The notes under the pieces are model-generated. The model ran no database searches and was not told where the DNA came from. It saw nothing but the letters and a program-made list of their open reading frames with translations. A stretch of DNA of 64,000 bases from Deltaproteobacteria bacterium (GTDB taxonomy: Bacteria > UBA10199 > JADGCS01), in assembly GCA_015228875.1 (NCBI GenBank), contig JADGCS010000004.1, forward strand, positions 1 through 64,000, in the 5' to 3' direction. A program made the position numbers and the translations under genes. Below are positions 1 to 64,000 of the stretch, in pieces. Every line of letters begins with the position of its first letter. Position 1 is the stretch's first letter.

Positions 1-146
1 GCTAAAAAAACCCTCCGGGTTTCACCAAGCCCCCCCCAATCTCATGGACTCATCAAAATAACCTAAAATCACAGCCCCCATCTTCTATTTTTGGAAATAT
101 CAAAAAAATTTGCCTACGAAGCCCTGACGAGTTACCAAGAAAGACA

Positions 147-175
147 TTGCCATATTCACCTGATAGGTGTAAAAT
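147..175 (+). promoter_or_regulatory. Promoter with palindromic operator for the RelE/XRE pair
   Basis: TTGCCA (147-152) and TAAAAT (170-175) are separated by 17 bases, a good sigma-70 layout. The spacer holds a perfect inverted repeat CACCT-GAT-AGGTG (157-169). Type II toxin-antitoxin operons are commonly repressed by the antitoxin binding such palindromes. The predicted transcript would begin almost at the toxin ATG (181), so the toxin mRNA may be nearly leaderless; no Shine-Dalgarno is seen. Confidence 0.55.
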
Positions 176-180
176 AATCC

Positions 181-462
181 ATGATTAACAATGTGCGTTT
201 GACCCGTTTGGTTGTCAAACAGTTACGCAAATTGCCACGTCATATTGTTGTCAATCTCATGTCGTGTGTGGACGATGTGGAACGTCATGGACTCGAACAG
301 GCAAGAACAAGGTAGGGGTATCATGATGAGCCCCTGCATGGCAGACTTAAAGGGCTGCGTTCTGTCAGGTTGAGTCTGTCTTACAGGGTCATCTACAGAA
401 TGGTGCACGATGACACGATTGAGTTTGTCAATGTTGAGGAGGTGACCAGACATGAGTACTAA
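181..462 (+). pseudogene. RelE/HigB-type toxin, interrupted by in-frame TAG
   Basis: Reading from ATG 181 gives a RelE/ParE-superfamily mRNA-interferase-like protein of about 93 positions, ending in FVNVEEVTRHEY. Codon 45 (313-315) is TAG. The frame is the same on both sides, and the downstream half keeps the family signature GYHDEPLHGRLKGLRSVRLS followed by SYRVIYR. It is therefore one nonsense codon and not a frameshift. TAG ends other genes here (recJ, ppdK), so it is not obviously recoded. The 3' end overlaps the antitoxin start by 11 bases, the usual coupled layout. The likeliest reading is a recently inactivated toxin kept beside an intact antitoxin; a sequencing error or suppression cannot be excluded. 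Confidence 0.75.
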
Positions 463-781
463 AAAATCAAAAAGTCAGGCCATGAAAACACTTGAGGATA
501 TCATCGGAGGGCCGCTTAAAATTGGTGATCTGCTGCGCTCGATCCGTCTTGCCGATGAGCTTTCATTGGCCGAGTTTTCCAAAAAGCTTGGCATCACAAT
601 CTCTCACCTCTGCGATATAGAAAAAGGGCGTAAAACAGTCAGTCCGCAACGCGCGGCACGTTTTGCCAAAATCCTTGGTCGTTCGCGAGAACAGTTTGTC
701 CGGCTCGCCCTGCAGCAAATGATCCACGACGCCGGTCTTAAAATGCGCGTTGTGATCGAGCCGCTTGCCCATGGGGCTTGA
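452..781 (+). CDS. XRE-family HTH antitoxin
   Basis: A 109-residue protein with a Cro/C1-type helix-turn-helix at about residues 27-80, including LSLAEFSKKLGITISHLCDI and EKGRKTVSPQRAARFAKILG. This is the usual antitoxin partner of RelE/HigB toxins: it neutralises the toxin and represses the operon. The ATG at 452 lies inside the toxin reading frame and is preceded by TTGAGGAGG (435-443), a strong ribosome binding site. The gene is intact while its toxin carries a stop codon, so it may persist as an orphan antitoxin or regulator. Confidence 0.8.
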   Translation: MSTKKSKSQAMKTLEDIIGGPLKIGDLLRSIRLADELSLAEFSKKLGITISHLCDIEKGRKTVSPQRAARFAKILGRSREQFVRLALQQMIHDAGLKMRVVIEPLAHGA

Positions 782-850
782 GTGACTTTCAAATCAACAC
801 CCGATGGAGTTTAGAATGGAGTCCTGTACTGCAAAATTTTTTATGTTTCC

Positions 851-874
851 AATATAATACATTTATGTTATATT
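851..874 (+). promoter_or_regulatory. Inverted repeat and -10 element upstream of abiEi
   Basis: AATATAA (851-857) and TTATATT (868-874) form a perfect 7-bp inverted repeat that includes a consensus TATAAT (853-858), just before the AbiEi ATG at 881. AbiEi antitoxins are known to repress their own promoter by binding inverted repeats, so this is a plausible operator. No convincing -35 hexamer is seen. Confidence 0.45.
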
Positions 875-880
875 TTAGAA

Positions 881-1498
881 ATGAGATATCACGATCTTGT
901 TACGCATGTGTTACCCTTTGCAGTCTTTGGAAACGAGGTTTTGTGTGACCTTGAGTGGTCAAGTGCGGCACAAAACATTCAACTCAATCGTTGGGTTAAG
1001 TCTGGCCAACTTGTCCGACTTAAAAGGGGACTCTACACCCTCCCTTCTCATTATCAAAAACAAAAATTTTCTCATCTGTGGCTTGCCAACACCCTCTATT
1101 CACCATCTTATCTTTCGCTCGAATACGTCCTCTCCATGCACGACCTCATCCCGGAGCGGGTAGAGATGTTTACTTCTGTCTCGCTTAATAAAACGGCCCT
1201 GTTTACCAATAAACTGGGTCGGTTTCAGTATCGAAAGGTTAAAAAAAATCTTTTTTTTGGATTTGAAGAAAGGCTTGATGAGAACAATTTTTCCTGTCTT
1301 GTTGCATTGCCCGAAAAGGCCCTGCTTGATCTGGTTTATCTTACTTCAAACTGGCAACCCACCAAGGATTATTTACTGCAAAATATTCGCCTGCAGCAAT
1401 TTGATCAATTTAAAAAAAAGAGGCTTGTTGAATATTCAAAAAAATTCAACTGCAAAAAAATTGACTTGACAGTCAATGTGTTGCTTAAAATGTATTAG
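881..1498 (+). CDS. AbiEi-family antitoxin / transcriptional regulator
   Basis: A 205-residue protein resembling AbiEi antitoxins of type IV systems. It has an N-terminal winged-helix-like segment (about residues 20-55, including WVKSGQLVRLKRGLYTLP) and then the AbiEi antitoxin domain with the family-typical LSLEYVLSMHDLIPE and ALPEKALLDLVYL. AbiEi counteracts the AbiEii nucleotidyltransferase without a stable complex and represses the operon. The AbiEii-like gene begins 9 bases downstream. It has no clear Shine-Dalgarno and a short leader. The family call is good from motifs and context; no search was run. Confidence 0.8.
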   Translation: MRYHDLVTHVLPFAVFGNEVLCDLEWSSAAQNIQLNRWVKSGQLVRLKRGLYTLPSHYQKQKFSHLWLANTLYSPSYLSLEYVLSMHDLIPERVEMFTSVSLNKTALFTNKLGRFQYRKVKKNLFFGFEERLDENNFSCLVALPEKALLDLVYLTSNWQPTKDYLLQNIRLQQFDQFKKKRLVEYSKKFNCKKIDLTVNVLLKMY

Positions 1499-1507
1499 GG
1501 GTTGTTT

Positions 1508-2326
1508 ATGAAACAAGAAATGATTAAAAGAATCAAAAAAGGTGGTGATCAGAGGGGGTGCCTCAATCTTTTGCGCGAAGAACTCCAGCATCTTGTTTTG
1601 CAGGAACTGGAACGAAAGGGGGCCTTTAAGGATCTGTGTTTTCTGGGTGGAACGGCTCTCAGGATTCTTTTTGGGCTTGATCGTTTTTCTGAAGACCTGG
1701 ATTTTTCGACATCAAGGCATTCCAAAAAATTTGATATCGCCCCGCTTTCAAAATCAATCCACCAAGGCCTTTTGGGATACGGTTTTGAAAACCAGATTAC
1801 AAAACTAAAAACCAAAAACAATGTTCAGTCTTTTTTTATTTCATTCCTGCCATTTAAAGAAATCAAGATTGGATTTCCCGTCGATCAAAAATTGGCCATC
1901 AAGCTCGAAGTGGATACTCATCCCCCGGCAGGGGCGGACGAAACGGTGAGTCCCGTGAGTGGAGTGAGGCTTTATAAAATCAGGCATTATACGCTCCCCT
2001 CATTGTTTGCGGGCAAAATGCATGCCCTGCTTTACAGAAGATATACCAAGGGAAGGGACCTGTATGATTTTCTATGGTACACGAGCAAATCGGTTCCCAT
2101 CAATAAAACCATGATCGAAAACGCGGCCGCACAGTCACAAAAAAAGGACATCAGCTTTACCGTTAAATCACTGAGAGCAGAGCTTTTAAAACGCCTTGAA
2201 TCGATTGATTTTAAACAGGCAAAAAATGATGTCGGCCCCTTTGTAAAAGACGAGGCGTCATTGTCGTTATTTGAATTTGAGTTGTTTAAGAATGCGGTGG
2301 AGAGGGTTGGTTTTGAGGTTGCCTGA
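1508..2326 (+). CDS. AbiEii-type nucleotidyltransferase toxin
   Basis: A 272-residue nucleotidyltransferase-fold protein of the AbiEii/MenT family. The active-site region reads LGGTALRILFGLDRFSEDLDF at about residues 47-67, giving the GG-T and D-x-D-type metal-binding residues. Later ALKLEVD-like and GRDLYDFLWY segments fit the family. AbiEii toxins inhibit growth by transferring nucleotides, in characterised cases to tRNA or with GTP specificity, and can abort phage infection. ATG 1508 is chosen because AGGGG (1497-1501) sits 6 bases upstream; a TTG at 1502 is in frame but too close to that site. It forms an operon with the upstream AbiEi. Confidence 0.82.
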   Translation: MKQEMIKRIKKGGDQRGCLNLLREELQHLVLQELERKGAFKDLCFLGGTALRILFGLDRFSEDLDFSTSRHSKKFDIAPLSKSIHQGLLGYGFENQITKLKTKNNVQSFFISFLPFKEIKIGFPVDQKLAIKLEVDTHPPAGADETVSPVSGVRLYKIRHYTLPSLFAGKMHALLYRRYTKGRDLYDFLWYTSKSVPINKTMIENAAAQSQKKDISFTVKSLRAELLKRLESIDFKQAKNDVGPFVKDEASLSLFEFELFKNAVERVGFEVA

Positions 2327-2331
2327 TCCGT

Positions 2332-2430
2332 GACTTGCTTTTTACAAGCGAGCGCTTGGCGCAACGACGCGACGAAATCTTCTGTTTTGCATGGGACGCA
2401 CCCGCGCTCGATCGATTTTGAAATTCCGAT
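2332..2430 (-). repeat. Family A palindromic repeat, copy 1
   Basis: A minus-orientation copy of the dispersed element, recognisable by GAAATTCC-type end sequence, GAGCGCGGGTGC and CCCATGCAAAACAGAAG. It begins just after the AbiEii stop. It is closest to the copy at 5971-6060: both share CCATGCAAAACAGAAGATTTC and GTTGCGCCAAGCGCT, which marks a subfamily. Confidence 0.85.
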
Positions 2431-2471
2431 AAATAAATTTAAAACGCAGTTATGACGTTTGTACCGACGGG

Positions 2472-2750
2472 CTATTTTTTCAAGATTTTTTTAAACCCCA
2501 TGAGGATGTTCATCATGGTCTCGCGTTGCGGTGTGTTTGCGGCATCGGTGGCCGAGGCGTTTTTTAAACCTGAGGTAATGGTGCCTTCTTTGGCTTTTTT
2601 TAAATAGGTTTTAACCAGAAGATCAAACACCCGGCCCCGTGACTCACTGTCTGCAACACGCGGTCTGCAGTTGGCCACGTTGGCATTGAGCATCTTTATT
2701 TTGACGTTGGAGGGATTTACGAAATCTGTAACTTGCTGATCGAATGACAT
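2472..2750 (-). CDS. Hypothetical small protein
   Basis: A 92-residue protein beginning MSFDQQVTDF and ending MGFKKILKK. No known domain is recognised. It is rich in Lys, Asn and Thr, with a predicted mixed helical pattern and no signal peptide or membrane segment. ATG at 2750 is preceded by AAAGG about 10 bases upstream. A longer in-frame start at 2813 lies within a family B repeat and is not preferred. It is flanked on both sides by repeats (2332-2430, 2787-2866), so it may stand alone. Real coding status is moderately likely. Confidence 0.45.
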   Translation of the reverse strand: MSFDQQVTDFVNPSNVKIKMLNANVANCRPRVADSESRGRVFDLLVKTYLKKAKEGTITSGLKNASATDAANTPQRETMMNILMGFKKILKK

Positions 2751-2786
2751 GTTGTATGAACCTTTCTTTGTGCTGTGAGAACCCAA

Positions 2787-2866
2787 GCAGGTTTTTTTTT
2801 CGCGTTTCGGCATCTACGTTTAACAAGGTGCCAGCCCGCGCAGCACTGTCAACTTTATGCGGTTAG
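2787..2866 (-). repeat. Family B palindromic repeat, copy 1 (degenerate)
   Basis: Minus-orientation, diverged copy of the element best seen at 26348-26434. Shared blocks are the T-run followed by CGCGTTTCGGCA, GGTGCC..GCCCGCGCAG and the end CTTTATGCGG. It lies just upstream of the hypothetical gene at 2472-2750 and could include its leader. Confidence 0.6.
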
Positions 2867-2986
2867 TGTGTTTATCGTGCCGCATCTTTAAAGGTTGCTA
2901 CTTATTCTTATCAGTTTTACGTCTTGGGCTGTGGCTTATAGGTCTTATTCTATAATAGAACAAGCGCAAAAAGACAAATATAATTA

Positions 2987-4027
2987 TTATAATAACTTAC
3001 AGATGTGGCCGGCGATCGCGGGTGCGGCGGTGAGGCCGGGGGATTCGATGCCCAGGCTGTGGATAAAATTATTTTTTTTGATAAAGTTAAAATCAGCAAG
3101 GGCAGTCCCGTTAAAAAACAATTTGGGCCTGTTGCCGCTTGTGCCCTGTGTGAGGTGTCGCGGGGGCTTACCCGTGTAATGTGTGAAGGCGTTTGTGTAA
3201 TCTGATGCATCGGACCTGTGGTGATAATCGGTCTTGTCCTCAATAAAAAAGGCGTTTGGTCCAAGCAGTGTCTGTCCATCTGTTGTGGGTGTGATGTGAA
3301 CACCAAGGCCATGTTTGTTTGCATCGGGCAGGTGATACACAGGCCTTGTCACAGGCTGCCCGCTCAAGCAGTAATAATCCCCGCGGCAGGGTTTGATCTG
3401 ATACCCGTGAACACCGGCCATCACGGCGATCTCATCGGCAAAGAGCCCCGCGCAGTTAAACGCAAGGTCAAACGGAATGGCGCCGCGCGTGGTCTCTATT
3501 TTACCGTCGCTCACAGCCGTGACCCGGCAGTTAAGCAAAACAGTCGCGCCCTTGTTTTCAACAAAGACAGAGAGTGCCTTGATGTAATGGGCCGCATCCA
3601 TAACCCCGGTTGAGGGGACAAGCACGGCACTGTCTGCAATAAGATGAGGTTCCAGTTTTGCCATCTGCCCGCGTGAGATGAGTTTGGGTTTGGGTATTGG
3701 CAGCTGCGAGATTCTGTTAAAAAAAATGTCCAGTGCCGCGTGATCTCCCTTTTCGGCCACCATCCACTTGCCGCAGCGGTTGTGCGGGACACCGAGTTTT
3801 TTAAGCCACTCGTATGTCAGCCTGTTTCCCTCGATACAGAGCTGCTCCTTTAAAGAGCCTGCAGCGTAATGAATGCCTGCATGAATCACCCCGCTGTTGC
3901 GGCCGCTTGTGTGTTCGCCAAGGTAGGGGGCCATGTCCAGCACGTAGCAATCGTGTTTTTTATCGACAAGCTTGCTTGCAAGATGCAGGCCTACAATGCC
4001 CGCGCCGATGATGACAGAGGTGGTCAT
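2987..4027 (-). CDS. lhgO: FAD-dependent oxidoreductase, L-2-hydroxyglutarate oxidase type
   Basis: A 346-residue DAO-family flavoprotein. The N-terminal dinucleotide-binding motif is VIIGAGIVGLHLASKL (residues 5-20). Family-specific segments follow: HTSGRNSGVIHAGIHY (about 39-54), FNCAGLFADEIA and GDYYCL, and the C-terminal SLGIESPGLTAAPAIAG. These match LhgO/YgaF, which oxidises L-2-hydroxyglutarate to 2-oxoglutarate and passes electrons to the membrane quinone pool. It is slightly shorter than the usual ~400 residues. Its ATG overlaps the aroE stop (ATGA), so it is the last gene of a ribF-aroE-lhgO operon. Confidence 0.85.
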   Translation of the reverse strand: MTTSVIIGAGIVGLHLASKLVDKKHDCYVLDMAPYLGEHTSGRNSGVIHAGIHYAAGSLKEQLCIEGNRLTYEWLKKLGVPHNRCGKWMVAEKGDHAALDIFFNRISQLPIPKPKLISRGQMAKLEPHLIADSAVLVPSTGVMDAAHYIKALSVFVENKGATVLLNCRVTAVSDGKIETTRGAIPFDLAFNCAGLFADEIAVMAGVHGYQIKPCRGDYYCLSGQPVTRPVYHLPDANKHGLGVHITPTTDGQTLLGPNAFFIEDKTDYHHRSDASDYTNAFTHYTGKPPRHLTQGTSGNRPKLFFNGTALADFNFIKKNNFIHSLGIESPGLTAAPAIAGHICKLL

Positions 4028-4851
4028 GTGATGGCCCCTCTCATGATGTTGATGGGGGCTTTAAGGCCTGTAAATAATTCGAAGGCCAAAGCCCCCTGAT
4101 GGACCAGCATGCCGATGCCCGAGTGGGTTATTAAACCCCTGTCTTGTGCCTTGACAAGAAGAGGCGTGTCGGCAGGATTGTACACGATGTCCGATACCAC
4201 AGCACGCGGACTTAAGTGATCGACAAATGTGACTTCGGGCCAGGGGATGCCGGGGGTGCCGAGTGGTGTTGTGTTGATGAGCAGGTCTGCCTGTGGGAGC
4301 ACGCGGGACAGGTCTGCAAAGCAGGCAGTACTCACGTTGATTTTATTAAAACGCGCCTTGAGCCTGTACGAGAGCCCTGCGGCCTTATTGGGGTCTCTGT
4401 TGATGAGGGTCAGCGCGGCAATGCCCCGCTTGCAGAGGGCAAAGGCAATGGCATGGCACGCGCCACCGGCACCGATGATCACGCAGTTTTTTTCTGTCGG
4501 ATCCAGTGCGGTATCTGCCAACAGGGAATTAATAAAACCCGCTCCGTCTGTGTTGGTCGCGACGAGCCGGTTGTCCTGCCGGTACACTGTATTGACAGCG
4601 CCCGTCTGCTCTGCGTCTGCGGTGAGGGTGTCGACCAGATCAAACACCTTTTGTTTGTAAGGGATGGTGATATTAACCCCATCAAACGCCCCCGCCCTCA
4701 TCCTGTTAAAAAAAAGGGGGAGTTCATCGGCTGCAAGTGTCACGGCGCTGTACACGGCCTTAATCTCAAGCGCCTTAAAGGCCGCGTTGTGCATGGTCGG
4801 TGAGAGCGAGTGTTGGACAGGGTTACCGATGACGGCAAATTGTTTTTTCAT
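4024..4851 (-). CDS. aroE: Shikimate dehydrogenase
   Basis: A 275-residue AroE, which reduces 3-dehydroshikimate to shikimate with NADPH in aromatic amino acid biosynthesis in the cytoplasm. The substrate-binding start is NPVQHSLSPTMHNAAF (residues 10-25), then GVNITIPYKQKV with the catalytic Lys (about 58-69) and NTDGAGF with the catalytic Asp (about 100). The Rossmann motif is VIIGAGGACHAIAFAL (about 124-139), followed by NTTPLGTPG. Length and motifs are standard. It overlaps ribF upstream and lhgO downstream by 4 bases each (ATGA), which suggests translational coupling. Confidence 0.95.
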   Translation of the reverse strand: MKKQFAVIGNPVQHSLSPTMHNAAFKALEIKAVYSAVTLAADELPLFFNRMRAGAFDGVNITIPYKQKVFDLVDTLTADAEQTGAVNTVYRQDNRLVATNTDGAGFINSLLADTALDPTEKNCVIIGAGGACHAIAFALCKRGIAALTLINRDPNKAAGLSYRLKARFNKINVSTACFADLSRVLPQADLLINTTPLGTPGIPWPEVTFVDHLSPRAVVSDIVYNPADTPLLVKAQDRGLITHSGIGMLVHQGALAFELFTGLKAPINIMRGAIT

Positions 4852-5804
4852 TTGACACCAAAATCCTTGAGCACATTCTTGGTGTTTTCGATATCGATCC
4901 CAATCTGTTTGACAAGGGCCGTGGGTGTTGCAAATTTGATTTCTTGTCGCAGTTGTTTTGCAAAGCAGAGCCTCACGGTCTGGTCGTAGATGTCTCCCTC
5001 AAAATCAAGGATGTGTGTCTCGATGGATCTTTCGAGATTGTCAAATGTGGGGTTAAACCCGATATTGGTGACCGACTTGTAGGTGTTGTCGTTGACGTGA
5101 ATCAATGTGGCGTAGACGCCGTCGGGTGGCATGAGTTCGTTTTCGGTTTTGATATTGGCGGTGTGGATGCCCAGGGCTGTGCCCCTGCAAAACCCGCGGA
5201 TCACGGTCCCATCGATATAAAAGGGTCGCGTGAGCAGTTTGTTGGCCATGACGATATGACCTTCCTTGATAATCTTGCGGATCACGCTGGAACTCACCAG
5301 TGTCTGATTAAGCATCTGGGCCGGGACAATTTTGAGTTCGATGCCGTGTTTTGTTGCAAGTGTCTCCAGGGTGTCGGCAGTCCCGCTGCGTTCGTTGCCA
5401 AAGGTAAAATCATAACCCACGGTAAGGTATCTGGCCTTTAAATTTTTGACGATGGTGTTTAAAAAAAATGTTTCTGGTTTTGTCCGAGCAAAGGATTTTG
5501 AAAACGTTTGAAAAATCACGCAGTCGAGTTCTGTCTGCGCGAGAAGTTCTATTTTTTGTTTTTTTGTGTTGATGAGTTTTGGGGCAACCTCTGGCGAGAG
5601 AACCTTGACCGGGTGGGGTTCGAACGTGAGCAGGACAGACAGGGTCTTGAGGGCGCGGGCCTTTTCTGTGAGATTTTTTAAAATGCATCGGTGACCGTAA
5701 TGGACCCCGTCGTAATTGCCGATGGCCACGGCAGAACCGTGTCTTAAAAACCCCGTGGCATCGGCTGTACCCTCAAAGACTTTGAGTTTGCGTTTGGGCT
5801 GCAT
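4848..5804 (-). CDS. ribF: Bifunctional riboflavin kinase / FAD synthetase
   Basis: A 318-residue RibF, converting riboflavin to FMN and FMN to FAD. The N-terminal adenylyltransferase domain carries GNYDGVHYGHR (about 30-40), the nucleotidyl-transferase GxxxxxHxGH-like site. The C-terminal flavokinase domain includes GTVIRGFCRGTALGIHTANI, where the usual GFPTANI reads GIHTANI. The start at 5804 (MQPKRKLK) is chosen because GGAGG lies 6-7 bases upstream; an in-frame ATG at 5855 has no such site. It is first in the ribF-aroE-lhgO operon, and a FAD enzyme at the operon's end is a sensible companion. Confidence 0.93.
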   Translation of the reverse strand: MQPKRKLKVFEGTADATGFLRHGSAVAIGNYDGVHYGHRCILKNLTEKARALKTLSVLLTFEPHPVKVLSPEVAPKLINTKKQKIELLAQTELDCVIFQTFSKSFARTKPETFFLNTIVKNLKARYLTVGYDFTFGNERSGTADTLETLATKHGIELKIVPAQMLNQTLVSSSVIRKIIKEGHIVMANKLLTRPFYIDGTVIRGFCRGTALGIHTANIKTENELMPPDGVYATLIHVNDNTYKSVTNIGFNPTFDNLERSIETHILDFEGDIYDQTVRLCFAKQLRQEIKFATPTALVKQIGIDIENTKNVLKDFGVK

Positions 5805-5883
5805 GGCAGAACCTCCATTTTTATGACAGGCCCGCTCATATGATTTTGTGGGCAAACAATCAAAAAAAATATACCTCGATGTA

Positions 5884-5969
5884 TAGGAATTTCAAAGTCG
5901 ACAGAGCGCGGGTGCATTCCTCGCAAAACGGAGGAATTCAACCGCGTCAAAGTCAAGTTGGTAACTTGA
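5884..5969 (+). repeat. Family A palindromic repeat, copy 2a (near-consensus)
   Basis: A near-consensus copy: TAGGAATTTCAAAGTCGACA, GAGCGCGGGTGCATTCCTCG, CAAAACGGAGGAATTCAACC, then GCGTCAAAGTCAAGTTGGTA and ACTTG. The internal hairpin ATTCCTC/GAGGAAT lies within an outer CGCGG/CCGCG pairing, and the end is a near-perfect CAAGTT/AACTTG palindrome. It is in tandem with copy 2b and fills the divergent ribF/recJ gap. Confidence 0.9.
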
Positions 5970-5970
5970 T

Positions 5971-6060
5971 GTATATGAATTTCAAAGTCGACAGAGCGCG
6001 GGTGCATCCCATGCAAAACAGAAGATTTCGTCGCGTAGTTGCGCCAAGCGCTAGCTTGAC
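5971..6060 (+). repeat. Family A palindromic repeat, copy 2b
   Basis: The second unit of a head-to-tail pair, one base after copy 2a. The left half matches the consensus, but from CCCATGCAAAACAGAAG on it follows the variant also found at 2332-2430, ending GCGCCAAGCGCTAGCTTG. Tandem copies of two subtypes suggest insertion of one element next to or into another. Confidence 0.88.
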
Positions 6061-6092
6061 AAAAAAAATGCAGTGTCTGATAGAAAGGACCG

Positions 6093-7805
6093 ATGTCGTC
6101 AAAAAAAATCTGGAAATTAAAACAGGCAGACCCGGAGGCCGTGAATCTTTTGAGCCGCGAGCTTGGGCTCTCCACCATCATCTCAAAACTGCTTGTCAAT
6201 CGAAAGATCACAACCGTTGATGAGGCGACAAGATTTCTCAACGCAGATTTATCCCAACTGCACGACCCTTTTCTGCTTAAAGACATGAACCTCGCCGTCG
6301 AGAGGATTGTGACCGCCATTCTTCACAATGAAAAAATATGCATCTTTGGTGATTACGATGTCGACGGTGCCGTTGCCACCGCCATGCTTGTCCTTTTTTT
6401 TGAAGAACTTGGTGTGACCGCCGATTTTTACATACCCAACAGAATGACCGAGGGGTATTCGCTTAACAGGGGCGCACTTCAAGTCCTCAAAGAACGGGGG
6501 ACGCATCTCGTGATCACTGTCGACAACGGTGTCATGGCTCATAAAGAAATTTTGTGGGCGGCGGAGAAACATCTCGATATCATTGTGACGGATCATCACA
6601 AAACGGGTGAGACACTCCCACCGGCCCTTGCCGTTGTCAATCCTCAGCGGGCGGATTGTTGTTATCCTTTTAAGGGAATCTGCGGTGCAGGTGTCGCCTT
6701 CAAGCTGATGATGGCCTTAAGACAAACCCTGCGGTCGCGGGGTTTTTTTGAGGGCAGAAGAGAACCCAATCTTAAACAGTATCTCGATCTTCTGTGCGTG
6801 GCAACGGTCTGCGATGTTGTACCGCTCATCGATGAAAATCGCATCATTGTCAGGGAGGGGCTTAACTGTCTGCGCCACACGCAACGGCAGGGTTTGCAGG
6901 CGTTGCTTACGGTTTGTGATATCAAGGATCGGGAGATGACCACCATCGATCTTGGCTTTAAACTGGGCCCCCGCATCAATGCCTGCGGAAGGCTTAAGGA
7001 TGCGGCTGCCGGGGTGATGATGCTGATCTCCCAAACCAAAGAACCGGCACTTAAAAATGCAAGGCTGCTGGATTCTTTAAACGAAGAGCGAAAAAACATT
7101 GAACTGGGGATTGTTGCAGATGTTATCTTGCGGATTGAAAACGAAATTAACCTTGATGGCAGGCTGGGTCTGGTTCTGTATGACAAAATGTGGCACGAGG
7201 GGATTGTGGGTATTGTGGCCTCAAAAATTGTCGACAAATTTAAACGTCCTGCCGTGATCTTAAGTCGGGGGAGTGATGGTAACATCAAGGGTTCGGGCAG
7301 GTCTGTCCCAAAGGTCAGCCTGATCAGGGCCTTGCAGGAGTGTGCAGACCTGCTGATCAAGTTTGGGGGACACGAGGCAGCGGCGGGTGTCACGCTGACT
7401 ACGGAAAAACTTGGCGATTTTACCATGCGGTTTAACGAGGCCGTAAAAAAACAAATGAACCCAGCCGATGTGGTGCAGACGGTCCTTGTCGATGAAATTC
7501 TTAAGGGAGAGGACATCACGGCCGCGTTGGTTGCGGATTTAAATAAACTGGAGCCGCATGGTATGGGTAACTTTAAACCGGTATTTGTAATAAAAAAAAC
7601 CCGCATCAAGTCAAAAAGAGTTGTGGGCGAAAAGCACTTAAAACTCCTTGTTGATCTTGGCGGGTCTCAGATGGATGCCATCGCCTTTAACAAGGGGGGG
7701 TATCATGATCGCATTGGTTTAGAAACCGGGCTTGTCTTTGGACTAGAATTCAATACATTCAGGGACAAAACACAGGTGCAGATGGTGGTTAAAGATTTTT
7801 TTTAG
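6093..7805 (+). CDS. recJ: Single-stranded-DNA-specific exonuclease RecJ
   Basis: A 570-residue RecJ, a 5'-3' single-strand exonuclease of DNA repair. The DHH-domain motifs are in order: IFGDYDVDGAVAT (about residues 84-96), VITVDNG (about 146-152) and IVTDHHKTGETLPPALAVVNP (about 168-188). The DHHA1 domain includes GHEAAAGVT (about 429-437), and an OB-like C-terminus includes PHGMGNFKPVF. Length is standard for the family. GAAAGGA precedes ATG 6093 by only about 3 bases. It is transcribed away from ribF, and the start lies just downstream of two family A repeats. Confidence 0.95.
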   Translation: MSSKKIWKLKQADPEAVNLLSRELGLSTIISKLLVNRKITTVDEATRFLNADLSQLHDPFLLKDMNLAVERIVTAILHNEKICIFGDYDVDGAVATAMLVLFFEELGVTADFYIPNRMTEGYSLNRGALQVLKERGTHLVITVDNGVMAHKEILWAAEKHLDIIVTDHHKTGETLPPALAVVNPQRADCCYPFKGICGAGVAFKLMMALRQTLRSRGFFEGRREPNLKQYLDLLCVATVCDVVPLIDENRIIVREGLNCLRHTQRQGLQALLTVCDIKDREMTTIDLGFKLGPRINACGRLKDAAAGVMMLISQTKEPALKNARLLDSLNEERKNIELGIVADVILRIENEINLDGRLGLVLYDKMWHEGIVGIVASKIVDKFKRPAVILSRGSDGNIKGSGRSVPKVSLIRALQECADLLIKFGGHEAAAGVTLTTEKLGDFTMRFNEAVKKQMNPADVVQTVLVDEILKGEDITAALVADLNKLEPHGMGNFKPVFVIKKTRIKSKRVVGEKHLKLLVDLGGSQMDAIAFNKGGYHDRIGLETGLVFGLEFNTFRDKTQVQMVVKDFF

Positions 7806-7920
7806 TTTTTAAAAAAATCCTGTTTTTTTTGCAAAAAATGTCCTTAATAATTACAATGCGTTACGTTATTTTTTACTTTCCTGTCCTATAACCTGTTGAA
7901 ACAATTTAAAATAATAACTG

Positions 7921-7950
7921 TTGACAAGTGATGACGCATTGAGTCTTAAT
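7921..7950 (+). promoter_or_regulatory. Possible promoter of the phasin-like gene
   Basis: A consensus -35 TTGACA (7921-7926) is followed after 17-18 bases by TCTTAAT, a weak -10. The distance to the ATG at 8001 leaves a leader of about 40 bases ending in the strong ribosome site TAGGAGA (7990-7996). The rest of the 7806-8000 gap is AT-rich without other visible elements. Confidence 0.35.
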
Positions 7951-8000
7951 GATGATCAGGAGATTTGAATAACTTGTAAATCAATTTTTTAGGAGAAAAC

Positions 8001-8366
8001 ATGAAAACATTAGACGAAATTGTCACAAAACTGGGGGCAAAGGACATCAAAGACATGGCATTTGAAAAAACAAACGAACTCACAAAAGAATTTAAAAACA
8101 TCGTCAAGAACATCAAAAAGATAGACCTTAACTCTATTAATAGTCACCCTGCGATCGAGCAGATCAAAGAAAACGTCACAGGGGCCATTAATCGTGTGCA
8201 AGACATGGAAATCGTAGAATTTGCAAAAAACACGGTCGAAAGCACAAAAAATCAGGTGTTTTCTGTCCTTAATATCCCTTCTCAAGAAGAAGTAGACAAC
8301 CTGACAAGAAAACTGGTTTCACTCGAAAAAAAGTTTAAGGCAGTACAAAGACACATTCAAAAGTAG
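8001..8366 (+). CDS. Phasin-like granule-associated protein
   Basis: A 121-residue, Lys- and Glu-rich, almost entirely alpha-helical protein without signal peptide. The C-terminal coiled coil IPSQEEVDNLTRKLVSLEKK (about residues 92-111) resembles the oligomerisation end of PhaF/PhaI-type phasins, in which a Pro-x-x-x-E-V segment leads a leucine-zipper-like helix. Phasins coat polyhydroxyalkanoate granules. The monocistronic layout, strong ribosome site and strong downstream hairpin suggest high expression. A generic coiled-coil protein with another role is possible; no PHA synthase is present in the window. Confidence 0.55.
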   Translation: MKTLDEIVTKLGAKDIKDMAFEKTNELTKEFKNIVKNIKKIDLNSINSHPAIEQIKENVTGAINRVQDMEIVEFAKNTVESTKNQVFSVLNIPSQEEVDNLTRKLVSLEKKFKAVQRHIQK

Positions 8367-8372
8367 TTTTGA

Positions 8373-8435
8373 GGCCCCCTGTTTCACCAACAGAAGGTTT
8401 TTTTTTATGGGTCTTTGTTGGTGAAAAAGGGGGCC
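8373..8435 (+). terminator. Large 20-bp-arm hairpin after the phasin-like gene
   Basis: Arms 8373-8392 and 8416-8435 pair over 20 bp with one mismatch (GGCCCCCT..CACCAACA). The T-run lies inside the loop (8398-8406), not after the 3' arm. It begins 7 bases after the stop codon, so it probably ends or stabilises the transcript, but it is not a textbook intrinsic terminator on either strand. Confidence 0.6.
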
Positions 8436-8571
8436 TTGCGTTTGACAAACCCCCTGGTTCACTGTCCAACGCCATCCTGATTGATTATTCTCACCTTGAC
8501 TCACCATACCCTTAAATATATCAAGCGTTTCTTTTAACGATTGAAGCAAATTTACAAAGGGGTCACACTCA

Positions 8572-9882
8572 ATGGAGTCTATAGTTTCTCTCTGCAAACG
8601 TCGCGGTTTTATCTTTCAGGGGAGTGAAATCTACGGTGGCATCAACGGTTTCTGGGATTTTGGGCCCATGGGCGTCGAGTTGCGCCAGAATGTTAAAAAG
8701 TTCTGGTGGCAGCACATGGTGGCAATGCGCGATGATGTCGTCGGTGTCGATACCGCCATTATCGCTCACCCCGAGACGTGGCGGGCGAGCGGGCACATCG
8801 ATTCTTTTTCGGACCCCATGGTTGATTGCCGTATCTGCAAGGGCCGCTTTAGGGCGGACCAGCTCGACATCTCTCCCGATAACAACAAACCTGTCTGTCC
8901 CACGCCGCATTGCAAGGGAGACCTCACAGAGGCCAGGGCCTTTAACCTCATGTTTCGTACGTTTGTGGGCGCAAGCGAAGAAAGCGGCTTTGAGGCCTAC
9001 TTAAGACCCGAGACCTGCCAATCCATCTTCACACAGTTTAAAAATGTCATCACCACATCACGTCAAAAGATCCCCTTTGGGATCGCGCAGATTGGCAAAA
9101 GTTTTCGCAACGAGATCACCCCGCGCAATTTTATTTTTCGTTCACGCGAATTCGAGCAGATGGAGATGGAGTTTTTTGTCAAGCCAGAGGCGGATATTCA
9201 GGAAGAATGGTACAACTACTGGAAGGAACGGCGCTATCAGTGGTACAAGGATCTTGGTATCAAACCCGAAAAACTGCATCTTCGTGATCACGCAAAGGAC
9301 GAACTTGCCCACTACGCAAAGGCCTGTGTCGATGTCGAATACGATTTTCCATTTGGTCGCTCAGAGTTGGAGGGGATCGCCAACCGCGGCAGTTTCGATT
9401 TGGAGCAGCACATCAAGTTTTCAAAAAAAGATCTCACTTATTTTGATCAGGGCACAAACGAAAAATACACGCCGGCAGTCATAGAGACTTCGGCGGGCTG
9501 CGACAGAACTTTATTAACCGTCATCTGCGATGCCTACGACGAAGATATTATCGCCGGAGAAAAGCGCGTGGTCATGAGGTTTGCGCCGCACCTCGCCCCC
9601 ATCAAACTTGGGATACTGCCCCTGTCAAAAAAACTCGGCGAGCAGGCACAGCAGATCGAAAAAGATTTAAGGCGTTTTATCAGGACCGAATACGATGATG
9701 CCGGGTCCATTGGCAAACGGTACCGCCGCCACGACGAGATAGGCACACCTTTTTGCGCCACTTATGATTTTGATTCGGAGACGGATCAAAAAGTTACGAT
9801 CAGACACAGGGATTCCACACAGCAGGATCGTGTGGCCATCACCGCAATCAGGGTTTATCTCGAAGACAAAGGGGTGTTTTAA
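8572..9882 (+). CDS. glyS: Glycyl-tRNA synthetase (single-chain, dimeric type)
   Basis: A 436-residue class II synthetase of the single-chain alpha2 type, not the GlyQ/GlyS two-subunit type. The N-terminus has GSEIYGGINGFWDFGPMGVE. Motif 2 includes FGIAQIGKSFRNEITPRNFI and the following FRSREFEQMEMEFF. Motif 3 and the glycine pocket include ETSAGCDRTLL. A C-terminal anticodon-binding domain is present. It charges tRNA-Gly in the cytoplasm. AAAGGGG lies about 8 bases before the ATG. A composite repeat follows the stop within a few bases. Confidence 0.95.
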   Translation: MESIVSLCKRRGFIFQGSEIYGGINGFWDFGPMGVELRQNVKKFWWQHMVAMRDDVVGVDTAIIAHPETWRASGHIDSFSDPMVDCRICKGRFRADQLDISPDNNKPVCPTPHCKGDLTEARAFNLMFRTFVGASEESGFEAYLRPETCQSIFTQFKNVITTSRQKIPFGIAQIGKSFRNEITPRNFIFRSREFEQMEMEFFVKPEADIQEEWYNYWKERRYQWYKDLGIKPEKLHLRDHAKDELAHYAKACVDVEYDFPFGRSELEGIANRGSFDLEQHIKFSKKDLTYFDQGTNEKYTPAVIETSAGCDRTLLTVICDAYDEDIIAGEKRVVMRFAPHLAPIKLGILPLSKKLGEQAQQIEKDLRRFIRTEYDDAGSIGKRYRRHDEIGTPFCATYDFDSETDQKVTIRHRDSTQQDRVAITAIRVYLEDKGVF

Positions 9883-9886
9883 TGCA

Positions 9887-10122
9887 GAGGCATTTTACAG
9901 TCAGCAGAGCGCGGGTGCAGCCCGTGCAAAACACAAGCATTCAATTGCGTCATTATAACTCGCATAAAGAGGCAAACACTACGCGGGCGGACACCATGCA
10001 AAAATTGATGCCGAAACGCGTAGAAAAAACCTTCCAAGGTTCTATGGGATTTCCTTTGGGGCATACCCCAGGGGCACTTCCTTCGGGGCGTCACAGTCAA
10101 GTGAGTCATTTGACTTTTTACA
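9887..10122 (+). repeat. Composite repeat: family A interrupted by a family B element
   Basis: The 335-base gap between glyS and ppdK is mostly repeat. The left part of a family A unit (AGAGCGCGGGTGCAGCCCGT, to about 9955) is followed by a family B unit (9957-10041, ACGCGGGCGGACACCATGCA and CCGAAACGCGTAG). Then comes the CCCC-rich insert module (TTTGGGGCATACCCCAGGGG, TTCCTTCGGGGCGTC) and the family A end GTCAAGTGAGTCATTTGAC. This looks like nested insertions. The remaining ~95 bases before ppdK show nothing but its ribosome site. Confidence 0.8.
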
Positions 10123-10217
10123 CAAAAACTTTTTGATGCTGGTGGCTCGACATGTATTAAAACATGTCCTCTGGTGCCAACACAAAAAGCAAAATTCACC
10201 AAGAGGGGTTTAAAATT

Positions 10218-13052
10218 ATGGTAAAGAAAAAAATTGTTTTAACAAAGAAGACAACGGTAAAAAAGAAGACAACGGTAAAAAAGACTGCAAAAAAGGCGGG
10301 TCCTGCAAAAGCAAAGTCAGTTAAAAAAATTTCTGCCAAGGATAAAAAGATGGTCTATTTTTTTGGCAGGGCCAAGGCTGACGGCGAAGGCAAAATGAAA
10401 AACCTGCTTGGGGGTAAGGGGGCCAATCTTGCCGAGATGTGTCGCATTGGACTTCCCGTCCCTGCCGGTTTTACAATCTCAACAGATGTCTGCACCTATT
10501 ACTACCAGAACAAAAAGCGCTACCCCGCAACTCTTAAAAAGGATGTTCAAGCCGCGCTTAAAAAAGTCGAAGAGATCATGCAGTGCCGGTTTGGTGATCC
10601 CGTCAATCCTTTACTGGTCTCGGTTCGTTCCGGCGCCCGCAGTTCGATGCCCGGGATGATGGAAACAGTCCTCAACGTTGGTTTGTGTTCGGCCACGATA
10701 CCGGGGCTTGTTGCCAAGACCAACAACCCGCGTTTTGTGTACGATGCCTACCGCCGTCTGATCATGATGTATTCTGATGTTGTGATGGAAAAAGGCGCCG
10801 GCATTGAGCCTGCCGAGGGTCGTGGGATTCGTCTTCAACTCGATCACATCCTGCACCATCTCAAACAAGAAAAAGGGTACGCATCCGATGCCGATATCCC
10901 CGAAGACGACCTCAAATATCTCTGCGGCTGTTTTAAGGACAAGGTTCGCGAAGTCCTCGGTTGTGATTTTCCCGATGACCCGTACGAGCAGCTCTGGGGT
11001 GGCATTGGCGCTGTTTTCTCGTCGTGGAACGGCAGAAGGGCAATCTCTTATCGCAGAATCGAAGGCATCCCTGACGAATGGGGGACAGCGGTCAATGTGC
11101 AGTCCATGGTCTTTGGAAACATGGGCGACTCTTCCGCAACAGGTGTTGCGTTTTCACGAAACCCCGCAACGGGTGAAAATAAATTTTATGGTGAATGGCT
11201 GGTTAACGCGCAGGGCGAGGACGTGGTGGCCGGTATCCGCACACCGTCCCCTCTCAACGAGGCCACAAAGAACGAGCAAAACCAGCATCTGCAGTCCCTC
11301 GAGACAGGCATGCCTGCCCTGTACAAGGAACTCAAATCCTACCGTGACCGCCTTGAAAAACATTACAAGGACATGCAGGACATCGAGTTTACCATACAAG
11401 AGGGGCGTCTGTGGATGCTGCAGTGTCGTGTGGGAAAGCGCACGGGGACGGCCGCTCTCAATATCGCGATGGACATGCTTAAAGAAAAACTCATCAAGCC
11501 CCGCGATGTGGTCTTAAGGGTTTCGCCAAACCAACTCGACGAGCTTCTGCATCCCATTGTGGATCCGCAGATCGAAAAAAATTCTCAGGTGCTTGGCAAG
11601 GGTCTTCCAGCGGGTCCGGGCGGCGCCTTCGGACAAATCGTCTTTACGGCGGCCGATGCTGTCAACTGGCACAAACAGGGCAAGACAGTCCTTCTGGTCC
11701 GCGAAGAGACCAATCCCGAGGACGTAGAAGGGATGCGGGCGGCCAGCGGTATCCTCACAGCGCGCGGCGGGATGACCAGCCACGCGGCCCTTGTGGCGCG
11801 AGGCTGGGGAAAATGCTGTATAGTCGGGTGCGGCGCCCTTAACATCGACCTTCACAATAAAACTCTTAGGATTGGTGAGCACACTTTTAACGAGGGTGAC
11901 GAGCTGACCCTTAATGGTTCCCGCGGGTATATTTATGCGGGCAGGCTGGGCATGATTGATTCCACAGAAAATCCGCTCTTTGCCTCATTCATGAAGATCG
12001 TTGATTCGTTCCGCAAGATGAAGGTCCGAACCAACGCAGACACGCCCGAGGACGCCGCGCGCGCTCGTGCGTTTGGTGCCGAGGGGATTGGACTGTTCAG
12101 GACCGAACACATGTTTTACGGAAAAAACTCAGAGGCCCCACTGTTCTGCCTGCGCAAGATGATTGCCTCAAAATCCGAGGCAGAGCGACGTCAGGCCTTG
12201 AGCGAACTCTTTCCTTACGTCAAAAAAGATATCAAGGGTACCATGGAGGCCATGGATGGATTTCCAGTTACGATTCGTCTGCTCGATCCGCCACTGCACG
12301 AGTTTATCCCGCACAGCGCCGAAGAGCGTCAGAACCTGGCAGACTCTCTTGGCATCAGCATGGAGGAGTTTGCCAAACGCGCCGAGGGGCTTCATGAAGT
12401 CAACCCCATGATGGGACACCGCGGTGTGCGTCTGGGGATCACATATCCCGAAGTGACAGAGATGCAGGTCCGTGCCATTTTTGAGGCAGCGGTAGAACTG
12501 GTCCAGGAAGGCAAAAAGGTCTATCCAGAGATCATGGTGCCGGTTATCGTGGACGAGAACGAAATCATCCACCAAAAGGTCATTGTCGATCGCGTCTATC
12601 ACGAGGTCTGTCAGCAGTATGGCATCAAGAAAATTGCTTACATGTACGGGACAATGATCGAGACCCCCCGTGCCTCTCTTGCAGCCGACACCATTGCAAA
12701 TACGGCTGAGTTCTTTTCATTTGGGACCAACGATCTCACCCAGATGACATTTGGTTTTTCGCGTGATGATATCGGCGGCTTTCTGTCGGAGTATCTCGAT
12801 CGCAAAATCCTGCCGGCTGATCCGTTTCAGACCATTGACCAGAAGGCCGTGGGAGAGCTCATCAAGCTGGGTGTCGAACGGGGCCGCAAGTCAAGGCCTC
12901 ATCTCAAGGTCGGGATATGCGGAGAACACGGCGGTGAGTCTCTGTCCGTGATGTTCTGTTACCGGACTGGTTTTGATTACGTCAGTTGTTCGCCGTATCG
13001 TGTGCCGATTGCCCGCTTAAGCGCGGCTATTGCGGCCCTCAAGGACGAATAG
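10218..13052 (+). CDS. ppdK: Pyruvate, phosphate dikinase with lysine-rich N-terminal extension
   Basis: A 944-residue PPDK that interconverts pyruvate/ATP/Pi and PEP/AMP/PPi. The N-terminal ATP-grasp part includes LLGGKGANLAEM and TGVAFSRNPATGENKFYGEW. The phosphohistidine site is GGMTSHAALVARGWGK (His in TSHAAL). The PEP-binding C-terminal barrel includes GLFRTEHMF, GTMIETPRA, FSFGTNDLTQM and GICGEHGG. The start at 10218 has AGAGGGG upstream; an in-frame ATG at 10164 does not. About 48 residues precede the usual start and are Lys/Ala/Thr repeats like histone H1 or AlgP tails, which is unusual for PPDK. Confidence 0.95.
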   Translation: MVKKKIVLTKKTTVKKKTTVKKTAKKAGPAKAKSVKKISAKDKKMVYFFGRAKADGEGKMKNLLGGKGANLAEMCRIGLPVPAGFTISTDVCTYYYQNKKRYPATLKKDVQAALKKVEEIMQCRFGDPVNPLLVSVRSGARSSMPGMMETVLNVGLCSATIPGLVAKTNNPRFVYDAYRRLIMMYSDVVMEKGAGIEPAEGRGIRLQLDHILHHLKQEKGYASDADIPEDDLKYLCGCFKDKVREVLGCDFPDDPYEQLWGGIGAVFSSWNGRRAISYRRIEGIPDEWGTAVNVQSMVFGNMGDSSATGVAFSRNPATGENKFYGEWLVNAQGEDVVAGIRTPSPLNEATKNEQNQHLQSLETGMPALYKELKSYRDRLEKHYKDMQDIEFTIQEGRLWMLQCRVGKRTGTAALNIAMDMLKEKLIKPRDVVLRVSPNQLDELLHPIVDPQIEKNSQVLGKGLPAGPGGAFGQIVFTAADAVNWHKQGKTVLLVREETNPEDVEGMRAASGILTARGGMTSHAALVARGWGKCCIVGCGALNIDLHNKTLRIGEHTFNEGDELTLNGSRGYIYAGRLGMIDSTENPLFASFMKIVDSFRKMKVRTNADTPEDAARARAFGAEGIGLFRTEHMFYGKNSEAPLFCLRKMIASKSEAERRQALSELFPYVKKDIKGTMEAMDGFPVTIRLLDPPLHEFIPHSAEERQNLADSLGISMEEFAKRAEGLHEVNPMMGHRGVRLGITYPEVTEMQVRAIFEAAVELVQEGKKVYPEIMVPVIVDENEIIHQKVIVDRVYHEVCQQYGIKKIAYMYGTMIETPRASLAADTIANTAEFFSFGTNDLTQMTFGFSRDDIGGFLSEYLDRKILPADPFQTIDQKAVGELIKLGVERGRKSRPHLKVGICGEHGGESLSVMFCYRTGFDYVSCSPYRVPIARLSAAIAALKDE

Positions 13053-13084
13053 TGCTGTGTTAAGCGCGGTTCACTTTTTTGCGT

Positions 13085-13119
13085 TGTGTGTTCCTGCGTC
13101 ATGGGCGCAGGAACACACA
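13085..13119 (+). terminator. Hairpin after ppdK
   Basis: A perfect 14-bp stem (13085-13098 with 13106-13119, TGTGTGTTCCTGCG and its complement) with a 7-base loop, 33 bases after the ppdK stop. The following sequence TGTGTTTTATGTGT is only modestly T-rich. Confidence 0.6.
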
Positions 13120-13157
13120 ATGTGTTTTATGTGTCGCGTTGCGCACGCTTTTATTTC

Positions 13158-14330
13158 ATGAAATCAAATCTGCTTTTTCCACTTTTATTTTTCTGTCTGT
13201 CTGCGGTCTCTTGCGCGCAGAGCACGGGGATCTTTCCCTCTGTTTCTGTCAGCACATCGGAGAGCGAGGCTGTGTTACCCAATCCTGTCTCTATCGCGGT
13301 CGATGAGGCCAATGCCCAGATTGTTGTGGTCAATTCAAATGTCGACATGCTTTTTGGGCAGGGGTCTCTTGCGGTCCTGTCTGTCGATGCCAGTGATACC
13401 GCAGCACCCACATTGACGGCTCAAAAAATTCTGGCAACCCCCAATTATGCCGGTGAGGCTCATTTTGACGGGGTGAGTTCTCTTTATGTTCCTTTTAGAG
13501 AGTCCTATCAGGGGTTGGACACGCTCGACACGATGAAAAAATACACTGTGGCCGCTTCGGATGTCACCGAGGCCCTCACAGGCACGGTCGCGCCCGATCC
13601 TTTTGGTATAACGGGCGATGGCGCGTCGTTGTATGTGGTTTCCAACGATACCCTGGGCATCTACGACACCAGTCTTGGTTTGCAGGCCTCTGTCAGTCTC
13701 ACAACAGCGGAGACAGCCGGCATCGCAGACACCTCCGCGGTCAATGTGCTTTCGGTTGCTGTTGATGCCACACTCGATATCGCGGTGATCAGCAATCCCG
13801 GCGGCCGCATGTTTATTGTAGATCTGGCAACCAACACCTTAAGGCAGGCGGTCGATGGACCGGAGAGCACAAGAAATGTGCTCATCGATGATGCCGGTAT
13901 CATGTACATTTTAGATGCCATTACAGAGGCTGTGTGGGTCTTTGATCTCAATTCTCTGGCCCTGCCGGTCGCTACACCCGAGAGTGTCGAAGACTCCAGT
14001 TTTCTTGTGACATCAGTCAGCGTGGGCAACGGGCCCTATGGTATGGCCCTGGACAGCGCGCGTAACAGGCTGTATGTGGGCAACTTTGACGATGACTCTG
14101 TCTCGGTTGTAGATACACTGACCCTTCAGGAGGTTGACCGTATTTCCCTGAGGCAGGATGACCTCTCGTCGTATTTTTTAAGGGATTGTGATGGGCCGTT
14201 TGCCCTAAGTACGGGGACATTTAATACCGTTCCCTATGTGTTTGTGGCCTGTTTTCTGTCGCATGATGTGGTGATGATCAACACACAGACCCTGCGTCTG
14301 GTGGAGATTTTTCCCAACACGGTTTTGTAG
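13158..14330 (+). CDS. Beta-propeller lipoprotein, paralogue 1
   Basis: A 390-residue exported protein. The N-terminus MKSNLLFPLLFFCLSAVSCA is a lipoprotein signal with the cysteine at about residue 19. The mature part has repeated strands of the YVTN/beta-propeller kind, such as VSIAVDEANAQIVVVNS, GITGDGASLYVVSN and YGMALDSARNRLYVGNF followed by DDDSVSVVD. Such proteins sit on the periplasmic or outer face; ligand or catalytic function is unknown. The start at 13158 is chosen because the signal peptide begins there; a 24-residue upstream extension crosses the hairpin. A paralogue lies next to it. Confidence 0.75.
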   Translation: MKSNLLFPLLFFCLSAVSCAQSTGIFPSVSVSTSESEAVLPNPVSIAVDEANAQIVVVNSNVDMLFGQGSLAVLSVDASDTAAPTLTAQKILATPNYAGEAHFDGVSSLYVPFRESYQGLDTLDTMKKYTVAASDVTEALTGTVAPDPFGITGDGASLYVVSNDTLGIYDTSLGLQASVSLTTAETAGIADTSAVNVLSVAVDATLDIAVISNPGGRMFIVDLATNTLRQAVDGPESTRNVLIDDAGIMYILDAITEAVWVFDLNSLALPVATPESVEDSSFLVTSVSVGNGPYGMALDSARNRLYVGNFDDDSVSVVDTLTLQEVDRISLRQDDLSSYFLRDCDGPFALSTGTFNTVPYVFVACFLSHDVVMINTQTLRLVEIFPNTVL

Positions 14331-14446
14331 AACCTTGGAAGGTTTTTTCTACGCGCCGGGGTCTGGCGCATAGCGCCGGACATGAAATCATTCATGTCCG
14401 ATCGCAATGCACCCCGCGTAGTTTTTTCCGCTTTATGCGGGTTAGG
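14331..14446 (-). repeat. Family B palindromic repeat, copy 3, with inserted hairpin
   Basis: Minus-orientation copy starting immediately after the TAG stop of the upstream lipoprotein (14328-14330). Ends AACCTTGGAAGGTTTTTTCT and CCGCGTAGTTTTTTCC..TTTATGCGGGTTA match family B, while the middle carries GGCGCATAGCGCC and CGGACATGAAATCATTCATG/TCCG palindromes not present in other copies. It provides most of the leader of the next gene. Confidence 0.75.
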
Positions 14447-14452
14447 TTTATT

Positions 14453-15625
14453 ATGTACCACTCCGGCCAGCCCCAAATAAGATGTATCCTTTTTTTTGTG
14501 TTGGTATTGTTTGCCCAGTGTTCCGACTCCTCCAATGTCGGCATTTTTGCATCACCAAATCATATTGCTGTTGATTCAAGCAATGATCGTCTTTTTATAT
14601 CGCAGTCCCCGAAGGAATTATTTTCGCTTGTGGCTTCGACGGCCGAAGACATCGGCGATCAGCCCATTGTTTCCGCGGATCAAAACGAAAACGTCTATGA
14701 CATTTTGCCCGCGGTCACAACCCATATGGCTGTTTATGCCTCAGGGACGCTGTCCAGGCTTTTTGTGATGGGAGGTTTTGTCAATGACCTGGGAAATACA
14801 GTCTTGAACCGTGTTCTGGTCCTTGATTTTGACGGGGTATCTTTTTCAGAACCCGATTTTTCACCGATAGAAATCACTGATGGGGCAGATGCAACAGACG
14901 AGACAGACAACAGTTTCGCCGATCTCTTGGTCGACCAGCAGACAGGGGTGCTTTATATCACGGACGCCACCGCTGGCATGCTGTACGCGTTTTCGGCTGT
15001 TGATGGGACCACCGTCACGGGTCCATTGACGGTGGCCGGAGAACCTCAGGGGATGAGTCTCGATAACGGCAGGCTTTACATATGCAACACCAGCAGTGTC
15101 GACGCCGAGCAACTGATCAATGTTGTCAATGTCTCAGATGACACAACCACCGGGATTGATATCGGGGCACCCTGTCAGACCATCGCTGTTCAGTCCAATA
15201 ATACGGGGGCGGTATTGTTGGTCAAACCGTCCAATGATCAGAAAATCTTGATCCATACCGTCAATACCACCACGTACGCAGCAAGTGCGGCCATTGCCGC
15301 GGCATCGACAACCTATGCCGCTGGTGAATTAACATCGGGTGCAGGGATCACATCATCAATCAGCGATATTGTGATCTCGGTGGATAGTGCAGGTCTTATC
15401 TATGCCTACCTCTCAGAGTTGGACGGCAATATTCAGATGGTGTCTGTTCCTGCTGATTTATCAGCGTATTTGGTCCAAACCTTGTCGACGTCCATCCCCA
15501 ACCTCACTAAAGGGGCGGTTTTGGAGTTTGCCGATGGATCGGCATCACAGGCCTTTATTGTTGGAGAAACAGGCGCCCTTGTGACAACGGATATTGGCGC
15601 GGCAACCGTGCAGATCCACAATTAA
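14453..15625 (+). CDS. Beta-propeller lipoprotein, paralogue 2
   Basis: A 390-residue exported protein, the same length as its upstream neighbour. The signal MYHSGQPQIRCILFFVLVLF ends in a lipobox-like LFAQC with the lipidated cysteine at about residue 23. The mature protein begins similarly (NVGIFASPNHIAVDSSNDRL) and has propeller-type strands such as GVLYITDATAGMLYAFSAVD and GEPQGMSLDNGRLYICN. Its C-terminal half is Ala/Thr/Ser-rich. It looks like a diverged tandem duplicate. No catalytic motif is seen. An in-frame ATG at 14435 lies inside repeat B3 and is not preferred. Confidence 0.72.
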   Translation: MYHSGQPQIRCILFFVLVLFAQCSDSSNVGIFASPNHIAVDSSNDRLFISQSPKELFSLVASTAEDIGDQPIVSADQNENVYDILPAVTTHMAVYASGTLSRLFVMGGFVNDLGNTVLNRVLVLDFDGVSFSEPDFSPIEITDGADATDETDNSFADLLVDQQTGVLYITDATAGMLYAFSAVDGTTVTGPLTVAGEPQGMSLDNGRLYICNTSSVDAEQLINVVNVSDDTTTGIDIGAPCQTIAVQSNNTGAVLLVKPSNDQKILIHTVNTTTYAASAAIAAASTTYAAGELTSGAGITSSISDIVISVDSAGLIYAYLSELDGNIQMVSVPADLSAYLVQTLSTSIPNLTKGAVLEFADGSASQAFIVGETGALVTTDIGAATVQIHN

Positions 15626-15652
15626 AACAGCAAATCCCAGATCATAGTTCAA

Positions 15653-15767
15653 TGTATGGGAATTTCAAAGTCGACAGAGCGCGGGCCATGTGCCGTACGG
15701 AACATGGCGGGTGCATTCCTCGCAAATTGAAGGAATTCAACCGCGTTAAAGTCAAGTTAGTAACTTG
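15653..15767 (+). repeat. Family A palindromic repeat, copy 4, with hairpin insert module
   Basis: Consensus element interrupted after GAGCGCGGG by CCATGTGCCGTACGGAACAT plus GGCGGG, a hairpin (CCATGT/ACATGG). The element then resumes with TGCATTCCTCGC and ends CAAGTTAGTAACTTG. The same insert occurs at the same place in the copies at 22541 and 56882. Confidence 0.9.
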
Positions 15768-15882
15768 TGGCATCACCACATTTTTTAAGCAAAAATTTTC
15801 ATAACATGACAAATGTCAAGTTTTTTTTGGCAAAATAAAAAAATAATTTTACTGACAACTTCCCTAATAATAATTAGTAAAA

Positions 15883-15948
15883 CCGCCCCTGTATGAGGCT
15901 GTCGATTTAGACAGCCTCTCCGAAGAACGAATTACGAAGAACGGGCGG
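15883..15948. repeat. Nested hairpin upstream of dxs
   Basis: GAGGCTGTC (15895-15903) pairs with GACAGCCTC (15910-15918), and CCGCCC (15883-15888) can pair with GGGCGG further out (15943-15948). The inner hairpin recurs with identical arms at 43813-43836. It sits in the 374-base gap between the second lipoprotein and dxs. Besides repeat A4 and this hairpin, that gap is AT-rich (15768-15882) with no other element seen. Confidence 0.5.
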
Positions 15949-15999
15949 GGCTTGTCGCAATAATAGATGTGAGAGATCATCATCAGAGAGTTATTAAAT

Positions 16000-17835
16000 A
16001 TGAATCATCGCCTGTACAAAGTTCAAACTCCAGGGGAAGTTAAGGCCTTGTCTTTATCAGAGCTCAGGGATCTTTCTCTTACTTTAAAAAACGATATCAT
16101 TCAGCATACCTCTGCCAATGGAGGGCATGTTGGGGCGTCACTGGGGTGCGTCGATATGATCATCGCCCTGCACAGGGTCTTTACGACCCCAAAAGACTCC
16201 CTTGTCTTTGATGTGGGGCATCAGTCATACGCGCATAAAATGCTGACTGCTCGCAGGTTTCAATTTTACAAACTCCGAAAAGAAAATGGGATTTCAGGGT
16301 TTACCAAGAGAGGCGAATCGGAACACGATGCATTTGGCACAGGGCACGCCTCCACCGCGGTCTCTGCGGCGTTGGGGATACTCGAGGCAAAAAGGCTCAC
16401 CAACGACCCCCACCATGTTGTGGCTATTGTGGGTGATGGCGCCCTCACAGGCGGGCTCTCTTTTGAGGGACTTAACTATGCGGGAGAGCTTAAAAAAAAT
16501 CTGATCATTATCATTAACGATAACAAAATAAGCATTGATCAAAACGTGGGGGGCCTCAAGGATTCTTTCGAAAAAAACAAGGCCGAGCTTTTTTTTAATT
16601 CACTGGGGCTTGAGTACTGGGGGCCGTTTGACGGCCACGATATCAATGGGATGATTGGCACCTTTGAAAGGGCAAAACAGCAGACTCGGCCGCTTGTCAT
16701 TCATCTGCATACCATTAAGGGCAGTGGCTACGAACCGGCAATCACTGATCAAACAAGGTTTCATGGTTGCGGCCCCTTTGATATTGACACAGGTCATTTT
16801 ATCCACTCATGCAACGAAAAAAAGAAATATCAGGATTTGTTTGCTGAGACCCTGACAGAGCTTGCGAGCAAAGATGATCTCATCACCGCGATCACCGCGG
16901 CCATGCCCACCGGGACATCACTCACCAAGTTTAAAAAGGTCCATCCCGATAAATTCTACGACGTTGGGCTGGCCGAGTCACTTGCTGTCGAATTTGGTGC
17001 GGGTCTTGCTGCGCAAGGTGCAAGGCCCTTCGTTTGTATCTACTCCACTTTTCTGCAAAGGGCCTACGATCAACTCGTTCACGACATTGGCCTGCAGAAC
17101 CTGCCTGTTAAACTCTGCATGGATCGGGGGGGCTTGGTTGGCGACGACGGGGCGACCCATCAGGGTGTTTTTGATTATGCGTATTTAAGGTCCATCCCCA
17201 ATTTTGTCATTATGGCCCCTAAAGACGAGGTCGAATTACAACACATGATGGAAACGGCCCGCGTCTATAACGATGGCCCCATTTCGCTCAGATTTCCGCG
17301 CGGGGACGTGATAGGGAAACCCCTGCCCGCCAAGTTGAGGCCGTTGGAGATTGGCAAGGCAGAGCACGTCTACGGCAATGTCTATGGCGATTGTCTCATC
17401 TGTGCCATTGGTCACTCGGTCAACGATGCCATTGAGGCTGCAAAGAATCTGGATCATGATTACAAAATCGAGGCCAGTGTTATCAATTTAAGGTTTGCCA
17501 AACCCCTCGACGAACAACTGATCCTCGATTTTGCACAAAATTTTAAAACTGTTGTGACGGTCGAGGAGGGTGTGATTGCCGGCGGCGTAGGTTCGGCCAT
17601 ACTGGAGCTTTTTTCCAAAAATGTTGTGCTTAAGCCCACGAGGGTTCTGGGTGTCCCCGATTTCTTTGTATCGCACGCCACTCAAGAGAGACAACGCCAG
17701 ATCTGCGGGATCGACAAAGAGGCCATCATCAACGCCTGTATCGACGTCCTGCAAAGGGCTGAGGGGCATGTTTCAAGAAGGGAAATGCCAAGGCCTGCCA
17801 AGATACCGTTAAGGGTTGTGGGCAGTCACAGGTAA
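16000..17835 (+). CDS. dxs: 1-deoxy-D-xylulose-5-phosphate synthase
   Basis: A 611-residue thiamine-diphosphate transketolase-family enzyme, condensing pyruvate and glyceraldehyde 3-phosphate at the start of the MEP isoprenoid pathway. Motifs in order: GGHVGASLGCVD (about 41-52), the TPP/Mg motif GDGALTGGLSFEGLNYAG, DVGLAESLAVEFGAGLA, CIYSTFLQRAYDQ and MDRGGLVGDDGATHQGVFD, all DXS-like, then a C-terminal transketolase domain with EEGVIAGGVGSAI. It is slightly shorter than the usual ~620-640. It stands alone with a weak AGAGAG ribosome site. Confidence 0.93.
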   Translation: MNHRLYKVQTPGEVKALSLSELRDLSLTLKNDIIQHTSANGGHVGASLGCVDMIIALHRVFTTPKDSLVFDVGHQSYAHKMLTARRFQFYKLRKENGISGFTKRGESEHDAFGTGHASTAVSAALGILEAKRLTNDPHHVVAIVGDGALTGGLSFEGLNYAGELKKNLIIIINDNKISIDQNVGGLKDSFEKNKAELFFNSLGLEYWGPFDGHDINGMIGTFERAKQQTRPLVIHLHTIKGSGYEPAITDQTRFHGCGPFDIDTGHFIHSCNEKKKYQDLFAETLTELASKDDLITAITAAMPTGTSLTKFKKVHPDKFYDVGLAESLAVEFGAGLAAQGARPFVCIYSTFLQRAYDQLVHDIGLQNLPVKLCMDRGGLVGDDGATHQGVFDYAYLRSIPNFVIMAPKDEVELQHMMETARVYNDGPISLRFPRGDVIGKPLPAKLRPLEIGKAEHVYGNVYGDCLICAIGHSVNDAIEAAKNLDHDYKIEASVINLRFAKPLDEQLILDFAQNFKTVVTVEEGVIAGGVGSAILELFSKNVVLKPTRVLGVPDFFVSHATQERQRQICGIDKEAIINACIDVLQRAEGHVSRREMPRPAKIPLRVVGSHR

Positions 17836-17863
17836 CCACTCAATAACATTTAGTTATTATTCA

Positions 17864-17893
17864 TTGAAAAATGCACAATAATTGTGCTACACT
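17864..17893 (+). promoter_or_regulatory. vapBC promoter with palindromic operator
   Basis: TTGAAA (17864-17869) and TACACT (17888-17893) are 18 bases apart. The spacer contains the perfect palindrome GCACAATAATTGTGC (17873-17887). This is a good candidate for autorepression by the downstream antitoxin, as usual for VapB. The ribosome site AAGGGGAG is at 17911-17918. Confidence 0.6.
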
Positions 17894-17923
17894 CATGCTG
17901 TGTGTATTGAAAGGGGAGTGTCT

Positions 17924-18154
17924 ATGGCAAAAAATATTACCTTGCGTCTTGAGGAATCTATATTGCAGGCCGCAAAAAAAATGGCTTTTCAGTACGATGT
18001 TTCTCTGTCTCAATGGGTGGCGCGGTTGATTACTAAAACAATTAATCAGAAAAACGACTTTAAATCTGCGAGAAAACGCGCCTTAAAAAACTTGGAAAAG
18101 GGCTTTAATCTTGGCGGGGCTCCCCTTACAAGAGATCAGGTTTATGAACGATAA
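17924..18154 (+). CDS. vapB: VapB-like antitoxin
   Basis: A 76-residue protein whose first part, MAKNITLRLEESILQAAKKM, is typical of ribbon-helix-helix/CopG-like antitoxins: a short beta strand then helices. A Lys-rich C-terminal tail would contact the toxin. ATG 17924 follows AAGGGGAG by 5 bases; an earlier start at 17882 lies in the promoter palindrome. It overlaps the PIN toxin gene by 11 bases. Confidence 0.78.
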   Translation: MAKNITLRLEESILQAAKKMAFQYDVSLSQWVARLITKTINQKNDFKSARKRALKNLEKGFNLGGAPLTRDQVYER

Positions 18155-18563
18155 GCATATTTTTGTTGATACTAATATCTTGGTCTATGCTCATGATAAG
18201 CAGGGCAAAGACAAACACGATATTGCCAAAGAAAAAATCACCGAATTGTGGATGAAAGAATCGCCGCCGTCTCTCAGTATACAGGTTTTGCAGGAATTGT
18301 ACGTCAATCTTGTCAGAAAAAATGTTACCGAAAAAGATGTCAGAGCGATCGTTGTTGAGTATCTTGTATGGGAGGTTATACCCAACGATCAGGAATTATT
18401 CATGGCTGGAATTAAAATTAAAGAACGATTCAAACTATCCTTTTGGGACTCACTCATTATAGCAGCAGCACAGAGGGCACACGCCCACATTATTTGGAGT
18501 GAAGATTTACAGAACGGTCAAGACTTTGAAGGCGTGGTGGTTATTAACCCCTTAATCTCTTGA
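18144..18563 (+). CDS. vapC: VapC-like PIN-domain ribonuclease toxin
   Basis: A 139-residue PIN-domain protein. The acidic active-site residues are in place: FVDTNILVYAHD (first Asp at about residue 7), QVLQELY (Glu), FWDSLIIAAA (Asp) and WSEDL (Asp/Glu). VapC toxins cleave tRNA or rRNA when freed from the antitoxin. ATG 18144 overlaps the end of vapB. Its 3' end overlaps the convergent radical SAM gene by 20 bases. Confidence 0.85.
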   Translation: MNDKHIFVDTNILVYAHDKQGKDKHDIAKEKITELWMKESPPSLSIQVLQELYVNLVRKNVTEKDVRAIVVEYLVWEVIPNDQELFMAGIKIKERFKLSFWDSLIIAAAQRAHAHIIWSEDLQNGQDFEGVVVINPLIS

Positions 18564-19593
18564 GAATTCCAGCATAAAGAAAAGATACCTGATCCCTTAA
18601 GTGCTGCGCCTTTGTTTTGCGTTTCGAAAAATTGGGGCACGCGTGGCAGATTGTCCTGACGCCCTTATCTGCGCAGACTTTGTGATTAAACAGCCTGCGC
18701 GCACTTTGATATTTCTCGTTGTTCCAGATTTCCATCACCGAATTTTCTGCCAGATCTCCCATAAAACTTTCTTTTGTGTAAGTGTGACAACAGGGGGTGA
18801 CCTTGAGGTCGGCATTGATGGACATCGAACGCCAGAGAAAGAGACAGACCGTGTTTGCGAGCCTTTGATTGATTTCACCCTTAAAGAAAGGTCTGGTGTG
18901 TTTTGTGTCCTGCGGGAGCCAGCGTGCCTTAAGCCTTTCCATGTCCCCAAAGTCAAACTCAGGCATGTCCTCGCCCAGCCCAAAGGAATCAAAGACGATG
19001 TTGATGCCGTATTTTTTGGCAAACTCCTTTGCCTGGGCCATTTCGTGTTCGTTAAACCTGTTGACCAGATACTGCCAGGTGATCTTTGGGGCGGCGGCGT
19101 TGCGTTCCTTTTTTTTGTGATGGAGTGTCAGCATGTTTTGAACAATGTTTTCAAAATTGGAACCGATGCGGTAGGTGTTGTTGGTTTGCTGGCTGAATCC
19201 GTCGAGCGAGATGATGAGTTCGTCAGGTGCTGATGCAATGATTTCAGGTATCAGCGACGGGTCGATGTCGAAGTTGGAACTGAGGCAGATGTGATGGCCC
19301 CTTTGTTTGGCGTACTGGATCATCTTGAAGATATCGGGATTGCTAAAAGGCTCGCCAAACTTGGTGAGGTAGATGCGCAGGTGAGAGTCAAACTTGTCGA
19401 TGAGGAACCGGAATTTTTCAAGGGTCAAGTGCGCTTTTTGACCTTGAGCGATCTGGTGCGTCACGCACAGCGGGCATTTGAGATTGCAGATGTTTGTGGG
19501 TTCGATCTGAATATGCAGCGGCGGGGTTTTACATACTGTGGGTAACAGCAGCGATTGTTTTTCAAATTGGAATTGGGTGAGGCGTTTTTGCAT
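18544..19593 (-). CDS. Radical SAM / SPASM domain protein
   Basis: A 349-residue radical SAM protein. The [4Fe-4S] motif is CNLKCPLC (about residues 36-43, in IEPTNICNLKCPLCVTHQIA), with the GEP-type segment KFGEPFSN. The C-terminus has cysteines typical of an auxiliary-cluster SPASM domain, TPCCHTYTKESFMGDL..VMEIWNN and TICHACPNF. SPASM proteins modify peptides, sugars or cofactors; the substrate is unknown. It is the last gene of a minus-strand series that includes a VOC protein, an aminotransferase and the first nonulosonic acid set, so it may act in glycan or surface modification. Confidence 0.85.
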   Translation of the reverse strand: MQKRLTQFQFEKQSLLLPTVCKTPPLHIQIEPTNICNLKCPLCVTHQIAQGQKAHLTLEKFRFLIDKFDSHLRIYLTKFGEPFSNPDIFKMIQYAKQRGHHICLSSNFDIDPSLIPEIIASAPDELIISLDGFSQQTNNTYRIGSNFENIVQNMLTLHHKKKERNAAAPKITWQYLVNRFNEHEMAQAKEFAKKYGINIVFDSFGLGEDMPEFDFGDMERLKARWLPQDTKHTRPFFKGEINQRLANTVCLFLWRSMSINADLKVTPCCHTYTKESFMGDLAENSVMEIWNNEKYQSARRLFNHKVCADKGVRTICHACPNFSKRKTKAQHLRDQVSFLYAGILKRLRG

Positions 19594-19599
19594 GATTGA

Positions 19600-20028
19600 T
19601 TACAAGGCCTCTACCAGTTCAATAAAGGTACCATCGGGATCCTGGCAATAAGCATATTTTACAGCGCCATCTGGCGAAAGGCAGGGGGGGCAGTTAAATC
19701 TGATGCCTTCCTTTACGAGCTTTTCGTAATCTTGATCCAGATGATCGACTGTGAAGGCGACATGAGAACAGCCCAGATTAAAAACGGGCGGGCTGACACT
19801 CTCAGCGTGAGGTTTAATAAAGTGCAGGAGTTCTATCTGTATGTTATTGCGGGAGAGCAGCCTGACCATTCTGAGTCTTACATTTGAGAGGCCCAGAATT
19901 TTATCGATGTGTGCACTTTCTTCGGTGACATCTTTGATGAGTTTGAGTCCCAGGAGATCGCAATAAAAATGCACAGCCCTCTCTATGTTTGACACCACAA
20001 TACCTGTATGACGTAGTTCGGTAATCAT
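19600..20028 (-). CDS. VOC-superfamily (glyoxalase-like) protein
   Basis: A 142-residue single-domain vicinal-oxygen-chelate protein. LRHTGIVVSNIERAVHFYCD starts the first beta-alpha-beta-beta-beta module and CSHVAFTVDHLDQDYEKLVK starts the second, with DPDGTFIELVE at the end. Candidate metal ligands are the two His and the final Glu. Relatives include glyoxalase I, methylmalonyl-CoA epimerase and extradiol dioxygenases; the specific reaction cannot be told. ATG 20028 is preferred over GTG 20040 because AAGGTGAG lies 6-7 bases upstream of it. Confidence 0.8.
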   Translation of the reverse strand: MITELRHTGIVVSNIERAVHFYCDLLGLKLIKDVTEESAHIDKILGLSNVRLRMVRLLSRNNIQIELLHFIKPHAESVSPPVFNLGCSHVAFTVDHLDQDYEKLVKEGIRFNCPPCLSPDGAVKYAYCQDPDGTFIELVEAL

Positions 20029-20048
20029 TTTTTTACTCACCTTACTGA

Positions 20049-20151
20049 GTGCCTGCCGGGAAACACCCTGTTTCGGAGGAGTCCTGAAAAATCATGTCCC
20101 GTGACAAAACGTAAAGACATGATTTTTCAGGGTTTGAAATATTTTGCAAGC
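20049..20151 (-). repeat. Family C repeat, truncated copy
   Basis: One half of the long family C palindrome: GCCTGCCGGGAAACACCCTG, the inner hairpin CCTGAAAAATCATGTC/GACATGATTTTTCAGG and GGTTTGAAATATTTTGCAAG. The second terminal arm is missing where it meets the aminotransferase stop codon (20153). Confidence 0.85.
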
Positions 20152-20152
20152 A

Positions 20153-21622
20153 TCAACTCACACACTCTTTAATGGCTTCTTCCAAAACTGAGGCCCCCTC
20201 TACAAGGGCTTCTGATGTTATGGTCAGGGGGGGGGCAATTTTAATGGTTCCACTTGACGTGCGTACCATGAGCAAACCTTTTTGCATGGCCTTTTCAATG
20301 ATACGATCTCCAAGCAGGACGTCCAGTTCTTTTGTTTGAGAAACCGGGCAGGTTTTTGTTCCGCGTTTTTGTGCCCATTTTTGCATGGTGCCCGCTCGCG
20401 CAGCATTTTTGGGTTCATCCGGGTTGGGGCTCACAATATGCAGGGCATACAACAGGCCCTTTCCCAAAATCAGGTTGATCACGTTGGGATATTTATGTTT
20501 GATTTTATTAAGCTGAGAGAGCAGAATTTTTCCGGAGTCATGTGCTTTTTTCGCCAGGTTGTGTTTTTTGATGATCTCCAGATTGGCCAGGGCGGCCGCG
20601 CAGCAAACAGGGTTACCCGTGTGGGTGCTGCTGAGATCCGGGGCCCTGTCAAGAATGGAGGCCCTTCCCAAAACAGCAGACATGGGGAGCCCGCCAGAGA
20701 GCCCTTTGCCGCACACAACAAGATCTGCCTTAACATGATAATGCTGATAGGCAAACAACCTGCCTGTTCTGGCAAAACCGGATTGTATCTCATCAAAAGT
20801 GACAAGACATTGATGCTGATCGGCCCAGAGACGCAAGGCCTGAATATAGTCTTTGGGATAAAAGATGGCACCCCACCCTTGATAGGATTCGATCATGAAC
20901 CCCGCTACCTGATCAAGATTGATATTTTTTTCTTTAAGGTGCCTGATGCCCTTTTTAAAACACCATGCCCCGCATTTTTCATACCCCGGTCTTCCCCAGG
21001 GGCACTTTTGGCAATAGGGAAACGGGAGATGATAAATATCCGGATCGATGTGCCTGATCCATTTTTTTCCCGCAGGTTTTCCACTCATCATCTGCGCGCC
21101 TAATGTGCGACCATGAAAAGAACCGTCAAAGCAGACAAGGATATTTTTTCTTTGCCTCAACTGGTGCCCGTGCAGTCTCATGAGCTTTAAAGCGCATTCT
21201 GATGCCTCACTCCCGGATGAAAGAAAAAAAACCTTGTTCAGGGGCAAAGGACTCATTGCTATTATTTTTTGGGCAAGCTGCGCACGCACCTGGGAAGGGA
21301 ATACATAGTTGTGGAGTAATTTCTGATTAAGTTGCCTGGTCAGTGCCCTGCATATTTCTGGAGGAGAGTGACCTGTGTTGGTTGCAAAGATGCCCGAAGT
21401 GAAATCGATCCAACAGTTTCCGCTCGCGTCAAACACCTGAAAATCGCTTGCATGATCCCAGACAACGGGGAGTTCGTGATGGAGTGACTGTGGTTCATAT
21501 CTGCTTAATTTTTTAAGGACAGGTATCGAGCGGGGAGAGGGTATGGGCGTCACAATGCGGCGAAACTTTGATTTTACTTTTGGGACGGTCACTGGTTTCT
21601 GGGTGAATGCGTAGTCTGTCAT
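20153..21622 (-). CDS. Class III PLP aminotransferase carrying an in-frame repeat insertion
   Basis: A 489-residue class III (acetylornithine/4-aminobutyrate-type) aminotransferase. Key parts are GSEASECALKLMRLH, FDGSFHGRTLGAQMMSG, the PLP-binding Asp region LVTFDEIQSGFARTGRLFA and the catalytic lysine in VCGKGLSGGLPMSAVLG. Near the C-terminus about 29 extra residues (KNAARAGTMQKWAQKRGTKT and following) separate the SPNPDEP and DVLLGDRI segments that family members join directly. The DNA there is a family B repeat. ATG 21622 is preferred because 21643 lies inside repeat C5. The substrate is unknown; an amino-sugar or amino-acid role in the glycan locus is possible. Confidence 0.87.
   Translation of the reverse strand: MTDYAFTQKPVTVPKVKSKFRRIVTPIPSPRSIPVLKKLSRYEPQSLHHELPVVWDHASDFQVFDASGNCWIDFTSGIFATNTGHSPPEICRALTRQLNQKLLHNYVFPSQVRAQLAQKIIAMSPLPLNKVFFLSSGSEASECALKLMRLHGHQLRQRKNILVCFDGSFHGRTLGAQMMSGKPAGKKWIRHIDPDIYHLPFPYCQKCPWGRPGYEKCGAWCFKKGIRHLKEKNINLDQVAGFMIESYQGWGAIFYPKDYIQALRLWADQHQCLVTFDEIQSGFARTGRLFAYQHYHVKADLVVCGKGLSGGLPMSAVLGRASILDRAPDLSSTHTGNPVCCAAALANLEIIKKHNLAKKAHDSGKILLSQLNKIKHKYPNVINLILGKGLLYALHIVSPNPDEPKNAARAGTMQKWAQKRGTKTCPVSQTKELDVLLGDRIIEKAMQKGLLMVRTSSGTIKIAPPLTITSEALVEGASVLEEAIKECVS
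20351..20409 (-). repeat. Family B palindromic repeat, copy 4, inside a coding sequence
   Basis: Reads like the family B core (compare 26363-26422): T-run, CGCGTTT, TTTTTGCATGGTG, CCGC..CGCG. By eye about three quarters of some 60 positions agree. It is open in the aminotransferase frame, contributing residues NAARAGTMQKWAQKRGTKTC. Confidence 0.75.
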
Positions 21623-21627
21623 AGTTA

Positions 21628-21781
21628 TTGCCTGTCGGGACATGCCCTGTTTTGAAGTAAAACGAGCGAATCGTCATCGCGAGAGAAGCGTGGCGATCTC
21701 CTGAAATCAATTGGTTGCGGGAGATTGCTTCGTCGTTTTACTCCTCGCAATGACGAAAAGCGGCGTTTCCCGACAGACACT
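21628..21781. repeat. Family C element containing a nested family E inverted repeat
   Basis: Outer arms CCTGTCGGGACATGCCCTGT (from 21631) and the GGCGTTTCCCGACAGACAC end (to 21780) are family C termini. Between them lies a GTCATCGCGAG..CTCGCAATGAC repeat (about 21673-21755) with AAAACGA/TCGTTTTA flanks. This is an E element sitting in a C element. It separates the aminotransferase from neuA. Confidence 0.8.
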
Positions 21782-21783
21782 AG

Positions 21784-22524
21784 TTATTTCTGCCTCGGAA
21801 AATTTTTTACCAAATATTCATGAATGGGGTTTTTTATTTTGCCAAGCATGAATTCGACAAATTCAAAATCCTGTGGTCGGTCTATTTCTCCGACGTCTGG
21901 AGTTATAAACGACAAGATACGCGAGCCGTTAAGTGTGTTGGTGTTTGTTACTGTGCTGGTTTTTATAATATCTACGTAACCGTTGGGATGATACACAGGA
22001 GGAAAGGCCTGTCGCGGCAGGTTGTAGTATTCTGGTCTGGGGTCATCTGGAAACAATCCCTCGTAGTAGTCATCCTTGATGGCAAAAAGTTTATAAGGGG
22101 ATTCTTGAGTTTCTTTGGCAGACCTTAATGAGGTTGCCTGGTCGTGCTGCAGGATTTTATTAATGGACTGATCCACCAGCACGGGGTCTCTTAAGGGGGT
22201 TGGCGGGCACAGCAGAACCAGATATTCGGGTTGCGTGGTTTCGTGTGTCTTAAACCATTCAATGACATGCTTTACGTACTCTATGGCGTCCGAACGGTCC
22301 TGTGAGATTTCTTTTGGACGGATAAACGGCACTTCTGCACCATAACGACGAGCGATTTCTGCAAATTCTTCTGAATCTGTCGAGACAATGGTCCTGTCGA
22401 TCTTTAAGGCTAATTTGGACGCCACGATAGAATAGGCAATCAAGGGATAACCAGCCAACAGTTTGATATTTTTTTTGGGCACGCCTTTGCTTCCTGCCCT
22501 TGCAGGGATAAGTCCTATGATCAT
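21784..22524 (-). CDS. neuA: CMP-nonulosonic acid cytidylyltransferase (set 1)
   Basis: A 246-residue CMP-sialate/legionaminate synthetase. The nucleotide-binding signature IGLIPARAGSKGVPKKNIK (residues 3-21) is diagnostic, followed by DRTIVSTDSEEFAEIA and LCPPTPLRDP. It activates a nonulosonic acid with CTP for glycosyl transfer. The start at 22524 has AAAGGTG about 6 bases upstream; a much longer frame (to 22656) only reads through repeat A5. Which acid is activated cannot be told. It pairs with neuB and neuC in the same minus-strand run. Confidence 0.9.
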   Translation of the reverse strand: MIIGLIPARAGSKGVPKKNIKLLAGYPLIAYSIVASKLALKIDRTIVSTDSEEFAEIARRYGAEVPFIRPKEISQDRSDAIEYVKHVIEWFKTHETTQPEYLVLLCPPTPLRDPVLVDQSINKILQHDQATSLRSAKETQESPYKLFAIKDDYYEGLFPDDPRPEYYNLPRQAFPPVYHPNGYVDIIKTSTVTNTNTLNGSRILSFITPDVGEIDRPQDFEFVEFMLGKIKNPIHEYLVKNFPRQK

Positions 22525-22540
22525 AATAACACCTTTATTG

Positions 22541-22632
22541 TATAGAAATTTCAAAGTTGACAGAGCGCGGGCCATGTGCCGTACGGAACATGGCGGGTGC
22601 AATCCTCGCATGACGGAGGAACTCAACCGCGA
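22541..22632 (+). repeat. Family A palindromic repeat, copy 5, truncated, with hairpin insert
   Basis: TATAGAAATTTCAAAGTTGA, GAGCGCGGG, then the CCATGTGCCGTACGGAACAT-GG module, GGGTGCAATCCTCGCATGAC and GGAGGAACTCAACCGCG. The usual GTCAAGTTAGTAACTTG end is missing where it meets the SDR stop codon at 22641. Confidence 0.88.
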
Positions 22633-22640
22633 TATTTTTC

Positions 22641-23471
22641 CTACCTGACAGTCCATCCCCCATCAACTGATATTCCTTGTCCTGTGATGTATTGTGATGC
22701 ATCAGAGGCCAAAAAAAGCAGTGGACCGATCAGGTCTGCCACCTGACCAACCCGCCCCAAAATAGTCTTACCCGCCAGTCGATCTAAAAATTCCTGGTCA
22801 TCGACCTTGCTGTTACTTTCGATCCCCACATGCGGGAATGCACCAGCGAGTATTGCATTGCACCGGATTCCAAACTCGCCGTAAAAAGAGGCGACATACC
22901 TTGTGAATGCCAGAAGCCCTGCCTTGGATACGCTGTAGCAGGGGGGGTTGAACATTTTTTTACCCTTGTACAGGGCAGGATCGGGTGAAACCACAGCGTA
23001 CATTGAAGATATGTTAATAATGGACCCTTTTTTTTGTAGTTTCATTTTAGCGGCTATGATCTGGCTTGCCAGGGCATGCCAGTATATCCCCGAGTCCAGG
23101 CACCTCATCCATTGATCTTTTGAAATGGTTTCCATCTTTCCTGATGGGTCATTAAACCCGGTGTTTTTGCTGAATTCGAAGGCGTTGTTTATCAACACGT
23201 CGATGTGTGCGTTGTTGCTGGCAGCCTGGTTTAATGCCTGCTTAAAGGCATTTTCGTCATAGCAGTCGACCTGATAGCATTCTATTTGATCCGCATCAAA
23301 GCTGGTTTGCAACGAACGGGCAAATGCGGCAAGTTTATCGTCTTGATCAAAAAGGATAACCTTGGAACCGTATTCCAACAGGCTTTTGGTAAAATTTTCG
23401 CCAAAATAACCCGCGGCTCCCGTGATGAGCGCTGTTTTTCCTTTTAAGGAGAATAAATGATTTTGGGTCAT
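22641..23471 (-). CDS. Short-chain dehydrogenase/reductase
   Basis: A 276-residue classical SDR. The cofactor motif is TALITGAAGYFGENFTKSL (TGxxGxxG at about 16-23), NNAF replaces NNAG at about 107, the catalytic Ser lies in INISSMYAVV and Tyr/Lys in CYSVSKAG. The end, YITGQGISVDGGWTVR, is typical. It resembles PtmA-type oxidoreductases of legionaminic acid loci and the second SDR at 41883 (a paralogue with the same SSMYAVV/GSTYGVV region), so it probably acts on a sugar in nonulosonic acid synthesis. Substrate is unproven. Confidence 0.87.
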   Translation of the reverse strand: MTQNHLFSLKGKTALITGAAGYFGENFTKSLLEYGSKVILFDQDDKLAAFARSLQTSFDADQIECYQVDCYDENAFKQALNQAASNNAHIDVLINNAFEFSKNTGFNDPSGKMETISKDQWMRCLDSGIYWHALASQIIAAKMKLQKKGSIINISSMYAVVSPDPALYKGKKMFNPPCYSVSKAGLLAFTRYVASFYGEFGIRCNAILAGAFPHVGIESNSKVDDQEFLDRLAGKTILGRVGQVADLIGPLLFLASDASQYITGQGISVDGGWTVR

Positions 23472-23526
23472 GTGAGTTTGTTCCTGTGTTGCATTGAGTT
23501 TATATATGATGCCATCACTTTTTGCT

Positions 23527-23663
23527 GTTGCTGAAAATGATCTGCATCGTCATCGCGAGCGCAGCGTGGCGATCTCCCTGACGCATGTGGATTGCAGCGT
23601 CGCTCACGCTCCTCGCAATGACGCCGCTTGCCTTCATTATCGGCAATGATTTATGTTGCTCAG
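23527..23663. repeat. Family E inverted repeat, copy 2
   Basis: CATCGTCATCGCGAGCGCAG and its partner CTCCTCGCAATGACG form the widespread GTCATTGCGAG-type inverted repeat, with GCGTGGCGATCTCC..GGATTGCAGCGTCGC inside. The flanks TTGCTGAAA and CATTATCGGCAAT..ATTTATGT are shared with the copy at 37118, so the mobile unit is about 135 bp. Confidence 0.85.
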
Positions 23664-23673
23664 CCTGGACACA

Positions 23674-24708
23674 TTAAACATCAAACATTTCGCAAGAGAT
23701 CTGTTGGTCTTTTTTTATATCTATCCTGGCAGGATTGCCAATAACTTTGTAAAAATCTTTTGCCGGGATCGCACCCGTCCCCGGTTTTTTTACCCAGATA
23801 TTGTTTGTATCAAACAGATCACCCGCTTTGATATCTTTTATGGCAACGACACTGGCAAAGGCAAATGTCTTCACAGGTTGTTCTTCGGACAAGACTGTCT
23901 TGTTTCCTCCCAGTGCCGTAAAAACTGCGCGTGAGCCTGTGACCAATTCAGAAAGCGTATCAGGGGTGATCGAAAAAGCAATATCCGGTCCGGGCCAGTC
24001 CGCGCTTACAGTAAAATGTTTCTCGAGGACACAGGCCCCCAACGCTACAGCGGCGAGGCACGTATAAATGCTCAACGTGTGATCACTGAGCCCGACAGGG
24101 AGATCAAAGGTCTCCTGGAGTTCTTTAATGCCGCCCAGGCGGACCTTTTCGTAGGGTGTCGGGTAAATAGAGGTGCAATGCATCAGCATAAGGGGGCAAT
24201 TGTGTTTTTGAATCACCTCTACCGCGCTTTTAATAGAGGCGATATCGTTCATGCCTGTTGATAAAATCATGGGTCTGGACATTCTGGCTATGTGTTCCAA
24301 CAAAGGCAGGTTATTGCATTCTCCCGAGCCTATCTTAAAGGCAGGCACATCCATCGCATACAGGTGATCAGCGGCTTCTTTGGAAAAAGGTGTTGAGAGA
24401 AAAATAATGCCGGACTGATCACAATGCTCTTTAATGCGTTTGTGTTCTTCTGGGGAAAACTCAATATGTTTGGTGATGTCCCAGAGGGTTTCTTTGGACA
24501 GGTAACCCGGTTTGATGTCGGATTTAACAAGCTCAGCCTCGGTAATGTGATATTGAAATTTTACACAATCGGCCCCGCATTTTTTGGCCGTATCCACCAA
24601 TTGTATGGCCTTGCCAAAATCACCATCATGGTTGATGCCGGCCTCAGCGATAATAAACGGGGGCTGTGCAGGTCCTATGATTCTTTTTCCAATTTTAAAT
24701 TCTTTCAT
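23674..24708 (-). CDS. neuB: Nonulosonic acid (sialic/legionaminic-type) synthase, set 1
   Basis: A 344-residue NeuB-family enzyme that condenses PEP with an N-acyl hexosamine derivative. The TIM-barrel start is IIAEAGINHDGDFGKAIQLV, then ADCVKFQYH, IFLSTPFS, PAFKIGSGECNNLPLL, ILSTGM, LMHCTSIYPTP and GLSDHTLS, all family hallmarks. A C-terminal SAF/antifreeze-like domain starts near FAFASVVAIKDIKAGDL. Its ATG overlaps the stop of the upstream B12-type radical SAM gene (ATGA), so they are translationally coupled. A second, clearly different NeuB lies at 46384. Confidence 0.93.
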   Translation of the reverse strand: MKEFKIGKRIIGPAQPPFIIAEAGINHDGDFGKAIQLVDTAKKCGADCVKFQYHITEAELVKSDIKPGYLSKETLWDITKHIEFSPEEHKRIKEHCDQSGIIFLSTPFSKEAADHLYAMDVPAFKIGSGECNNLPLLEHIARMSRPMILSTGMNDIASIKSAVEVIQKHNCPLMLMHCTSIYPTPYEKVRLGGIKELQETFDLPVGLSDHTLSIYTCLAAVALGACVLEKHFTVSADWPGPDIAFSITPDTLSELVTGSRAVFTALGGNKTVLSEEQPVKTFAFASVVAIKDIKAGDLFDTNNIWVKKPGTGAIPAKDFYKVIGNPARIDIKKDQQISCEMFDV

Positions 24709-26321
24709 GGGGTATCATTCTCCCGATTTGTTTTAATAACATTGTGTTTTATGTCAAAGATCTCTGACATATATTTCCATCTTGAAAAGGCCTCTGCCGC
24801 GGAGCACCAGGGGGTTTCTATGTTGATATAATCTACCTTGGGATTCTGGTAAGAGATGGTGGTGACCATGTTTGCATGATCGGGCTTGCGCAGCCATCCA
24901 AGGTCTTTGCAGATCTCGTATAAATTGGTCCCTGGATAAGGTGTGGCGATGAGTGGTGTGATAAACTTTACACCCGCCTGCACAAGTTTTTTTGCATAAC
25001 TGATTGTTGTGTCAAAAGACGCCTCATCTTCACCTTTAATCCAGAGGCAGGAATCTGCGCTTTTTATGATGCTGTCAGGGTATTTTTTATTGATGATTTC
25101 CTGGGCAGGTTTTGTGCAGATTTTGCCACCGGGATAACCAATAATAAAAAACGCCCCGGCATCCAACTGGGCCTCGGCACACCAGTGTGCGACTTGAAGT
25201 GTCTGGTCGAGATGCCTGGTTGCAAACGGCTTGTTCATGGCTATCAGGTTTTTAAGGTCCCCGCTCTCGACAGGTAAATAGATGATTTCTGTTCCGGCCG
25301 CCTTCATGGCAAAGATTTGTTCTCGATCCAGCCTGTTGATCATCACACCGTTGGGGAATGACAGTTTGACAGGGTGTCCGGCATCTTTTAATTTTTTTAA
25401 ATAATTTAATATGGGGATGGCGTGCTCTTTCTTGAGCGTAAAATTGTCATCTTCAATCTCAATATGTGTGACATCATGGTGATCGATCATAAATTGGATT
25501 TCTTCGATGACCCTTGTTGCCGAGAAGGCCCTCCATGTCTGGCCTTTTTCTGGTATGGAGCAGAACTCACAGGTAAACGGACAGCCTCTTGATGTGATAT
25601 AAGAAAAGGTTTTATCAAGGGTGTTCCCCCTTGGGGACCAATTGACATACTCCCGCACGGGCCTCATATTAAACTGCGTGATCCGGGGGATTTGATCGAT
25701 GTTTAAAAGCTGTTCTGATCGCTCGGGGTTTTCGTGGATGTGGCCTTGTTCATCTCTAAACACGAGCCCCGGTATGGATGCGAGGGGTTCTCCGTTGAGT
25801 ATCCTGGCACCGGCAATCTCCCCTTCGCCTTTTACCACGATATCTATTTTTGTTTCTTTAAGGATTTGATGTGGCAGCGTTGTGGCCAGGATACCTCCGG
25901 CGACTATGGGGATACCGGGAAATTTAGTTTTGATTTTATTGCAGAGAGGGTAAAAAACAAATCGGGAGTCTGTAAAAGGCGCATTAATAAAAATATAATC
26001 TGAATCGTCGGGTATGTTGCTGATAATCCACTCATCAGGGTGTCCCACTCTGTACAGGGTTTGATGTTCTGTTGCTATGGGTTGTTTAATATGTTGCCCC
26101 CCGGACAGCATGGGATCGATATATTTTATGACTTTGTGCCCGCACTCAACAACGTAGGCGCCCACGTATGCCAGGCCCAATTGCTGGGATTGAAACTCTG
26201 GATCTCCCTGAAACACCCAGGGACAGGCCAAAAGTGTTATTTTTTTTGCCAAAAAATTTTTGTTTTTCTGGAAATCAAGGGGATGATTGCCATTCATGCG
26301 GAATGGTACAAAATTTTTCAT
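24705..26321 (-). CDS. B12-binding-domain radical SAM protein
   Basis: A 538-residue protein with an N-terminal cobalamin-binding-like Rossmann domain (LGLAYVGAYVVECGHKVIKY, later IPIVAGGILATTLPHQI and VVKGEGE), then radical SAM with CPFTCEFC at about 250-257. No DxHxxG motif is seen, as in many class B members. Such proteins often methylate or rearrange unactivated carbons. It is coupled to neuB by a 4-base overlap, so its substrate may be a sugar or lipid of the same pathway. Start 26321 is the first ATG; an in-frame TTG at 26336 is possible, and neither has a clear ribosome site. Confidence 0.85.
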   Translation of the reverse strand: MKNFVPFRMNGNHPLDFQKNKNFLAKKITLLACPWVFQGDPEFQSQQLGLAYVGAYVVECGHKVIKYIDPMLSGGQHIKQPIATEHQTLYRVGHPDEWIISNIPDDSDYIFINAPFTDSRFVFYPLCNKIKTKFPGIPIVAGGILATTLPHQILKETKIDIVVKGEGEIAGARILNGEPLASIPGLVFRDEQGHIHENPERSEQLLNIDQIPRITQFNMRPVREYVNWSPRGNTLDKTFSYITSRGCPFTCEFCSIPEKGQTWRAFSATRVIEEIQFMIDHHDVTHIEIEDDNFTLKKEHAIPILNYLKKLKDAGHPVKLSFPNGVMINRLDREQIFAMKAAGTEIIYLPVESGDLKNLIAMNKPFATRHLDQTLQVAHWCAEAQLDAGAFFIIGYPGGKICTKPAQEIINKKYPDSIIKSADSCLWIKGEDEASFDTTISYAKKLVQAGVKFITPLIATPYPGTNLYEICKDLGWLRKPDHANMVTTISYQNPKVDYINIETPWCSAAEAFSRWKYMSEIFDIKHNVIKTNRENDTP

Positions 26322-26347
26322 ATCAACATTGAGCAACGTAAAAACAT

Positions 26348-26434
26348 AACCCGCTTAAAGCGTAAAACACTACGCGGGCGGACACCATGCAAAAATTGGT
26401 GCCGAAACGCGTAGAAAAAACCTTCCAAGGTTTT
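26348..26434 (+). repeat. Family B palindromic repeat, copy 5 (near-consensus)
   Basis: AACCCGCTTAAAGCG, TACGCGGGCGGACACCATGC, AAAAATTGGTGCCGAAACGC, GTAGAAAAAACCTTCCAAGG. CTACGCG-type arms (ACTACGCG/CGCGTAG) give a long stem. It touches the stop codon of neuC (26433-26435). Confidence 0.88.
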
Positions 26435-27560
26435 ACAAGTCTACAAATGATTTTTGCTGGTTCATATTCCAGAATGACTCGGTGCAAATAATATCAAAAA
26501 ACAGACGGGCACTGTTGCCTGTTCCAAACCTTGTTTCGGAGGGCACCTTTATGGTTTTGGCTTTTTTTATTGATGCCAGTATATTCTCCGGGTTGTGATC
26601 ACAGTTGATCACTTTTTTACTCGGGGTTCTGTTATGCTGCCTGGTCCCGATATTGATTGTCGGCACACCGTAATAGGGTGCCTCTCTGATGCCGGCGCTT
26701 GAATTGCCAATGATGTATTGTGCGTTCTTTAAGATTGTCAAAAAATACTCGAATCGTAAAGAAGGGTAAGTGCGAAAATGACCATTGTTTTTAAACTTGT
26801 TATAAGCATCAAAGATAAAACCTGATCCGTTATCATTGTTTGGATAAATAACAATAAAATCATCACCCGATTTGATCACGGCATTTACCAAACTCTGGGT
26901 CTGTGCGTTGATCTCGTTGTATTCGGTTGTGACGGGGTGAAATATAAGAACGGCATATTGCTTAAATGGTATTTCATAATACTCTTTGACTGTTTCGAGG
27001 GAAGGGAGATTATTTGATGCCATGATGTCGATATCGGGGGAGCCGATGACAAAGATGGACTGATCATTTTCTCCCATTTGTTTAAGCCTTAATTGTGCCT
27101 CTGCGTTGGCTACAAAATGGATGTGTGACATTTTACTGACAGCATGACGGATTTGCTCGTCAACCGTGCCGGAGATTTCACCGCCCTCTATGTGCGCCAC
27201 CAATATGTTATTTAACGACCCGACAATGGCACCGGCCAAGGCTTCTACCCTGTCACCGTGCACGATCACGAGATCAGGTTCGATTCCCTTGATGTAATAT
27301 GAAAAACCCTCGATGGTTTTGGCCAGAATGTGATCCATTGAATCGTGGTCAAGATGGTTAATAAACTTGAAGATGTTTTTGTTGTTAAACCCGCATTTGT
27401 AAATCTCTTCTACGGTCGTATCGTATTTTTTGTTTAAATGCATCCCCGTAGCCCAGATGTGGACATCAAACAGGCTGGAATCGTTTGTGATTTGTATCAG
27501 GGTTTTTTGTTTGCCAAAGTCGGCCCGGGTGCCTGTGAGAAAGACAATTTTTTTCTTCAT
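26433..27560 (-). CDS. neuC: UDP-sugar 2-epimerase (hydrolysing), NeuC-type, set 1
   Basis: A 375-residue GT-B-fold epimerase. Near the N-terminus is VFLTGTRADFGKQKTLI, then LVIVHGDRVEALAGAI, VAHIEGGEISGTVDEQIRHA (His/Glu catalytic region) and C-terminal YIIGNSSAGIREAPYYGVPT followed by NIGTRQ. NeuC/LegG enzymes hydrolyse UDP- or GDP-sugars to the free 2-epimer used by NeuB. ATG 27560 is used; an in-frame TTG at 27572 lies at the edge of repeat C2. It heads the minus-strand run neuC - B12 radical SAM - neuB - SDR - neuA. Composition is more AT-rich than its neighbours. Confidence 0.9.
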   Translation of the reverse strand: MKKKIVFLTGTRADFGKQKTLIQITNDSSLFDVHIWATGMHLNKKYDTTVEEIYKCGFNNKNIFKFINHLDHDSMDHILAKTIEGFSYYIKGIEPDLVIVHGDRVEALAGAIVGSLNNILVAHIEGGEISGTVDEQIRHAVSKMSHIHFVANAEAQLRLKQMGENDQSIFVIGSPDIDIMASNNLPSLETVKEYYEIPFKQYAVLIFHPVTTEYNEINAQTQSLVNAVIKSGDDFIVIYPNNDNGSGFIFDAYNKFKNNGHFRTYPSLRFEYFLTILKNAQYIIGNSSAGIREAPYYGVPTINIGTRQHNRTPSKKVINCDHNPENILASIKKAKTIKVPSETRFGTGNSARLFFDIICTESFWNMNQQKSFVDL

Positions 27561-27571
27561 ACTTATTGCCA

Positions 27572-27733
27572 ATATTGTGTCTGTCGGGGAATGCCCTGTT
27601 TCTCCGGAAGTTTGAAAATTTTGCCGCTTGCAAAATATTTCAAACCCTGAAAAATCATGTCTTTACATTTTGTCACGGGACATGATTTTTCAGGACTCCT
27701 GCGAAACAGGGCATTCCCCGACAGACACAATAT
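27572..27733. repeat. Family C element, complete, with 30-bp terminal inverted repeats
   Basis: Arms 27572-27601 and 27704-27733 are perfect 30-bp inverted repeats (ATATTGTGTCTGTCGGGGAA and following). Inside are two more hairpins: TTTGAAAATTTTGC/GCAAAATATTTCAAA and CCTGAAAAATCATGTC/GACATGATTTTTCAGG. The structure can fold as a three-way junction. It fills the divergent gap between neuC and the methyltransferase gene (313 bases), where the only other element seen is a CCCCCCGAATGTCCGGGGG hairpin near 27836. Confidence 0.92.
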
Positions 27734-27873
27734 AGGTGCATCGATAAGGGATTGCAATTATTTTTTGCTTTAGAGCAAAGAATAGATTATGATTTTCAAA
27801 AGGTTACGGATTGAGTGGTCCAAGTATTCATCAAGCCCCCCGAATGTCCGGGGGCATGTGGGGGAGGTATCTT

Positions 27874-28509
27874 ATGTTTCAAAAAACGCAAAATATCGGG
27901 TATTTGAATTTATGTATTCAACGATCGAAAGAAATCTACCTTGATTGGGTCGAACAGTTTCTGGATATCATCGAAGGTCATATCGAGCGGGACAAAACAT
28001 ACAGTTTAAACGATGTCGGTTGCAACTTGGGGCAGTTTTGGAAGGGGTTAAAGAGACGCAATCTTGGCATCGATTATCAGGGTTATGACATCGAGCAGAT
28101 CTATCTGGACAAGGCGCAAGAGGTCTTTCCCGAACTTAAAGGCAAAACAGCGTTGCACGATGTGACTCAAACAAAACCCAGAGAGTCGGATATTTCGGTC
28201 ATGTCTGCCATCGTCGAACACTTCGCGGATTTTTCACCGGGACTTGATCATGTTCTGGCACAATCCAAAAAACTGGTGATCGTCAGGACTTTTCTTGGTG
28301 ATGCAGAAATAAAAATCAAGTTTTTACAAAAGGGCGCAGAGATTCCCTACCCCATTAATCAATACAAATTTCTGGATGTTCTGGAGTTGTTTGATCAATA
28401 TGGTTTTAAAACAAAGGTCCTTCGGGACAGGGCCACAGATTCCATGCCCAAACTGGTTGAGCGGGGCATCTTACGGACCCAGTATGTTGTGGTGGGTTAC
28501 CGTTATTAG
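27874..28509 (+). CDS. SAM-dependent class I methyltransferase-like protein
   Basis: A 211-residue protein with a class I methyltransferase Rossmann pattern: motif I SLNDVGCNLGQFWKGLKR (about 47-64), acidic residue in YQGYDIEQIYLDKA, and motif IV-like ISVMSAIVEHFADF. Nothing indicates the methyl acceptor; a sugar or glycan is likely from context. ATG 27874 is chosen because GGGGAGG lies 6-7 bases upstream; the upstream extension encodes low-complexity sequence. It is followed after 38 bases by a membrane-anchored SGNH protein. Confidence 0.75.
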   Translation: MFQKTQNIGYLNLCIQRSKEIYLDWVEQFLDIIEGHIERDKTYSLNDVGCNLGQFWKGLKRRNLGIDYQGYDIEQIYLDKAQEVFPELKGKTALHDVTQTKPRESDISVMSAIVEHFADFSPGLDHVLAQSKKLVIVRTFLGDAEIKIKFLQKGAEIPYPINQYKFLDVLELFDQYGFKTKVLRDRATDSMPKLVERGILRTQYVVVGYRY

Positions 28510-28547
28510 AATCTATCAGGTGACTCTTGATCATCAAGGGAGGCAGG

Positions 28548-29807
28548 GTGCTTCGGTCAGAAATCATCGTTTTAGTTGCCGCGGTTCTGTGTACAGGGGT
28601 CACAATGTGCACCCTGTATTTCGTAAAAATTCCCAGAAGAAACAAGTTGCAGATAGTCCTCGTGGTTATTTTCACAGTATTGTCAGTTTATGGTGCAGAG
28701 CTGTTTTTGGTCTTTAACCAACGGGCGATCATGGGACAATACATGTCTAGGGAGACGAAGCTGGAGAAGATTCAAGAGTTAAGGGCTGCGGGCAAAAAGG
28801 CTTATCCCTCAATCTATGCGTCTCATCTCCTCTCGGGAGAGATCCCAAAGCCGGTGATTGCAGACAGGGCCATACTCCCTTTTGCGGGGATTTCTAATGT
28901 TCCGACGGTCCTCTGTGATGAAGGTGATGGATGGCTTGTTTACGAGAGCGATGAATACGGCTTTAACAATCCCAAAGGGCTGTATCGCCCTGGTTTGGTG
29001 GATGTCATGGTGGTTGGTGATTCCTTTGCCCATGGGGCCTGTGTCGGACCGGATGAAAACGCTGCCGCGTTGATCAGAAAAAAATGGCCCCACACTTTAA
29101 ATCTGGGCATGTCAGCGAATGGATTTGTGCACGAGATGGCCACAATTATGGAGTATGGGCCGGTGTTAAAGCCCAAAACAGTCTTGTGGATGTTCTATGA
29201 GGGTAATGATCTTGCAAGTTTTGGGGCGCATTTGCAGGATGATATTTTAAAAAAATATATTATTCAAAAACAGTTCGGACAAAACTTGATGGACGCGCAG
29301 GATCAGATAGATCGTCACTATCAGTCTCTTGTCGATCAAAAACTAAAAGAGGGTAGTTTGGCAGCAGGCTTTGAATCGGTCGTTCATCTCAAGGAGTCTA
29401 TCAGGAGTATTCTGTTTTTAAGAATATTGAGAGCAAGGCTGGGATTAACAAGGGCGCGATCAGAACCCGTTGAGGAAATCACCGAGAACGAGGCGGCCAT
29501 CAAACAATTGCTCGCACTGACCAGAGACACGGTAGGCGCGTGGGGCGGCAGGCTTTATTTTGTCTCTTTACCAAGTTGGGCCTCCATTCAAAAAAGGGGG
29601 GCAAGTGAGGCTTATCGAAGCAGGCTTTTTTCTGTCGTGCAAGGGCAGCACATACCGGTGATTAATATCTATGAGCATTTTATTGCAAAAAAAGAACCGC
29701 GTAAGTTCTTTAATTTTCCGGGGTCTCATTATAATAAAACGGGCTATAAAGCCGTGGCAGAAAAGGTGATCAGTGTTTTAGAGAAAGATTTGGTTAAAGA
29801 GGATTAA
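28548..29807 (+). CDS. Membrane-anchored SGNH/GDSL-like protein
   Basis: A protein of about 419 residues with two N-terminal hydrophobic helices (IIVLVAAVLCTGVTMCTLYF; LQIVLVVIFTVLSVYGAELF) and a large extracytoplasmic domain. VMVVGDSFAHGACVGPDE is SGNH block I, with the nucleophile Ser; LNLGMSANGF gives the Gly/Asn blocks and GSHYNKTGY the terminal Asp/His-type block, here with Ser-His. Such proteins add or remove O-acetyl groups on cell-surface glycans. Start is uncertain: GTG 28548 has GGAGG 4 bases upstream, and TTG 28527 is also in frame. It is paralogous in design to 33278-34462. Confidence 0.75.
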   Translation: MLRSEIIVLVAAVLCTGVTMCTLYFVKIPRRNKLQIVLVVIFTVLSVYGAELFLVFNQRAIMGQYMSRETKLEKIQELRAAGKKAYPSIYASHLLSGEIPKPVIADRAILPFAGISNVPTVLCDEGDGWLVYESDEYGFNNPKGLYRPGLVDVMVVGDSFAHGACVGPDENAAALIRKKWPHTLNLGMSANGFVHEMATIMEYGPVLKPKTVLWMFYEGNDLASFGAHLQDDILKKYIIQKQFGQNLMDAQDQIDRHYQSLVDQKLKEGSLAAGFESVVHLKESIRSILFLRILRARLGLTRARSEPVEEITENEAAIKQLLALTRDTVGAWGGRLYFVSLPSWASIQKRGASEAYRSRLFSVVQGQHIPVINIYEHFIAKKEPRKFFNFPGSHYNKTGYKAVAEKVISVLEKDLVKED

Positions 29808-29816
29808 ATGTAAGCA

Positions 29817-29969
29817 GTGTCTGTCGGGAAATGCCCTGTTTCTCCGGAAGTTTGAAAATTTTGCCGCTTGCAAAATATTTCAAACCCTAAAAAATCATGT
29901 CTTTATATTTTGTCACGGGACATGATTTTTCAGGACTCCTGCGAAACAGGGCATTTCCCGACAGACACG
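29817..29969. repeat. Family C element, complete copy
   Basis: Terminal inverted repeats GTGTCTGTCGGGAAATGCCC (29817 on) and GGGCATTTCCCGACAGACAC (to 29968), with the same two inner hairpins as the copy at 27572. The core is nearly identical to that copy, and compensating changes in both arms (GGGAAATG / CATTTCCC against GGGGAATG / CATTCCCC) show pairing is conserved. Confidence 0.92.
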
Positions 29970-29982
29970 AGCTATTTTTTTT

Positions 29983-31665
29983 ATGAAAAAAGCAAAAGTT
30001 TGTTTTATCAACGTCCCTCTCAGAGACTCCGGGGATTTTTTTCCGCCTTTTGGTATCACGAGGTTGATCGATTCATTGACTGATTCCGGCTATCAGTTCA
30101 ACACAGATGTGTTTTTTTATAATATCGATCTTCTCAGGCCGTCCTTTGAGGACATGAAGGCCTATTTTACACAACTCAACCCCGATATTGTCGGGATCAG
30201 TGCCGTTGTTTCTACCTCCTATTTGTTTGTGAAACAAGTCAGTCAGTTGATCAAAGAGGTGGTGCCTCGTGTGTCCATTGTTCTGGGGGGCAACATGGCG
30301 GCAGCCTCCGAGGTTGTGTTAAAAAAAACCTGCGTTCATTTGACTGTGATCGGCGAGGGAGAGGATTCCTTTGTCGATGTCTGCAGGCATTGGGAAACGT
30401 ATGGTTCATTGACCGACAATCCAGCGCTCAGAAAAATCAGGGGTCTCGCATTTAAATCTGCAGAAGATGCGAACGCAACAGTCTTTACCGGCTATAGAGA
30501 TCAAATTCCCACAGAAAGGATTCGTCAGGCGAATTACGATATTATAGATGACTACTACATGCAGCCCATTATTCGGGGGTTTGGTATTGAGGACGATATC
30601 AGAACCCAAAAGATGATCGAAGGGAACAGGCGTTCTGCAGGCATAGAGTTAAGCAAGGGTTGTGTTTCCCGCTGCACATTTTGTCACAGGTGGAACAAGG
30701 GGTACAGAGCCCTTGATCTGGACAGCATTATTGATGAGATGCAAAGACTCATACAGAGACACAATGTAGGGGTTTTTTATCTGTATGATGAAAGCTTTGG
30801 TTCGGATAAAAGTCATATCAGAAGTTTTATAAAAAAAGTAAAACCGCTCAACGTTCTCTGGCATGTGCACGGGATGAGGGTGAAAACTGTGACAGACATC
30901 GCACTCCTGCAAGACATGAAGGATGCGGGTTGTGTGGCTATCAAGTTTGGGATGGAGAGTGGCAGTGACCGGATGCTGACCATTATGGAAAAGCTGGCCA
31001 CGCGTGCAGACGACAATTATAAAGCCCTGCTGGCATTAAAAGAGACAGGTCTCTTGGGTACAACAACAATACAAATTGTTTATGGAATGCCTGGGGAAAA
31101 CAGACACACTGTTAAAGAGACCATCAGGTTTATTAAAAAATGCAGAGAGGCCAAAAAAAATATCTATATTGCCCCGGCCCTGGCCCAGGCCCTGCCCGGC
31201 ACTCCCCTGTACGAGTTTGCAAGATTGCATGGTTTTATCGGATCCACACTTGATGACGAAGAGGCCTATCTTATCAGAATCTCGGATACCAATAAAGCTG
31301 ACATGAAACATTACATCAATATGACAGAGGAAAAAACGCCCGACATATTGTATGGGCATTATTTGTTGAGGGAAATGCAGTTTAATTTTTATTGGGGGAC
31401 ACGTGGTAGAATAAAGTGGGTTGCGACCACGGCATTAAAGATCCTCTTGACCCCCTATGGATTTCGCTTGTTTGTTAAAATGCTTGTGACATACAGATAT
31501 TGCGACAAGAATCTCAAACAGGCCATAAAATTGTTTTTTGAAAAACGCCCCCCCGGTTTAAAAATAGAGACGTTATCGCTTAGAAAAATAGTGAGTCAGA
31601 TCAACCCGGCGTTTGAGAAAAATGATGTCCCTTACTCCGTTGATTTATTAAGAAGGGGCCGCTGA
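29983..31665 (+). CDS. B12-binding-domain radical SAM protein
   Basis: A 560-residue protein with an N-terminal B12-binding-like domain (LNPDIVGISAVVSTSYLFVK, VSIVLGGNMAAASEVVLKKT, VIGEGEDSF), then radical SAM with CVSRCTFC at about 226-233 and FGMESGSDRML and GMPGEN further on. No DxHxxG is seen. The C-terminal ~150 residues are unusual, basic and aromatic. TGATG joins it to the following GT-B-like gene, so the two probably serve one pathway. Substrate unknown. Confidence 0.85.
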   Translation: MKKAKVCFINVPLRDSGDFFPPFGITRLIDSLTDSGYQFNTDVFFYNIDLLRPSFEDMKAYFTQLNPDIVGISAVVSTSYLFVKQVSQLIKEVVPRVSIVLGGNMAAASEVVLKKTCVHLTVIGEGEDSFVDVCRHWETYGSLTDNPALRKIRGLAFKSAEDANATVFTGYRDQIPTERIRQANYDIIDDYYMQPIIRGFGIEDDIRTQKMIEGNRRSAGIELSKGCVSRCTFCHRWNKGYRALDLDSIIDEMQRLIQRHNVGVFYLYDESFGSDKSHIRSFIKKVKPLNVLWHVHGMRVKTVTDIALLQDMKDAGCVAIKFGMESGSDRMLTIMEKLATRADDNYKALLALKETGLLGTTTIQIVYGMPGENRHTVKETIRFIKKCREAKKNIYIAPALAQALPGTPLYEFARLHGFIGSTLDDEEAYLIRISDTNKADMKHYINMTEEKTPDILYGHYLLREMQFNFYWGTRGRIKWVATTALKILLTPYGFRLFVKMLVTYRYCDKNLKQAIKLFFEKRPPGLKIETLSLRKIVSQINPAFEKNDVPYSVDLLRRGR

Positions 31666-33158
31666 TGTTAAAGCCTGACAGCAAACACAGAGTGCTCTTG
31701 TTCCCCATTCATGCCACCTCGTGGCCGACAATGGAAAAACTGGCGGTGGCTTTAAAGGAGCAGGGCGAGTTTGAGCCTGTGGTGCTTTTAACCGCAAAAA
31801 TTGCAGATAAAAAACAAATATGCCGGCAGCATCATGTGTGTTGTGAGGTATTAGGGGTACTGGAACCAGCCGCTCATTTTACTGAATCTACAGACGTTGA
31901 GGGTGTTGATAAAAAACAAGACCATACTTCCCCTGTGCGTACCTCGAAGATGTTTGTCGCCAGGGTATTCAAGTATTCTTATGAGACTCTCAAAGACTTT
32001 TTTATATTTATAGAAAAAAAAACAAATAAGAGGGTTTATTCCTTGACGCTTTATCACTTATTAAAGTGCTGCATCGAGGTCATTTATTACAAGTTATATT
32101 ATAAAAAAATAGATGATCTTCTTGGCAGGATTAACCCACAGGCTGTGTTTGTCAGCCAGGACGCCTCTGGTGGGGTACTCGCCTGTTTTATCCGAGAGTG
32201 CCAAAAGAGAAAGATTAAAATCATCGTGGCAAATGTGGCCTATCAACATGCAGACATGCCCGCCAAAACCAGATCCGCCATGGGAAGTCTGTGTTTAAAA
32301 AATCCTGTTTCAGCCCCCTGGATTAACTACATTATATATCTATTTTTACCAAATCAGTTCTACCGGTATAACAACAGGCGGACAATGTTTTATCAGGCCT
32401 ATGAGGTCTTGGCGCTTAAACTGTTTGGGGCGTTGCCGCCTTTTCCATGGGTTGTCGGTCATAATCATTCAGATATTGTGTGTGTGGAAAACCATTACCT
32501 TAAGGATCGCCTGATCAGCAAGGGAGTCAATCCGGCGAAAGTAGTTGTGACAGGGCATGTCGATGTCGATGAAATCTGGCAGCAAAAAAGCAGAATATCT
32601 CGGGAGGAATTTTTCAAGTCGTATGGTTTCGATCTCAATAAAAAACTTTTTGTTGTGGCGCTTCCCCAGTTGATTGAGCACGGCTATGTCACCTCATGGG
32701 AGGAAACCTACACAGAAATAGAATATCTGGTGAGAATATGTTCCGATACGGGGATGAACGTCTTATTGGCCTTGCATCCAAAAATGGATGTGAAAAATTA
32801 TATTTTTTTGGAAAATAAATATCATTGTAAAATTAATAAATCACCCAAAACGAGCCATGCACTGCCGTACGCCGATCTTTTTGCATCCAATGGATCCAGC
32901 ACAGCCTTCTGGGCACACGTTTGTGGGGCCGTGGTCATCAACTTTGATTTTTATGGATTTTCGTTGGAGAGCTTTGGTTATTTAAAATCTTTCATCACTG
33001 TTTATTCAAAGCCTGAATTTGAAAAAACCATGCACAGTTTAACGCACGACCCGGAATACTTTTTGCGCAGTCTCACAACAACTCAAGAAGAAGTCCCCCG
33101 GTTCTCCCTGCCACTGGATGGCAAAAATACCGAGAGGTGTCTGGCGTTGTTGGGTTAA
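31665..33158 (+). CDS. GT-B-like glycosyltransferase/epimerase-fold protein
   Basis: A 497-residue protein with features of the GT-B fold seen in capsule glycosyltransferases and UDP-sugar epimerases: an N-terminal HRVLLFPIHATSWPTMEKLA, a middle DIVCVENHYLKDRLISKGVN with KVVVTGHVDVDEIW, and a C-terminal MNVLLALHPKMDVKNY and ADLFASNGSSTAFWAHVCGA. The HP-x and S-S-T segments match nucleotide-sugar or polyol-phosphate-binding loops. An internal Lys/Thr-rich stretch (about 85-125) is atypical. Overlaps the upstream radical SAM gene (TGATG). A specific transfer cannot be assigned. Confidence 0.6.
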   Translation: MLKPDSKHRVLLFPIHATSWPTMEKLAVALKEQGEFEPVVLLTAKIADKKQICRQHHVCCEVLGVLEPAAHFTESTDVEGVDKKQDHTSPVRTSKMFVARVFKYSYETLKDFFIFIEKKTNKRVYSLTLYHLLKCCIEVIYYKLYYKKIDDLLGRINPQAVFVSQDASGGVLACFIRECQKRKIKIIVANVAYQHADMPAKTRSAMGSLCLKNPVSAPWINYIIYLFLPNQFYRYNNRRTMFYQAYEVLALKLFGALPPFPWVVGHNHSDIVCVENHYLKDRLISKGVNPAKVVVTGHVDVDEIWQQKSRISREEFFKSYGFDLNKKLFVVALPQLIEHGYVTSWEETYTEIEYLVRICSDTGMNVLLALHPKMDVKNYIFLENKYHCKINKSPKTSHALPYADLFASNGSSTAFWAHVCGAVVINFDFYGFSLESFGYLKSFITVYSKPEFEKTMHSLTHDPEYFLRSLTTTQEEVPRFSLPLDGKNTERCLALLG

Positions 33159-33163
33159 TGCTG

Positions 33164-33268
33164 CCCCTTAAAAATCATGCCCTTATATTTTGTCACGGGA
33201 CATGATTTTTCGGCCTGCCCGCCTCTGGTGGAGACGCCTTCGAAACAGGGCCTTTCCCGAGAGATACT
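33164..33268. repeat. Family C element, decayed copy
   Basis: Retains AAAAATCATGCCCTTATATT, TTGTCACGGGACATGATTTT and the right terminal arm AAACAGGGCCTTTCCCGAGA. The left arm is absent or eroded and CGGCCTGCCCGCCTCTGGTG is inserted before the right arm. Confidence 0.75.
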
Positions 33269-33277
33269 CAGTGGTGA

Positions 33278-34462
33278 TTATGAGTGACGTTGTAACAATG
33301 AACTGGATTTTATATAATCCGAAATTTTTTCGGCTATAAACAGGTTGCTTTCTCTGGTATAATGTGTGCCGTCTAAAAAGAAGTTTTTGTATAAGTCATT
33401 TTCGAAAACTGTGGGATAACAATCCAGCACGTGAATATTCTTTTCTTCTTTTAGTCTTGATAAGAACAGATTTGATGGTGTTGTATCGTATGTGCCATTC
33501 TTGTAACTGTAATCTGCCGGCAACATAACCACCAAAACGGGCGTCTCCTCACTTATTTTTTTTACGATATCAGCCGCAATGGCATAGGAGTCGAGGCTGT
33601 CAGATCTGAGCATGTCGTAGATTCTCTGCAACCCTTTTTTACAGAGGAGAATCCAGAGATATGAATTGCGAAGAATAGGGTATTTTTCGGCAATGAGGTC
33701 ATAGCGAAAATACCCCTCTCTTGTGATGCAATAGTCTTTTCTCTTGACCGCAAGAGGCAATTGCCCGGTATTTTTATTTTTCCATGAGCTGAAATTTAAT
33801 TCTGCAAAGTCCCCCGGTGAGGTTGCCACCATAACAAGATCGGGCGAGATGTTTTTTTTGTATTTGTTGTAGGTGATGAAATATTCTGCAAAAGACCACC
33901 CCCCCACGCTCATATTAAAAAAATGAGCATCATTATTAAAAGACTTGTTTAATTGTGCGGTGAAGGTGTTATTTTGATCTACCCCCCAGCCAAAAGTAAC
34001 GGAGTCCCCCAATACCATAATTTTGGGTTTGTGCTGAAATTGATTTACCAGCGTGGGAATGTCAGCCGATTGTCTAAATCCGTCAGAATTTGTTTTAAAG
34101 AAGAAGTTGAATTTCCAATTCAGGTCCTGATGTTGTTCGGAGTAATTGGGTTTGAGCTTCATATCCAGGTTTTCGTCAGATATGCAGCGGCTGAGAAAGG
34201 CCGTTGGTACACCATTAATGATATATTTTCTTTTTACTTTTCTGGTATTATAGGTCGTGATGTCGAGAGAGGTGCAGTAACGCAGGTAGGCTTCGGTTAA
34301 AAGTAACACAGCAACCACAGTCGCGGTAAAGAATACAACGAGCAGGAGGGGGCTGCATGATATGTAGCGGCAGACAATAAAGAGGGACAGACCCACGCAT
34401 ACCAGTATCAGGCTTAAGATGAACAGGATCTTTTTACCACGAGGGCCCAAGACTATTTTCAT
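33278..34462 (-). CDS. Membrane-anchored SGNH/GDSL-like protein
   Basis: About 394 residues with two N-terminal membrane helices (KKILFILSLILVCVGLSLFI; LLLVVFFTATVVAVLLLTEA) and an exported SGNH-type domain: block I IMVLGDSVTFGWGVDQ, Gly/Asn block NMSVGGWSFAEY and terminal DGTHYTRES with the Asp/His pair. A role in surface-glycan O-acyl modification is likely. The start is unsure: MKIVLGPRG at 34462 or an in-frame ATG at 34531, neither with a strong ribosome site. It is transcribed towards the upstream GT-B-like gene. Confidence 0.75.
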   Translation of the reverse strand: MKIVLGPRGKKILFILSLILVCVGLSLFIVCRYISCSPLLLVVFFTATVVAVLLLTEAYLRYCTSLDITTYNTRKVKRKYIINGVPTAFLSRCISDENLDMKLKPNYSEQHQDLNWKFNFFFKTNSDGFRQSADIPTLVNQFQHKPKIMVLGDSVTFGWGVDQNNTFTAQLNKSFNNDAHFFNMSVGGWSFAEYFITYNKYKKNISPDLVMVATSPGDFAELNFSSWKNKNTGQLPLAVKRKDYCITREGYFRYDLIAEKYPILRNSYLWILLCKKGLQRIYDMLRSDSLDSYAIAADIVKKISEETPVLVVMLPADYSYKNGTYDTTPSNLFLSRLKEEKNIHVLDCYPTVFENDLYKNFFLDGTHYTRESNLFIAEKISDYIKSSSLLQRHS

Positions 34463-34668
34463 AGGCTCACATTGATTCTTCGGAGTGTTACTTGGAGCAA
34501 GTGTTCCGATTGTGTCACGGAACTCCAACATAATATAAAATAAATCAACATTTTATTGCTGCTGACGCTCTCATGTTGACGTTTTGGTGTGAAGCAATTA
34601 TCACGCCTTCTGGAATATCGAACAGGGCGTTGAAAAACAGCATTGTTTGAAGCGTGCAGGAGGTCAGG

Positions 34669-35652
34669 ATGAGCAAAATTAGGGCCGCGGTTGTGGGATT
34701 GGGTCAGGCTGGTTCAAGGTTTGACAAGGACTTGCCGCGAGTGGGCATATGGACACATGTTGGGGCGTATCTAGAGCTGCATGATTCTATCGATCTGGTT
34801 GGTGCCGCAGATATTCTGCTGGAAAACAGAACACACTTTGAAGAAAGATGTCCGCATATCCCTTGTTTTAGCACAGCAGCCGACATGATCAAAAGCGTGC
34901 ATCCTGAAATCATCAGCGTTGCCACGCCTGCTGCCACACATCAAAGCGTCATCGAAGAGATCCTCAAGTTTGGCAAACCCAAATTAATCGTCTGTGAAAA
35001 ACCACTTGAAATTTGTAACGAAAACCGAAAACGCATCGTCGACTCATGTCAAGCCGCAGGGGTCCCGTGCATTGTTAATTACACAAGAAGATATTCTGAG
35101 GTCTATCAACTGCTTAAAAAAAAGATGGACGATGGCCTGATAGGCAAGGTCAGATCCATCACGGTATTTAACGCGAACCGCTCATTAACGATGGGGTCTC
35201 ACGCCCTTGATTTGTTGTGTTATCTGTCAGGACAACTCCCTCAAAAGTGGGTGGGTTTAAATAACCCGGCACTTTTTGAACTTGCGGAACCTGCCATTGA
35301 TTTTATGTGCCTGTTTCCTGACCATGTTACGGGCAGGATTCTTAACAATGGATTCAAAAGTTTCAGACTCTTTGAGGTAGACGTCATTGGTGAAAAGGGC
35401 AGGCTTAAGGTGCCCAAAAATGGTGAGAGGCTTGACCACATCCCGTACAGTCAGTCAAAAAAATTTACAGATGCCACTTCAGAAGAGATGCCGCGGACGC
35501 TTTATGAAACAAAACCCGCGGACGAGGCCGTTTATGTCACGTTGGTTAATGAGGCCGCCGCTCTTGTAAATCACAAGATGACTCCGACATGTTCCTGTGA
35601 TGTGGCTTATCGTACCGAGGCCTTGTTGGAGGAAATATTAAAAATAAAATAA
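34669..35652 (+). CDS. Gfo/Idh/MocA-family dehydrogenase
   Basis: A 327-residue NAD(P)-dependent sugar dehydrogenase. The Rossmann motif is AAVVGLGQAGSRFDKDL (GxGxxG at about 9-14), with the family motif VCEKPLE (Lys in EKP at about 111) and SHALDLLCYLSG in the substrate domain. ATG 34669 is preceded by AGGAGG (34657-34662). It is followed by a DegT aminotransferase 19 bases on; such pairs commonly oxidise and then aminate a sugar or cyclitol. Confidence 0.87.
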   Translation: MSKIRAAVVGLGQAGSRFDKDLPRVGIWTHVGAYLELHDSIDLVGAADILLENRTHFEERCPHIPCFSTAADMIKSVHPEIISVATPAATHQSVIEEILKFGKPKLIVCEKPLEICNENRKRIVDSCQAAGVPCIVNYTRRYSEVYQLLKKKMDDGLIGKVRSITVFNANRSLTMGSHALDLLCYLSGQLPQKWVGLNNPALFELAEPAIDFMCLFPDHVTGRILNNGFKSFRLFEVDVIGEKGRLKVPKNGERLDHIPYSQSKKFTDATSEEMPRTLYETKPADEAVYVTLVNEAAALVNHKMTPTCSCDVAYRTEALLEEILKIK

Positions 35653-35671
35653 CACACATGGAGAATGATCT

Positions 35672-37078
35672 ATGAATCAAGACATGCCAGCTATTCTGGG
35701 AGGCAATCCGGTAAGGAGCCAACCTTTTGTTGTGGCCCCTTTGATTGATATTAACGAGGAAAACGCGGTGCTCGAAGCTGTGAGGGGTGGGCATTTTTCG
35801 AGATACATTGGTTCCGATAGCCCCGATATTGAAACCATATTACGGATGCCCAGCAAAGACGCCGCTGAGATCAAAGGCGTGAACTGGCATTATCTGGGTG
35901 GTCCCAATGTCCGGCAGTTTGCCGCCGATTTCGCAGCTAAATTTGGGGTAAAGTATGCCATCCCGGTCAATTCGTGTACAAGCGGTCTTTCTACAGCGCT
36001 TGCGGCTGCCGGTGTCTCGGCTGGTGACGAAGTGATTGTGCCCGGCATGTCTTTCTCGGCGACTGGCACTGCCGTTCTGGTATTTAATTCCATCCCTGTC
36101 TTTGTGGATGTTGATCCCAAGACTTTCTGTCTCGATCCGGAACAGGTAAAAAAATCAATCACCGCGAAAACTAAGGCCATCCTCCCTGTGCATTTACTGG
36201 GCAATGCCTGTGCCATGGATCAATTAATGAACCTCGCAGCCCAATACAATCTTAAGGTTATTGAGGACTGCGCACAGGCCATAGGTACAAAATACAAGGG
36301 CAGATTTGTGGGCACGATTGGTGATGCGGGGGTTTTTAGTTTTCAGCAGTCAAAGAATATCATGACGGGTGAAGGGGGGATGATCATCACCAACGATGCA
36401 GAAATTGCCAGAAGATGCCGGCTCATTGGTAATCACGGTGAAGTGGTCATGAAGGACAGTCACAGTGTCGCGGAATTGCAAAATATCATTGGCTTCAATT
36501 TTCGCATGCCAGAGTTGTGTGCTGCCGTTGGTGTTGCCCAGTTAAAAAAAATGGATACGGTCAACAGATGGCGCAATGACAATGCTGATTATTTAATAAA
36601 AAATATTGGCGACATACCTGGTTTTTCCCGCCCCGTTGTTTCACCTGATGTAGAGATGGTTTATCACCTGCTGGCTTTTTTGTTTGATAAAGAAATTGTT
36701 GGCATGTCCAGAGATTTATTTCTGACGGCTTTAAAGCATGAAGGAATTCAGGCTGGCACCGGTTATGTGCGCTCTATGTACGAAAATCCGATGTTCCTTA
36801 AAAAAACCGCGTATGGCGTTCACGGTTCGCCATGGACTGATGGTCATCATCCAGATCAGATATCATACCGTAAAGATCAATGTCCTGTGATCAGCAGTCT
36901 GCTGTATGAAAAGTTTCTATGGTTTTATCAGATCAGTTATCCAAGCACCAGAGAGGACATGCAAGATATAGTCACAGCTGTAAAAAAAATCATCGCGTGG
37001 AAGGATGACATAGTCAATCAATTCGAATCTGGTACTGCCATGAAAAAAGAATCAGTGCGCTCACAGGGCAGGATATAA
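35672..37078 (+). CDS. DegT/DnrJ/EryC1-family aminotransferase
   Basis: A 468-residue PLP-dependent aminotransferase. Motifs: LGGNPVRSQPF at the N-terminus, resembling StsC/AHBA-synthase-type members; NSCTSGLSTALAAAGVSAGD; the PLP-pocket IEDCAQAIGTKYKGR; and catalytic lysine in FSFQQSKNIMTGEGG. It probably aminates a keto-sugar or keto-cyclitol made by the dehydrogenase upstream. Longer than the usual ~380-400, with an extra segment around 45-68 (SPDIETILRMPSKDAAEIKG) and a C-terminal tail. GGAG lies about 7 bases before the ATG. Confidence 0.9.
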   Translation: MNQDMPAILGGNPVRSQPFVVAPLIDINEENAVLEAVRGGHFSRYIGSDSPDIETILRMPSKDAAEIKGVNWHYLGGPNVRQFAADFAAKFGVKYAIPVNSCTSGLSTALAAAGVSAGDEVIVPGMSFSATGTAVLVFNSIPVFVDVDPKTFCLDPEQVKKSITAKTKAILPVHLLGNACAMDQLMNLAAQYNLKVIEDCAQAIGTKYKGRFVGTIGDAGVFSFQQSKNIMTGEGGMIITNDAEIARRCRLIGNHGEVVMKDSHSVAELQNIIGFNFRMPELCAAVGVAQLKKMDTVNRWRNDNADYLIKNIGDIPGFSRPVVSPDVEMVYHLLAFLFDKEIVGMSRDLFLTALKHEGIQAGTGYVRSMYENPMFLKKTAYGVHGSPWTDGHHPDQISYRKDQCPVISSLLYEKFLWFYQISYPSTREDMQDIVTAVKKIIAWKDDIVNQFESGTAMKKESVRSQGRI

Positions 37079-37089
37079 AGGCGCAGAAC

Positions 37090-37117
37090 ACCACGTCAAA
37101 GTCAAGTTAGTAACTTG
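37090..37117 (+). repeat. Family A palindromic repeat, copy 6 (3' end only)
   Basis: Only the end ACCACGTCAAAGTCAAGTTA plus GTAACTTG remains, 11 bases after the DegT stop. It runs directly into the family E copy. Confidence 0.85.
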
Positions 37118-37255
37118 TTGCTGAAAGAGCAGGCATCGTCATCGCGAGCGCAGCGTGGCGATCTCCCTGACGCATGTGGATTGCCGCGTCGCTTGCGCTC
37201 CTCGCAATGACGTGGATTGCTCTCATTATCGGCAATTATTTATGTCACTCAGTAT
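37118..37255. repeat. Family E inverted repeat, copy 3
   Basis: TGCTGAAAG..CATCGTCATCGCGAGCGCAG, GCGTGGCGATCTCCCTGACG and CTCCTCGCAATGACG, ending CATTATCGGCAATTATTTAT. It is very close to the copy at 23527, including the outer flanks. Confidence 0.85.
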
Positions 37256-37266
37256 AGTAATTTGTT

Positions 37267-38832
37267 TTAAATGGGAGCCTTGATTTTTTTTCTTGCAAAA
37301 TTAAAAGATGTGCCGGGCGTCACCAGGGGGTTGGTTTGATTGCCTGCATGCGATTGTGTCCCGTGTTGTACAGATTGATCAAAAAGTCGTAAGTTGCGTT
37401 TAAGAACAAGTTGCTGCAGACCAAGCAGTTCCAGTGCCGAAAAACGATGGGAAATGACTGCCGTGATGTCACTGGCGTTGCCCAGGTCCTTGATGTACGC
37501 TTCAAGGTCCCCGTGGTATTGCCGCATGATTGATTCTTTGTAAGTGTAATACCACTCGGACCCCGGATAGGGGGTGACAAAATGCGGCTTGCTGTAGATG
37601 CCAAGCTTGATCATCCATTCGATGGTGGTCCTGATGCTGTTATAAGATTCTTCTGGAAAACCGATCATGATATTAGGCAGGGGCATAATACCGGCCTCCA
37701 TGCAGACTTTGAGGCTTTCGATGTTGTGCCTTTGAGTTGTTGCCTTGCCCATTGATTTTAATATGCCGGGGTCAAATGATTCGATGCCGTAAATGAGGTG
37801 GGAGCAACCAGCCTGTGACATGAGCTGCAGAGTTTCTTTTTTGGCAAGGCCCGCATGACTGGTCCCTGCCCAGTGGATCCCCCTGCAGTTTTCATCGTGC
37901 GGGATATTTTTTTGTTTACAGCTTGGCTGAAGTCCTTCACTGATCCAGAGTGTGCACAATTCCTGCAGCCATGTCCTTCTGCTGAACAAATCCATGGTCA
38001 TGAGATTTTCATCGAGAAAATTTACAAAATCGATATTGTATTTCTTTTTTAAAAACTTGACCAGATCGACCAGGTAACGAGGGCTGTGATACCTGATATT
38101 TCTTCCGTAAGAAAAACGCACGTCGTTGTTGCCGTTTTCATCCTGTTCAACAACCATGTCGCCGGTAGTGCCCAGGTGCCAGCAGAAGCGGCAAATCAGA
38201 TTACAGCCTAAGCTGCCATTAATGTCCATTCTTCTCTTGGATGTGTAGGCAGTCTCGCTGTACAGCGAACTGGAATTTTTAAAATAAATGTCCATGGGAA
38301 AATAGTCCCATGCGGGATAGGGCAGGGCGTCCAGATCTGGAATGTTTTCTCTTACCGCTGTTATTTGCGGGTCTCCTGCCGCGTTTCTGAAACACACACC
38401 CTTTGTGGATGAGAAGTCGAAGTCACGCTTGTCTATTTTATTGAGAACTTCGGGCAGGGTGATAAAAGCCTCACCCAAGATACCAAGATTGATCTCCGGA
38501 TTCCACCGCATGATCTCCCTTGGCATGCTGGTGATGAATCCTCCCCCCGCGATGATAAAGGAATTGGGGCATGTGCTTTTGATAATGTGAAGATACTTTT
38601 TAATGGAATTGTAGGTTGTTGTCAGACCGCCAATGCCGATCACATCCCAGTTATCTGCCTGACATACCTTAACCATGGCATCATCACCCAGGCGCCATGC
38701 ATTGGCATCGAATACCTGAACAAGGTGCCCCTCTTTTTCGACGATGGCTGCCAGCAGGGCAAGGCCGTAGGGCACATGTTTGGGGACGTCTTCTTCTCTG
38801 ATGACGGGGTTAATGAGTAATATTTTGGCCAT
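37267..38832 (-). CDS. B12-binding-domain radical SAM protein
   Basis: A 521-residue protein. The N-terminal domain (PYGLALLAAIVEKEGHLVQV, then WDVIGIGGLTTTYNSIKKYL and IIAGGGFITSMPREIM) is of the B12-binding type without DxHxxG. Radical SAM motif CNLICRFC lies near residue 213, preceded by GSLG; YGIESFDPGILKSMGK is typical of the class B family. It lies 3 bases after the Maf-like gene, in the operon small gene - maf - radical SAM. The substrate is unknown; surface glycan or glycolipid modification is a reasonable guess. Confidence 0.83.
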   Translation of the reverse strand: MAKILLINPVIREEDVPKHVPYGLALLAAIVEKEGHLVQVFDANAWRLGDDAMVKVCQADNWDVIGIGGLTTTYNSIKKYLHIIKSTCPNSFIIAGGGFITSMPREIMRWNPEINLGILGEAFITLPEVLNKIDKRDFDFSSTKGVCFRNAAGDPQITAVRENIPDLDALPYPAWDYFPMDIYFKNSSSLYSETAYTSKRRMDINGSLGCNLICRFCWHLGTTGDMVVEQDENGNNDVRFSYGRNIRYHSPRYLVDLVKFLKKKYNIDFVNFLDENLMTMDLFSRRTWLQELCTLWISEGLQPSCKQKNIPHDENCRGIHWAGTSHAGLAKKETLQLMSQAGCSHLIYGIESFDPGILKSMGKATTQRHNIESLKVCMEAGIMPLPNIMIGFPEESYNSIRTTIEWMIKLGIYSKPHFVTPYPGSEWYYTYKESIMRQYHGDLEAYIKDLGNASDITAVISHRFSALELLGLQQLVLKRNLRLFDQSVQHGTQSHAGNQTNPLVTPGTSFNFARKKIKAPI

Positions 38833-38835
38833 GAT

Positions 38836-39849
38836 TTAATTTTTCGATAAAAAGTCTTTAAAGAACATGGTCTCGATGCGATGATCGACCAGGGTGCCTG
38901 CATCGGTACAATTGATTGTTTTATTTTTTGATCTTTCAACAAGCTCGAGAAAATTTTGACGGTACCAATAATATGTCGGATCGGTGTAAAACCTTTCGCC
39001 TGTCAGAGGAAAGACAAACTCTGTAAAATATTTTTCGAGTTCTGCAGAATCTCCAAATTGTTCTATCAATTCGTAGTACATTTGTGTCTGCTGCATTGAC
39101 GTTTCGATGTAATAGCCAAAATCCATGCCCACCACAGCATTGATGGGGATGTCAAGAAAGGTGCTGGCGAAGACCCAGGCCGCAGTGCCCACTGTACCGC
39201 CCGTATTGAGGCAGGGTATGGGATTAATGGCGTGGAGTTTTCGGGTGAGGCTGTCCGGTTCGTCAGGATTGTCAACAAGGGGGTTCCACCAATACATGTC
39301 AAAACCGGCTTCTTTAAGACGGACCACCACGGTTTCTGGATGCGAGCCTGAACAGACAATGACCTTTGTGTGTTTGGAATACCGGTTCACCAGATCAATA
39401 TTGAGTTTGTTTTGTGCAATGGTGTTTTTACGAAATTCTACATCGAGATCCTGTCTGTCATAATAGTCGTCATTTGCTGTGTGTTTTTCAAAATTGGGAT
39501 CACCAAACCACCGGACAACGCGGCTGAAATGAGGATCTAACGTGATCACATAATCCGGAAACAAACCCTGTTTAAGGCAGGCAATATAAGACCCATCTGT
39601 CGCCACGATTGTCCCGTTGTATTTTGAATTTTTAATTTTCTGGATTGATTGCTGCTTGTGAACACTGGGTCCCGCGCTGATGATCACACTGGATCTGGAT
39701 TTGTCATCATTTAAGGCGGGGAGATTTTTGATTGATTTTTCTATGGAGGGCTTGTTTCTTTGGGCGTGGGCCAATAATGTGTGTTCGTGGTGTTTTTTTC
39801 CGATGGTGGGGATTTCCTCTAAAAGGTCTGCAAATTCTTTTGATATCAT
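38836..39849 (-). CDS. DUF115 (motility accessory factor-like) glycosyltransferase
   Basis: A 337-residue protein of the Maf/DUF115 family, related in fold to 6-hydroxymethylpterin diphosphokinase MptE. The diagnostic segment is SVIISAGPSVHKQQSIQKIK, then GTIVATDGSYIACLKQGLFP and DYVITLDPH, followed by CLNTGGTVGTAAW. In Campylobacter, Aeromonas and others, Maf proteins transfer nonulosonic acids to flagellin. It is shorter than long Maf proteins (~600), resembling the core domain alone. Linked nonulosonic acid genes fit. Start ATG 39849 overlaps the upstream small gene (ATGA) and has GGAG about 7 bases upstream. Confidence 0.82.
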   Translation of the reverse strand: MISKEFADLLEEIPTIGKKHHEHTLLAHAQRNKPSIEKSIKNLPALNDDKSRSSVIISAGPSVHKQQSIQKIKNSKYNGTIVATDGSYIACLKQGLFPDYVITLDPHFSRVVRWFGDPNFEKHTANDDYYDRQDLDVEFRKNTIAQNKLNIDLVNRYSKHTKVIVCSGSHPETVVVRLKEAGFDMYWWNPLVDNPDEPDSLTRKLHAINPIPCLNTGGTVGTAAWVFASTFLDIPINAVVGMDFGYYIETSMQQTQMYYELIEQFGDSAELEKYFTEFVFPLTGERFYTDPTYYWYRQNFLELVERSKNKTINCTDAGTLVDHRIETMFFKDFLSKN

Positions 39850-40037
39850 TTTTTATCTCCGTCCCAGATTAATTTATCCCTGTCCATGTAAACCATGCTG
39901 CCACCCAGGGAAGAGAGTACTTTTTGTTTAAAGTCTTCCTTTGGGTCCTTGTTGTTTCTGTTGATTTCGGATTGGTTAACTTGTGCCTTCTTGGGTACTT
40001 GATAGTTTCCCTTTAAAATATCATTGTTATTTGTCAT
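39846..40037 (-). CDS. Small uncharacterised protein coupled to the Maf-like gene
   Basis: A 63-residue polar protein, MTNNNDILKGNYQVPKKAQV to VYMDRDKLIWDGDKK, with no signal peptide, membrane segment or recognised domain. AAAGG lies about 6 bases before the ATG, and its stop overlaps the Maf ATG by 4 bases, which strongly argues that it is translated. The Asn/Lys-rich N-terminal half looks disordered, and the C-terminal part (KQKVLSSLGGSMVYMDRDKL) may form a short helix and strand. It may be a partner or a FlaG-like accessory factor, but this is only a guess. Confidence 0.6.
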   Translation of the reverse strand: MTNNNDILKGNYQVPKKAQVNQSEINRNNKDPKEDFKQKVLSSLGGSMVYMDRDKLIWDGDKK

Positions 40038-40175
40038 ACGGGCCTTTCTTTTCTAAGAGGTCTCGCGATTATATTTTTATTGGCTTTCAAATTCAAGATG
40101 TTATAAAAGTATATTTACAGGTGACTGGAATGTTTATAGTGAGTTACCCGCTTTCTTAAAACTTGGAGGTACACA

Positions 40176-40880
40176 TTGTCAAAAATAATTGGTGTTATTC
40201 ATGCAAGGGGGGGATCAAAGAGAATCCCGTTAAAAAATATCAAAGAATTAAACGGACAACCGCTCATCAGCTACACCATCAAGGCTGCTTTAGCATCAAA
40301 GTATCTTGAGAGGGTGATTGTCTCGACTGATCATCCTGAGATTAAAAGAATCTCTCTGGCCTGTGGTGCCGAGGTCCCCTTCGACAGACCTGCCGCTATT
40401 TCAGAAGATGTTGCGTCAGAGCTGGTCACACAGCATGCTGTTAACTTTATAGAGGACAAAGAAAAAAGCACTCTTGATATCGTGGTTACCTTGCAACCAA
40501 CATCTCCGTTCAGCACGGGTGCAGATATCGACAAGACCATTGATTTGTTAATAAAGAATCCCAATTTAAATTCGGCGATTTCCGTCAAGGAAATCGTGGA
40601 AAGACCGGAATGGATGTTTTATAAAGAGGGTGATGCCATCACATCCTATGCCGGCACAATTTTTTCAGGTGATGTTGGGGTGTCTCAAACCCTGCCTAAA
40701 CTGTATGTGCCCAATGGTGCTGTTTATGCCACCAGGCGGTCAGCCCTGTTTGGAGAAAACGCCCTGATCTGCAAAAAATGCGGCGGTCATGTCATGTCGA
40801 GAGAACAGTCGGTCGACATTGATGTCCCTCTGGATTTTGTCTTTGCCGAATTTGTGGCCAAAAATTATTTTAACAAGTGA
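40176..40880 (+). CDS. neuA: CMP-nonulosonic acid cytidylyltransferase (set 2)
   Basis: A 234-residue enzyme with the signature GVIHARGGSKRIPLKNIK (residues 6-23), RVIVSTDHPEIKRIS and VVTLQPTSPFSTG. It couples CMP to a nonulosonic acid. The start is TTG (40176), supported by GGAGG (40165-40169) 6 bases upstream and by the absence of another start before the motif. It differs clearly from the first NeuA at 21784, which suggests a second acid or a second pathway. Divergent from the maf operon. Confidence 0.88.
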   Translation: MSKIIGVIHARGGSKRIPLKNIKELNGQPLISYTIKAALASKYLERVIVSTDHPEIKRISLACGAEVPFDRPAAISEDVASELVTQHAVNFIEDKEKSTLDIVVTLQPTSPFSTGADIDKTIDLLIKNPNLNSAISVKEIVERPEWMFYKEGDAITSYAGTIFSGDVGVSQTLPKLYVPNGAVYATRRSALFGENALICKKCGGHVMSREQSVDIDVPLDFVFAEFVAKNYFNK

Positions 40881-40912
40881 TGACTTGTCTGGTGTTTACA
40901 GGGTGTTTCCTG

Positions 40913-41863
40913 TCAGCGTGGATTACTCATCTCAATCAGTTTGAGTGACTCGATGCCGTCTTCAAGGGTGATGAGGGGTGGTGTTTCCCCTTTGACGACG
41001 CTAATAAAATGCGCGATTTCGTCTTTGTAGGTTTGGGGCAGGTTAAACAGCTCTGGCGTAGACAGGTTGGTTTCCCTGGTTGCAGTCTTAACCGTCAGCA
41101 ACTGGTCAGATAAACTGCAGTTGATTTCGCCTTGGGTGCCTACGATGCGGATACTGCGCCTCTTCTTTTTTTGAAGATAATCGAGGTGCACATTGCATAA
41201 TAGACCGCCTTGGAACTTGTAAATCCCTTCAAACACATCATGGGTTTCGATTTCGAGATCACTGACTTTTGTTTTTAACACATACCACTCGCGGGGGGAT
41301 CCGAAAAGGTATCTCATGTAGTCGATCTCGTGGGTCAGTTCGAGGGCAACATCTCCGCCTGTGTCTTTTTTTGCACGGTAGGTTTGTCGGTAGTCTTTAC
41401 CTGGTGTCCAGTCGGGCAGGTACTGGCCTATCTCAATTTGGGCGTAGCAGGGCTTGCCAATGGTGTCATCCTCCAGCAATTCCTTTACTTTGACAATGGC
41501 CCCCATAAACCTGAGATTATAGGCAATAAAAACCGGCGTTGAATTTTTTGTGGTGATGTTGACCAATTCGTCCAGCCTGTCCCTGTTGTGGGATACCGGT
41601 TTTTCAATGAAGAGCGGGATTTTTTTTGTTGCCAGCTTTATGGCTGTTTCAATGTGCTTATATGTTTGATTGGCGATGATGGCAAAATCGATATTGTCGA
41701 TATCTGGTGAAGTCACAATTTGGATCTTGTCGGGATGTGGAAACTTTGTGTCTGCCGGGCGGATGTTGGTGTAGACAAAAACGGAACTGATGTGCTTGTT
41801 TTCAACAAGGTTGCCCGCATGTCTCTGCCCGATGGATCCAAAACCTATAACGAGTACTCTCAT
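40913..41863 (-). CDS. Gfo/Idh/MocA-family dehydrogenase
   Basis: A 316-residue dehydrogenase. N-terminal VLVIGFGSIGQRHAGNLVEN carries GxGxxGxxH, FIEKPVSHNRD the EKP motif, and LELTHEIDYMRYLFG the catalytic His/Asp helix. Start ATG 41863 has AAGGA 5 bases upstream. It lies downstream of an SDR and a CBS-domain nucleotidyltransferase in a minus-strand run, an arrangement seen in Ptm-type legionaminic acid loci. Exact substrate unknown. Confidence 0.87.
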   Translation of the reverse strand: MRVLVIGFGSIGQRHAGNLVENKHISSVFVYTNIRPADTKFPHPDKIQIVTSPDIDNIDFAIIANQTYKHIETAIKLATKKIPLFIEKPVSHNRDRLDELVNITTKNSTPVFIAYNLRFMGAIVKVKELLEDDTIGKPCYAQIEIGQYLPDWTPGKDYRQTYRAKKDTGGDVALELTHEIDYMRYLFGSPREWYVLKTKVSDLEIETHDVFEGIYKFQGGLLCNVHLDYLQKKKRRSIRIVGTQGEINCSLSDQLLTVKTATRETNLSTPELFNLPQTYKDEIAHFISVVKGETPPLITLEDGIESLKLIEMSNPR

Positions 41864-41882
41864 ATGGTCCTTAATAGAAGAA

Positions 41883-42641
41883 TCACCAGATCGTCCAGCC
41901 GCCATCAACCATCAGATTATGCCCCGTGACGTACGAAGCGGCATCTGATGCAAGAAACACAACGGCGGCGGCCATCTCCTGCGGGGTACCCATGCGGCCC
42001 AGAGGGGTTTTGGCCTCGTATTTTTTGACAAACGCCTCTGCCTGATGGTCAAAGATTCCCCCCGGAGAGAGGCAATTGACCCGAATGTTGTCCCTTGCGT
42101 AGTAGGTGGCGAGATACTTTGTAAAATTAATGATCCCGCCCTTGATGGCTGCATAGGCGGCCGGCATGGTCATCTTTGTGCCTTCGTAGATGGCGAAATC
42201 CGGGCCGACCACACCATAGGTTGACCCTATGTTGACAATCGAGCCGTTGCGGTGTTGTTTCATGTGTTCTGCCACAATTTGACAGGCCACAAAACAGGTC
42301 CCCATTTGGTATTCAAAATTTTTATTCCAGGATGTGTAGGGGATGTCCTCAAATTTTGTCCCCCAGTCGCTGGTTCTGGGATACGCGCAATTGACCAGAA
42401 TGTGTATTTGTCCTGCGTGTGCGATGATGTTCTTTAACGTGTCTTTGATGGCGGCCTCGTCCCGGATGTCTGTGCTGTAATAGATAACGCGGTCGATTTT
42501 TTCATGGGGTTCTTTAATGTCCACACAGTGAACAACGGCGCCAAATTCGGCGAGTGCCTTGGTGATCTCGGTGCCAATGAGCCCCAGTCCCCCAAAGACC
42601 ACCGCATTTTTGTTTTTGCATGAGTAAAGATCTTTGTACAT
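41883..42641 (-). CDS. Short-chain dehydrogenase/reductase (PtmA-like)
   Basis: A 252-residue SDR: AVVFGGLGLIGTEITKALAE (cofactor motif), NCAYPRTSDW, catalytic IVNIGSTYGVVGPDFAIYEG and the AAYAAIKGGI segment, ending YVTGHNLMVDGGWTIW. The catalytic Tyr-x-x-x-Lys is YAAIK. It is a paralogue of the SDR at 22641. Start ATG 42641 has GGAGGGG about 5 bases upstream; a longer frame to 42776 only reads through repeat A7. Confidence 0.87.
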   Translation of the reverse strand: MYKDLYSCKNKNAVVFGGLGLIGTEITKALAEFGAVVHCVDIKEPHEKIDRVIYYSTDIRDEAAIKDTLKNIIAHAGQIHILVNCAYPRTSDWGTKFEDIPYTSWNKNFEYQMGTCFVACQIVAEHMKQHRNGSIVNIGSTYGVVGPDFAIYEGTKMTMPAAYAAIKGGIINFTKYLATYYARDNIRVNCLSPGGIFDHQAEAFVKKYEAKTPLGRMGTPQEMAAAVVFLASDAASYVTGHNLMVDGGWTIW

Positions 42642-42665
42642 TACAACCCCTCCAACATCTTGGTG

Positions 42666-42752
42666 TCTAGGAATTTCAAAACCGACAGAGCGCGGGTGGA
42701 TTCCTCGCAAAATGAAGGAATTCAACCGCGTCAAAGTCAAGTTAGTAACTTG
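42666..42752 (+). repeat. Family A palindromic repeat, copy 7
   Basis: Near-consensus: TCTAGGAATTTCAAAACCGA, GAGCGCGGGTGGATTCCTCG, AATGAAGGAATTCAACCGCG, TCAAAGTCAAGTTAGTAACT-TG. Its right end overlaps the last codons and the stop of the nucleotidyltransferase gene on the other strand. Confidence 0.92.
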
Positions 42753-43801
42753 ATGCTCTTTTTGTATTCTTCCCACTGACCAAAGTCAACCCAGCCTTCG
42801 CTGATGGGATAGACAGAGACTTTGTGCCTCTTGATGATCATTTCGATCAGGTGGTTCATGTCGAGCCTTTTATTTTTTTTGATCATGTTTATGATCTCTG
42901 GTTCGATGATATAGGCGCCGGTGTTGATCAGGATATCAAAGTTGGGTTTTTCATCGATTTTTAAAAGTTCGCCGTCCTTGAGTTTTAAAACCCCGTAGGG
43001 AATGGTGATCTCCCTGTGGGACCCGATGATGGTGAGGAGGTTCTTGTTTTTTTTGTGCCACTTTAAGCAGTCGCGATAGTCGATGTTGAGCAGTGTGTCG
43101 CAATTTGTAAGAAAAAATGTGTCTTTGATTTTCTTTGAAAGCAGCGAAAGGCCCCCCGCGGTCCCCAGAAACTTTGCCTCTTCTACAAAACTGATGTTGT
43201 ATGGAAGGTTGCTGTCGTTAAGAAACAATTTTATATATTCTTTTTTATGGTTTAATGTGAGGATAAAATTCTCAAAACCCATTGCGGCAAAATGCTCCAT
43301 GATGATTTGTATGATGGGCTTATCGCCTATGGGGATGAGGGGCTTGGGGAGTATGTGTGTGAACGGTGCCAGCCTTGTGCCTGTTCCCCCCGCCATGATC
43401 ACAACAGGGTTGGGCATGGGGGGGCGTTTTGTTGCTGTGGTTGTCTTGTCAAACCCCGCCTTCCACACAAACATGTCGGTGACTTTTTTGTTGTCGTCCA
43501 GCACGGGGATTTGCTGCACTTGTGTCGCCAGCATGATGGCCTTGGCTTTTTCGGTTTTGCACGCGTCTGTCTCTGATACGAATCTGTAATTTCTCCGCAT
43601 GACCTTCTTGACGGGATCTGTGAAGGGGAGACCTTTAATCAACTTCCTGCGGATGTCTCCATCAGAGACGGTGCCTTTGAGGGCGGCATTTTTATCCACC
43701 ACCAGGAGTATTTGAATGCTCGTATCGTTAAGCCTCTGCATGGCCTCTTTGAGGGTGGTGTTTTCCGGGATTTGCAGTGAGTGTAATTTTTTTTTGTTCA
43801 T
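42737..43801 (-). CDS. Nucleotidyltransferase with N-terminal CBS pair (PtmE-like)
   Basis: A 354-residue protein. Residues ~1-120 are two CBS motifs (LLVVDKNAALKGTVSDGDIR, VQQIPVLDDNKKVTDMFV), followed by a sugar-1-phosphate nucleotidyltransferase: VVIMAGGTGTRLAPFTHILP then KPLIPIGDKPIIQII, and INTGAYIIEPEI. This architecture is that of PtmE, the glucosamine-1-phosphate guanylyltransferase opening the GDP branch of legionaminic acid synthesis. CBS domains may bind nucleotides for control. Its last residues KLLT and the TGA stop are encoded by the family A palindrome (42737-42752). ATG 43801 lacks a clear ribosome site. Confidence 0.85.
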   Translation of the reverse strand: MNKKKLHSLQIPENTTLKEAMQRLNDTSIQILLVVDKNAALKGTVSDGDIRRKLIKGLPFTDPVKKVMRRNYRFVSETDACKTEKAKAIMLATQVQQIPVLDDNKKVTDMFVWKAGFDKTTTATKRPPMPNPVVIMAGGTGTRLAPFTHILPKPLIPIGDKPIIQIIMEHFAAMGFENFILTLNHKKEYIKLFLNDSNLPYNISFVEEAKFLGTAGGLSLLSKKIKDTFFLTNCDTLLNIDYRDCLKWHKKNKNLLTIIGSHREITIPYGVLKLKDGELLKIDEKPNFDILINTGAYIIEPEIINMIKKNKRLDMNHLIEMIIKRHKVSVYPISEGWVDFGQWEEYKKSIKLLT

Positions 43802-43810
43802 GATTGTGTG

Positions 43811-43836
43811 TGGAGGCTGTCTCAATCGACAGCCTC
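43811..43836. repeat. GAGGCTGTC hairpin, second copy
   Basis: GAGGCTGTC (43813-43821) and GACAGCCTC (43828-43836) repeat exactly the arms at 15895-15918. It lies between the divergent nucleotidyltransferase and epimerase genes, just upstream of the former's ATG, so it could affect its expression. Confidence 0.5.
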
Positions 43837-43944
43837 TGTATAGTGGAAGAGCGACTTCTGAGTAAAGCAGTTTGTCTCTGGTTGAGTTGAATGAAATTGC
43901 TGGTCTTGTCTTGATATTTTTAATATGAGACCAAACGGGTTGTT

Positions 43945-45135
43945 ATGAAGGGACTTAAACGCTACAAGGACCACGAGGGTGAGATTGCCTTTGTAAAAAA
44001 CAAGGGATTGCCCAGGACTGTTCAAAACGCAATATATCAGGAGGGCTTAAAGGCCCTTAAACAAAGGATGGGCAGGCACCACCAGCCTGAGCGCACGATA
44101 CTTCTCGTTGGTGGCGCTGGTTATATTGGCACCGTTCTCACCGCTCACCTGCTGCGATGTGGTTACAGGGTGCGTTGTCTCGATTTGCTGCTCTATCAAA
44201 ATCAGGTCTGTGTGCTCCCTTTTTTGTCAAATGATCACTACGAATTTATCTATGGCGATCTTGCGGATGCCTCCATCCACGATGCGGTATTGAGTGGTGT
44301 GACAGATGTGGTCCTGTTGGCGGGCCTTGTAGGAGACCCCATCACCAAAAAATACCCGGAGGCCTCAGAGGTTATTAATGATACAGGGCTGCTGCAACTT
44401 ATAAAAAATTTACAGGGCCGGGGGCTTAACAAGGTCATTTTTGTCTCTACATGTTCCAATTACGGGCTGATCAAAACCAATGAACTCGCAGATGAAAACT
44501 TTGCGCTCTCGCCGCTGTCCCTTTACGCAAAGGCCAAGGTCAGGGTAGAAAAAGAGATCCTGTCCCAAAAGGGTCGGGTGGACTATCATGGCACGGTCTT
44601 AAGATTTGCCACCGCATTTGGCCTGTCTCCCCGCATGAGGTTCGACCTGACAGTCAACGAATTTGCGCGGGAGATTTTTTTAAAACACGATCTCTTGGTC
44701 TACGATGCCGACACATGGCGGCCTTACTGTCATGTGCAGGATTTCTGCACCCTCATCGAAAGGGTTCTCGTCTTTCCAACGGGTCTTGTCTCTTTCGAGG
44801 TCTTTAACTGCGGGGGGGCAGTCAATAATTTTACCAAGCAGATGATTGTCGACAAGGTCAGGGAATTTCTCCCCGATGCAAGGGTCTCGTACAAAGAGCA
44901 CGGGACAGACCCCAGAAATTACAAGGTTGATTTTAAAAAGGTGCGTGAGCGTTTGTTTTTTGAACCCCGCTACACAGTTGCCGACGGGATCAGCGAGATC
45001 ATAAAAGCCATGCAGCAGAACCTTTTTGTCGACATAGAAAAAAACAGGGAGTTTTTTGGCAATTATTCTATCGAATATAAAATGAACAGTGTTGGTTGCT
45101 TGCAAAACAGCGGAGGGCAGGAGGTCGTATCGTGA
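43945..45135 (+). CDS. NAD-dependent epimerase/dehydratase (extended SDR)
   Basis: A 396-residue extended SDR. An unusual ~50-residue basic N-terminus (MKGLKRYKDHEGEIAFVKNK...) precedes the cofactor site LLVGGAGYIGTVLTAHLL (GxxGxxG). The catalytic motif is Tyr-x-x-x-Lys in LYAKAKVRVEKE, with CSNYGL before it and FRTWRPYCHVQD-like YDADTWRPYCHVQDFC later. It probably epimerises or dehydrates a nucleotide-sugar in set 2; it lacks the features of a standard LegB 4,6-dehydratase. Its stop overlaps the next neuC start (GTGA). Confidence 0.85.
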   Translation: MKGLKRYKDHEGEIAFVKNKGLPRTVQNAIYQEGLKALKQRMGRHHQPERTILLVGGAGYIGTVLTAHLLRCGYRVRCLDLLLYQNQVCVLPFLSNDHYEFIYGDLADASIHDAVLSGVTDVVLLAGLVGDPITKKYPEASEVINDTGLLQLIKNLQGRGLNKVIFVSTCSNYGLIKTNELADENFALSPLSLYAKAKVRVEKEILSQKGRVDYHGTVLRFATAFGLSPRMRFDLTVNEFAREIFLKHDLLVYDADTWRPYCHVQDFCTLIERVLVFPTGLVSFEVFNCGGAVNNFTKQMIVDKVREFLPDARVSYKEHGTDPRNYKVDFKKVRERLFFEPRYTVADGISEIIKAMQQNLFVDIEKNREFFGNYSIEYKMNSVGCLQNSGGQEVVS

Positions 45136-46295
45136 CGAGGAGAAAAATATGCGTGGTCACCGGAACACGGGCAGAATACGGCCTTCTTTACTGGCTGCTC
45201 AAGGAGATCAGGCAGGATCCAGCCCTTGTCCTTCAATTACTTGTGACAGGCATGCATCTGGCCCCCCAGTTTGGATCAACATACAAAGAAATCGAGACCG
45301 ATGGGTTTATCATAGACGAACGAGTCGATATGCAGATCACGGGGGATACCCCTGTGGATATCGCGCGGTCCATGGGTGCGGGTGTCGCGGGTTGTGCGGA
45401 GGCGTTTGCCCGCCTGAGACCCGACATACTGGTCTTTCTGGGTGACCGGTACGAGATTCTCGCTGCTGCAGAGGCAGCACTGGTGGCCAAGATCCCCATG
45501 GCCCATATTCATGGGGGGGAGATCACCGAGGGGGTTTTTGACGATTCCATCAGACATAGCCTGACCAAAATGGCTCACTATCATTTCGTGGCGGCTGAGG
45601 AGTACAAGAAACGGGTCGTGCAGCTCGGTGAACAACCCGCGCGTGTTTTTAATTTTGGGGCCCTGGCCCTGGATAATATTTCGAGGCAAAAACTGTTATC
45701 AAGGGATGAACTGGGGCCATCGATTAATTATAAATTTCGAGGGATTAATTTTCTGGTGACCTTGCATCCCGATACACTGAGTCTGGTGCAGGGGGGGAGA
45801 GAGCCCGTTGATCACCTGTTAGAGGCTCTCAATGCGTTTCCAGAGGCCGGTATTATTTTCACTCAGCCAAACGCAGACCCGCGAAACACGACCATCACAC
45901 AGAAGATGGGGCAGTATGTTCATCTCCATTCACACAGGACTATTCTGGTCGCGTCGCTGGGCAGGGTCGGGTACCTCAGCGCACTCAAACACTGCGATGT
46001 TGTGATTGGCAATTCATCGAGCGGTATTATCGAGGCCCCGATGTTTGTTAAACCAACGGTCAATATTGGCAACAGACAGGGAGGGCGTTTGCGGACTGAT
46101 TCTATCATTGACTGTGTGGAAGAATCCGCAGCCATCAAGACCGCCATCGAAAAGGCCCTGTCAGCAGAATTTAAAGAGTTGCTGTGCCACATCAAGAGTC
46201 CCTACGGCGAGGCAGGGGCTTCAAAGAAAATCAAGGACTGTTTAAAAAGACTGCCGCTTCAGGACGTGTTGGTAAAAAAGTTTTACAATATTTAA
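45132..46295 (+). CDS. neuC: UDP/GDP-sugar 2-epimerase (hydrolysing), NeuC/LegG-type, set 2
   Basis: A 387-residue NeuC. Motifs: ICVVTGTRAEYGLLYWLLKE, ILVFLGDRYEILAAAEAALV, MAHIHGGEITEGVFDDSIRH and CDVVIGNSSSGIIEAPMFVK then PTVNIGNRQGGR. It closely follows characterised NeuC/LegG hydrolysing 2-epimerases. The start is GTG 45132 with AGGAGG 8 bases upstream, overlapping the epimerase stop by 4 bases. It is clearly diverged from the NeuC at 26433. Linked PtmE-like gene suggests a GDP-sugar substrate. Confidence 0.92.
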   Translation: MTRRKICVVTGTRAEYGLLYWLLKEIRQDPALVLQLLVTGMHLAPQFGSTYKEIETDGFIIDERVDMQITGDTPVDIARSMGAGVAGCAEAFARLRPDILVFLGDRYEILAAAEAALVAKIPMAHIHGGEITEGVFDDSIRHSLTKMAHYHFVAAEEYKKRVVQLGEQPARVFNFGALALDNISRQKLLSRDELGPSINYKFRGINFLVTLHPDTLSLVQGGREPVDHLLEALNAFPEAGIIFTQPNADPRNTTITQKMGQYVHLHSHRTILVASLGRVGYLSALKHCDVVIGNSSSGIIEAPMFVKPTVNIGNRQGGRLRTDSIIDCVEESAAIKTAIEKALSAEFKELLCHIKSPYGEAGASKKIKDCLKRLPLQDVLVKKFYNI

Positions 46296-46298
46296 TGT

Positions 46299-46384
46299 AT
46301 AGGGATTTCATAGTCGGGTGAGCGCGGGTGCGTTCCTTGCATAACAGAAGAACTCAGCCGCGTAAAAGTCAAGTAGGTTACTTG
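46299..46384 (+). repeat. Family A palindromic repeat, copy 8
   Basis: A diverged copy: TATAGGGATTTCATAGTCGG, GAGCGCGGGTGCGTTCCTTG, AACAGAAGAACTCAGCCGCG, GTCAAGTAGGTTACTTG. The end palindrome keeps pairing through different bases (CAAGTAGGTTACTTG). It lies between neuC and neuB; the GTG start of neuB is the next base after ACTT, so its leader is the repeat. Confidence 0.88.
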
Positions 46385-47454
46385 TGAAAAAAACCTTCAT
46401 CATCGCAGAGGCCGGTGTCAATCACAACGGGTCTCTCAGTGTCGCAAAGAAACTTGTCAAGGCGGCCGTTGATGCCGGGGCTGATGCGGTCAAGTTTCAG
46501 ACCTTCACAGCCGATGAGATCGTGTGCCAAAATGCACCCAAGGCGTCTTACCAAAACAAGACAACACAAAAAAAAGAATCGCAGTATGAGATGCTCAAAA
46601 AACTTGAGTTGAGCCCCTCTGATCACGTCAAGATTGCAGACTATTGCCGTAAAAAAGGAATCCTGTTTATATCGACGCCCTTTGATATCAAGGGCGTTGC
46701 GCTGCTCGATGAAAAAATTAAAGTCCCCTTTTTAAAGGTGGCATCCGGAGAGATCACCAACGCCCCCCTTTTGTTAAAAATTGCGGCAACAGGAAGGCCC
46801 TGTGTCTTGTCAACGGGGATCTGCAACCTTAAGGAGGTCAGGCAGGCCCTGGCTGTGCTTGCCTATGGGTATGCCGTTAAAAATACCCGCACGCCGCATA
46901 GGGGGCTCATCAAAAAAAGCTGTACAAAAAAAGCCATCGAGGCACTTAAAAACAGGGTGACGCTCCTGCACTGCACATCCGAATATCCCGCACCCATCGC
47001 AGACATCAACCTCAGGGCGATGGAGGCCCTTAAAAATGAGTTTGGGCTGCCCGTGGGGTTGTCGGATCACTCGCAGGGCATTGTGGTTCCCATAGCGGCC
47101 GTCGCCCTGGGTGCTGTCATGATCGAAAAACATTTCACTCTCGATAAATCCCTCGAAGGACCTGATCACAAGGCGTCACTTGAACCATCAGAATTAAAAG
47201 CAATGATCACAGCCATCAGGGAGGTAGAGTTGTCCTTGGGAGACGGCCTTAAAAAACCAAAGGCCTCCGAGCAAAAAAACCGCGATGTGATCCGCAAGAG
47301 CCTTGTGGCCCGAAGGCAAATCAAAAGGGGAGAGGTCTTCTCAGAAGCAAATTTAACCTGCAAGAGACCCGGGACAGGGATCAGCCCCATGGAGTATTGG
47401 GATTACATAGGCAAGAAGGCTTCGAGGCATTACCAGGAAGGGGAGTTGATTTAA
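46384..47454 (+). CDS. neuB: Nonulosonic acid synthase, set 2
   Basis: A 356-residue NeuB-family synthase. FIIAEAGVNHNGSLSVAKKL, ADAVKFQTF, LFISTPFDIKGVALLDE, FLKVASGEITNAPLL, VLSTGI, LLHCTSEYPAP and GLSDHSQG follow the family order, and a SAF domain starts near RKSLVARRQIKRGEVFSE. It condenses PEP with an N-acylmannosamine-type sugar, and residues match legionaminate/sialate synthases better than the NeuB at 23674. GTG start (46384) is inside the end of repeat A8; the only ribosome-site-like bases (TAGGT) are those changed in that repeat's palindrome. Confidence 0.93.
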   Translation: MKKTFIIAEAGVNHNGSLSVAKKLVKAAVDAGADAVKFQTFTADEIVCQNAPKASYQNKTTQKKESQYEMLKKLELSPSDHVKIADYCRKKGILFISTPFDIKGVALLDEKIKVPFLKVASGEITNAPLLLKIAATGRPCVLSTGICNLKEVRQALAVLAYGYAVKNTRTPHRGLIKKSCTKKAIEALKNRVTLLHCTSEYPAPIADINLRAMEALKNEFGLPVGLSDHSQGIVVPIAAVALGAVMIEKHFTLDKSLEGPDHKASLEPSELKAMITAIREVELSLGDGLKKPKASEQKNRDVIRKSLVARRQIKRGEVFSEANLTCKRPGTGISPMEYWDYIGKKASRHYQEGELI

Positions 47455-47473
47455 CCCCCAGATGGGGGTTTAA
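47453..47473 (+). terminator. Hairpin at the neuB stop codon
   Basis: AACCCCC (47453-47459) and GGGGGTT (47464-47470) form a 7-bp stem with a 4-base loop followed by TAATT. It overlaps the TAA stop. A weak or partial terminator. Confidence 0.5.
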
Positions 47474-47550
47474 TTACCCGCCTCTTGGGGCGTAACGTGA
47501 GAATTTTCTCGACTTGATACTCCGTAGCTTGCTGCGGGGTTCTTCATCAT

Positions 47551-48168
47551 ATGAACAAAAAAATCATCATCATAGGTGCGGGGGGGCACGCAAAGGTAGC
47601 TCTCGCGGCGTTGTTGGAATGTCAGGCAACGGTGATGGGACTGACAGAAAACGATCCCCGTAAACACGGCATGGAAATCCTTGGATGCCGTGTGATTGGC
47701 AATGATGCAGTGATTACAAATCACGATCCCCAAGAGGTCCTGCTTGTCAATGGTGTGGGGTCAACAAAAGACAACACCCCACGAAAAAAAATCTTTAAAA
47801 CCTTCAAGGCCCTTGGGTTTACATTTATCAATGTCATTCACCCTGCGGCGTTTTGTTCACGTGGGGTGATCCTCTCGGAGGGCGTGCAGATTCATGCGGG
47901 TGCGGTCCTGCAGCCGGGGGTCACGATTGGCGAGAACACGATCATCAACACGGGGGCACGCATCGATCACGATTGTTTGATCGGTGCACACGCACACATT
48001 GCACCGGGGGCCGTGTTGTGTGGTGATGTCAGGGTAGCAGAGGGCGCCTTTATCGGTTCGGGGGCTTGTGTGATACAGGGGGTCAAAATAGGGAGGGGCA
48101 GTATTGTCGGGGCGGGGTGTACGGCCTTAAAGGATGTGGGACCGGGTGAGACCTTTGTGGGGCGGTGA
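47551..48168 (+). CDS. neuD: NeuD/PglD-type sugar O- or N-acetyltransferase
   Basis: A 205-residue left-handed-beta-helix acyltransferase. The N-terminal Rossmann-like PglD_N domain starts KKIIIIGAGGHAKVALAALL, then hexapeptide repeats from about residue 100 (GVILSEGVQIHAGAVLQPGV, GENTIINTGARIDHDCLIGA, HIAPGAVLCGDVRVAEGAFI). It probably acetylates the amino sugar or the nonulosonic acid of set 2. It ends the set-2 run neuC - neuB - neuD. Composition changes sharply just downstream. Confidence 0.9.
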   Translation: MNKKIIIIGAGGHAKVALAALLECQATVMGLTENDPRKHGMEILGCRVIGNDAVITNHDPQEVLLVNGVGSTKDNTPRKKIFKTFKALGFTFINVIHPAAFCSRGVILSEGVQIHAGAVLQPGVTIGENTIINTGARIDHDCLIGAHAHIAPGAVLCGDVRVAEGAFIGSGACVIQGVKIGRGSIVGAGCTALKDVGPGETFVGR

Positions 48169-48264
48169 ATCAAGAAACAATTTTTTTAAGTTTCCATTTG
48201 CCGTATTTCTTTTCCCATACATTGGAGAGCGTTGCCCAATTTCGAAAACTGCAGGGTCTTCTTG

Positions 48265-51039
48265 ATGATGAAAATAAAAGTCGCGTTTATTTCTATTATA
48301 ATTTTTGTTTTTATTGTGCTGACTATCAGTTACCAATCTGACAAGCTCATGTTTGGAGCCGTGCAGGTGCTTGATCAATTGACCAAATCTAAATTTAATC
48401 TTCAAATATTGAGAGATAAATTAATGCTTTCAATTGATGAAATGAACCCCATAAATTTATTTTTCCTATCTGATGATTTGCCTGTTTTTAAGCTGCAATT
48501 GAGTACAAGTGACTTGCTGTATTTAGAATCCATTAATGAAAAGGCAGATATTGAGGGTCTCTCTCATGTTTCAGATTATGATAATACGTTTAGAAAAGCA
48601 AAACTCTATTATGAAAATAAAGAATATAAAGTTAAAGTTAAGTTCCATGGATCTAATCGACATCATGTTAAATCACCTAAAAAATCTTTACGAATCAAAT
48701 TATTGGCGGCTAATTCAATTGGTGGCGTGACGGACTTTTCGTTGATTATTCCAGAAGAGAGTGGCATCGTGGACTTGGTGTATTACAATTTGTTAAAGAA
48801 GTTTTATGCTTTTGAAGTAAAATCTTTTTTCTGCCATTTAGAAATAAATGGTGTAGATCTGGGAATTTATTTTTTTGAGGAGAAGCTTGATCAAGTCTTG
48901 TTGGAAAAAAATGGGTTCTCTGGCGTAGACATTCTTAAACCAAAAAGTGAGTGGTTTGATCAGTATCTTCATCATACCGGGCCGTTTGTATGGGATATAT
49001 CTTATCAAAACTTCAAGGATTTATCTAAAATGGATGTTGGTCAGTTATTGAGGTACAAAAGGCTATACTCCGGTTTAGTATCAAAAAATGAAACCCCAAG
49101 GCTGATTGATTTAGATTGGTTTGCAAAAATTGATGCTCTGAGGATCGTTTTTGGTTCGGATCGTCCCTTTGCAGGAGACAATCAAAGGCTTTTATATTCT
49201 ACCTCGACAGGCAAGTTTTTACCCTTTGTAAGAGTTGAGGGTGTTGTAGAAAAATTAGAAAGCAATAAGAATGCTCTTAACGTTTTTGAACAGTCTATGT
49301 CTCACCTTCGAATTAATTCTATTCGTGATGACTACGTATACCAAAAAAATTATCAAAACGACATGTATCTCAATTTGGTTAAAAACGATGACTACAGAAT
49401 GTTACGCAACAGATATCTATATGAACTTCTTCGACAACAAGAGGACATGCTCAGAGTGTATGATGACATCTATGAAAAATCAATAGAGCACATTACCACC
49501 GACACATCTAATAACTTTCCGGCAAGGTATTACTCTTTACTGGGACGTCGTTATCGCGAAAATTTTTCTTATAATTTTGATTTTATAAAGAAATATTTTG
49601 ATTATTCCAGAGCGTTTACCGAAGTAGAACAAGTCAAACCAGACACATATTTGTTGAAGATTAGACCTGATTCAAATGTGCCAATTCAAGTTGAAAAATT
49701 GGAGCTGTTATTGGATTCTCCTGCAAAATTACTTGTAACGAGATTATCTGACGGTTCCAGTCAATTGTTCGAATCAAAAACAGTAACAGTAGAAGGTGAT
49801 ACAATCCATAACCAGTTTTCTGTTGATGCTTTTCCATTTTTCAAGAACGACAGATTTTTACTTGGCCTTACCGATCACCTGGAAATCCTGAAAAGAGAAT
49901 ATGTGTACGAACTCAAATCCGAACCTCCTTTTAAAATAAAAAATATTACTATTCAGTTTAAAAATTCATTTAACAATAAGGTTTTGAATGAGCGTGTGAC
50001 CTATTCGGTAATTATAAATAAACCAGAGCTGTTTGAATTTGAATATCTTACTAAAAAACCCTTGGAATTTTTAAATGAGTTTAAAGAACTAAATTTAAAA
50101 TTACACGAAAACACAATCATTCTCCCAACGGGGGAATACAGCATTAGTAAAAATATAATTTTGCCTTATGGAGTGAATCTTGTCATTGAGAAGGGAAGCA
50201 AAATAGCTCTGGCACATGATAAATCTATAATTGTTTATGGTAGTCTGACCATTAATGGGGAAAAAGAAAACCCTGTTGTCATATCAAATCTTGAAAAAAA
50301 TAAACCTTTTGGCGTTATAGCTGCTATTGGTGATCTAAACAATAATATTCACATAGACCATTTATCTCTCAGTGGTGGTCATGAAGCGATTATTAATGGT
50401 AGCTATTTGTCTGGTGGCTTATCATTATATGGTCATGGTTTGGTAAAAATTAATAATAGCTCAATTACGGGCAATACGGCAGATGATGGTTTAAACATAA
50501 AAAATGCAAAGGTGGATATTAGAAATAGTGTTTTTTCTTCTAATTTTGCTGATCAAATTGATTTGGATAACTGTGAGGGAATTGTTGTAGGCAATAAATT
50601 CAGTAAAGGAGATTCTATTGCAGTGTCTTCGGATAATAACGGAGATGGTCTGGATTTAAGTGGGTCAAAATTCCTTATTGTAAATAATACATTTGATGGC
50701 TTCGTAGACAAGGGTGTTTCCATTGGTGAAAAATCATTGGCTTTTGTAAAATCAAATAACTTTAACAACAATAGGAGTGCGGTAACAATTAAGGATCAAT
50801 CAGAAGTATATCTGGAATCAAATATTTATAATCAAAACACAATTTGGGTCGAAGAATATCAAAAAAAATATTTCTTTGATTTTCCTGTAGTTTATAATTT
50901 TGGTGAAAATATCCCAGATAATAAAGTGGTCACTAAAGGCGATTCAAAATATGTAAAATTAAACAAGAAAACTCCATTTAAGGATGGAGATTTTTCAATA
51001 AAGTTTGATTTTGATTTATTAAAAAATCTCATTCACTGA
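48265..51039 (+). CDS. Membrane-anchored CotH kinase / right-handed beta-helix protein
   Basis: About 924 residues. An N-terminal signal-anchor (MKIKVAFISIIIFVFIVLTI) precedes a CotH-kinase-like domain at about 55-450. Recognised pieces are VKVKFHGSNRHHVKSPKKSL (CotH nucleotide-binding region), YFFEEKLDQ and IDALRIVFGSDRPFAGDNQR. From about 620 a parallel beta-helix with repeated Asn/Gly/Asp turns follows (INNSSITGNTADDGLNIKNA). CotH kinases phosphorylate spore-coat proteins in Bacillus; here the site would be extracytoplasmic. ATG 48265 is preceded by AGGG. It forms a tight operon with VTC and DUF4956 genes. Confidence 0.75.
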   Translation: MMKIKVAFISIIIFVFIVLTISYQSDKLMFGAVQVLDQLTKSKFNLQILRDKLMLSIDEMNPINLFFLSDDLPVFKLQLSTSDLLYLESINEKADIEGLSHVSDYDNTFRKAKLYYENKEYKVKVKFHGSNRHHVKSPKKSLRIKLLAANSIGGVTDFSLIIPEESGIVDLVYYNLLKKFYAFEVKSFFCHLEINGVDLGIYFFEEKLDQVLLEKNGFSGVDILKPKSEWFDQYLHHTGPFVWDISYQNFKDLSKMDVGQLLRYKRLYSGLVSKNETPRLIDLDWFAKIDALRIVFGSDRPFAGDNQRLLYSTSTGKFLPFVRVEGVVEKLESNKNALNVFEQSMSHLRINSIRDDYVYQKNYQNDMYLNLVKNDDYRMLRNRYLYELLRQQEDMLRVYDDIYEKSIEHITTDTSNNFPARYYSLLGRRYRENFSYNFDFIKKYFDYSRAFTEVEQVKPDTYLLKIRPDSNVPIQVEKLELLLDSPAKLLVTRLSDGSSQLFESKTVTVEGDTIHNQFSVDAFPFFKNDRFLLGLTDHLEILKREYVYELKSEPPFKIKNITIQFKNSFNNKVLNERVTYSVIINKPELFEFEYLTKKPLEFLNEFKELNLKLHENTIILPTGEYSISKNIILPYGVNLVIEKGSKIALAHDKSIIVYGSLTINGEKENPVVISNLEKNKPFGVIAAIGDLNNNIHIDHLSLSGGHEAIINGSYLSGGLSLYGHGLVKINNSSITGNTADDGLNIKNAKVDIRNSVFSSNFADQIDLDNCEGIVVGNKFSKGDSIAVSSDNNGDGLDLSGSKFLIVNNTFDGFVDKGVSIGEKSLAFVKSNNFNNNRSAVTIKDQSEVYLESNIYNQNTIWVEEYQKKYFFDFPVVYNFGENIPDNKVVTKGDSKYVKLNKKTPFKDGDFSIKFDFDLLKNLIH

Positions 51040-51042
51040 TGT

Positions 51043-51774
51043 ATGATACTGCCCAATGAATTTAGACACGAACTAAAATATTTTCTCCATTATCATGATT
51101 ATATCACTCTAAAAAGTAGACTTAGCACAATTTTAAAACGAGATCCAAATTCTGATAATAGTGGTAATTATCTTGTTCGTAGCTTATATTTTGATGATAT
51201 ATACAACAGCGGATTGTTTGACAAGTTATCAGGTGTAAGAACAAGAGAAAAGTACCGGGTGAGAGTGTATAATTTAAGTGACCAGACCATCAAGTTGGAA
51301 TGTAAACAGAAAAAAAATAGTCTTGTAAGAAAGGAAATTGATTTCCTGTCAAGGGATGAGGTTTGTCTGTTATCTCAAGGGGAGTTTAGTTTTTTAAAAG
51401 AAGGATCACTATCGTCCTTGCGGCTTAAGTTTTATAGAGCTATACAACACAAATTACTGCGTCCTGTTGTCATTGTAGATTATATTCGTGAGGCTTTTAT
51501 TACACCGTATGTATGTAATGGATTCAATCAGATAAGAATAAATTTTGACAAGGAACTTAAAAGTTGTTTGAGCCTGAAAGATTTTTTTGGGCAGGATATT
51601 GCTGCTAAAAATGTGTTTAGTGAACCTGTAATTATTATGGAGATAAAGTTTGGAGATTATTTTCCTGATTATCTCAAGCAGATTCTAAAGGTTGGATCTG
51701 CCATGCGTTATGCTATTTCAAAGTACGCTCTATGTCGAAAATGCACTCACTTTAATTTATGGGAGGATAGCTAA
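51043..51774 (+). CDS. VTC-domain (polyphosphate polymerase family) protein
   Basis: A 243-residue soluble protein of the VTC/CYTH-like tunnel fold. Motifs: NEFRHELKYFLHY (basic start), YLVRSLYFDD, TREKYRVRVYN, IKLECKQKK, VVIVDYIREAF, INFDKEL, IIMEIKFGDYFPDYL and the final SKYALCRKC, which match the yeast Vtc4 catalytic core (polyphosphate made from ATP, basic and Glu residues lining the tunnel). Bacterial homologues are often next to DUF4956 and CotH genes, as here. It lies 3 bases after CotH. Activity in bacteria is inferred. Confidence 0.87.
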   Translation: MILPNEFRHELKYFLHYHDYITLKSRLSTILKRDPNSDNSGNYLVRSLYFDDIYNSGLFDKLSGVRTREKYRVRVYNLSDQTIKLECKQKKNSLVRKEIDFLSRDEVCLLSQGEFSFLKEGSLSSLRLKFYRAIQHKLLRPVVIVDYIREAFITPYVCNGFNQIRINFDKELKSCLSLKDFFGQDIAAKNVFSEPVIIMEIKFGDYFPDYLKQILKVGSAMRYAISKYALCRKCTHFNLWEDS

Positions 51775-52460
51775 TGGATCAAACAATGACCTTTGCAGAT
51801 ATTTTTAAAAATAGCTTCGTAAACCTTGGTAATGTGACAACTACTTTGTCGGTTGCAAATATTGTTTTTGTTCTTTTGCTTACTTTTGCATTGGGGTTGG
51901 TTATTTTTTATATTTACAAGAAAACTTACCAGGGGGTACTTTATGTTTCAAGTTTCAATATTTCTTTAGTTGTTATCGCCATGGTTACTGCCATGATTAT
52001 TGTAGCAGTAAGATCAAATATTATTCTTTCTTTGGGTATGGTTGGTGCTTTATCCATAGTAAGATTTCGAACAGCTATCAAGGATCCTATTGATGTTGTT
52101 TTCCTATTCTGGGCTATTGCTGTAGGTATAACCAATGGGGCCTTTTTCTTTAAATTGTCAATTATTGGAACATTAATAATAGCACTGATACTCATCATAA
52201 TGTCTAAATGGAAGTTTTTAAGTATGCCGTACTTACTCATAGTCAATCACCACAACGATGAAAAAAATAATATTCAACAAAAAATCCAAGAGATTTCCCC
52301 TTTTAACATTAGATCCAAAATCGTTTCTAAAGACAACGTAGAATTAACTATAGAACTCAGAATAAAAAACAATGATACTGATTTTGTAAATAAAATATCA
52401 AGGATAGACGGGGTAACCAATGCCATCTTGATTAGTTACAATGCGGATAAGATTTTTTAA
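51774..52460 (+). CDS. DUF4956 membrane protein
   Basis: A 228-residue membrane protein with four to five hydrophobic helices in residues 25-145 (VANIVFVLLLTFALGLVIFY, SLVVIAMVTAMIIVAV, VFLFWAIAVGITNGAFFF, SIIGTLIIALILII). Between them is the family signature LGMVGALSIVRFRTAIKDP. A C-terminal soluble ferredoxin-like domain follows. It may form a channel or anchor for the adjacent polyphosphate polymerase. Its ATG overlaps the VTC stop (TAATG). Function of DUF4956 is unknown. Confidence 0.85.
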   Translation: MDQTMTFADIFKNSFVNLGNVTTTLSVANIVFVLLLTFALGLVIFYIYKKTYQGVLYVSSFNISLVVIAMVTAMIIVAVRSNIILSLGMVGALSIVRFRTAIKDPIDVVFLFWAIAVGITNGAFFFKLSIIGTLIIALILIIMSKWKFLSMPYLLIVNHHNDEKNNIQQKIQEISPFNIRSKIVSKDNVELTIELRIKNNDTDFVNKISRIDGVTNAILISYNADKIF

Positions 52461-52470
52461 TTTTTCAGCA

Positions 52471-53625
52471 CTAGACGGCATTTTGAAGTGTCTGCAGGAT
52501 AATGCTGTCTGATGGGGTATTTTCTGTCTCAGGCCATGTCATGTATTTGTATTTGTAATTGTTGTAAACCTGTCCGTTTACCTTGGGCAGAACGATTTGA
52601 TCATCCGATGACACATGGCCAATATTTATAACTGGCATGTGAAGTTCTCTCGCAAAACATTTCATGTACTCAATTGTTTGTGCAAAGGGATGACGGCAGT
52701 ACTTGATGATTTCGCTTTCATAAACAAAGAGCACAGGTTTGTTGTATACCACGGCGTAGTCCATTGAGAGGCTTGCGTGTGAAATGACAAACAAGGCGTT
52801 TTTGACGAGTTCGTTTGTTTTGTCTTTGTGACATTCTCTGCCGCCAAAGAAATTCTGTTTGTACTGTGCCTTTGGGCTGAGGGCGATGACCACATTTGTG
52901 TTGCATTTTTTTTCGATGAGGTCGAAAAAACGGTTCATTGTCCCAAAATAAATATCTGACGACACCCCCTTGACCCCTCTGGTGGGTTGATCCGGGTGTC
53001 CCGCGAGACCCTGATCAAGAAAGACACAGTACTGTCTGCCATCAAAGTCGCTTGTTTTATTTTGGGAGTTGAGAAAATCATCATAATCCATAAAGTTGAT
53101 CTTGATAACTTTTGTTTTTTCCCCTGAGTAACAGACTGATGAAGGCCCCATTGCAAAGACAAGCTCGGGACTTTTGAAGGCCCCTTTTTTATGGTAAATA
53201 AACAGCAACAACCTTTCAAAAAAACCCGACAGTAACCTTTTGGGGCTTTTGAGATGCAGCAGGAATTTTTTAAATGTTTTTGGGGTGGGTGACGGGTAAT
53301 CACAACTGAAATAAATCTGCCTGCATCCGTATTTTTTTATCAGAAAAAAAACCCTGCGGTATCTGAATTCGGCGGCAAACTGCAAGTCAAAAAAAGTGCT
53401 GCCCAGGTCTGTCTGACTCACGGCCGTTTCAAACTCTGCCAACGAATCAAACTCTCTCACATAGTCCGCCTGGACCTGTTTTGTTAATTTGAGTTTTTTA
53501 AAAAAAACATCGCTGAGATCCCAGTATTCAAAGGGAAACCCTTTGCTGGCAAGGGATGGCAGGCGCAGAAATCTCTGAAGATTTGAGGTAAGAGGGGAGA
53601 CGGAGACGAAAATGACTTTTTTCAT
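52471..53625 (-). CDS. Putative GT-B-like surface polysaccharide protein
   Basis: A 384-residue protein without a signal peptide. The N-terminus KKVIFVSVSPLTSNLQRFLR and the C-terminal ALFVISHASLSMDYAVVYNK then PVLFVYES resemble the donor-binding domain of GT-B capsule enzymes, where Ser/His-Ala-S... and Pro-V-L-F-V are common. No family is recognised with certainty. It is convergent with the AT-rich CotH operon, separated by 10 bases, and divergent from the phosphonate operon, so it may transfer sugars or phosphono groups in surface glycan assembly. Confidence 0.5.
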   Translation of the reverse strand: MKKVIFVSVSPLTSNLQRFLRLPSLASKGFPFEYWDLSDVFFKKLKLTKQVQADYVREFDSLAEFETAVSQTDLGSTFFDLQFAAEFRYRRVFFLIKKYGCRQIYFSCDYPSPTPKTFKKFLLHLKSPKRLLSGFFERLLLFIYHKKGAFKSPELVFAMGPSSVCYSGEKTKVIKINFMDYDDFLNSQNKTSDFDGRQYCVFLDQGLAGHPDQPTRGVKGVSSDIYFGTMNRFFDLIEKKCNTNVVIALSPKAQYKQNFFGGRECHKDKTNELVKNALFVISHASLSMDYAVVYNKPVLFVYESEIIKYCRHPFAQTIEYMKCFARELHMPVINIGHVSSDDQIVLPKVNGQVYNNYKYKYMTWPETENTPSDSIILQTLQNAV

Positions 53626-53770
53626 GAGATGTTCTTTTTTGTTTAAAGACGATACTAATTTGTGAGGATAATAAAGGAAAGTTAAAAATACTCATTTGAT
53701 GTTAACCATGGGCAGAACAAAAAGCACTTGCGAATGTCTACTATTAGTACTATTATACAGGATTATGTAT

Positions 53771-54316
53771 ATGAAAGTCTGGGAAAATAATTCCAATGGT
53801 CAGCTTCATGTCACCATTCCAAAAAATTCGGGGATCAAAAAAGACGACTGGGTCAAGATAGAAAAAAAGAAAATTAACAGGGTCGTCTATTCTTTTATTG
53901 TCGGTGATTTATTTCATTATGGTCACTTAAGAATACTCGAAAAGGCCAGCCAGATTGGTGATCTGCATATCTGCGGCGTATTGACCAACAGGGCGGTGGA
54001 GTCTTATAAAAGAAAACCCATCCAGGATTTTAAGGAGCGTGCAAATCTGATTGCTCATATCAATATTGTCGACAAGGTGATATCGCAGGACTCAAGGGAT
54101 CCAACAGACAACCTTAAAAAAATACATCAGGACTTTCCGATGGCCAAACTTATCCTGATACACGGCGATGACTGGAAAGATTCCCCATTTCCAGGAGAGC
54201 CTTTTATCACGAGTATTGGCGGGGAGCTTGTCAAGGTGCCGTATTATAAAAAACTCTCCACCACAAAGATGATTAATGAAATAAAAAGAAGGGTCGAAAA
54301 AAAACAGGGACTTTAA
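53771..54316 (+). CDS. AbrB-like/cytidylyltransferase fusion protein
   Basis: A 181-residue protein with two parts. Residues 1-35 (MKVWENNSNGQLHVTIPKNS, GIKKDDWVKIEKKK) look like an AbrB/SpoVT swapped-hairpin DNA-binding or dimerisation domain. Residues ~38-175 are a nucleotidyltransferase: VGDLFHYGHLRILEKASQIG gives HYGH in place of HxGH; a 12-residue-later GVLTNRAV and KMI end fit glycerol-3-phosphate/phosphoethanolamine-type cytidylyltransferases. In the phosphonate operon it may make a CMP-phosphonate, as the Fom1 cytidylyltransferase domain does. ATG 53771 follows AGGA by 9 bases. Confidence 0.75.
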   Translation: MKVWENNSNGQLHVTIPKNSGIKKDDWVKIEKKKINRVVYSFIVGDLFHYGHLRILEKASQIGDLHICGVLTNRAVESYKRKPIQDFKERANLIAHINIVDKVISQDSRDPTDNLKKIHQDFPMAKLILIHGDDWKDSPFPGEPFITSIGGELVKVPYYKKLSTTKMINEIKRRVEKKQGL

Positions 54317-54320
54317 GCAA

Positions 54321-55925
54321 ATGATAAGACAAAAAACAAAAACGCACACTGTGCCATCTTCACCACATCATAAGGCTCTACCTGTTAAGGAGCCTTTGGT
54401 ATCTAGGAATTTCAAAGTCGACAGAGCGCGGGTGCAGTCCTCGCATGACGAAGGAGCTCAACCGCGTCCCCCAAGGGGATTTCCTTCGGGGCATCAAAGT
54501 CAAGTTAGTAACTTGTTTGTTGCCCCTTTGACAGTCCCCAAAAAAGGGGAAAAAATATTTACATTAAGTGATGCAGAGCTGCATTCCATACTCAAACGAA
54601 GGGAAAAGCACATCGAGCTTGATCCGGGGATGGGCGGGGTGAGTCCCAGGCTTCTCGATAACCTGTTAAAGAGTGACAGCGAACTGGTTTCACTTGATCT
54701 TGCCATTACGGCGGCCTGTAATTTTCGTTGTGGTCATTGTTACAAGCCCAACGAAGAATGGAACAAGCAGGTTCTCGATTTTGCCACCCTCTCAAGGGTT
54801 GTTGAAGAAGCTGTTCAAATACTGGGGACCAGGTTTTTTGTCATCACAGGAGGCGAACCCCTCATGTACAACAGTGAGGGCAGGGATTATTTTGATGTTG
54901 TCGACAAGATCATCGAGGTCTCAAACGGCAGGGGGTTTAAGCCCCATGTGCTTACATTTTCTGATGTGGCTCTTATTAATGAGCAGACCGCTGCAAAACT
55001 TGCAACGAGAAAGGTCGCCCTGTGTCTTAAAAGGGATACCCTGGATCACGCCATTCAAAACAAAATTCTTGGCGTATCCAGGGGAAGCGAACAGATGGCT
55101 GCGGGGTATCAAACACTCTTTGCGGCAGGTTATGGAAAAAACCCTGAGCTCGCTGTCAGTGTCAACACGGTACTCAGAAAGGGAGATTGCAACACCCTCA
55201 ATGGTTCTGTCGATCTTCACGTCTGGGTTAAAGAGAATGGGATGGAGCATTCCATTGTACCCATTCATCATTGTGGTGGCGCCATAGATGAAGATCAGGA
55301 TTTAAACCCCCTTGAGGTCAAGGTCCTCTACGATATTTTATCTGCAATTGACGAAATAAAATTTAATGATGTTTGGAAGGTCCATTCGCCCTTTCCCAAA
55401 GATAAAACCTGTAACCGCCCGGGGCGGGGGGTACATGCCAGGGTTACCGGAAAGGTGGCAGCCTGTTCCGAGTCCCCCCTCATTGATCCCTATGTCTTTG
55501 GCAACATCAACGAAATCAGCCTCACAACAATGATTAGATCAGACGGCTTTCGCAAATTTCAACAGGAGTTTGCCTCGCGAGAGGGAAAGTATATCTGCAA
55601 CCCCGAGGTTTGTGATCTTAACCGACATAACATCTGCAGGGGCGGGTGTGCCACAAGAAGCGCCTATTCGGTGATCAATCCCGAAACGGGACAATTGGAG
55701 CAGAATACAAACATGCTTTCCTACAGCAGGGGCAGGGAAGACCCCATGTGCCCCGGGTGGGCTGTGTTGGCACAGATGCAGGGAGTCCTCAGGGAGGGCG
55801 TTTACAAAAAAATTGCAGACAGGCTTCTTGGCGAATCAATGATGCTTGATCCTCAATTAAAAGGGCGCATCAGTGAAAAAATATTGACTGAGTTTGCAGC
55901 CCTGAAAAAGAAACCCCAACCATAA
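54321..55925 (+). CDS. Radical SAM protein with auxiliary-cluster cysteines, phosphonate locus
   Basis: A 534-residue protein with radical SAM motif CNFRCGHC (about residues 134-141, in AITAACNFRCGHCYKPNEEW) and VITGGEPLMY. C-terminal cysteines CNPEVCDLNRHNICRGGCAT are SPASM-like auxiliary-cluster ligands. Residues ~27-65 (SRNFKVDRARVQSSHDEGAQ and following) are encoded by family A repeat copy 9, followed by the true family-like region from FTLSDAELHSILKRRE. ATG 54321 has AGGGA ~10 bases upstream; no other in-frame ATG precedes GMGGVSP. It lies 4 bases after the cytidylyltransferase gene and may modify the phosphonate or its carrier. Confidence 0.82.
   Translation: MIRQKTKTHTVPSSPHHKALPVKEPLVSRNFKVDRARVQSSHDEGAQPRPPRGFPSGHQSQVSNLFVAPLTVPKKGEKIFTLSDAELHSILKRREKHIELDPGMGGVSPRLLDNLLKSDSELVSLDLAITAACNFRCGHCYKPNEEWNKQVLDFATLSRVVEEAVQILGTRFFVITGGEPLMYNSEGRDYFDVVDKIIEVSNGRGFKPHVLTFSDVALINEQTAAKLATRKVALCLKRDTLDHAIQNKILGVSRGSEQMAAGYQTLFAAGYGKNPELAVSVNTVLRKGDCNTLNGSVDLHVWVKENGMEHSIVPIHHCGGAIDEDQDLNPLEVKVLYDILSAIDEIKFNDVWKVHSPFPKDKTCNRPGRGVHARVTGKVAACSESPLIDPYVFGNINEISLTTMIRSDGFRKFQQEFASREGKYICNPEVCDLNRHNICRGGCATRSAYSVINPETGQLEQNTNMLSYSRGREDPMCPGWAVLAQMQGVLREGVYKKIADRLLGESMMLDPQLKGRISEKILTEFAALKKKPQP
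54402..54515 (+). repeat. Family A palindromic repeat, copy 9, inside a reading frame
   Basis: TCTAGGAATTTCAAAGTCGA, GAGCGCGGGTGCAGTCCTCG, ACGAAGGAGCTCAACCGCGT, the CCCCCAAGGGGATTTCCTTC-GGGGC insert module, then AAAGTCAAGTTAGTAACTTG. In this frame the element is open from end to end. Confidence 0.9.
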
Positions 55926-55942
55926 CAATCACAGGTGGGACC

Positions 55943-56896
55943 ATGAAAATACAAAACAAGACATTACCTGAAAAAAGAAGACCCGAATTAAAAAAACTTC
56001 TTGATGCAAGGGGTTTTATCAGGGTGATCGAGGCTCACAGCGGGATAAGTGCGTTGGTGGGCGAAAATGCGCTTGTTGAGGATCACCAGGGCAAAAAGGA
56101 GTTTGATGCCTTGTGGATCAGCAGCCTGACTGATTCTGTGGCCAAGGGCTATCCTGACGAAGAAATTGTGAGTACCGACTCAAGACTCATGACTGTCAGT
56201 CAAATCTCCGATGTGACTTCAAAACCGCTCCTCTACGATGGTGATACAGGCGGTTTTCCGGAGCAGCTTAATTATTTAATCAAACAGTTGGAGAAACACG
56301 GTGTTTCAGCCGTGGTTATTGAGGATAAAAAATATCCCAAGAGCAACAGCCTGCTCAAAGATGCCCATCACAACATGGAGGATCAGGCAGTCTTTGCCCA
56401 AAAAATACAATACGCACGCGATTCACAGAGGACAGGTGAATTGATGGTCATTGCAAGGATAGAAAGTTTTATCGTGGGTGAGACACTCCATGAAGCCCTG
56501 TCACGGGCGCAGACCTACCTTGCGGCCGGGGCGGATGGGATCATGATTCATTCAAAGGAACAGTCGCCGGAGCAGGTTTTAAACTTTGCCCAGAAATACA
56601 ATCAGCTGAGTTTTCCGGATGGCAGAAAGCCCCTGATGTGTGTTCCCACCACCTACAACACGGTGACAGAAGAAACACTGATCAGCGCTGGTTTTAATAT
56701 CGTTCTTTACGCAAACCAGTTACTCAGGGCAAGCTATGCTGCCATGCAGGGTGTTTGTCAGGCGATTCTCAAGGGAGGCAAAGCGGAGATGGCAGAACCC
56801 TTGTGTTCTTCTATCAAGGAAATACTTGCCCCTGTGGGTTCCATGAGGTCCTACACGGCTGAATACCAAAATAAAAAAAATAAGTTACTCACTTGA
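55943..56896 (+). CDS. pepM: Phosphoenolpyruvate phosphomutase
   Basis: A 317-residue member of the isocitrate lyase/PEP mutase superfamily, rearranging PEP to phosphonopyruvate, the first step of nearly all phosphonate pathways. The diagnostic EDKxxxxxNS is present as IEDKKYPKSNSLLKD (about residues 131-145), with substrate-binding GYPDEEIVS and YDGDTGGF (Asp pair for Mg) and ARIESF. Length is standard. GTGGG lies ~8 bases before ATG. The last residues KLLT and stop TGA are supplied by family A repeat copy 10. Confidence 0.93.
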   Translation: MKIQNKTLPEKRRPELKKLLDARGFIRVIEAHSGISALVGENALVEDHQGKKEFDALWISSLTDSVAKGYPDEEIVSTDSRLMTVSQISDVTSKPLLYDGDTGGFPEQLNYLIKQLEKHGVSAVVIEDKKYPKSNSLLKDAHHNMEDQAVFAQKIQYARDSQRTGELMVIARIESFIVGETLHEALSRAQTYLAAGADGIMIHSKEQSPEQVLNFAQKYNQLSFPDGRKPLMCVPTTYNTVTEETLISAGFNIVLYANQLLRASYAAMQGVCQAILKGGKAEMAEPLCSSIKEILAPVGSMRSYTAEYQNKKNKLLT

Positions 56897-57042
56897 TTTT
56901 GACGCCCCGAAGGAAGTGCCCTTGGGGTATGCCCCGAAGGTAATCCCCTTGGGGGACGCGACTTAAGTTTTTCTATTATGCAAAAAATGCACCAGCCATG
57001 TTCCGTACGGCACATGGCCCGCGTTCAATCAATATTGAAATA
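56882..57042 (-). repeat. Family A palindromic repeat, copy 10, minus orientation, two insert modules
   Basis: Read on the minus strand: TTGAACGCGGGCCATGTGCC with the hairpin module, GCATTTTTTGCATAATAG, GTCGCGTCCCCCAAGGGG, a doubled CCTTCGGGGC module, then AAGTGAGTAACTT. It is the longest copy (about 160 bp) and separates pepM from ppd. Its plus-strand left end contains the pepM stop. Confidence 0.88.
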
Positions 57043-57054
57043 CGAACGAATAAT

Positions 57055-58185
57055 ATGATCACCAGCAATCAGCTTTATCAATGTCTCAAGAAAAACGGTT
57101 TTGTTTTTTTTACCGGTGTTCCGGACTCCACCTTTAAGGATTGGATGACGTTTCTTGATCAAAACAACGGTAAGGGCCTCACCAATATTATTGCGGCCAA
57201 CGAGTGTGAGGCAGTGGCACTGGCCATGGGTTATCATTTGGCGACCGGCGAAAACGGCGTGGTTTATATGCAGAATGCCGGTCTGGGAAAGACTGTCAAC
57301 CCGCTGATGTCTTTATGTGACCCCGAGGTCTATTCCGTTCCCATGTTGCTGATGATTGGATTAAGGGGAGAACCGGGCGTAAAAGACGAACCTCAGCACA
57401 AGAAAATGGGCGCAATCACACTGAGCCTTCTCGACACAATGGGGATACCATACTCTTTTCTCGAACAGGCGAACATGGAGGCCGTGATCAATAAAGCTGC
57501 GGCCTCTATCAAAAGATGCAAATCGGCTTATGCGCTTATTATAAAAAAGGGCATCGTGAAGGACGAAGGGCTTGTGGTAAAGGAAAAAACTGCCGACCAA
57601 CAGGGGTTGACAAGGGAAGACGCTATCAAATCCATTGTTGACGTCCTTAATGCGGATGCTGTTGTTGTCTCTACAACAGGTAAGGCCTCCAGGGAGCTTT
57701 TTGAGTATCGGGTACACAAGGGGCAGCAGCCGGGTGATTTTTACACCGTTGGGGGGATGGGGTGTTGCTCATCGATTGCGTTGGGGATTGCCCTGCAGAG
57801 AACCGATAAAAAGGTTTACGTCTTTGACGGTGATGGCGCGGTGATCATGCAGATGGGGTCTTTAGCGACAGTAGGGCATTACAAACCAAAAAATTATTAC
57901 CACTTTATTTTCGACAACGGTTCCTACGAGTCTACGGGAGGACAGCCTACGGTGTCAGATACCCTGGATTTTGAAGAGATTGCCAGGTCCTGTGGTTATG
58001 GTCATGTTCGGACAGTCAAAAATAAAAACGAGTTGGACTGCCTGTTGACTGATTTAAATCAATTTCCCTGCCCGGTACTTGTTGTGATCAGGGTGAACAA
58101 GATCTCACGCAAAAATCTCGGAAGGCCAACAAGTACGCCGGTCGAAAATAAAGAAAAATTCATGAAAAATTTCGTCCACGTATAG
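57055..58185 (+). CDS. ppd: Phosphonopyruvate decarboxylase
   Basis: A 376-residue thiamine-diphosphate enzyme that decarboxylates phosphonopyruvate to phosphonoacetaldehyde, pulling the unfavourable PEP mutase step. Signature segments are FFTGVPDSTFKDWM, IIAANECEAVALAMGYHLAT (catalytic Glu), MQNAGLGKTVNPLMSLCDPE, GLRGEPGVKDEPQHKKMG and the TPP/Mg motif DGDGAVIMQMGSLATVGHYK (through FDNGSYESTGGQPT). Start ATG 57055 lies after repeat A10 with no clear ribosome site; an in-frame ATG at 56998 is inside the repeat. Its stop TAG is in the first bases of repeat A11. Confidence 0.93.
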   Translation: MITSNQLYQCLKKNGFVFFTGVPDSTFKDWMTFLDQNNGKGLTNIIAANECEAVALAMGYHLATGENGVVYMQNAGLGKTVNPLMSLCDPEVYSVPMLLMIGLRGEPGVKDEPQHKKMGAITLSLLDTMGIPYSFLEQANMEAVINKAAASIKRCKSAYALIIKKGIVKDEGLVVKEKTADQQGLTREDAIKSIVDVLNADAVVVSTTGKASRELFEYRVHKGQQPGDFYTVGGMGCCSSIALGIALQRTDKKVYVFDGDGAVIMQMGSLATVGHYKPKNYYHFIFDNGSYESTGGQPTVSDTLDFEEIARSCGYGHVRTVKNKNELDCLLTDLNQFPCPVLVVIRVNKISRKNLGRPTSTPVENKEKFMKNFVHV

Positions 58186-58267
58186 GAATTTCAAAGTCGA
58201 CAGAGCGCGGGCGCATTCCCCGCACAATGGAGGAATTCAACCGCGTCAAAGTCAAGTTAGTAACTTG
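58181..58267 (+). repeat. Family A palindromic repeat, copy 11
   Basis: Near-consensus: TATAGGAATTTCAAAGTCGA, GAGCGCGGGCGCATTCCCCG, ACAATGGAGGAATTCAACCG, GTCAAGTTAGTAACTTG. The first TAG is the ppd stop codon. It forms the leader of the alcohol dehydrogenase gene. Confidence 0.93.
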
Positions 58268-58277
58268 AGAAAAAAAT

Positions 58278-59408
58278 ATGAAACAAACAGAATTCTTTGG
58301 CACAGGGACCCTCCGTCATCTCAATCAAATATTAAACACAGAATCTCCGGAGAGGGTATTGCTGGTCACCGGCAAAGGGTCGTTTGGTTTAAGCGGAGCA
58401 GAGCAGCCCATCATGGAAGCGGTGTTTCCTTTTAACTATCTCAGATTTTCGGATTTTGCGACAGATCCCAAATTCGAGGATGTCTTAAAGGGACTCAAGA
58501 TCGTGCGTGATTATCAGCCGGATCTTGTGATTGCGGTTGGCGGGGGGAGTGTGATCGACATGGCCAAGCTGTTGAATATCCTGTCGGTGCACGACGCAGA
58601 CTCGGTTGCCTATATCAGGGGAGAAAAAAAAATATCAAAGAAGGGCAAGGCCCTTGTTGCGATACCCACCACATCCGGTTCGGGCAGTGAGGCGACACAA
58701 TTTATTGTGGTCTATGTGGACAAAAAAAAATACTCGGTCGCTCACGAATACATTATCCCTGATTACGCCATCGTTGATCCCGAACTGACCCTCACCACCC
58801 CTGAATACATTGCCGCAGCCGCCGGGATGGACGCCTTTGCCCAGGCCGTAGAATCATTCTGGTCCATTAACTCCACAAACGAATCACAACAATATTCAGA
58901 AGAGGCCATTAAACTTTGCCTTGAGAACTTTGTTGCTGCGGTGACCCGCAAGACAGGCGGCGCGAGGTTCTCCATGGCCAGGGCTGCAAATCTTGCCGGT
59001 AAGGCCATTAACATTGCCAAGACAACTGCCGCTCATGCCTTGTCCTATTCACTGACCTCATACCATGGCATAACCCACGGCCACGCTGTTGGGTTGGCCC
59101 TGGCGCCGATATTCGAATATAACGCCGGAGTAAATAATAATGACTGCAACGATCAGCGGGGCGTTTTGTTTGTTAAAGACACAATGAACCGCCTGTGTTC
59201 TCTGATGAAATGTCTGGACGCTACGGCCGCAAAATTACACATCACGGCAATGATGAAGCAAACGGGCCTTGAAACCAGCTTTGAAGAACTTGGTTTACAC
59301 AAAGAAGATATCATTAATTTTACAAACAGGGTCAATCTGCAAAGACTTAAAAATAACCCGAGAGATTTAAGTGACAAGGCCGTTCTGATGGGATTGTTTT
59401 TGGCCTGA
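58278..59408 (+). CDS. Iron-type alcohol dehydrogenase (phosphonoacetaldehyde reductase)
   Basis: A 376-residue group III metal-dependent alcohol dehydrogenase. NAD-binding GGGSVIDMAKLLN at about 94-106, then PTTSGSGSEAT, and metal ligands in AAGMDAFAQAVESF (Asp), HALSYSLTSYHGITHGHAVG (three His). In phosphonate clusters this family (PhpC, FomC) reduces phosphonoacetaldehyde to 2-hydroxyethylphosphonate. Position after ppd fits exactly. The leader is repeat A11. Degradative alternatives are unlikely in this context. Confidence 0.87.
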   Translation: MKQTEFFGTGTLRHLNQILNTESPERVLLVTGKGSFGLSGAEQPIMEAVFPFNYLRFSDFATDPKFEDVLKGLKIVRDYQPDLVIAVGGGSVIDMAKLLNILSVHDADSVAYIRGEKKISKKGKALVAIPTTSGSGSEATQFIVVYVDKKKYSVAHEYIIPDYAIVDPELTLTTPEYIAAAAGMDAFAQAVESFWSINSTNESQQYSEEAIKLCLENFVAAVTRKTGGARFSMARAANLAGKAINIAKTTAAHALSYSLTSYHGITHGHAVGLALAPIFEYNAGVNNNDCNDQRGVLFVKDTMNRLCSLMKCLDATAAKLHITAMMKQTGLETSFEELGLHKEDIINFTNRVNLQRLKNNPRDLSDKAVLMGLFLA

Positions 59409-59469
59409 TGCAGTGGGTCCCTCGCAAGCCCCTGTTTTGTTCCATTCTGCGGGTTATGGGTCTGTTCAA

Positions 59470-59557
59470 GTCTAGGAATTTCAAAGTCGACAGAGCGCGG
59501 GTGCATTTCTTGCATGGCGGAGGAATTCAACCGCGTCAAAGTCAAGTTAGTAACTTG
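59470..59557 (+). repeat. Family A palindromic repeat, copy 12
   Basis: GTCTAGGAATTTCAAAGTCG, GAGCGCGGGTGCATTTCTTG, ATGGCGGAGGAATTCAACCG, GTCAAGTTAGTAACTTG. It fills the convergent gap and ends on the base before the stop codon of the minus-strand radical SAM gene. Confidence 0.93.
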
Positions 59558-61075
59558 TTATCTTATTTTTTTCCCCCTGTGAAAGAGAAAGTATTTAACA
59601 AAAAATGAGAGCGGCACATTGGCGTGCGCCCGGATATTAAGAAACGCCTCTGTTGATTTCCAGATGAACCTGAATGCAAAATTATCGGGCAGCTTGACCA
59701 GCAGCCTGATCAGGGGTCTTAAAAAAGAAAACCGTATGGCCAGATGGGAAAATCTTGAGAGCTTTAAAAGTAATTGCCCCTCTTTGTCGATCCTGTAGTT
59801 TTCAAAAAAACAAAGATCGCGTGTCCCCAGGGCAAGGTTTTGAAAGTTGTCAGCCAAGGGGGCAGGGTTTTGCCCACGCTCCCTTTTTAACGATTCGGGT
59901 AGTTCATGGGATGCGATGTCGTCCCTCTTGTATTGTCCGATCTTGATCCCATAATCGGTGATATCCAGACCGGGAAAGGGCTTGAATATATTGATCGCAT
60001 GAACACTGTCTTTTGCCGATATTTTTTTTGCCATCAGCAGTGTTTCCCAGCAGAGATCAAGTGTCTCACCCGGAAGGCCCAGCATCATCGCCATTGAATA
60101 CCTGATGTTGTTTTTTTTAAGGATGCCGGTCCCATTGATCAACTGCTGATTGCTGATGTTTTTTCTGAGTACTGTCTTTCTAAATTCTTCATTGCCAGTT
60201 TCAAGTCCAAATCTGACGAGCTCACACCACCCATTTTCCTTGAGTGCCTTTCCCACATCTTCGTCGATCTCCGTGATCACGGCATTAAGGGAAAAGGGGA
60301 TTCCAATTTCTGCTTTGTACTTTGTGAGAAATTCAAAGAGCCACTTTTTATTGTATGTGAGTGTACTGTCGTTAAAGAAGATGTATCTCGCGTTGTATTT
60401 TGCCTTGAGGATTTTTAATTCTGCCATGAGGTTGTCGACACTTCTCAAGTTGCAATAGCCGGAACTGCCCGCCTCTTTGTACAGTTTTCGATAGCCATCG
60501 TTAAAACAATAGCTGCATGGGTAAGGACAGCCTCTGCCGACAAGCACCTGTGTAAAGGGGATGATTTTAAAATAACTGTCGTAGTCAAAATAAAGATCCC
60601 GGTCATCAAAGGGGAGTTCGTCCATATTCATCACCCACTGCCTCATCCTGTTTTTAAAGATCACGCCTCCTTCTTTGACCCACAGGTTCGCAATATGCCT
60701 GTAGTCCTCATGGTTGTCGATGCAGCGGCACAAGTCGTGAAGGGGCGCCTCGCCCTCGCCCATGCAGATGATGTCGAGGTCGGAGTGCGCAAGGATCTGC
60801 GGCAGAAAAGTGATGTCATAGCCCCCCGCAATAACAGGTGTTTTGATCCCCGCCCTCTTGATCGCATTGGCACAGAGCAGCATGTGATTTCTGTACGGGG
60901 TAAGGACCGAAAAGGCGATGAGATCAGGTTTTTCTTTCTTGATTGTTGTAACAATCTTTTGCTCATCACCAATCGCAAGAGAAACCCTGTGCCCTGCCTT
61001 TTTAAGGGACGCAGAGAGCCGTGCCGTGCTTTGAAAGGGAAAATAGATTTCTTGAGCAAACAAGACCTTGGCCAT
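59558..61075 (-). CDS. B12-binding-domain radical SAM protein, phosphonate locus
   Basis: A 505-residue protein. N-terminal cobalamin-binding-like domain (FPFQSTARLSASLKKAGHRV, PDLIAFSVLTPYRNHMLLCA, TPVIAGGYDITFLPQILAHS, DIICMGEGEAPL), then radical SAM motif CPYPCSYC near residue 198 and FGLETGNEEFR. No DxHxxG is seen. Convergent with the phosphonate operon. By analogy with Fom3, which methylates CMP-hydroxyethylphosphonate, it might methylate a phosphonate, but the sequence alone does not show this. ATG 61075 has AGAGGT 5-6 bases upstream, so the frame to 61099 is not used. Confidence 0.83.
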   Translation of the reverse strand: MAKVLFAQEIYFPFQSTARLSASLKKAGHRVSLAIGDEQKIVTTIKKEKPDLIAFSVLTPYRNHMLLCANAIKRAGIKTPVIAGGYDITFLPQILAHSDLDIICMGEGEAPLHDLCRCIDNHEDYRHIANLWVKEGGVIFKNRMRQWVMNMDELPFDDRDLYFDYDSYFKIIPFTQVLVGRGCPYPCSYCFNDGYRKLYKEAGSSGYCNLRSVDNLMAELKILKAKYNARYIFFNDSTLTYNKKWLFEFLTKYKAEIGIPFSLNAVITEIDEDVGKALKENGWCELVRFGLETGNEEFRKTVLRKNISNQQLINGTGILKKNNIRYSMAMMLGLPGETLDLCWETLLMAKKISAKDSVHAINIFKPFPGLDITDYGIKIGQYKRDDIASHELPESLKRERGQNPAPLADNFQNLALGTRDLCFFENYRIDKEGQLLLKLSRFSHLAIRFSFLRPLIRLLVKLPDNFAFRFIWKSTEAFLNIRAHANVPLSFFVKYFLFHRGKKIR

Positions 61076-61190
61076 AATTACCTCTTGTGACCGCTCCATA
61101 GTCCCATCCTACAACACGGGTCAATTCAAGAAAAGGGCTCACAATCCCTTGTTGCTCGCTTTAAGGCTTTCATGCTAAAAAAAGACACAC

Positions 61191-61248
61191 TGTCCCTTGG
61201 TGGGGACAACGAAACTCTGGCTTGTTTTTGGATAACACCTTGTGGTGT
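61191..61248 (+). promoter_or_regulatory. Two short inverted repeats upstream of brnT
   Basis: TGTCCC/GGGACA (61191-61196 and 61203-61208) and ACACC-TTGT-GGTGT (61235-61248) lie 55-110 bases before brnT. BrnA is known to autoregulate its operon; these are candidate sites, weakly supported. Promoter hexamers are not clear. Confidence 0.3.
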
Positions 61249-61302
61249 GAGGTCAATAAACTAACGTGTGAATTGGGGCGAGTGAAATAAAAGGAGAACG
61301 CC

Positions 61303-61599
61303 GTGCTTCTATTTGAATGGAACGCAAAGAAAGCAAAAAAAAATGTTAAAGTTCACGGTATTTCTTTTGATGAGGCAAGCACAGTCTTTGGAGATGCTTT
61401 GGGGTTGTCAATTTATGATCCGCTGCATTCTGCAAACGAAGACAGGTTTATTTTGATTGGCAATTCCCATCTGGGCCGTCTTTTGGTTGTTGTTCACACA
61501 GAGATAGAAAACACCATCAGATTGATCAGTGCCAGACATGCGACAAAAAAAGAAAGGAAACAGTATGAAGCGAACGCAAAAAGATCCCGACATGCTTGA
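61303..61599 (+). CDS. brnT: BrnT-family ribonuclease toxin
   Basis: A 98-residue BrnT (RelE-like fold) toxin. FEWNAKKAKKNVKVHGISFD is the family-typical start (F-E-W-D/N..K..N..KHG), with FGDALGLSIYDPLHSANEDR and FILIGNSHLGRLLVVVHTE following, and the ending RLISARHATKKERKQYE contains the conserved Arg-x-Ile-Ser-Ala-Arg. Start GTG 61303 with AAGGAG 6 bases upstream. Overlaps brnA by 35 bases. Confidence 0.88.
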   Translation: MLLFEWNAKKAKKNVKVHGISFDEASTVFGDALGLSIYDPLHSANEDRFILIGNSHLGRLLVVVHTEIENTIRLISARHATKKERKQYEANAKRSRHA

Positions 61600-61774
61600 T
61601 GAATATGATTTTAGCAAGGCAGTGAGAGGCAAATACGCAGCGAGGTACGCAAAAGGTGCCAATGTCGTTGTCATCGAACCGGATATTGCAAAGGTATTTC
61701 CAGACCATGATTCGGTGAATCAAGCTTTGAGGACACTTGTAAAAATCGTAAAAAAACAAAAGAAGTTTGCGTAA
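61565..61774 (+). CDS. brnA: BrnA-family antitoxin
   Basis: A 69-residue antitoxin. LDEYDFSKAVRGKYAARYAK is the typical BrnA start, which neutralises BrnT, and the second half (VVIEPDIAKVFPDHDSVNQA) forms the ribbon-helix-helix DNA-binding part. ATG 61565 is preceded by AAAGGAAA within brnT. The standard order is toxin then antitoxin, as here. Confidence 0.87.
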   Translation: MKRTQKDPDMLDEYDFSKAVRGKYAARYAKGANVVVIEPDIAKVFPDHDSVNQALRTLVKIVKKQKKFA

Positions 61775-61846
61775 TCTCCATGTAAGCGAGCCATAACCCC
61801 ATATCACAGCCAAGTTGACCTGCGTGGTTGGGGCTAATTGAATAAC

Positions 61847-61959
61847 CAGGAATTTCAAAGTTGATTGAGTGTGGGTGCATTTTTTGCATAATAGAAAAAC
61901 TTAAGTCGCGTCCCCCAAGGGGATTTCCTTCGGGGCGTCAAAGTCAAGTTAGTCACTTG
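61847..61959 (+). repeat. Family A palindromic repeat, copy 13, with C/G-rich insert module
   Basis: CAGGAATTTCAAAGTTGATT, GAGTGTGGGTGCATTTTTTG, AATAGAAAAACTTAAGTCGC then CCCCCAAGGGGATTTCCTTC-GGGGC and GTCAAGTTAGTCACTTG. Diverged left half but module placement as in copies 9 and 10. Confidence 0.85.
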
Positions 61960-62049
61960 TTCTGTTTGCCTTTGACGATCGGCCCAAGGCCCCCATCAGT
62001 GTCTCCTTGATCCCAGATTCAAAACCACACATGAGACAAAATGTTGTTT

Positions 62050-63543
62050 TCAACTTCTACTCCTTTCGATTTGTCTCCCCATCACCTCATGCGCAAAGGC
62101 CATGATGGTCTCCTGGGGGCTTTCTCCAAAACAGGAGGGTAGAATACTCGCATCGCACACCACCACATTTTTCATCCCCCAGACCCTGCCCCAGGGGTCC
62201 ACAACGGACCTTTGCGGGTTTGTGCCCATCGGGCACGCGGACATGACATGCACCGTGACAAGATCGACCAGCCCCGGCTTTATTTTTGTTAAAAGATCTT
62301 CGAGTTCGGCCATGGAACAGACCGGCCGATTGACTGCCAGGGGCAGGTAAATTTCAATCACCCCGCTTTTAAATAATAATGCGGCCATGCGCCTTAAGGT
62401 TGTTTTGATCCTTTCAAAGTCATGCCTGTTCTGCCTGTACCAGACAACGGGGATGTTATTGCAGACGTTGATCAGATGAGCATGGCTCAATGAAGACATA
62501 AAACCAATGTAAAGGGCAAACTGATCTTGATTGTCCATGACCCTGTTAACGACCTCATTTGAATAATGAGTGAGGGCAAGGGCAAGATAAAGTGTGTTAA
62601 ACTGCGATACGTTGATGATCAGACCATCATTTAAAAATTCTTGAACCTGTATGGTAAAGGGTGAGGACTTTTCGGCATAAACCGCCCTGTCAAATCTGGC
62701 GGCCATCTTAAGGCTGTAGTTGAACTGAATCCCAGTGCCGGCCATTTTTGAAATGCCGCTGCGACGCAGGAGAAAAGGTGTTTGCACGGCCCCGCCCGCC
62801 ACGATCAGATGATCAAAATGGATGATGATCCTTCTCGCCCTGCCGTTCGATTTGACCTCGGCAATCACCTCGTGCGCGATGCCTTGACTGTGTTTAACCT
62901 TAACGGCACGACAGGCGGTAAAGAGCCTCACCCCTTTTGCCAAGGCCCGCGGCAGATAGGTTTGTAACGCGCTCTGCTTTGCACCGGTGGGACAACCTGC
63001 CATGCAGCGGTTAAGATTTGAGCAGTTGAGTGCCGCACGGGGGACAGGGACGGCCTTCCAGCCAAGCTGCTCTGCCCCTTGTTTGATGAGTAATGAATTC
63101 AGATCTCTGACGGGATCAAGTTTTTGTGTCTCAACATGCAGATCCTTTTCGATGGTCTTAAAGTGCCTTTCAAGGTCTGCATAATCATATCCCTGCAAGC
63201 CGTGAGTTTGTTTCCATTGTGCAAGAACATACGGCTCTGGCCTCCAGAGCAGGGCCCCGTTGACAACTGTCCCGCCCCCGACGCAGCAGGCCTCAAGAAA
63301 ATTAACAGGTGGAGTCCCAAAAAAGGGAGAGACCCCGTGGTTGCGGTAGAGGTGCGACAGTGATGCACCCACACTGGCAACAAAGGAATCCGCTGTGTGA
63401 TAGGCCCCTTCTTCCAGCATGATCACATCGTGGCCCTGCTCGGCAAGCAAGGCACCGGCAACGCTCCCACCAGCACCGGTCCCGATGATGAGGGTCCTGC
63501 AACGGTAGCTGTCTTTGTTATAATCACCGTGTCTAAAAATCAT
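62050..63543 (-). CDS. GMC-family oxidoreductase
   Basis: A 497-residue GMC flavoprotein. FAD-binding LIIGTGAGGSVAGALLAEQG at about residues 19-38, the GMC signature VGGGTVVNGALLWRPEP, and C-terminal VVCDASILPSCFGESPQETI with HVMSACPMG (active-site His). Cysteines in NCSNLNRCMAGCPTGAKQSA resemble the Cys-rich segment of GMC members that act on long-chain or sterol alcohols. Substrate unknown. A small partner gene lies upstream on the same strand. Confidence 0.9.
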   Translation of the reverse strand: MIFRHGDYNKDSYRCRTLIIGTGAGGSVAGALLAEQGHDVIMLEEGAYHTADSFVASVGASLSHLYRNHGVSPFFGTPPVNFLEACCVGGGTVVNGALLWRPEPYVLAQWKQTHGLQGYDYADLERHFKTIEKDLHVETQKLDPVRDLNSLLIKQGAEQLGWKAVPVPRAALNCSNLNRCMAGCPTGAKQSALQTYLPRALAKGVRLFTACRAVKVKHSQGIAHEVIAEVKSNGRARRIIIHFDHLIVAGGAVQTPFLLRRSGISKMAGTGIQFNYSLKMAARFDRAVYAEKSSPFTIQVQEFLNDGLIINVSQFNTLYLALALTHYSNEVVNRVMDNQDQFALYIGFMSSLSHAHLINVCNNIPVVWYRQNRHDFERIKTTLRRMAALLFKSGVIEIYLPLAVNRPVCSMAELEDLLTKIKPGLVDLVTVHVMSACPMGTNPQRSVVDPWGRVWGMKNVVVCDASILPSCFGESPQETIMAFAHEVMGRQIERSRS

Positions 63544-63573
63544 GAAACAACCCTGTGTTGAGATATTGAGTCA

Positions 63574-63912
63574 TCAAGGACTGTCAAAGAGTCTCAAGAG
63601 TACCTTTGAGCGCACAAATTTGTTAAACATGCCGTAGAGTGGAAGCCGTCTCATATAACCGGTAAACCTCTCACGCTTAAGGGGCGACGCACCCTTGAGG
63701 GTATGACCCGTTATCACGAGGCAAAGGATATTGATCAATGTTGCGTAAACCTTGAGCGGCACCCTCAGATAAAACGGGAGCTCTCCCAGTCCGTTGACCA
63801 CATACAGGCCCAACTCGGTATCAAGGCCTGCGTGAGTGACCCTTTTGAGTTGATAGGATTGGATCCCCTCGCACTGGGCAAGGGCACATCCATACAGGGC
63901 ATTCCGCCACAT
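63574..63912 (-). CDS. Small partner protein of the GMC oxidoreductase
   Basis: A 112-residue protein. Its C-terminal half, LPFYLRVPLKVYATLINILC then RERFTGYMRRLPLYGMFNKF, resembles the N-terminal region that precedes the GMC domain in long-chain alcohol/cholesterol-oxidase-like proteins. It may be a separately encoded equivalent. ATG 63912 has AGGGGGAG 4 bases upstream. It directly follows a gene cut by the window edge. Confidence 0.55.
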   Translation of the reverse strand: MWRNALYGCALAQCEGIQSYQLKRVTHAGLDTELGLYVVNGLGELPFYLRVPLKVYATLINILCLVITGHTLKGASPLKRERFTGYMRRLPLYGMFNKFVRSKVLLRLFDSP

Positions 63913-63922
63913 ACAGCTCCCC

Positions 63923-64000
63923 CTACGTCTTTAAAAACTTTTGTGTGGCAAAGGCAACGAGCAATTTAAGTTTTCCCTTGCCAAGGGTATTGTCCAGGGC
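63923..64000 (-). CDS. C-terminal end of a gene cut by the window edge
   Basis: Open on the minus strand from the window end to a TAG at 63923-63925, encoding 25 residues ALDNTLGKGKLKLLVAFATQ and KFLKT. It lies 10 bases upstream of the small partner gene, so an operon is likely. Too short to identify. Confidence 0.5.
   Translation of the reverse strand, partial: ALDNTLGKGKLKLLVAFATQKFLKT

Follow-up and report, generated by a model that had tools for sequence, protein, structure and literature searches.

The five consecutive plus-strand genes at positions 53771 to 59408 of a 64,000-nucleotide stretch of Deltaproteobacteria DNA (contig JADGCS010000004.1, hereafter the window) raise the question of which phosphonate their products make and what a SPASM-type radical SAM enzyme (SPASM rSAM) contributes to its synthesis. 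They encode, in this order, the cytidylyltransferase CyT1, the SPASM rSAM, the PEP mutase PepM, the phosphonopyruvate decarboxylase Ppd, and an Fe-alcohol dehydrogenase (Fe-ADH), and are followed by a convergent gene for a B12-binding radical SAM enzyme (B12 rSAM). All six genes lie at the positions and on the strands given in the earlier note on this DNA, and each was confirmed with profile models (Pfam, TIGRFAM). The comparison of pepM neighborhoods that the note had proposed recovered the window's gene order in an archaeal locus, L100. Since the identical order recurs there, the grouping is not due to chance and the operon is real. We consider it probable that these genes direct the synthesis of a phosphonate destined for the cell surface, and that the SPASM rSAM acts on 2-hydroxyethylphosphonate (HEP), CMP-HEP, or a close derivative.

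Synthesis of HEP by the operon, as previously claimed, is well supported at the sequence level because PepM, Ppd, and the Fe-ADH occur together, the first two scoring over curated cut-offs. PepM (55943 to 56896, plus strand) is a stand-alone PEP mutase that reached 338.5 bits against TIGR02320 in a profile search (cut-off, 319.55) and contains, as EDKKYPKSNS, the EDKX5NS motif, the criterion parting mutases from their relatives (PMC6697681, PMC8931226). It is the single convincing PepM in the window's genome and groups with archaeal PepMs in a phylogenetic tree. Ppd (57055 to 58185, plus strand; ORF called from 56998), encoded next to PepM, matched TIGR03297 with 453 bits (cut-off, 312.5). The Fe-ADH (58278 to 59408, plus strand; PF00465 and PF25137) gave a Pfam match with an E value of 9e-40 and is 45 to 47% identical to the Fe-ADHs of the phosphonate loci L057, L099, L100, and L101. 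Its score against TIGR03405 (PsrA), 170.9 bits, fell short of the cut-off of 423.7, and its predicted role as a phosphonoacetaldehyde reductase was therefore assigned by context: an Fe-ADH beside PepM and Ppd is usually the enzyme reducing phosphonoacetaldehyde to HEP. By family assignment, PepM converts PEP to phosphonopyruvate and Ppd decarboxylates the latter to phosphonoacetaldehyde, from which the Fe-ADH would produce HEP.

What the SPASM rSAM (54321 to 55925, plus strand; conserved part from about position 54519) might do is suggested by the company that its family keeps. Both Pfam domains, PF04055 and PF13186, scored over their cut-offs, and an alignment of homologs showed conservation of the CxxxCxxC core and of seven cysteines in the SPASM region, likening the protein to its remote relatives anSME, MoaA, and viperin. 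It differs from these known SPASM enzymes in belonging to a distinct family with the conserved blocks PGMGGV and SIVPxHxCGxA, and no curated NCBIfam family matched it above cut-off in the profile search. Homologs were first found in a groundwater Deltaproteobacteria metagenome-assembled genome (MAG) of the same class as the window's genome (NC_groundwater_1218; G030, locus L056), in Woesearchaeota, in a marine archaeon, in a Rhodospirillaceae MAG, and in the anammox bacterium Candidatus Scalindua; additional carriers then turned up in the Woesearchaeota phylum, along with one more in the phylum of Scalindua. The family is rare, occurring in 4/371, 2/343, and 1/289 genomes of three samples, and no member was detected among the viral contigs and plasmids searched. 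PepM was present in all nine carrier genomes checked (G540 was left out), and in the Nanoarchaeota sample all four carriers fell within the 22 to 23 PepM-positive genomes (Fisher's exact test, 1e-5, with kinship of the genomes ignored). That this family accompanies phosphonate genes in archaea and bacteria only very distantly related to one another points to a biosynthetic step not yet described, and a search of the open-licence literature found no report connecting SPASM proteins with phosphonate biosynthesis. As judged by sequence, the SPASM rSAM thus represents a conserved phosphonate-linked family, new here together with an operon variant lacking methylphosphonate synthase (MpnS). The earlier note had listed the enzyme without its membership in a phosphonate-linked family.

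Many SPASM enzymes modify peptides, which raises the alternative that this one is a peptide or protein maturase of the sulfatase or RiPP type, merely carried along with phosphonate genes. A structural model of the protein was weak (pLDDT, 54); Foldseek searches with it returned anSME as top matches, and sulfatase-fold proteins are encoded in L101 and L060. However, the gaps of 4 and 17 nucleotides flanking the SPASM rSAM gene in the window leave no room for a precursor peptide, and the association seen across phyla is with PepM and MpnS. Moreover, the sulfatase-fold protein of L101 is devoid of the C/S-x-P-x-R maturation motif, for which reason a role in formylglycine (FGly) maturation of sulfatases was rejected. 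We regard a maturase function as unlikely. Gene association is what suggests that the SPASM rSAM may act on phosphonates, its nearest solved relatives comprising peptide-modifying (anSME) as well as nucleotide-modifying (viperin and MoaA) enzymes. Large ORFs adjacent in L099 and L059, considered as further phosphonate genes, turned out to code for GlmS and dihydroxy-acid dehydratase.

A further companion in most carriers is a dioxygenase. A homolog of the MpnS/HepD type (methylphosphonate synthase/HEP dioxygenase) was found in 8 of 10 genomes with the SPASM rSAM, the exceptions being Scalindua and the window's genome, a draft that is 94.8% complete. For all three of the carrier dioxygenases that were compared with solved structures, MpnS was closer than HepD (444 versus 278, 531 versus 282, and 267 versus 216 bits). 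These scores were used since the H-x3-Q metal motif, initially a candidate for distinguishing MpnS from HepD, was discarded upon finding it in the HepD structure 6b9r, too. When the 23 Nanoarchaeota genomes positive for PepM were divided by the SPASM rSAM, MpnS-type genes were present in 4/4 with and 1/19 without it (Fisher's exact test, 6e-4, again ignoring kinship). In G102, G146, and G540, the two genes are far apart and sometimes on other contigs, implying that the link exceeds mere gene neighborhood. In an open-licence paper that mentions methylphosphonate synthase, the term "radical SAM" appears once, and passages from it showed no connection with MpnS operons.

The archaeal locus L100, situated in a genome of the Nanoarchaeota phylum (G275), to which the Woesearchaeota genome also belongs, connects both situations. 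Its gene order, CyT1-CyT2-MpnS-like-rSAM-PepM-Ppd-ADH, is that of the window plus two additional genes, encoding a second cytidylyltransferase (CyT2) and an MpnS-like dioxygenase. The shared proteins are 53% (CyT1), 57% (SPASM rSAM), 68% (PepM), 55% (Ppd), and 45% (Fe-ADH) identical, and trees of PepM and of the SPASM rSAM each pair the window with L100 at 100/100 support. Gene order, identities, and trees together characterize the window operon as the L100 operon minus CyT2 and the dioxygenase, and the phylogenies indicate that the operon moved between domains at some time, in either direction as far as this small sample goes. Methylphosphonate operons (PepM, Ppd, ADH, and MpnS) have the HEP route in common with the window, and the SPASM rSAM family resides mostly in genomes with MpnS-type genes. 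L100 nearly duplicates the window operon but includes the cupin, a homolog of which is missing from the window's genome.

This distribution could be taken to mean that the SPASM rSAM works with methylphosphonate synthase, or does a comparable job without oxygen, and that it converts HEP or CMP-HEP to a new phosphonate, with one carbon or of another kind. It accompanies MpnS in most genomes, and in the window's genome and in Scalindua it occurs without MpnS but with a B12 rSAM; nevertheless, we consider such a specific function decidedly unlikely. In the broader reading that we prefer, the substrate, be it HEP, CMP-HEP, or a compound close to them, would lose a hydrogen to a 5'-deoxyadenosyl radical generated by the SPASM rSAM, and the enzyme would then oxidize, cleave, or rearrange it. 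Phosphonates are a major form of dissolved marine phosphorus, and in oxygenated water methane can arise from methylphosphonate. Having been found with PepM and MpnS in DPANN archaea, Planctomycetota, Alphaproteobacteria, and the bacterial class of the window, the family may mark a new step in the synthesis of such compounds, and the short window operon offers a small, testable set of genes.

CyT1 (53771 to 54316, plus strand; 181 amino acids) bears on whether the phosphonate is activated. It contains a PF01467 cytidylyltransferase domain (Pfam CTP_transf_like, E = 3.5e-14), and among solved structures it is matched best by the Fom1 cytidylyltransferase domain (5x3d; E = 1.2e-18, 70.8 bits), with which it has HxGH, SYKRxP, and GDDW in common. 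This agrees with the claim in the earlier note that a CMP adduct might be formed. However, the Fom1 parallel drawn there did not extend to orthology: CyT1 is 33% identical to Fom1, compared to 58 to 60% for archaeal cytidylyltransferase-PepM fusions. Archaeal CyT1 orthologs are 51 to 54% identical to the window protein (53% in L100 and L104) and share with it an extra, conserved N-terminal segment. Furthermore, CyT1 coexists with a true Fom1-type cytidylyltransferase-PepM fusion in L104, L116, L122, and L124, directly preceding it in the latter three. By these sequence comparisons, CyT1 is a separate family and not a Fom1 ortholog; its residues resemble those of a phosphonate cytidylyltransferase, but its substrate could differ.

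Its place beside a Fom1-type enzyme in archaea suggests that CyT1 may act on another substrate, e.g., a polyol phosphate for a glycan. CyT1 could then provide a CDP-polyol for a teichoic acid-like backbone carrying the phosphonate, with HEP being attached otherwise. In addition to the joint occurrence of both enzymes in several archaea, this is favored by the position of CyT1 near a TagF-like PF04464 gene in L104 and by its matches to the HldE and TagD profile models. On the other hand, the structure of TagD (glycerol-3-phosphate cytidylyltransferase) matched CyT1 with only 39.6 bits (E = 4e-9), versus the 70.8 bits for Fom1, CyT1 is the sole cytidylyltransferase in the window operon, and no polyol gene lies beside it. 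CDP-polyol synthesis remains, in our estimate, a minor possibility, and formation of a CMP-phosphonate is likely, with CyT1 predicted to join CMP to HEP, whether modified or not. CMP activation is widespread among bacterial phosphonate pathways, and cytidylyl activation is well described (PMC6697681).

Apart from the five operon genes, the B12 rSAM (59558 to 61099, minus strand, convergent; PF02310 and PF04055) is a candidate tailoring enzyme that may modify the product further. Of the B12 rSAMs in all loci, the one nearest to it (L103:7934-9580; 36% identity, 229 bits) is encoded directly behind pepM in Scalindua, which makes membership in the system plausible, whereas every other B12 rSAM in the loci scored at most 116 bits. 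The presence of a shared B12 rSAM subfamily near pepM in both MpnS-free carriers is no more than suggestive, these being two cases.

The early fosfomycin pathway of Streptomyces, which runs via 2-HEP-CMP (PMC8158854), was put forward in the earlier note as a parallel to this locus. The comparison holds for the predicted front end to HEP through PepM, Ppd, and Fe-ADH and for the likely CMP activation by a PF01467 cytidylyltransferase, and a B12 radical SAM gene is nearby in both. It does not extend to Fom1 as such, the window's cytidylyltransferase being a separate protein, and for Fom3 it lacks support from the profile searches, in which the B12 rSAM gave no diagnostic match: the best-scoring model, HpnJ, stayed well under its cut-off, and the matches included no family from fosfomycin synthesis. 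In addition, the window has the extra SPASM rSAM, and our MpnS-type queries, themselves distant from HppE (34 bits), detected neither an HppE-type nor an MpnS/HepD-type cupin in its own genome. A fosfomycin-like logic, with the convergent B12 rSAM as a Fom3 analog methylating CMP-HEP to CMP-2-hydroxypropylphosphonate, would be in line with the match of front end and CMP activation to Fom1, Fom2, and FomC (PMC8158854), with the class B domains of the enzyme, and with the Scalindua relative behind pepM. The profile results and the lack of a cupin hit speak against it, as do the orientation of the gene opposite to the operon and a second B12 rSAM gene in the window (37267 to 38832), which shows that genes of this kind also occur away from the operon. 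Altogether, this scenario appears improbable.

Where the phosphonate might be delivered is indicated by the surroundings of the operon. As stated in the earlier note, a surface-glycan locus is adjacent: upstream, at 40176 to 48168 on the plus strand, are nonulosonic acid (sialic/legionaminic-like) sugar genes, encoding a CMP-sugar synthetase and NeuC-, NeuB-, and NeuD-like proteins. Flippases and glycosyltransferases are found near related loci, CDP-alcohol phosphotransferases in L100 and L057, and the TagF-like PF04464 gene near CyT1 in L104 likewise speaks for a destination at the surface. A similar combination of a CMP-activated phosphonate with surface-glycan genes is known from phosphonyl tailoring (Pnt) clusters, which involve CMP-2-aminoethylphosphonate (PMC6697681). 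The window differs from these in taking the alcohol rather than the amine branch (an ADH and no aminotransferase in the operon), in possessing a PF01467 protein instead of a LicC-like enzyme, and in the presence of radical SAM enzymes. Most likely, the pathway ends in a glycan or lipid of the cell surface that bears the phosphonate, with a separate transferase moving the CMP-activated phosphonate onto it; no phosphonate transferase was identified within the window. The divergent neighbor of the operon (52471 to 53625, minus strand; 384 amino acids) is a possible glycosyltransferase, perhaps linked to the operon, and had no Pfam match even at an E value of 10. A TagF-like identity of this protein was rejected, considering the BLAST E value of 0.2 against the PF04464 protein of L104, the missing Pfam match, and an unusable structural model.

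The operon is interspersed with copies of a dispersed repeat of about 115 nucleotides. On the plus strand, one copy (54402 to 54518) lies in frame within the first approximately 65 residues of the SPASM rSAM ORF, another between ppd and the Fe-ADH gene (58181 to 58268), where it provides the ppd stop codon TAG, and a third between the Fe-ADH and B12 rSAM genes (59471 to 59560). Further copies, with no strand assigned, are located between pepM and ppd (56873 to 57041). The first 19 codons of the called ppd ORF are mostly repeat DNA, and because this ORF begins inside the repeat, we moved the ppd start to 57055, which is probably the true one. The CyT1 start at 53771 agrees with the start conserved among the archaeal orthologs.

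Comparison with phosphonate loci in other genomes showed that, in L130, a cytidylyltransferase-like domain and an iron-type alcohol dehydrogenase are fused in a single protein of 527 aa (2991-4574), which ties both predicted activities to one pathway. The fusion gene adjoins a gene of the methylphosphonate synthase (MpnS) type. In the phosphonate biosynthesis cluster of the Woesearchaeota locus L104 (4692-7200), a phosphonate-type ABC transporter, comprising binding protein, ATPase, and permease, lies between the cytidylyltransferase gene CyT1 and pepM.

Past the B12 radical SAM gene, L025 carries a gene set on the (-) strand (51-8743) encoding a GMC oxidoreductase, a class III aminotransferase, two zinc-type alcohol dehydrogenases, a SIS protein, a TIM-barrel protein, and nucleotidyltransferase-like products. 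These genes could contribute further tailoring or represent a separate glycan locus.

A second B12-binding radical SAM protein is encoded in the window (37267-38832, (-) strand), sharing only 24% identity with that at 59558-61099; its gene adjoins the nonulosonic-acid sugar locus. Consecutive genes for a CotH/beta-helix protein, a VTC domain protein, and a DUF4956 membrane protein (48232-52460) separate the sugar genes from the phosphonate operon.

The genome also harbors a dispersed, modular, hairpin-forming repeat family of about 60-120 nt (428 candidates genome-wide, 40 of them scored matches). Copies in the window were located at 5855-6059, 9888, 15654, 42639, 46271, 54402-54518, 56873-57041, 58181-58268, 59471-59560, and 61848-61964. 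They fill intergenic gaps and are also contained in some reading frames, including the SPASM-type radical SAM gene; the family resembles the protein-inserted palindromic elements of the Rickettsia type.
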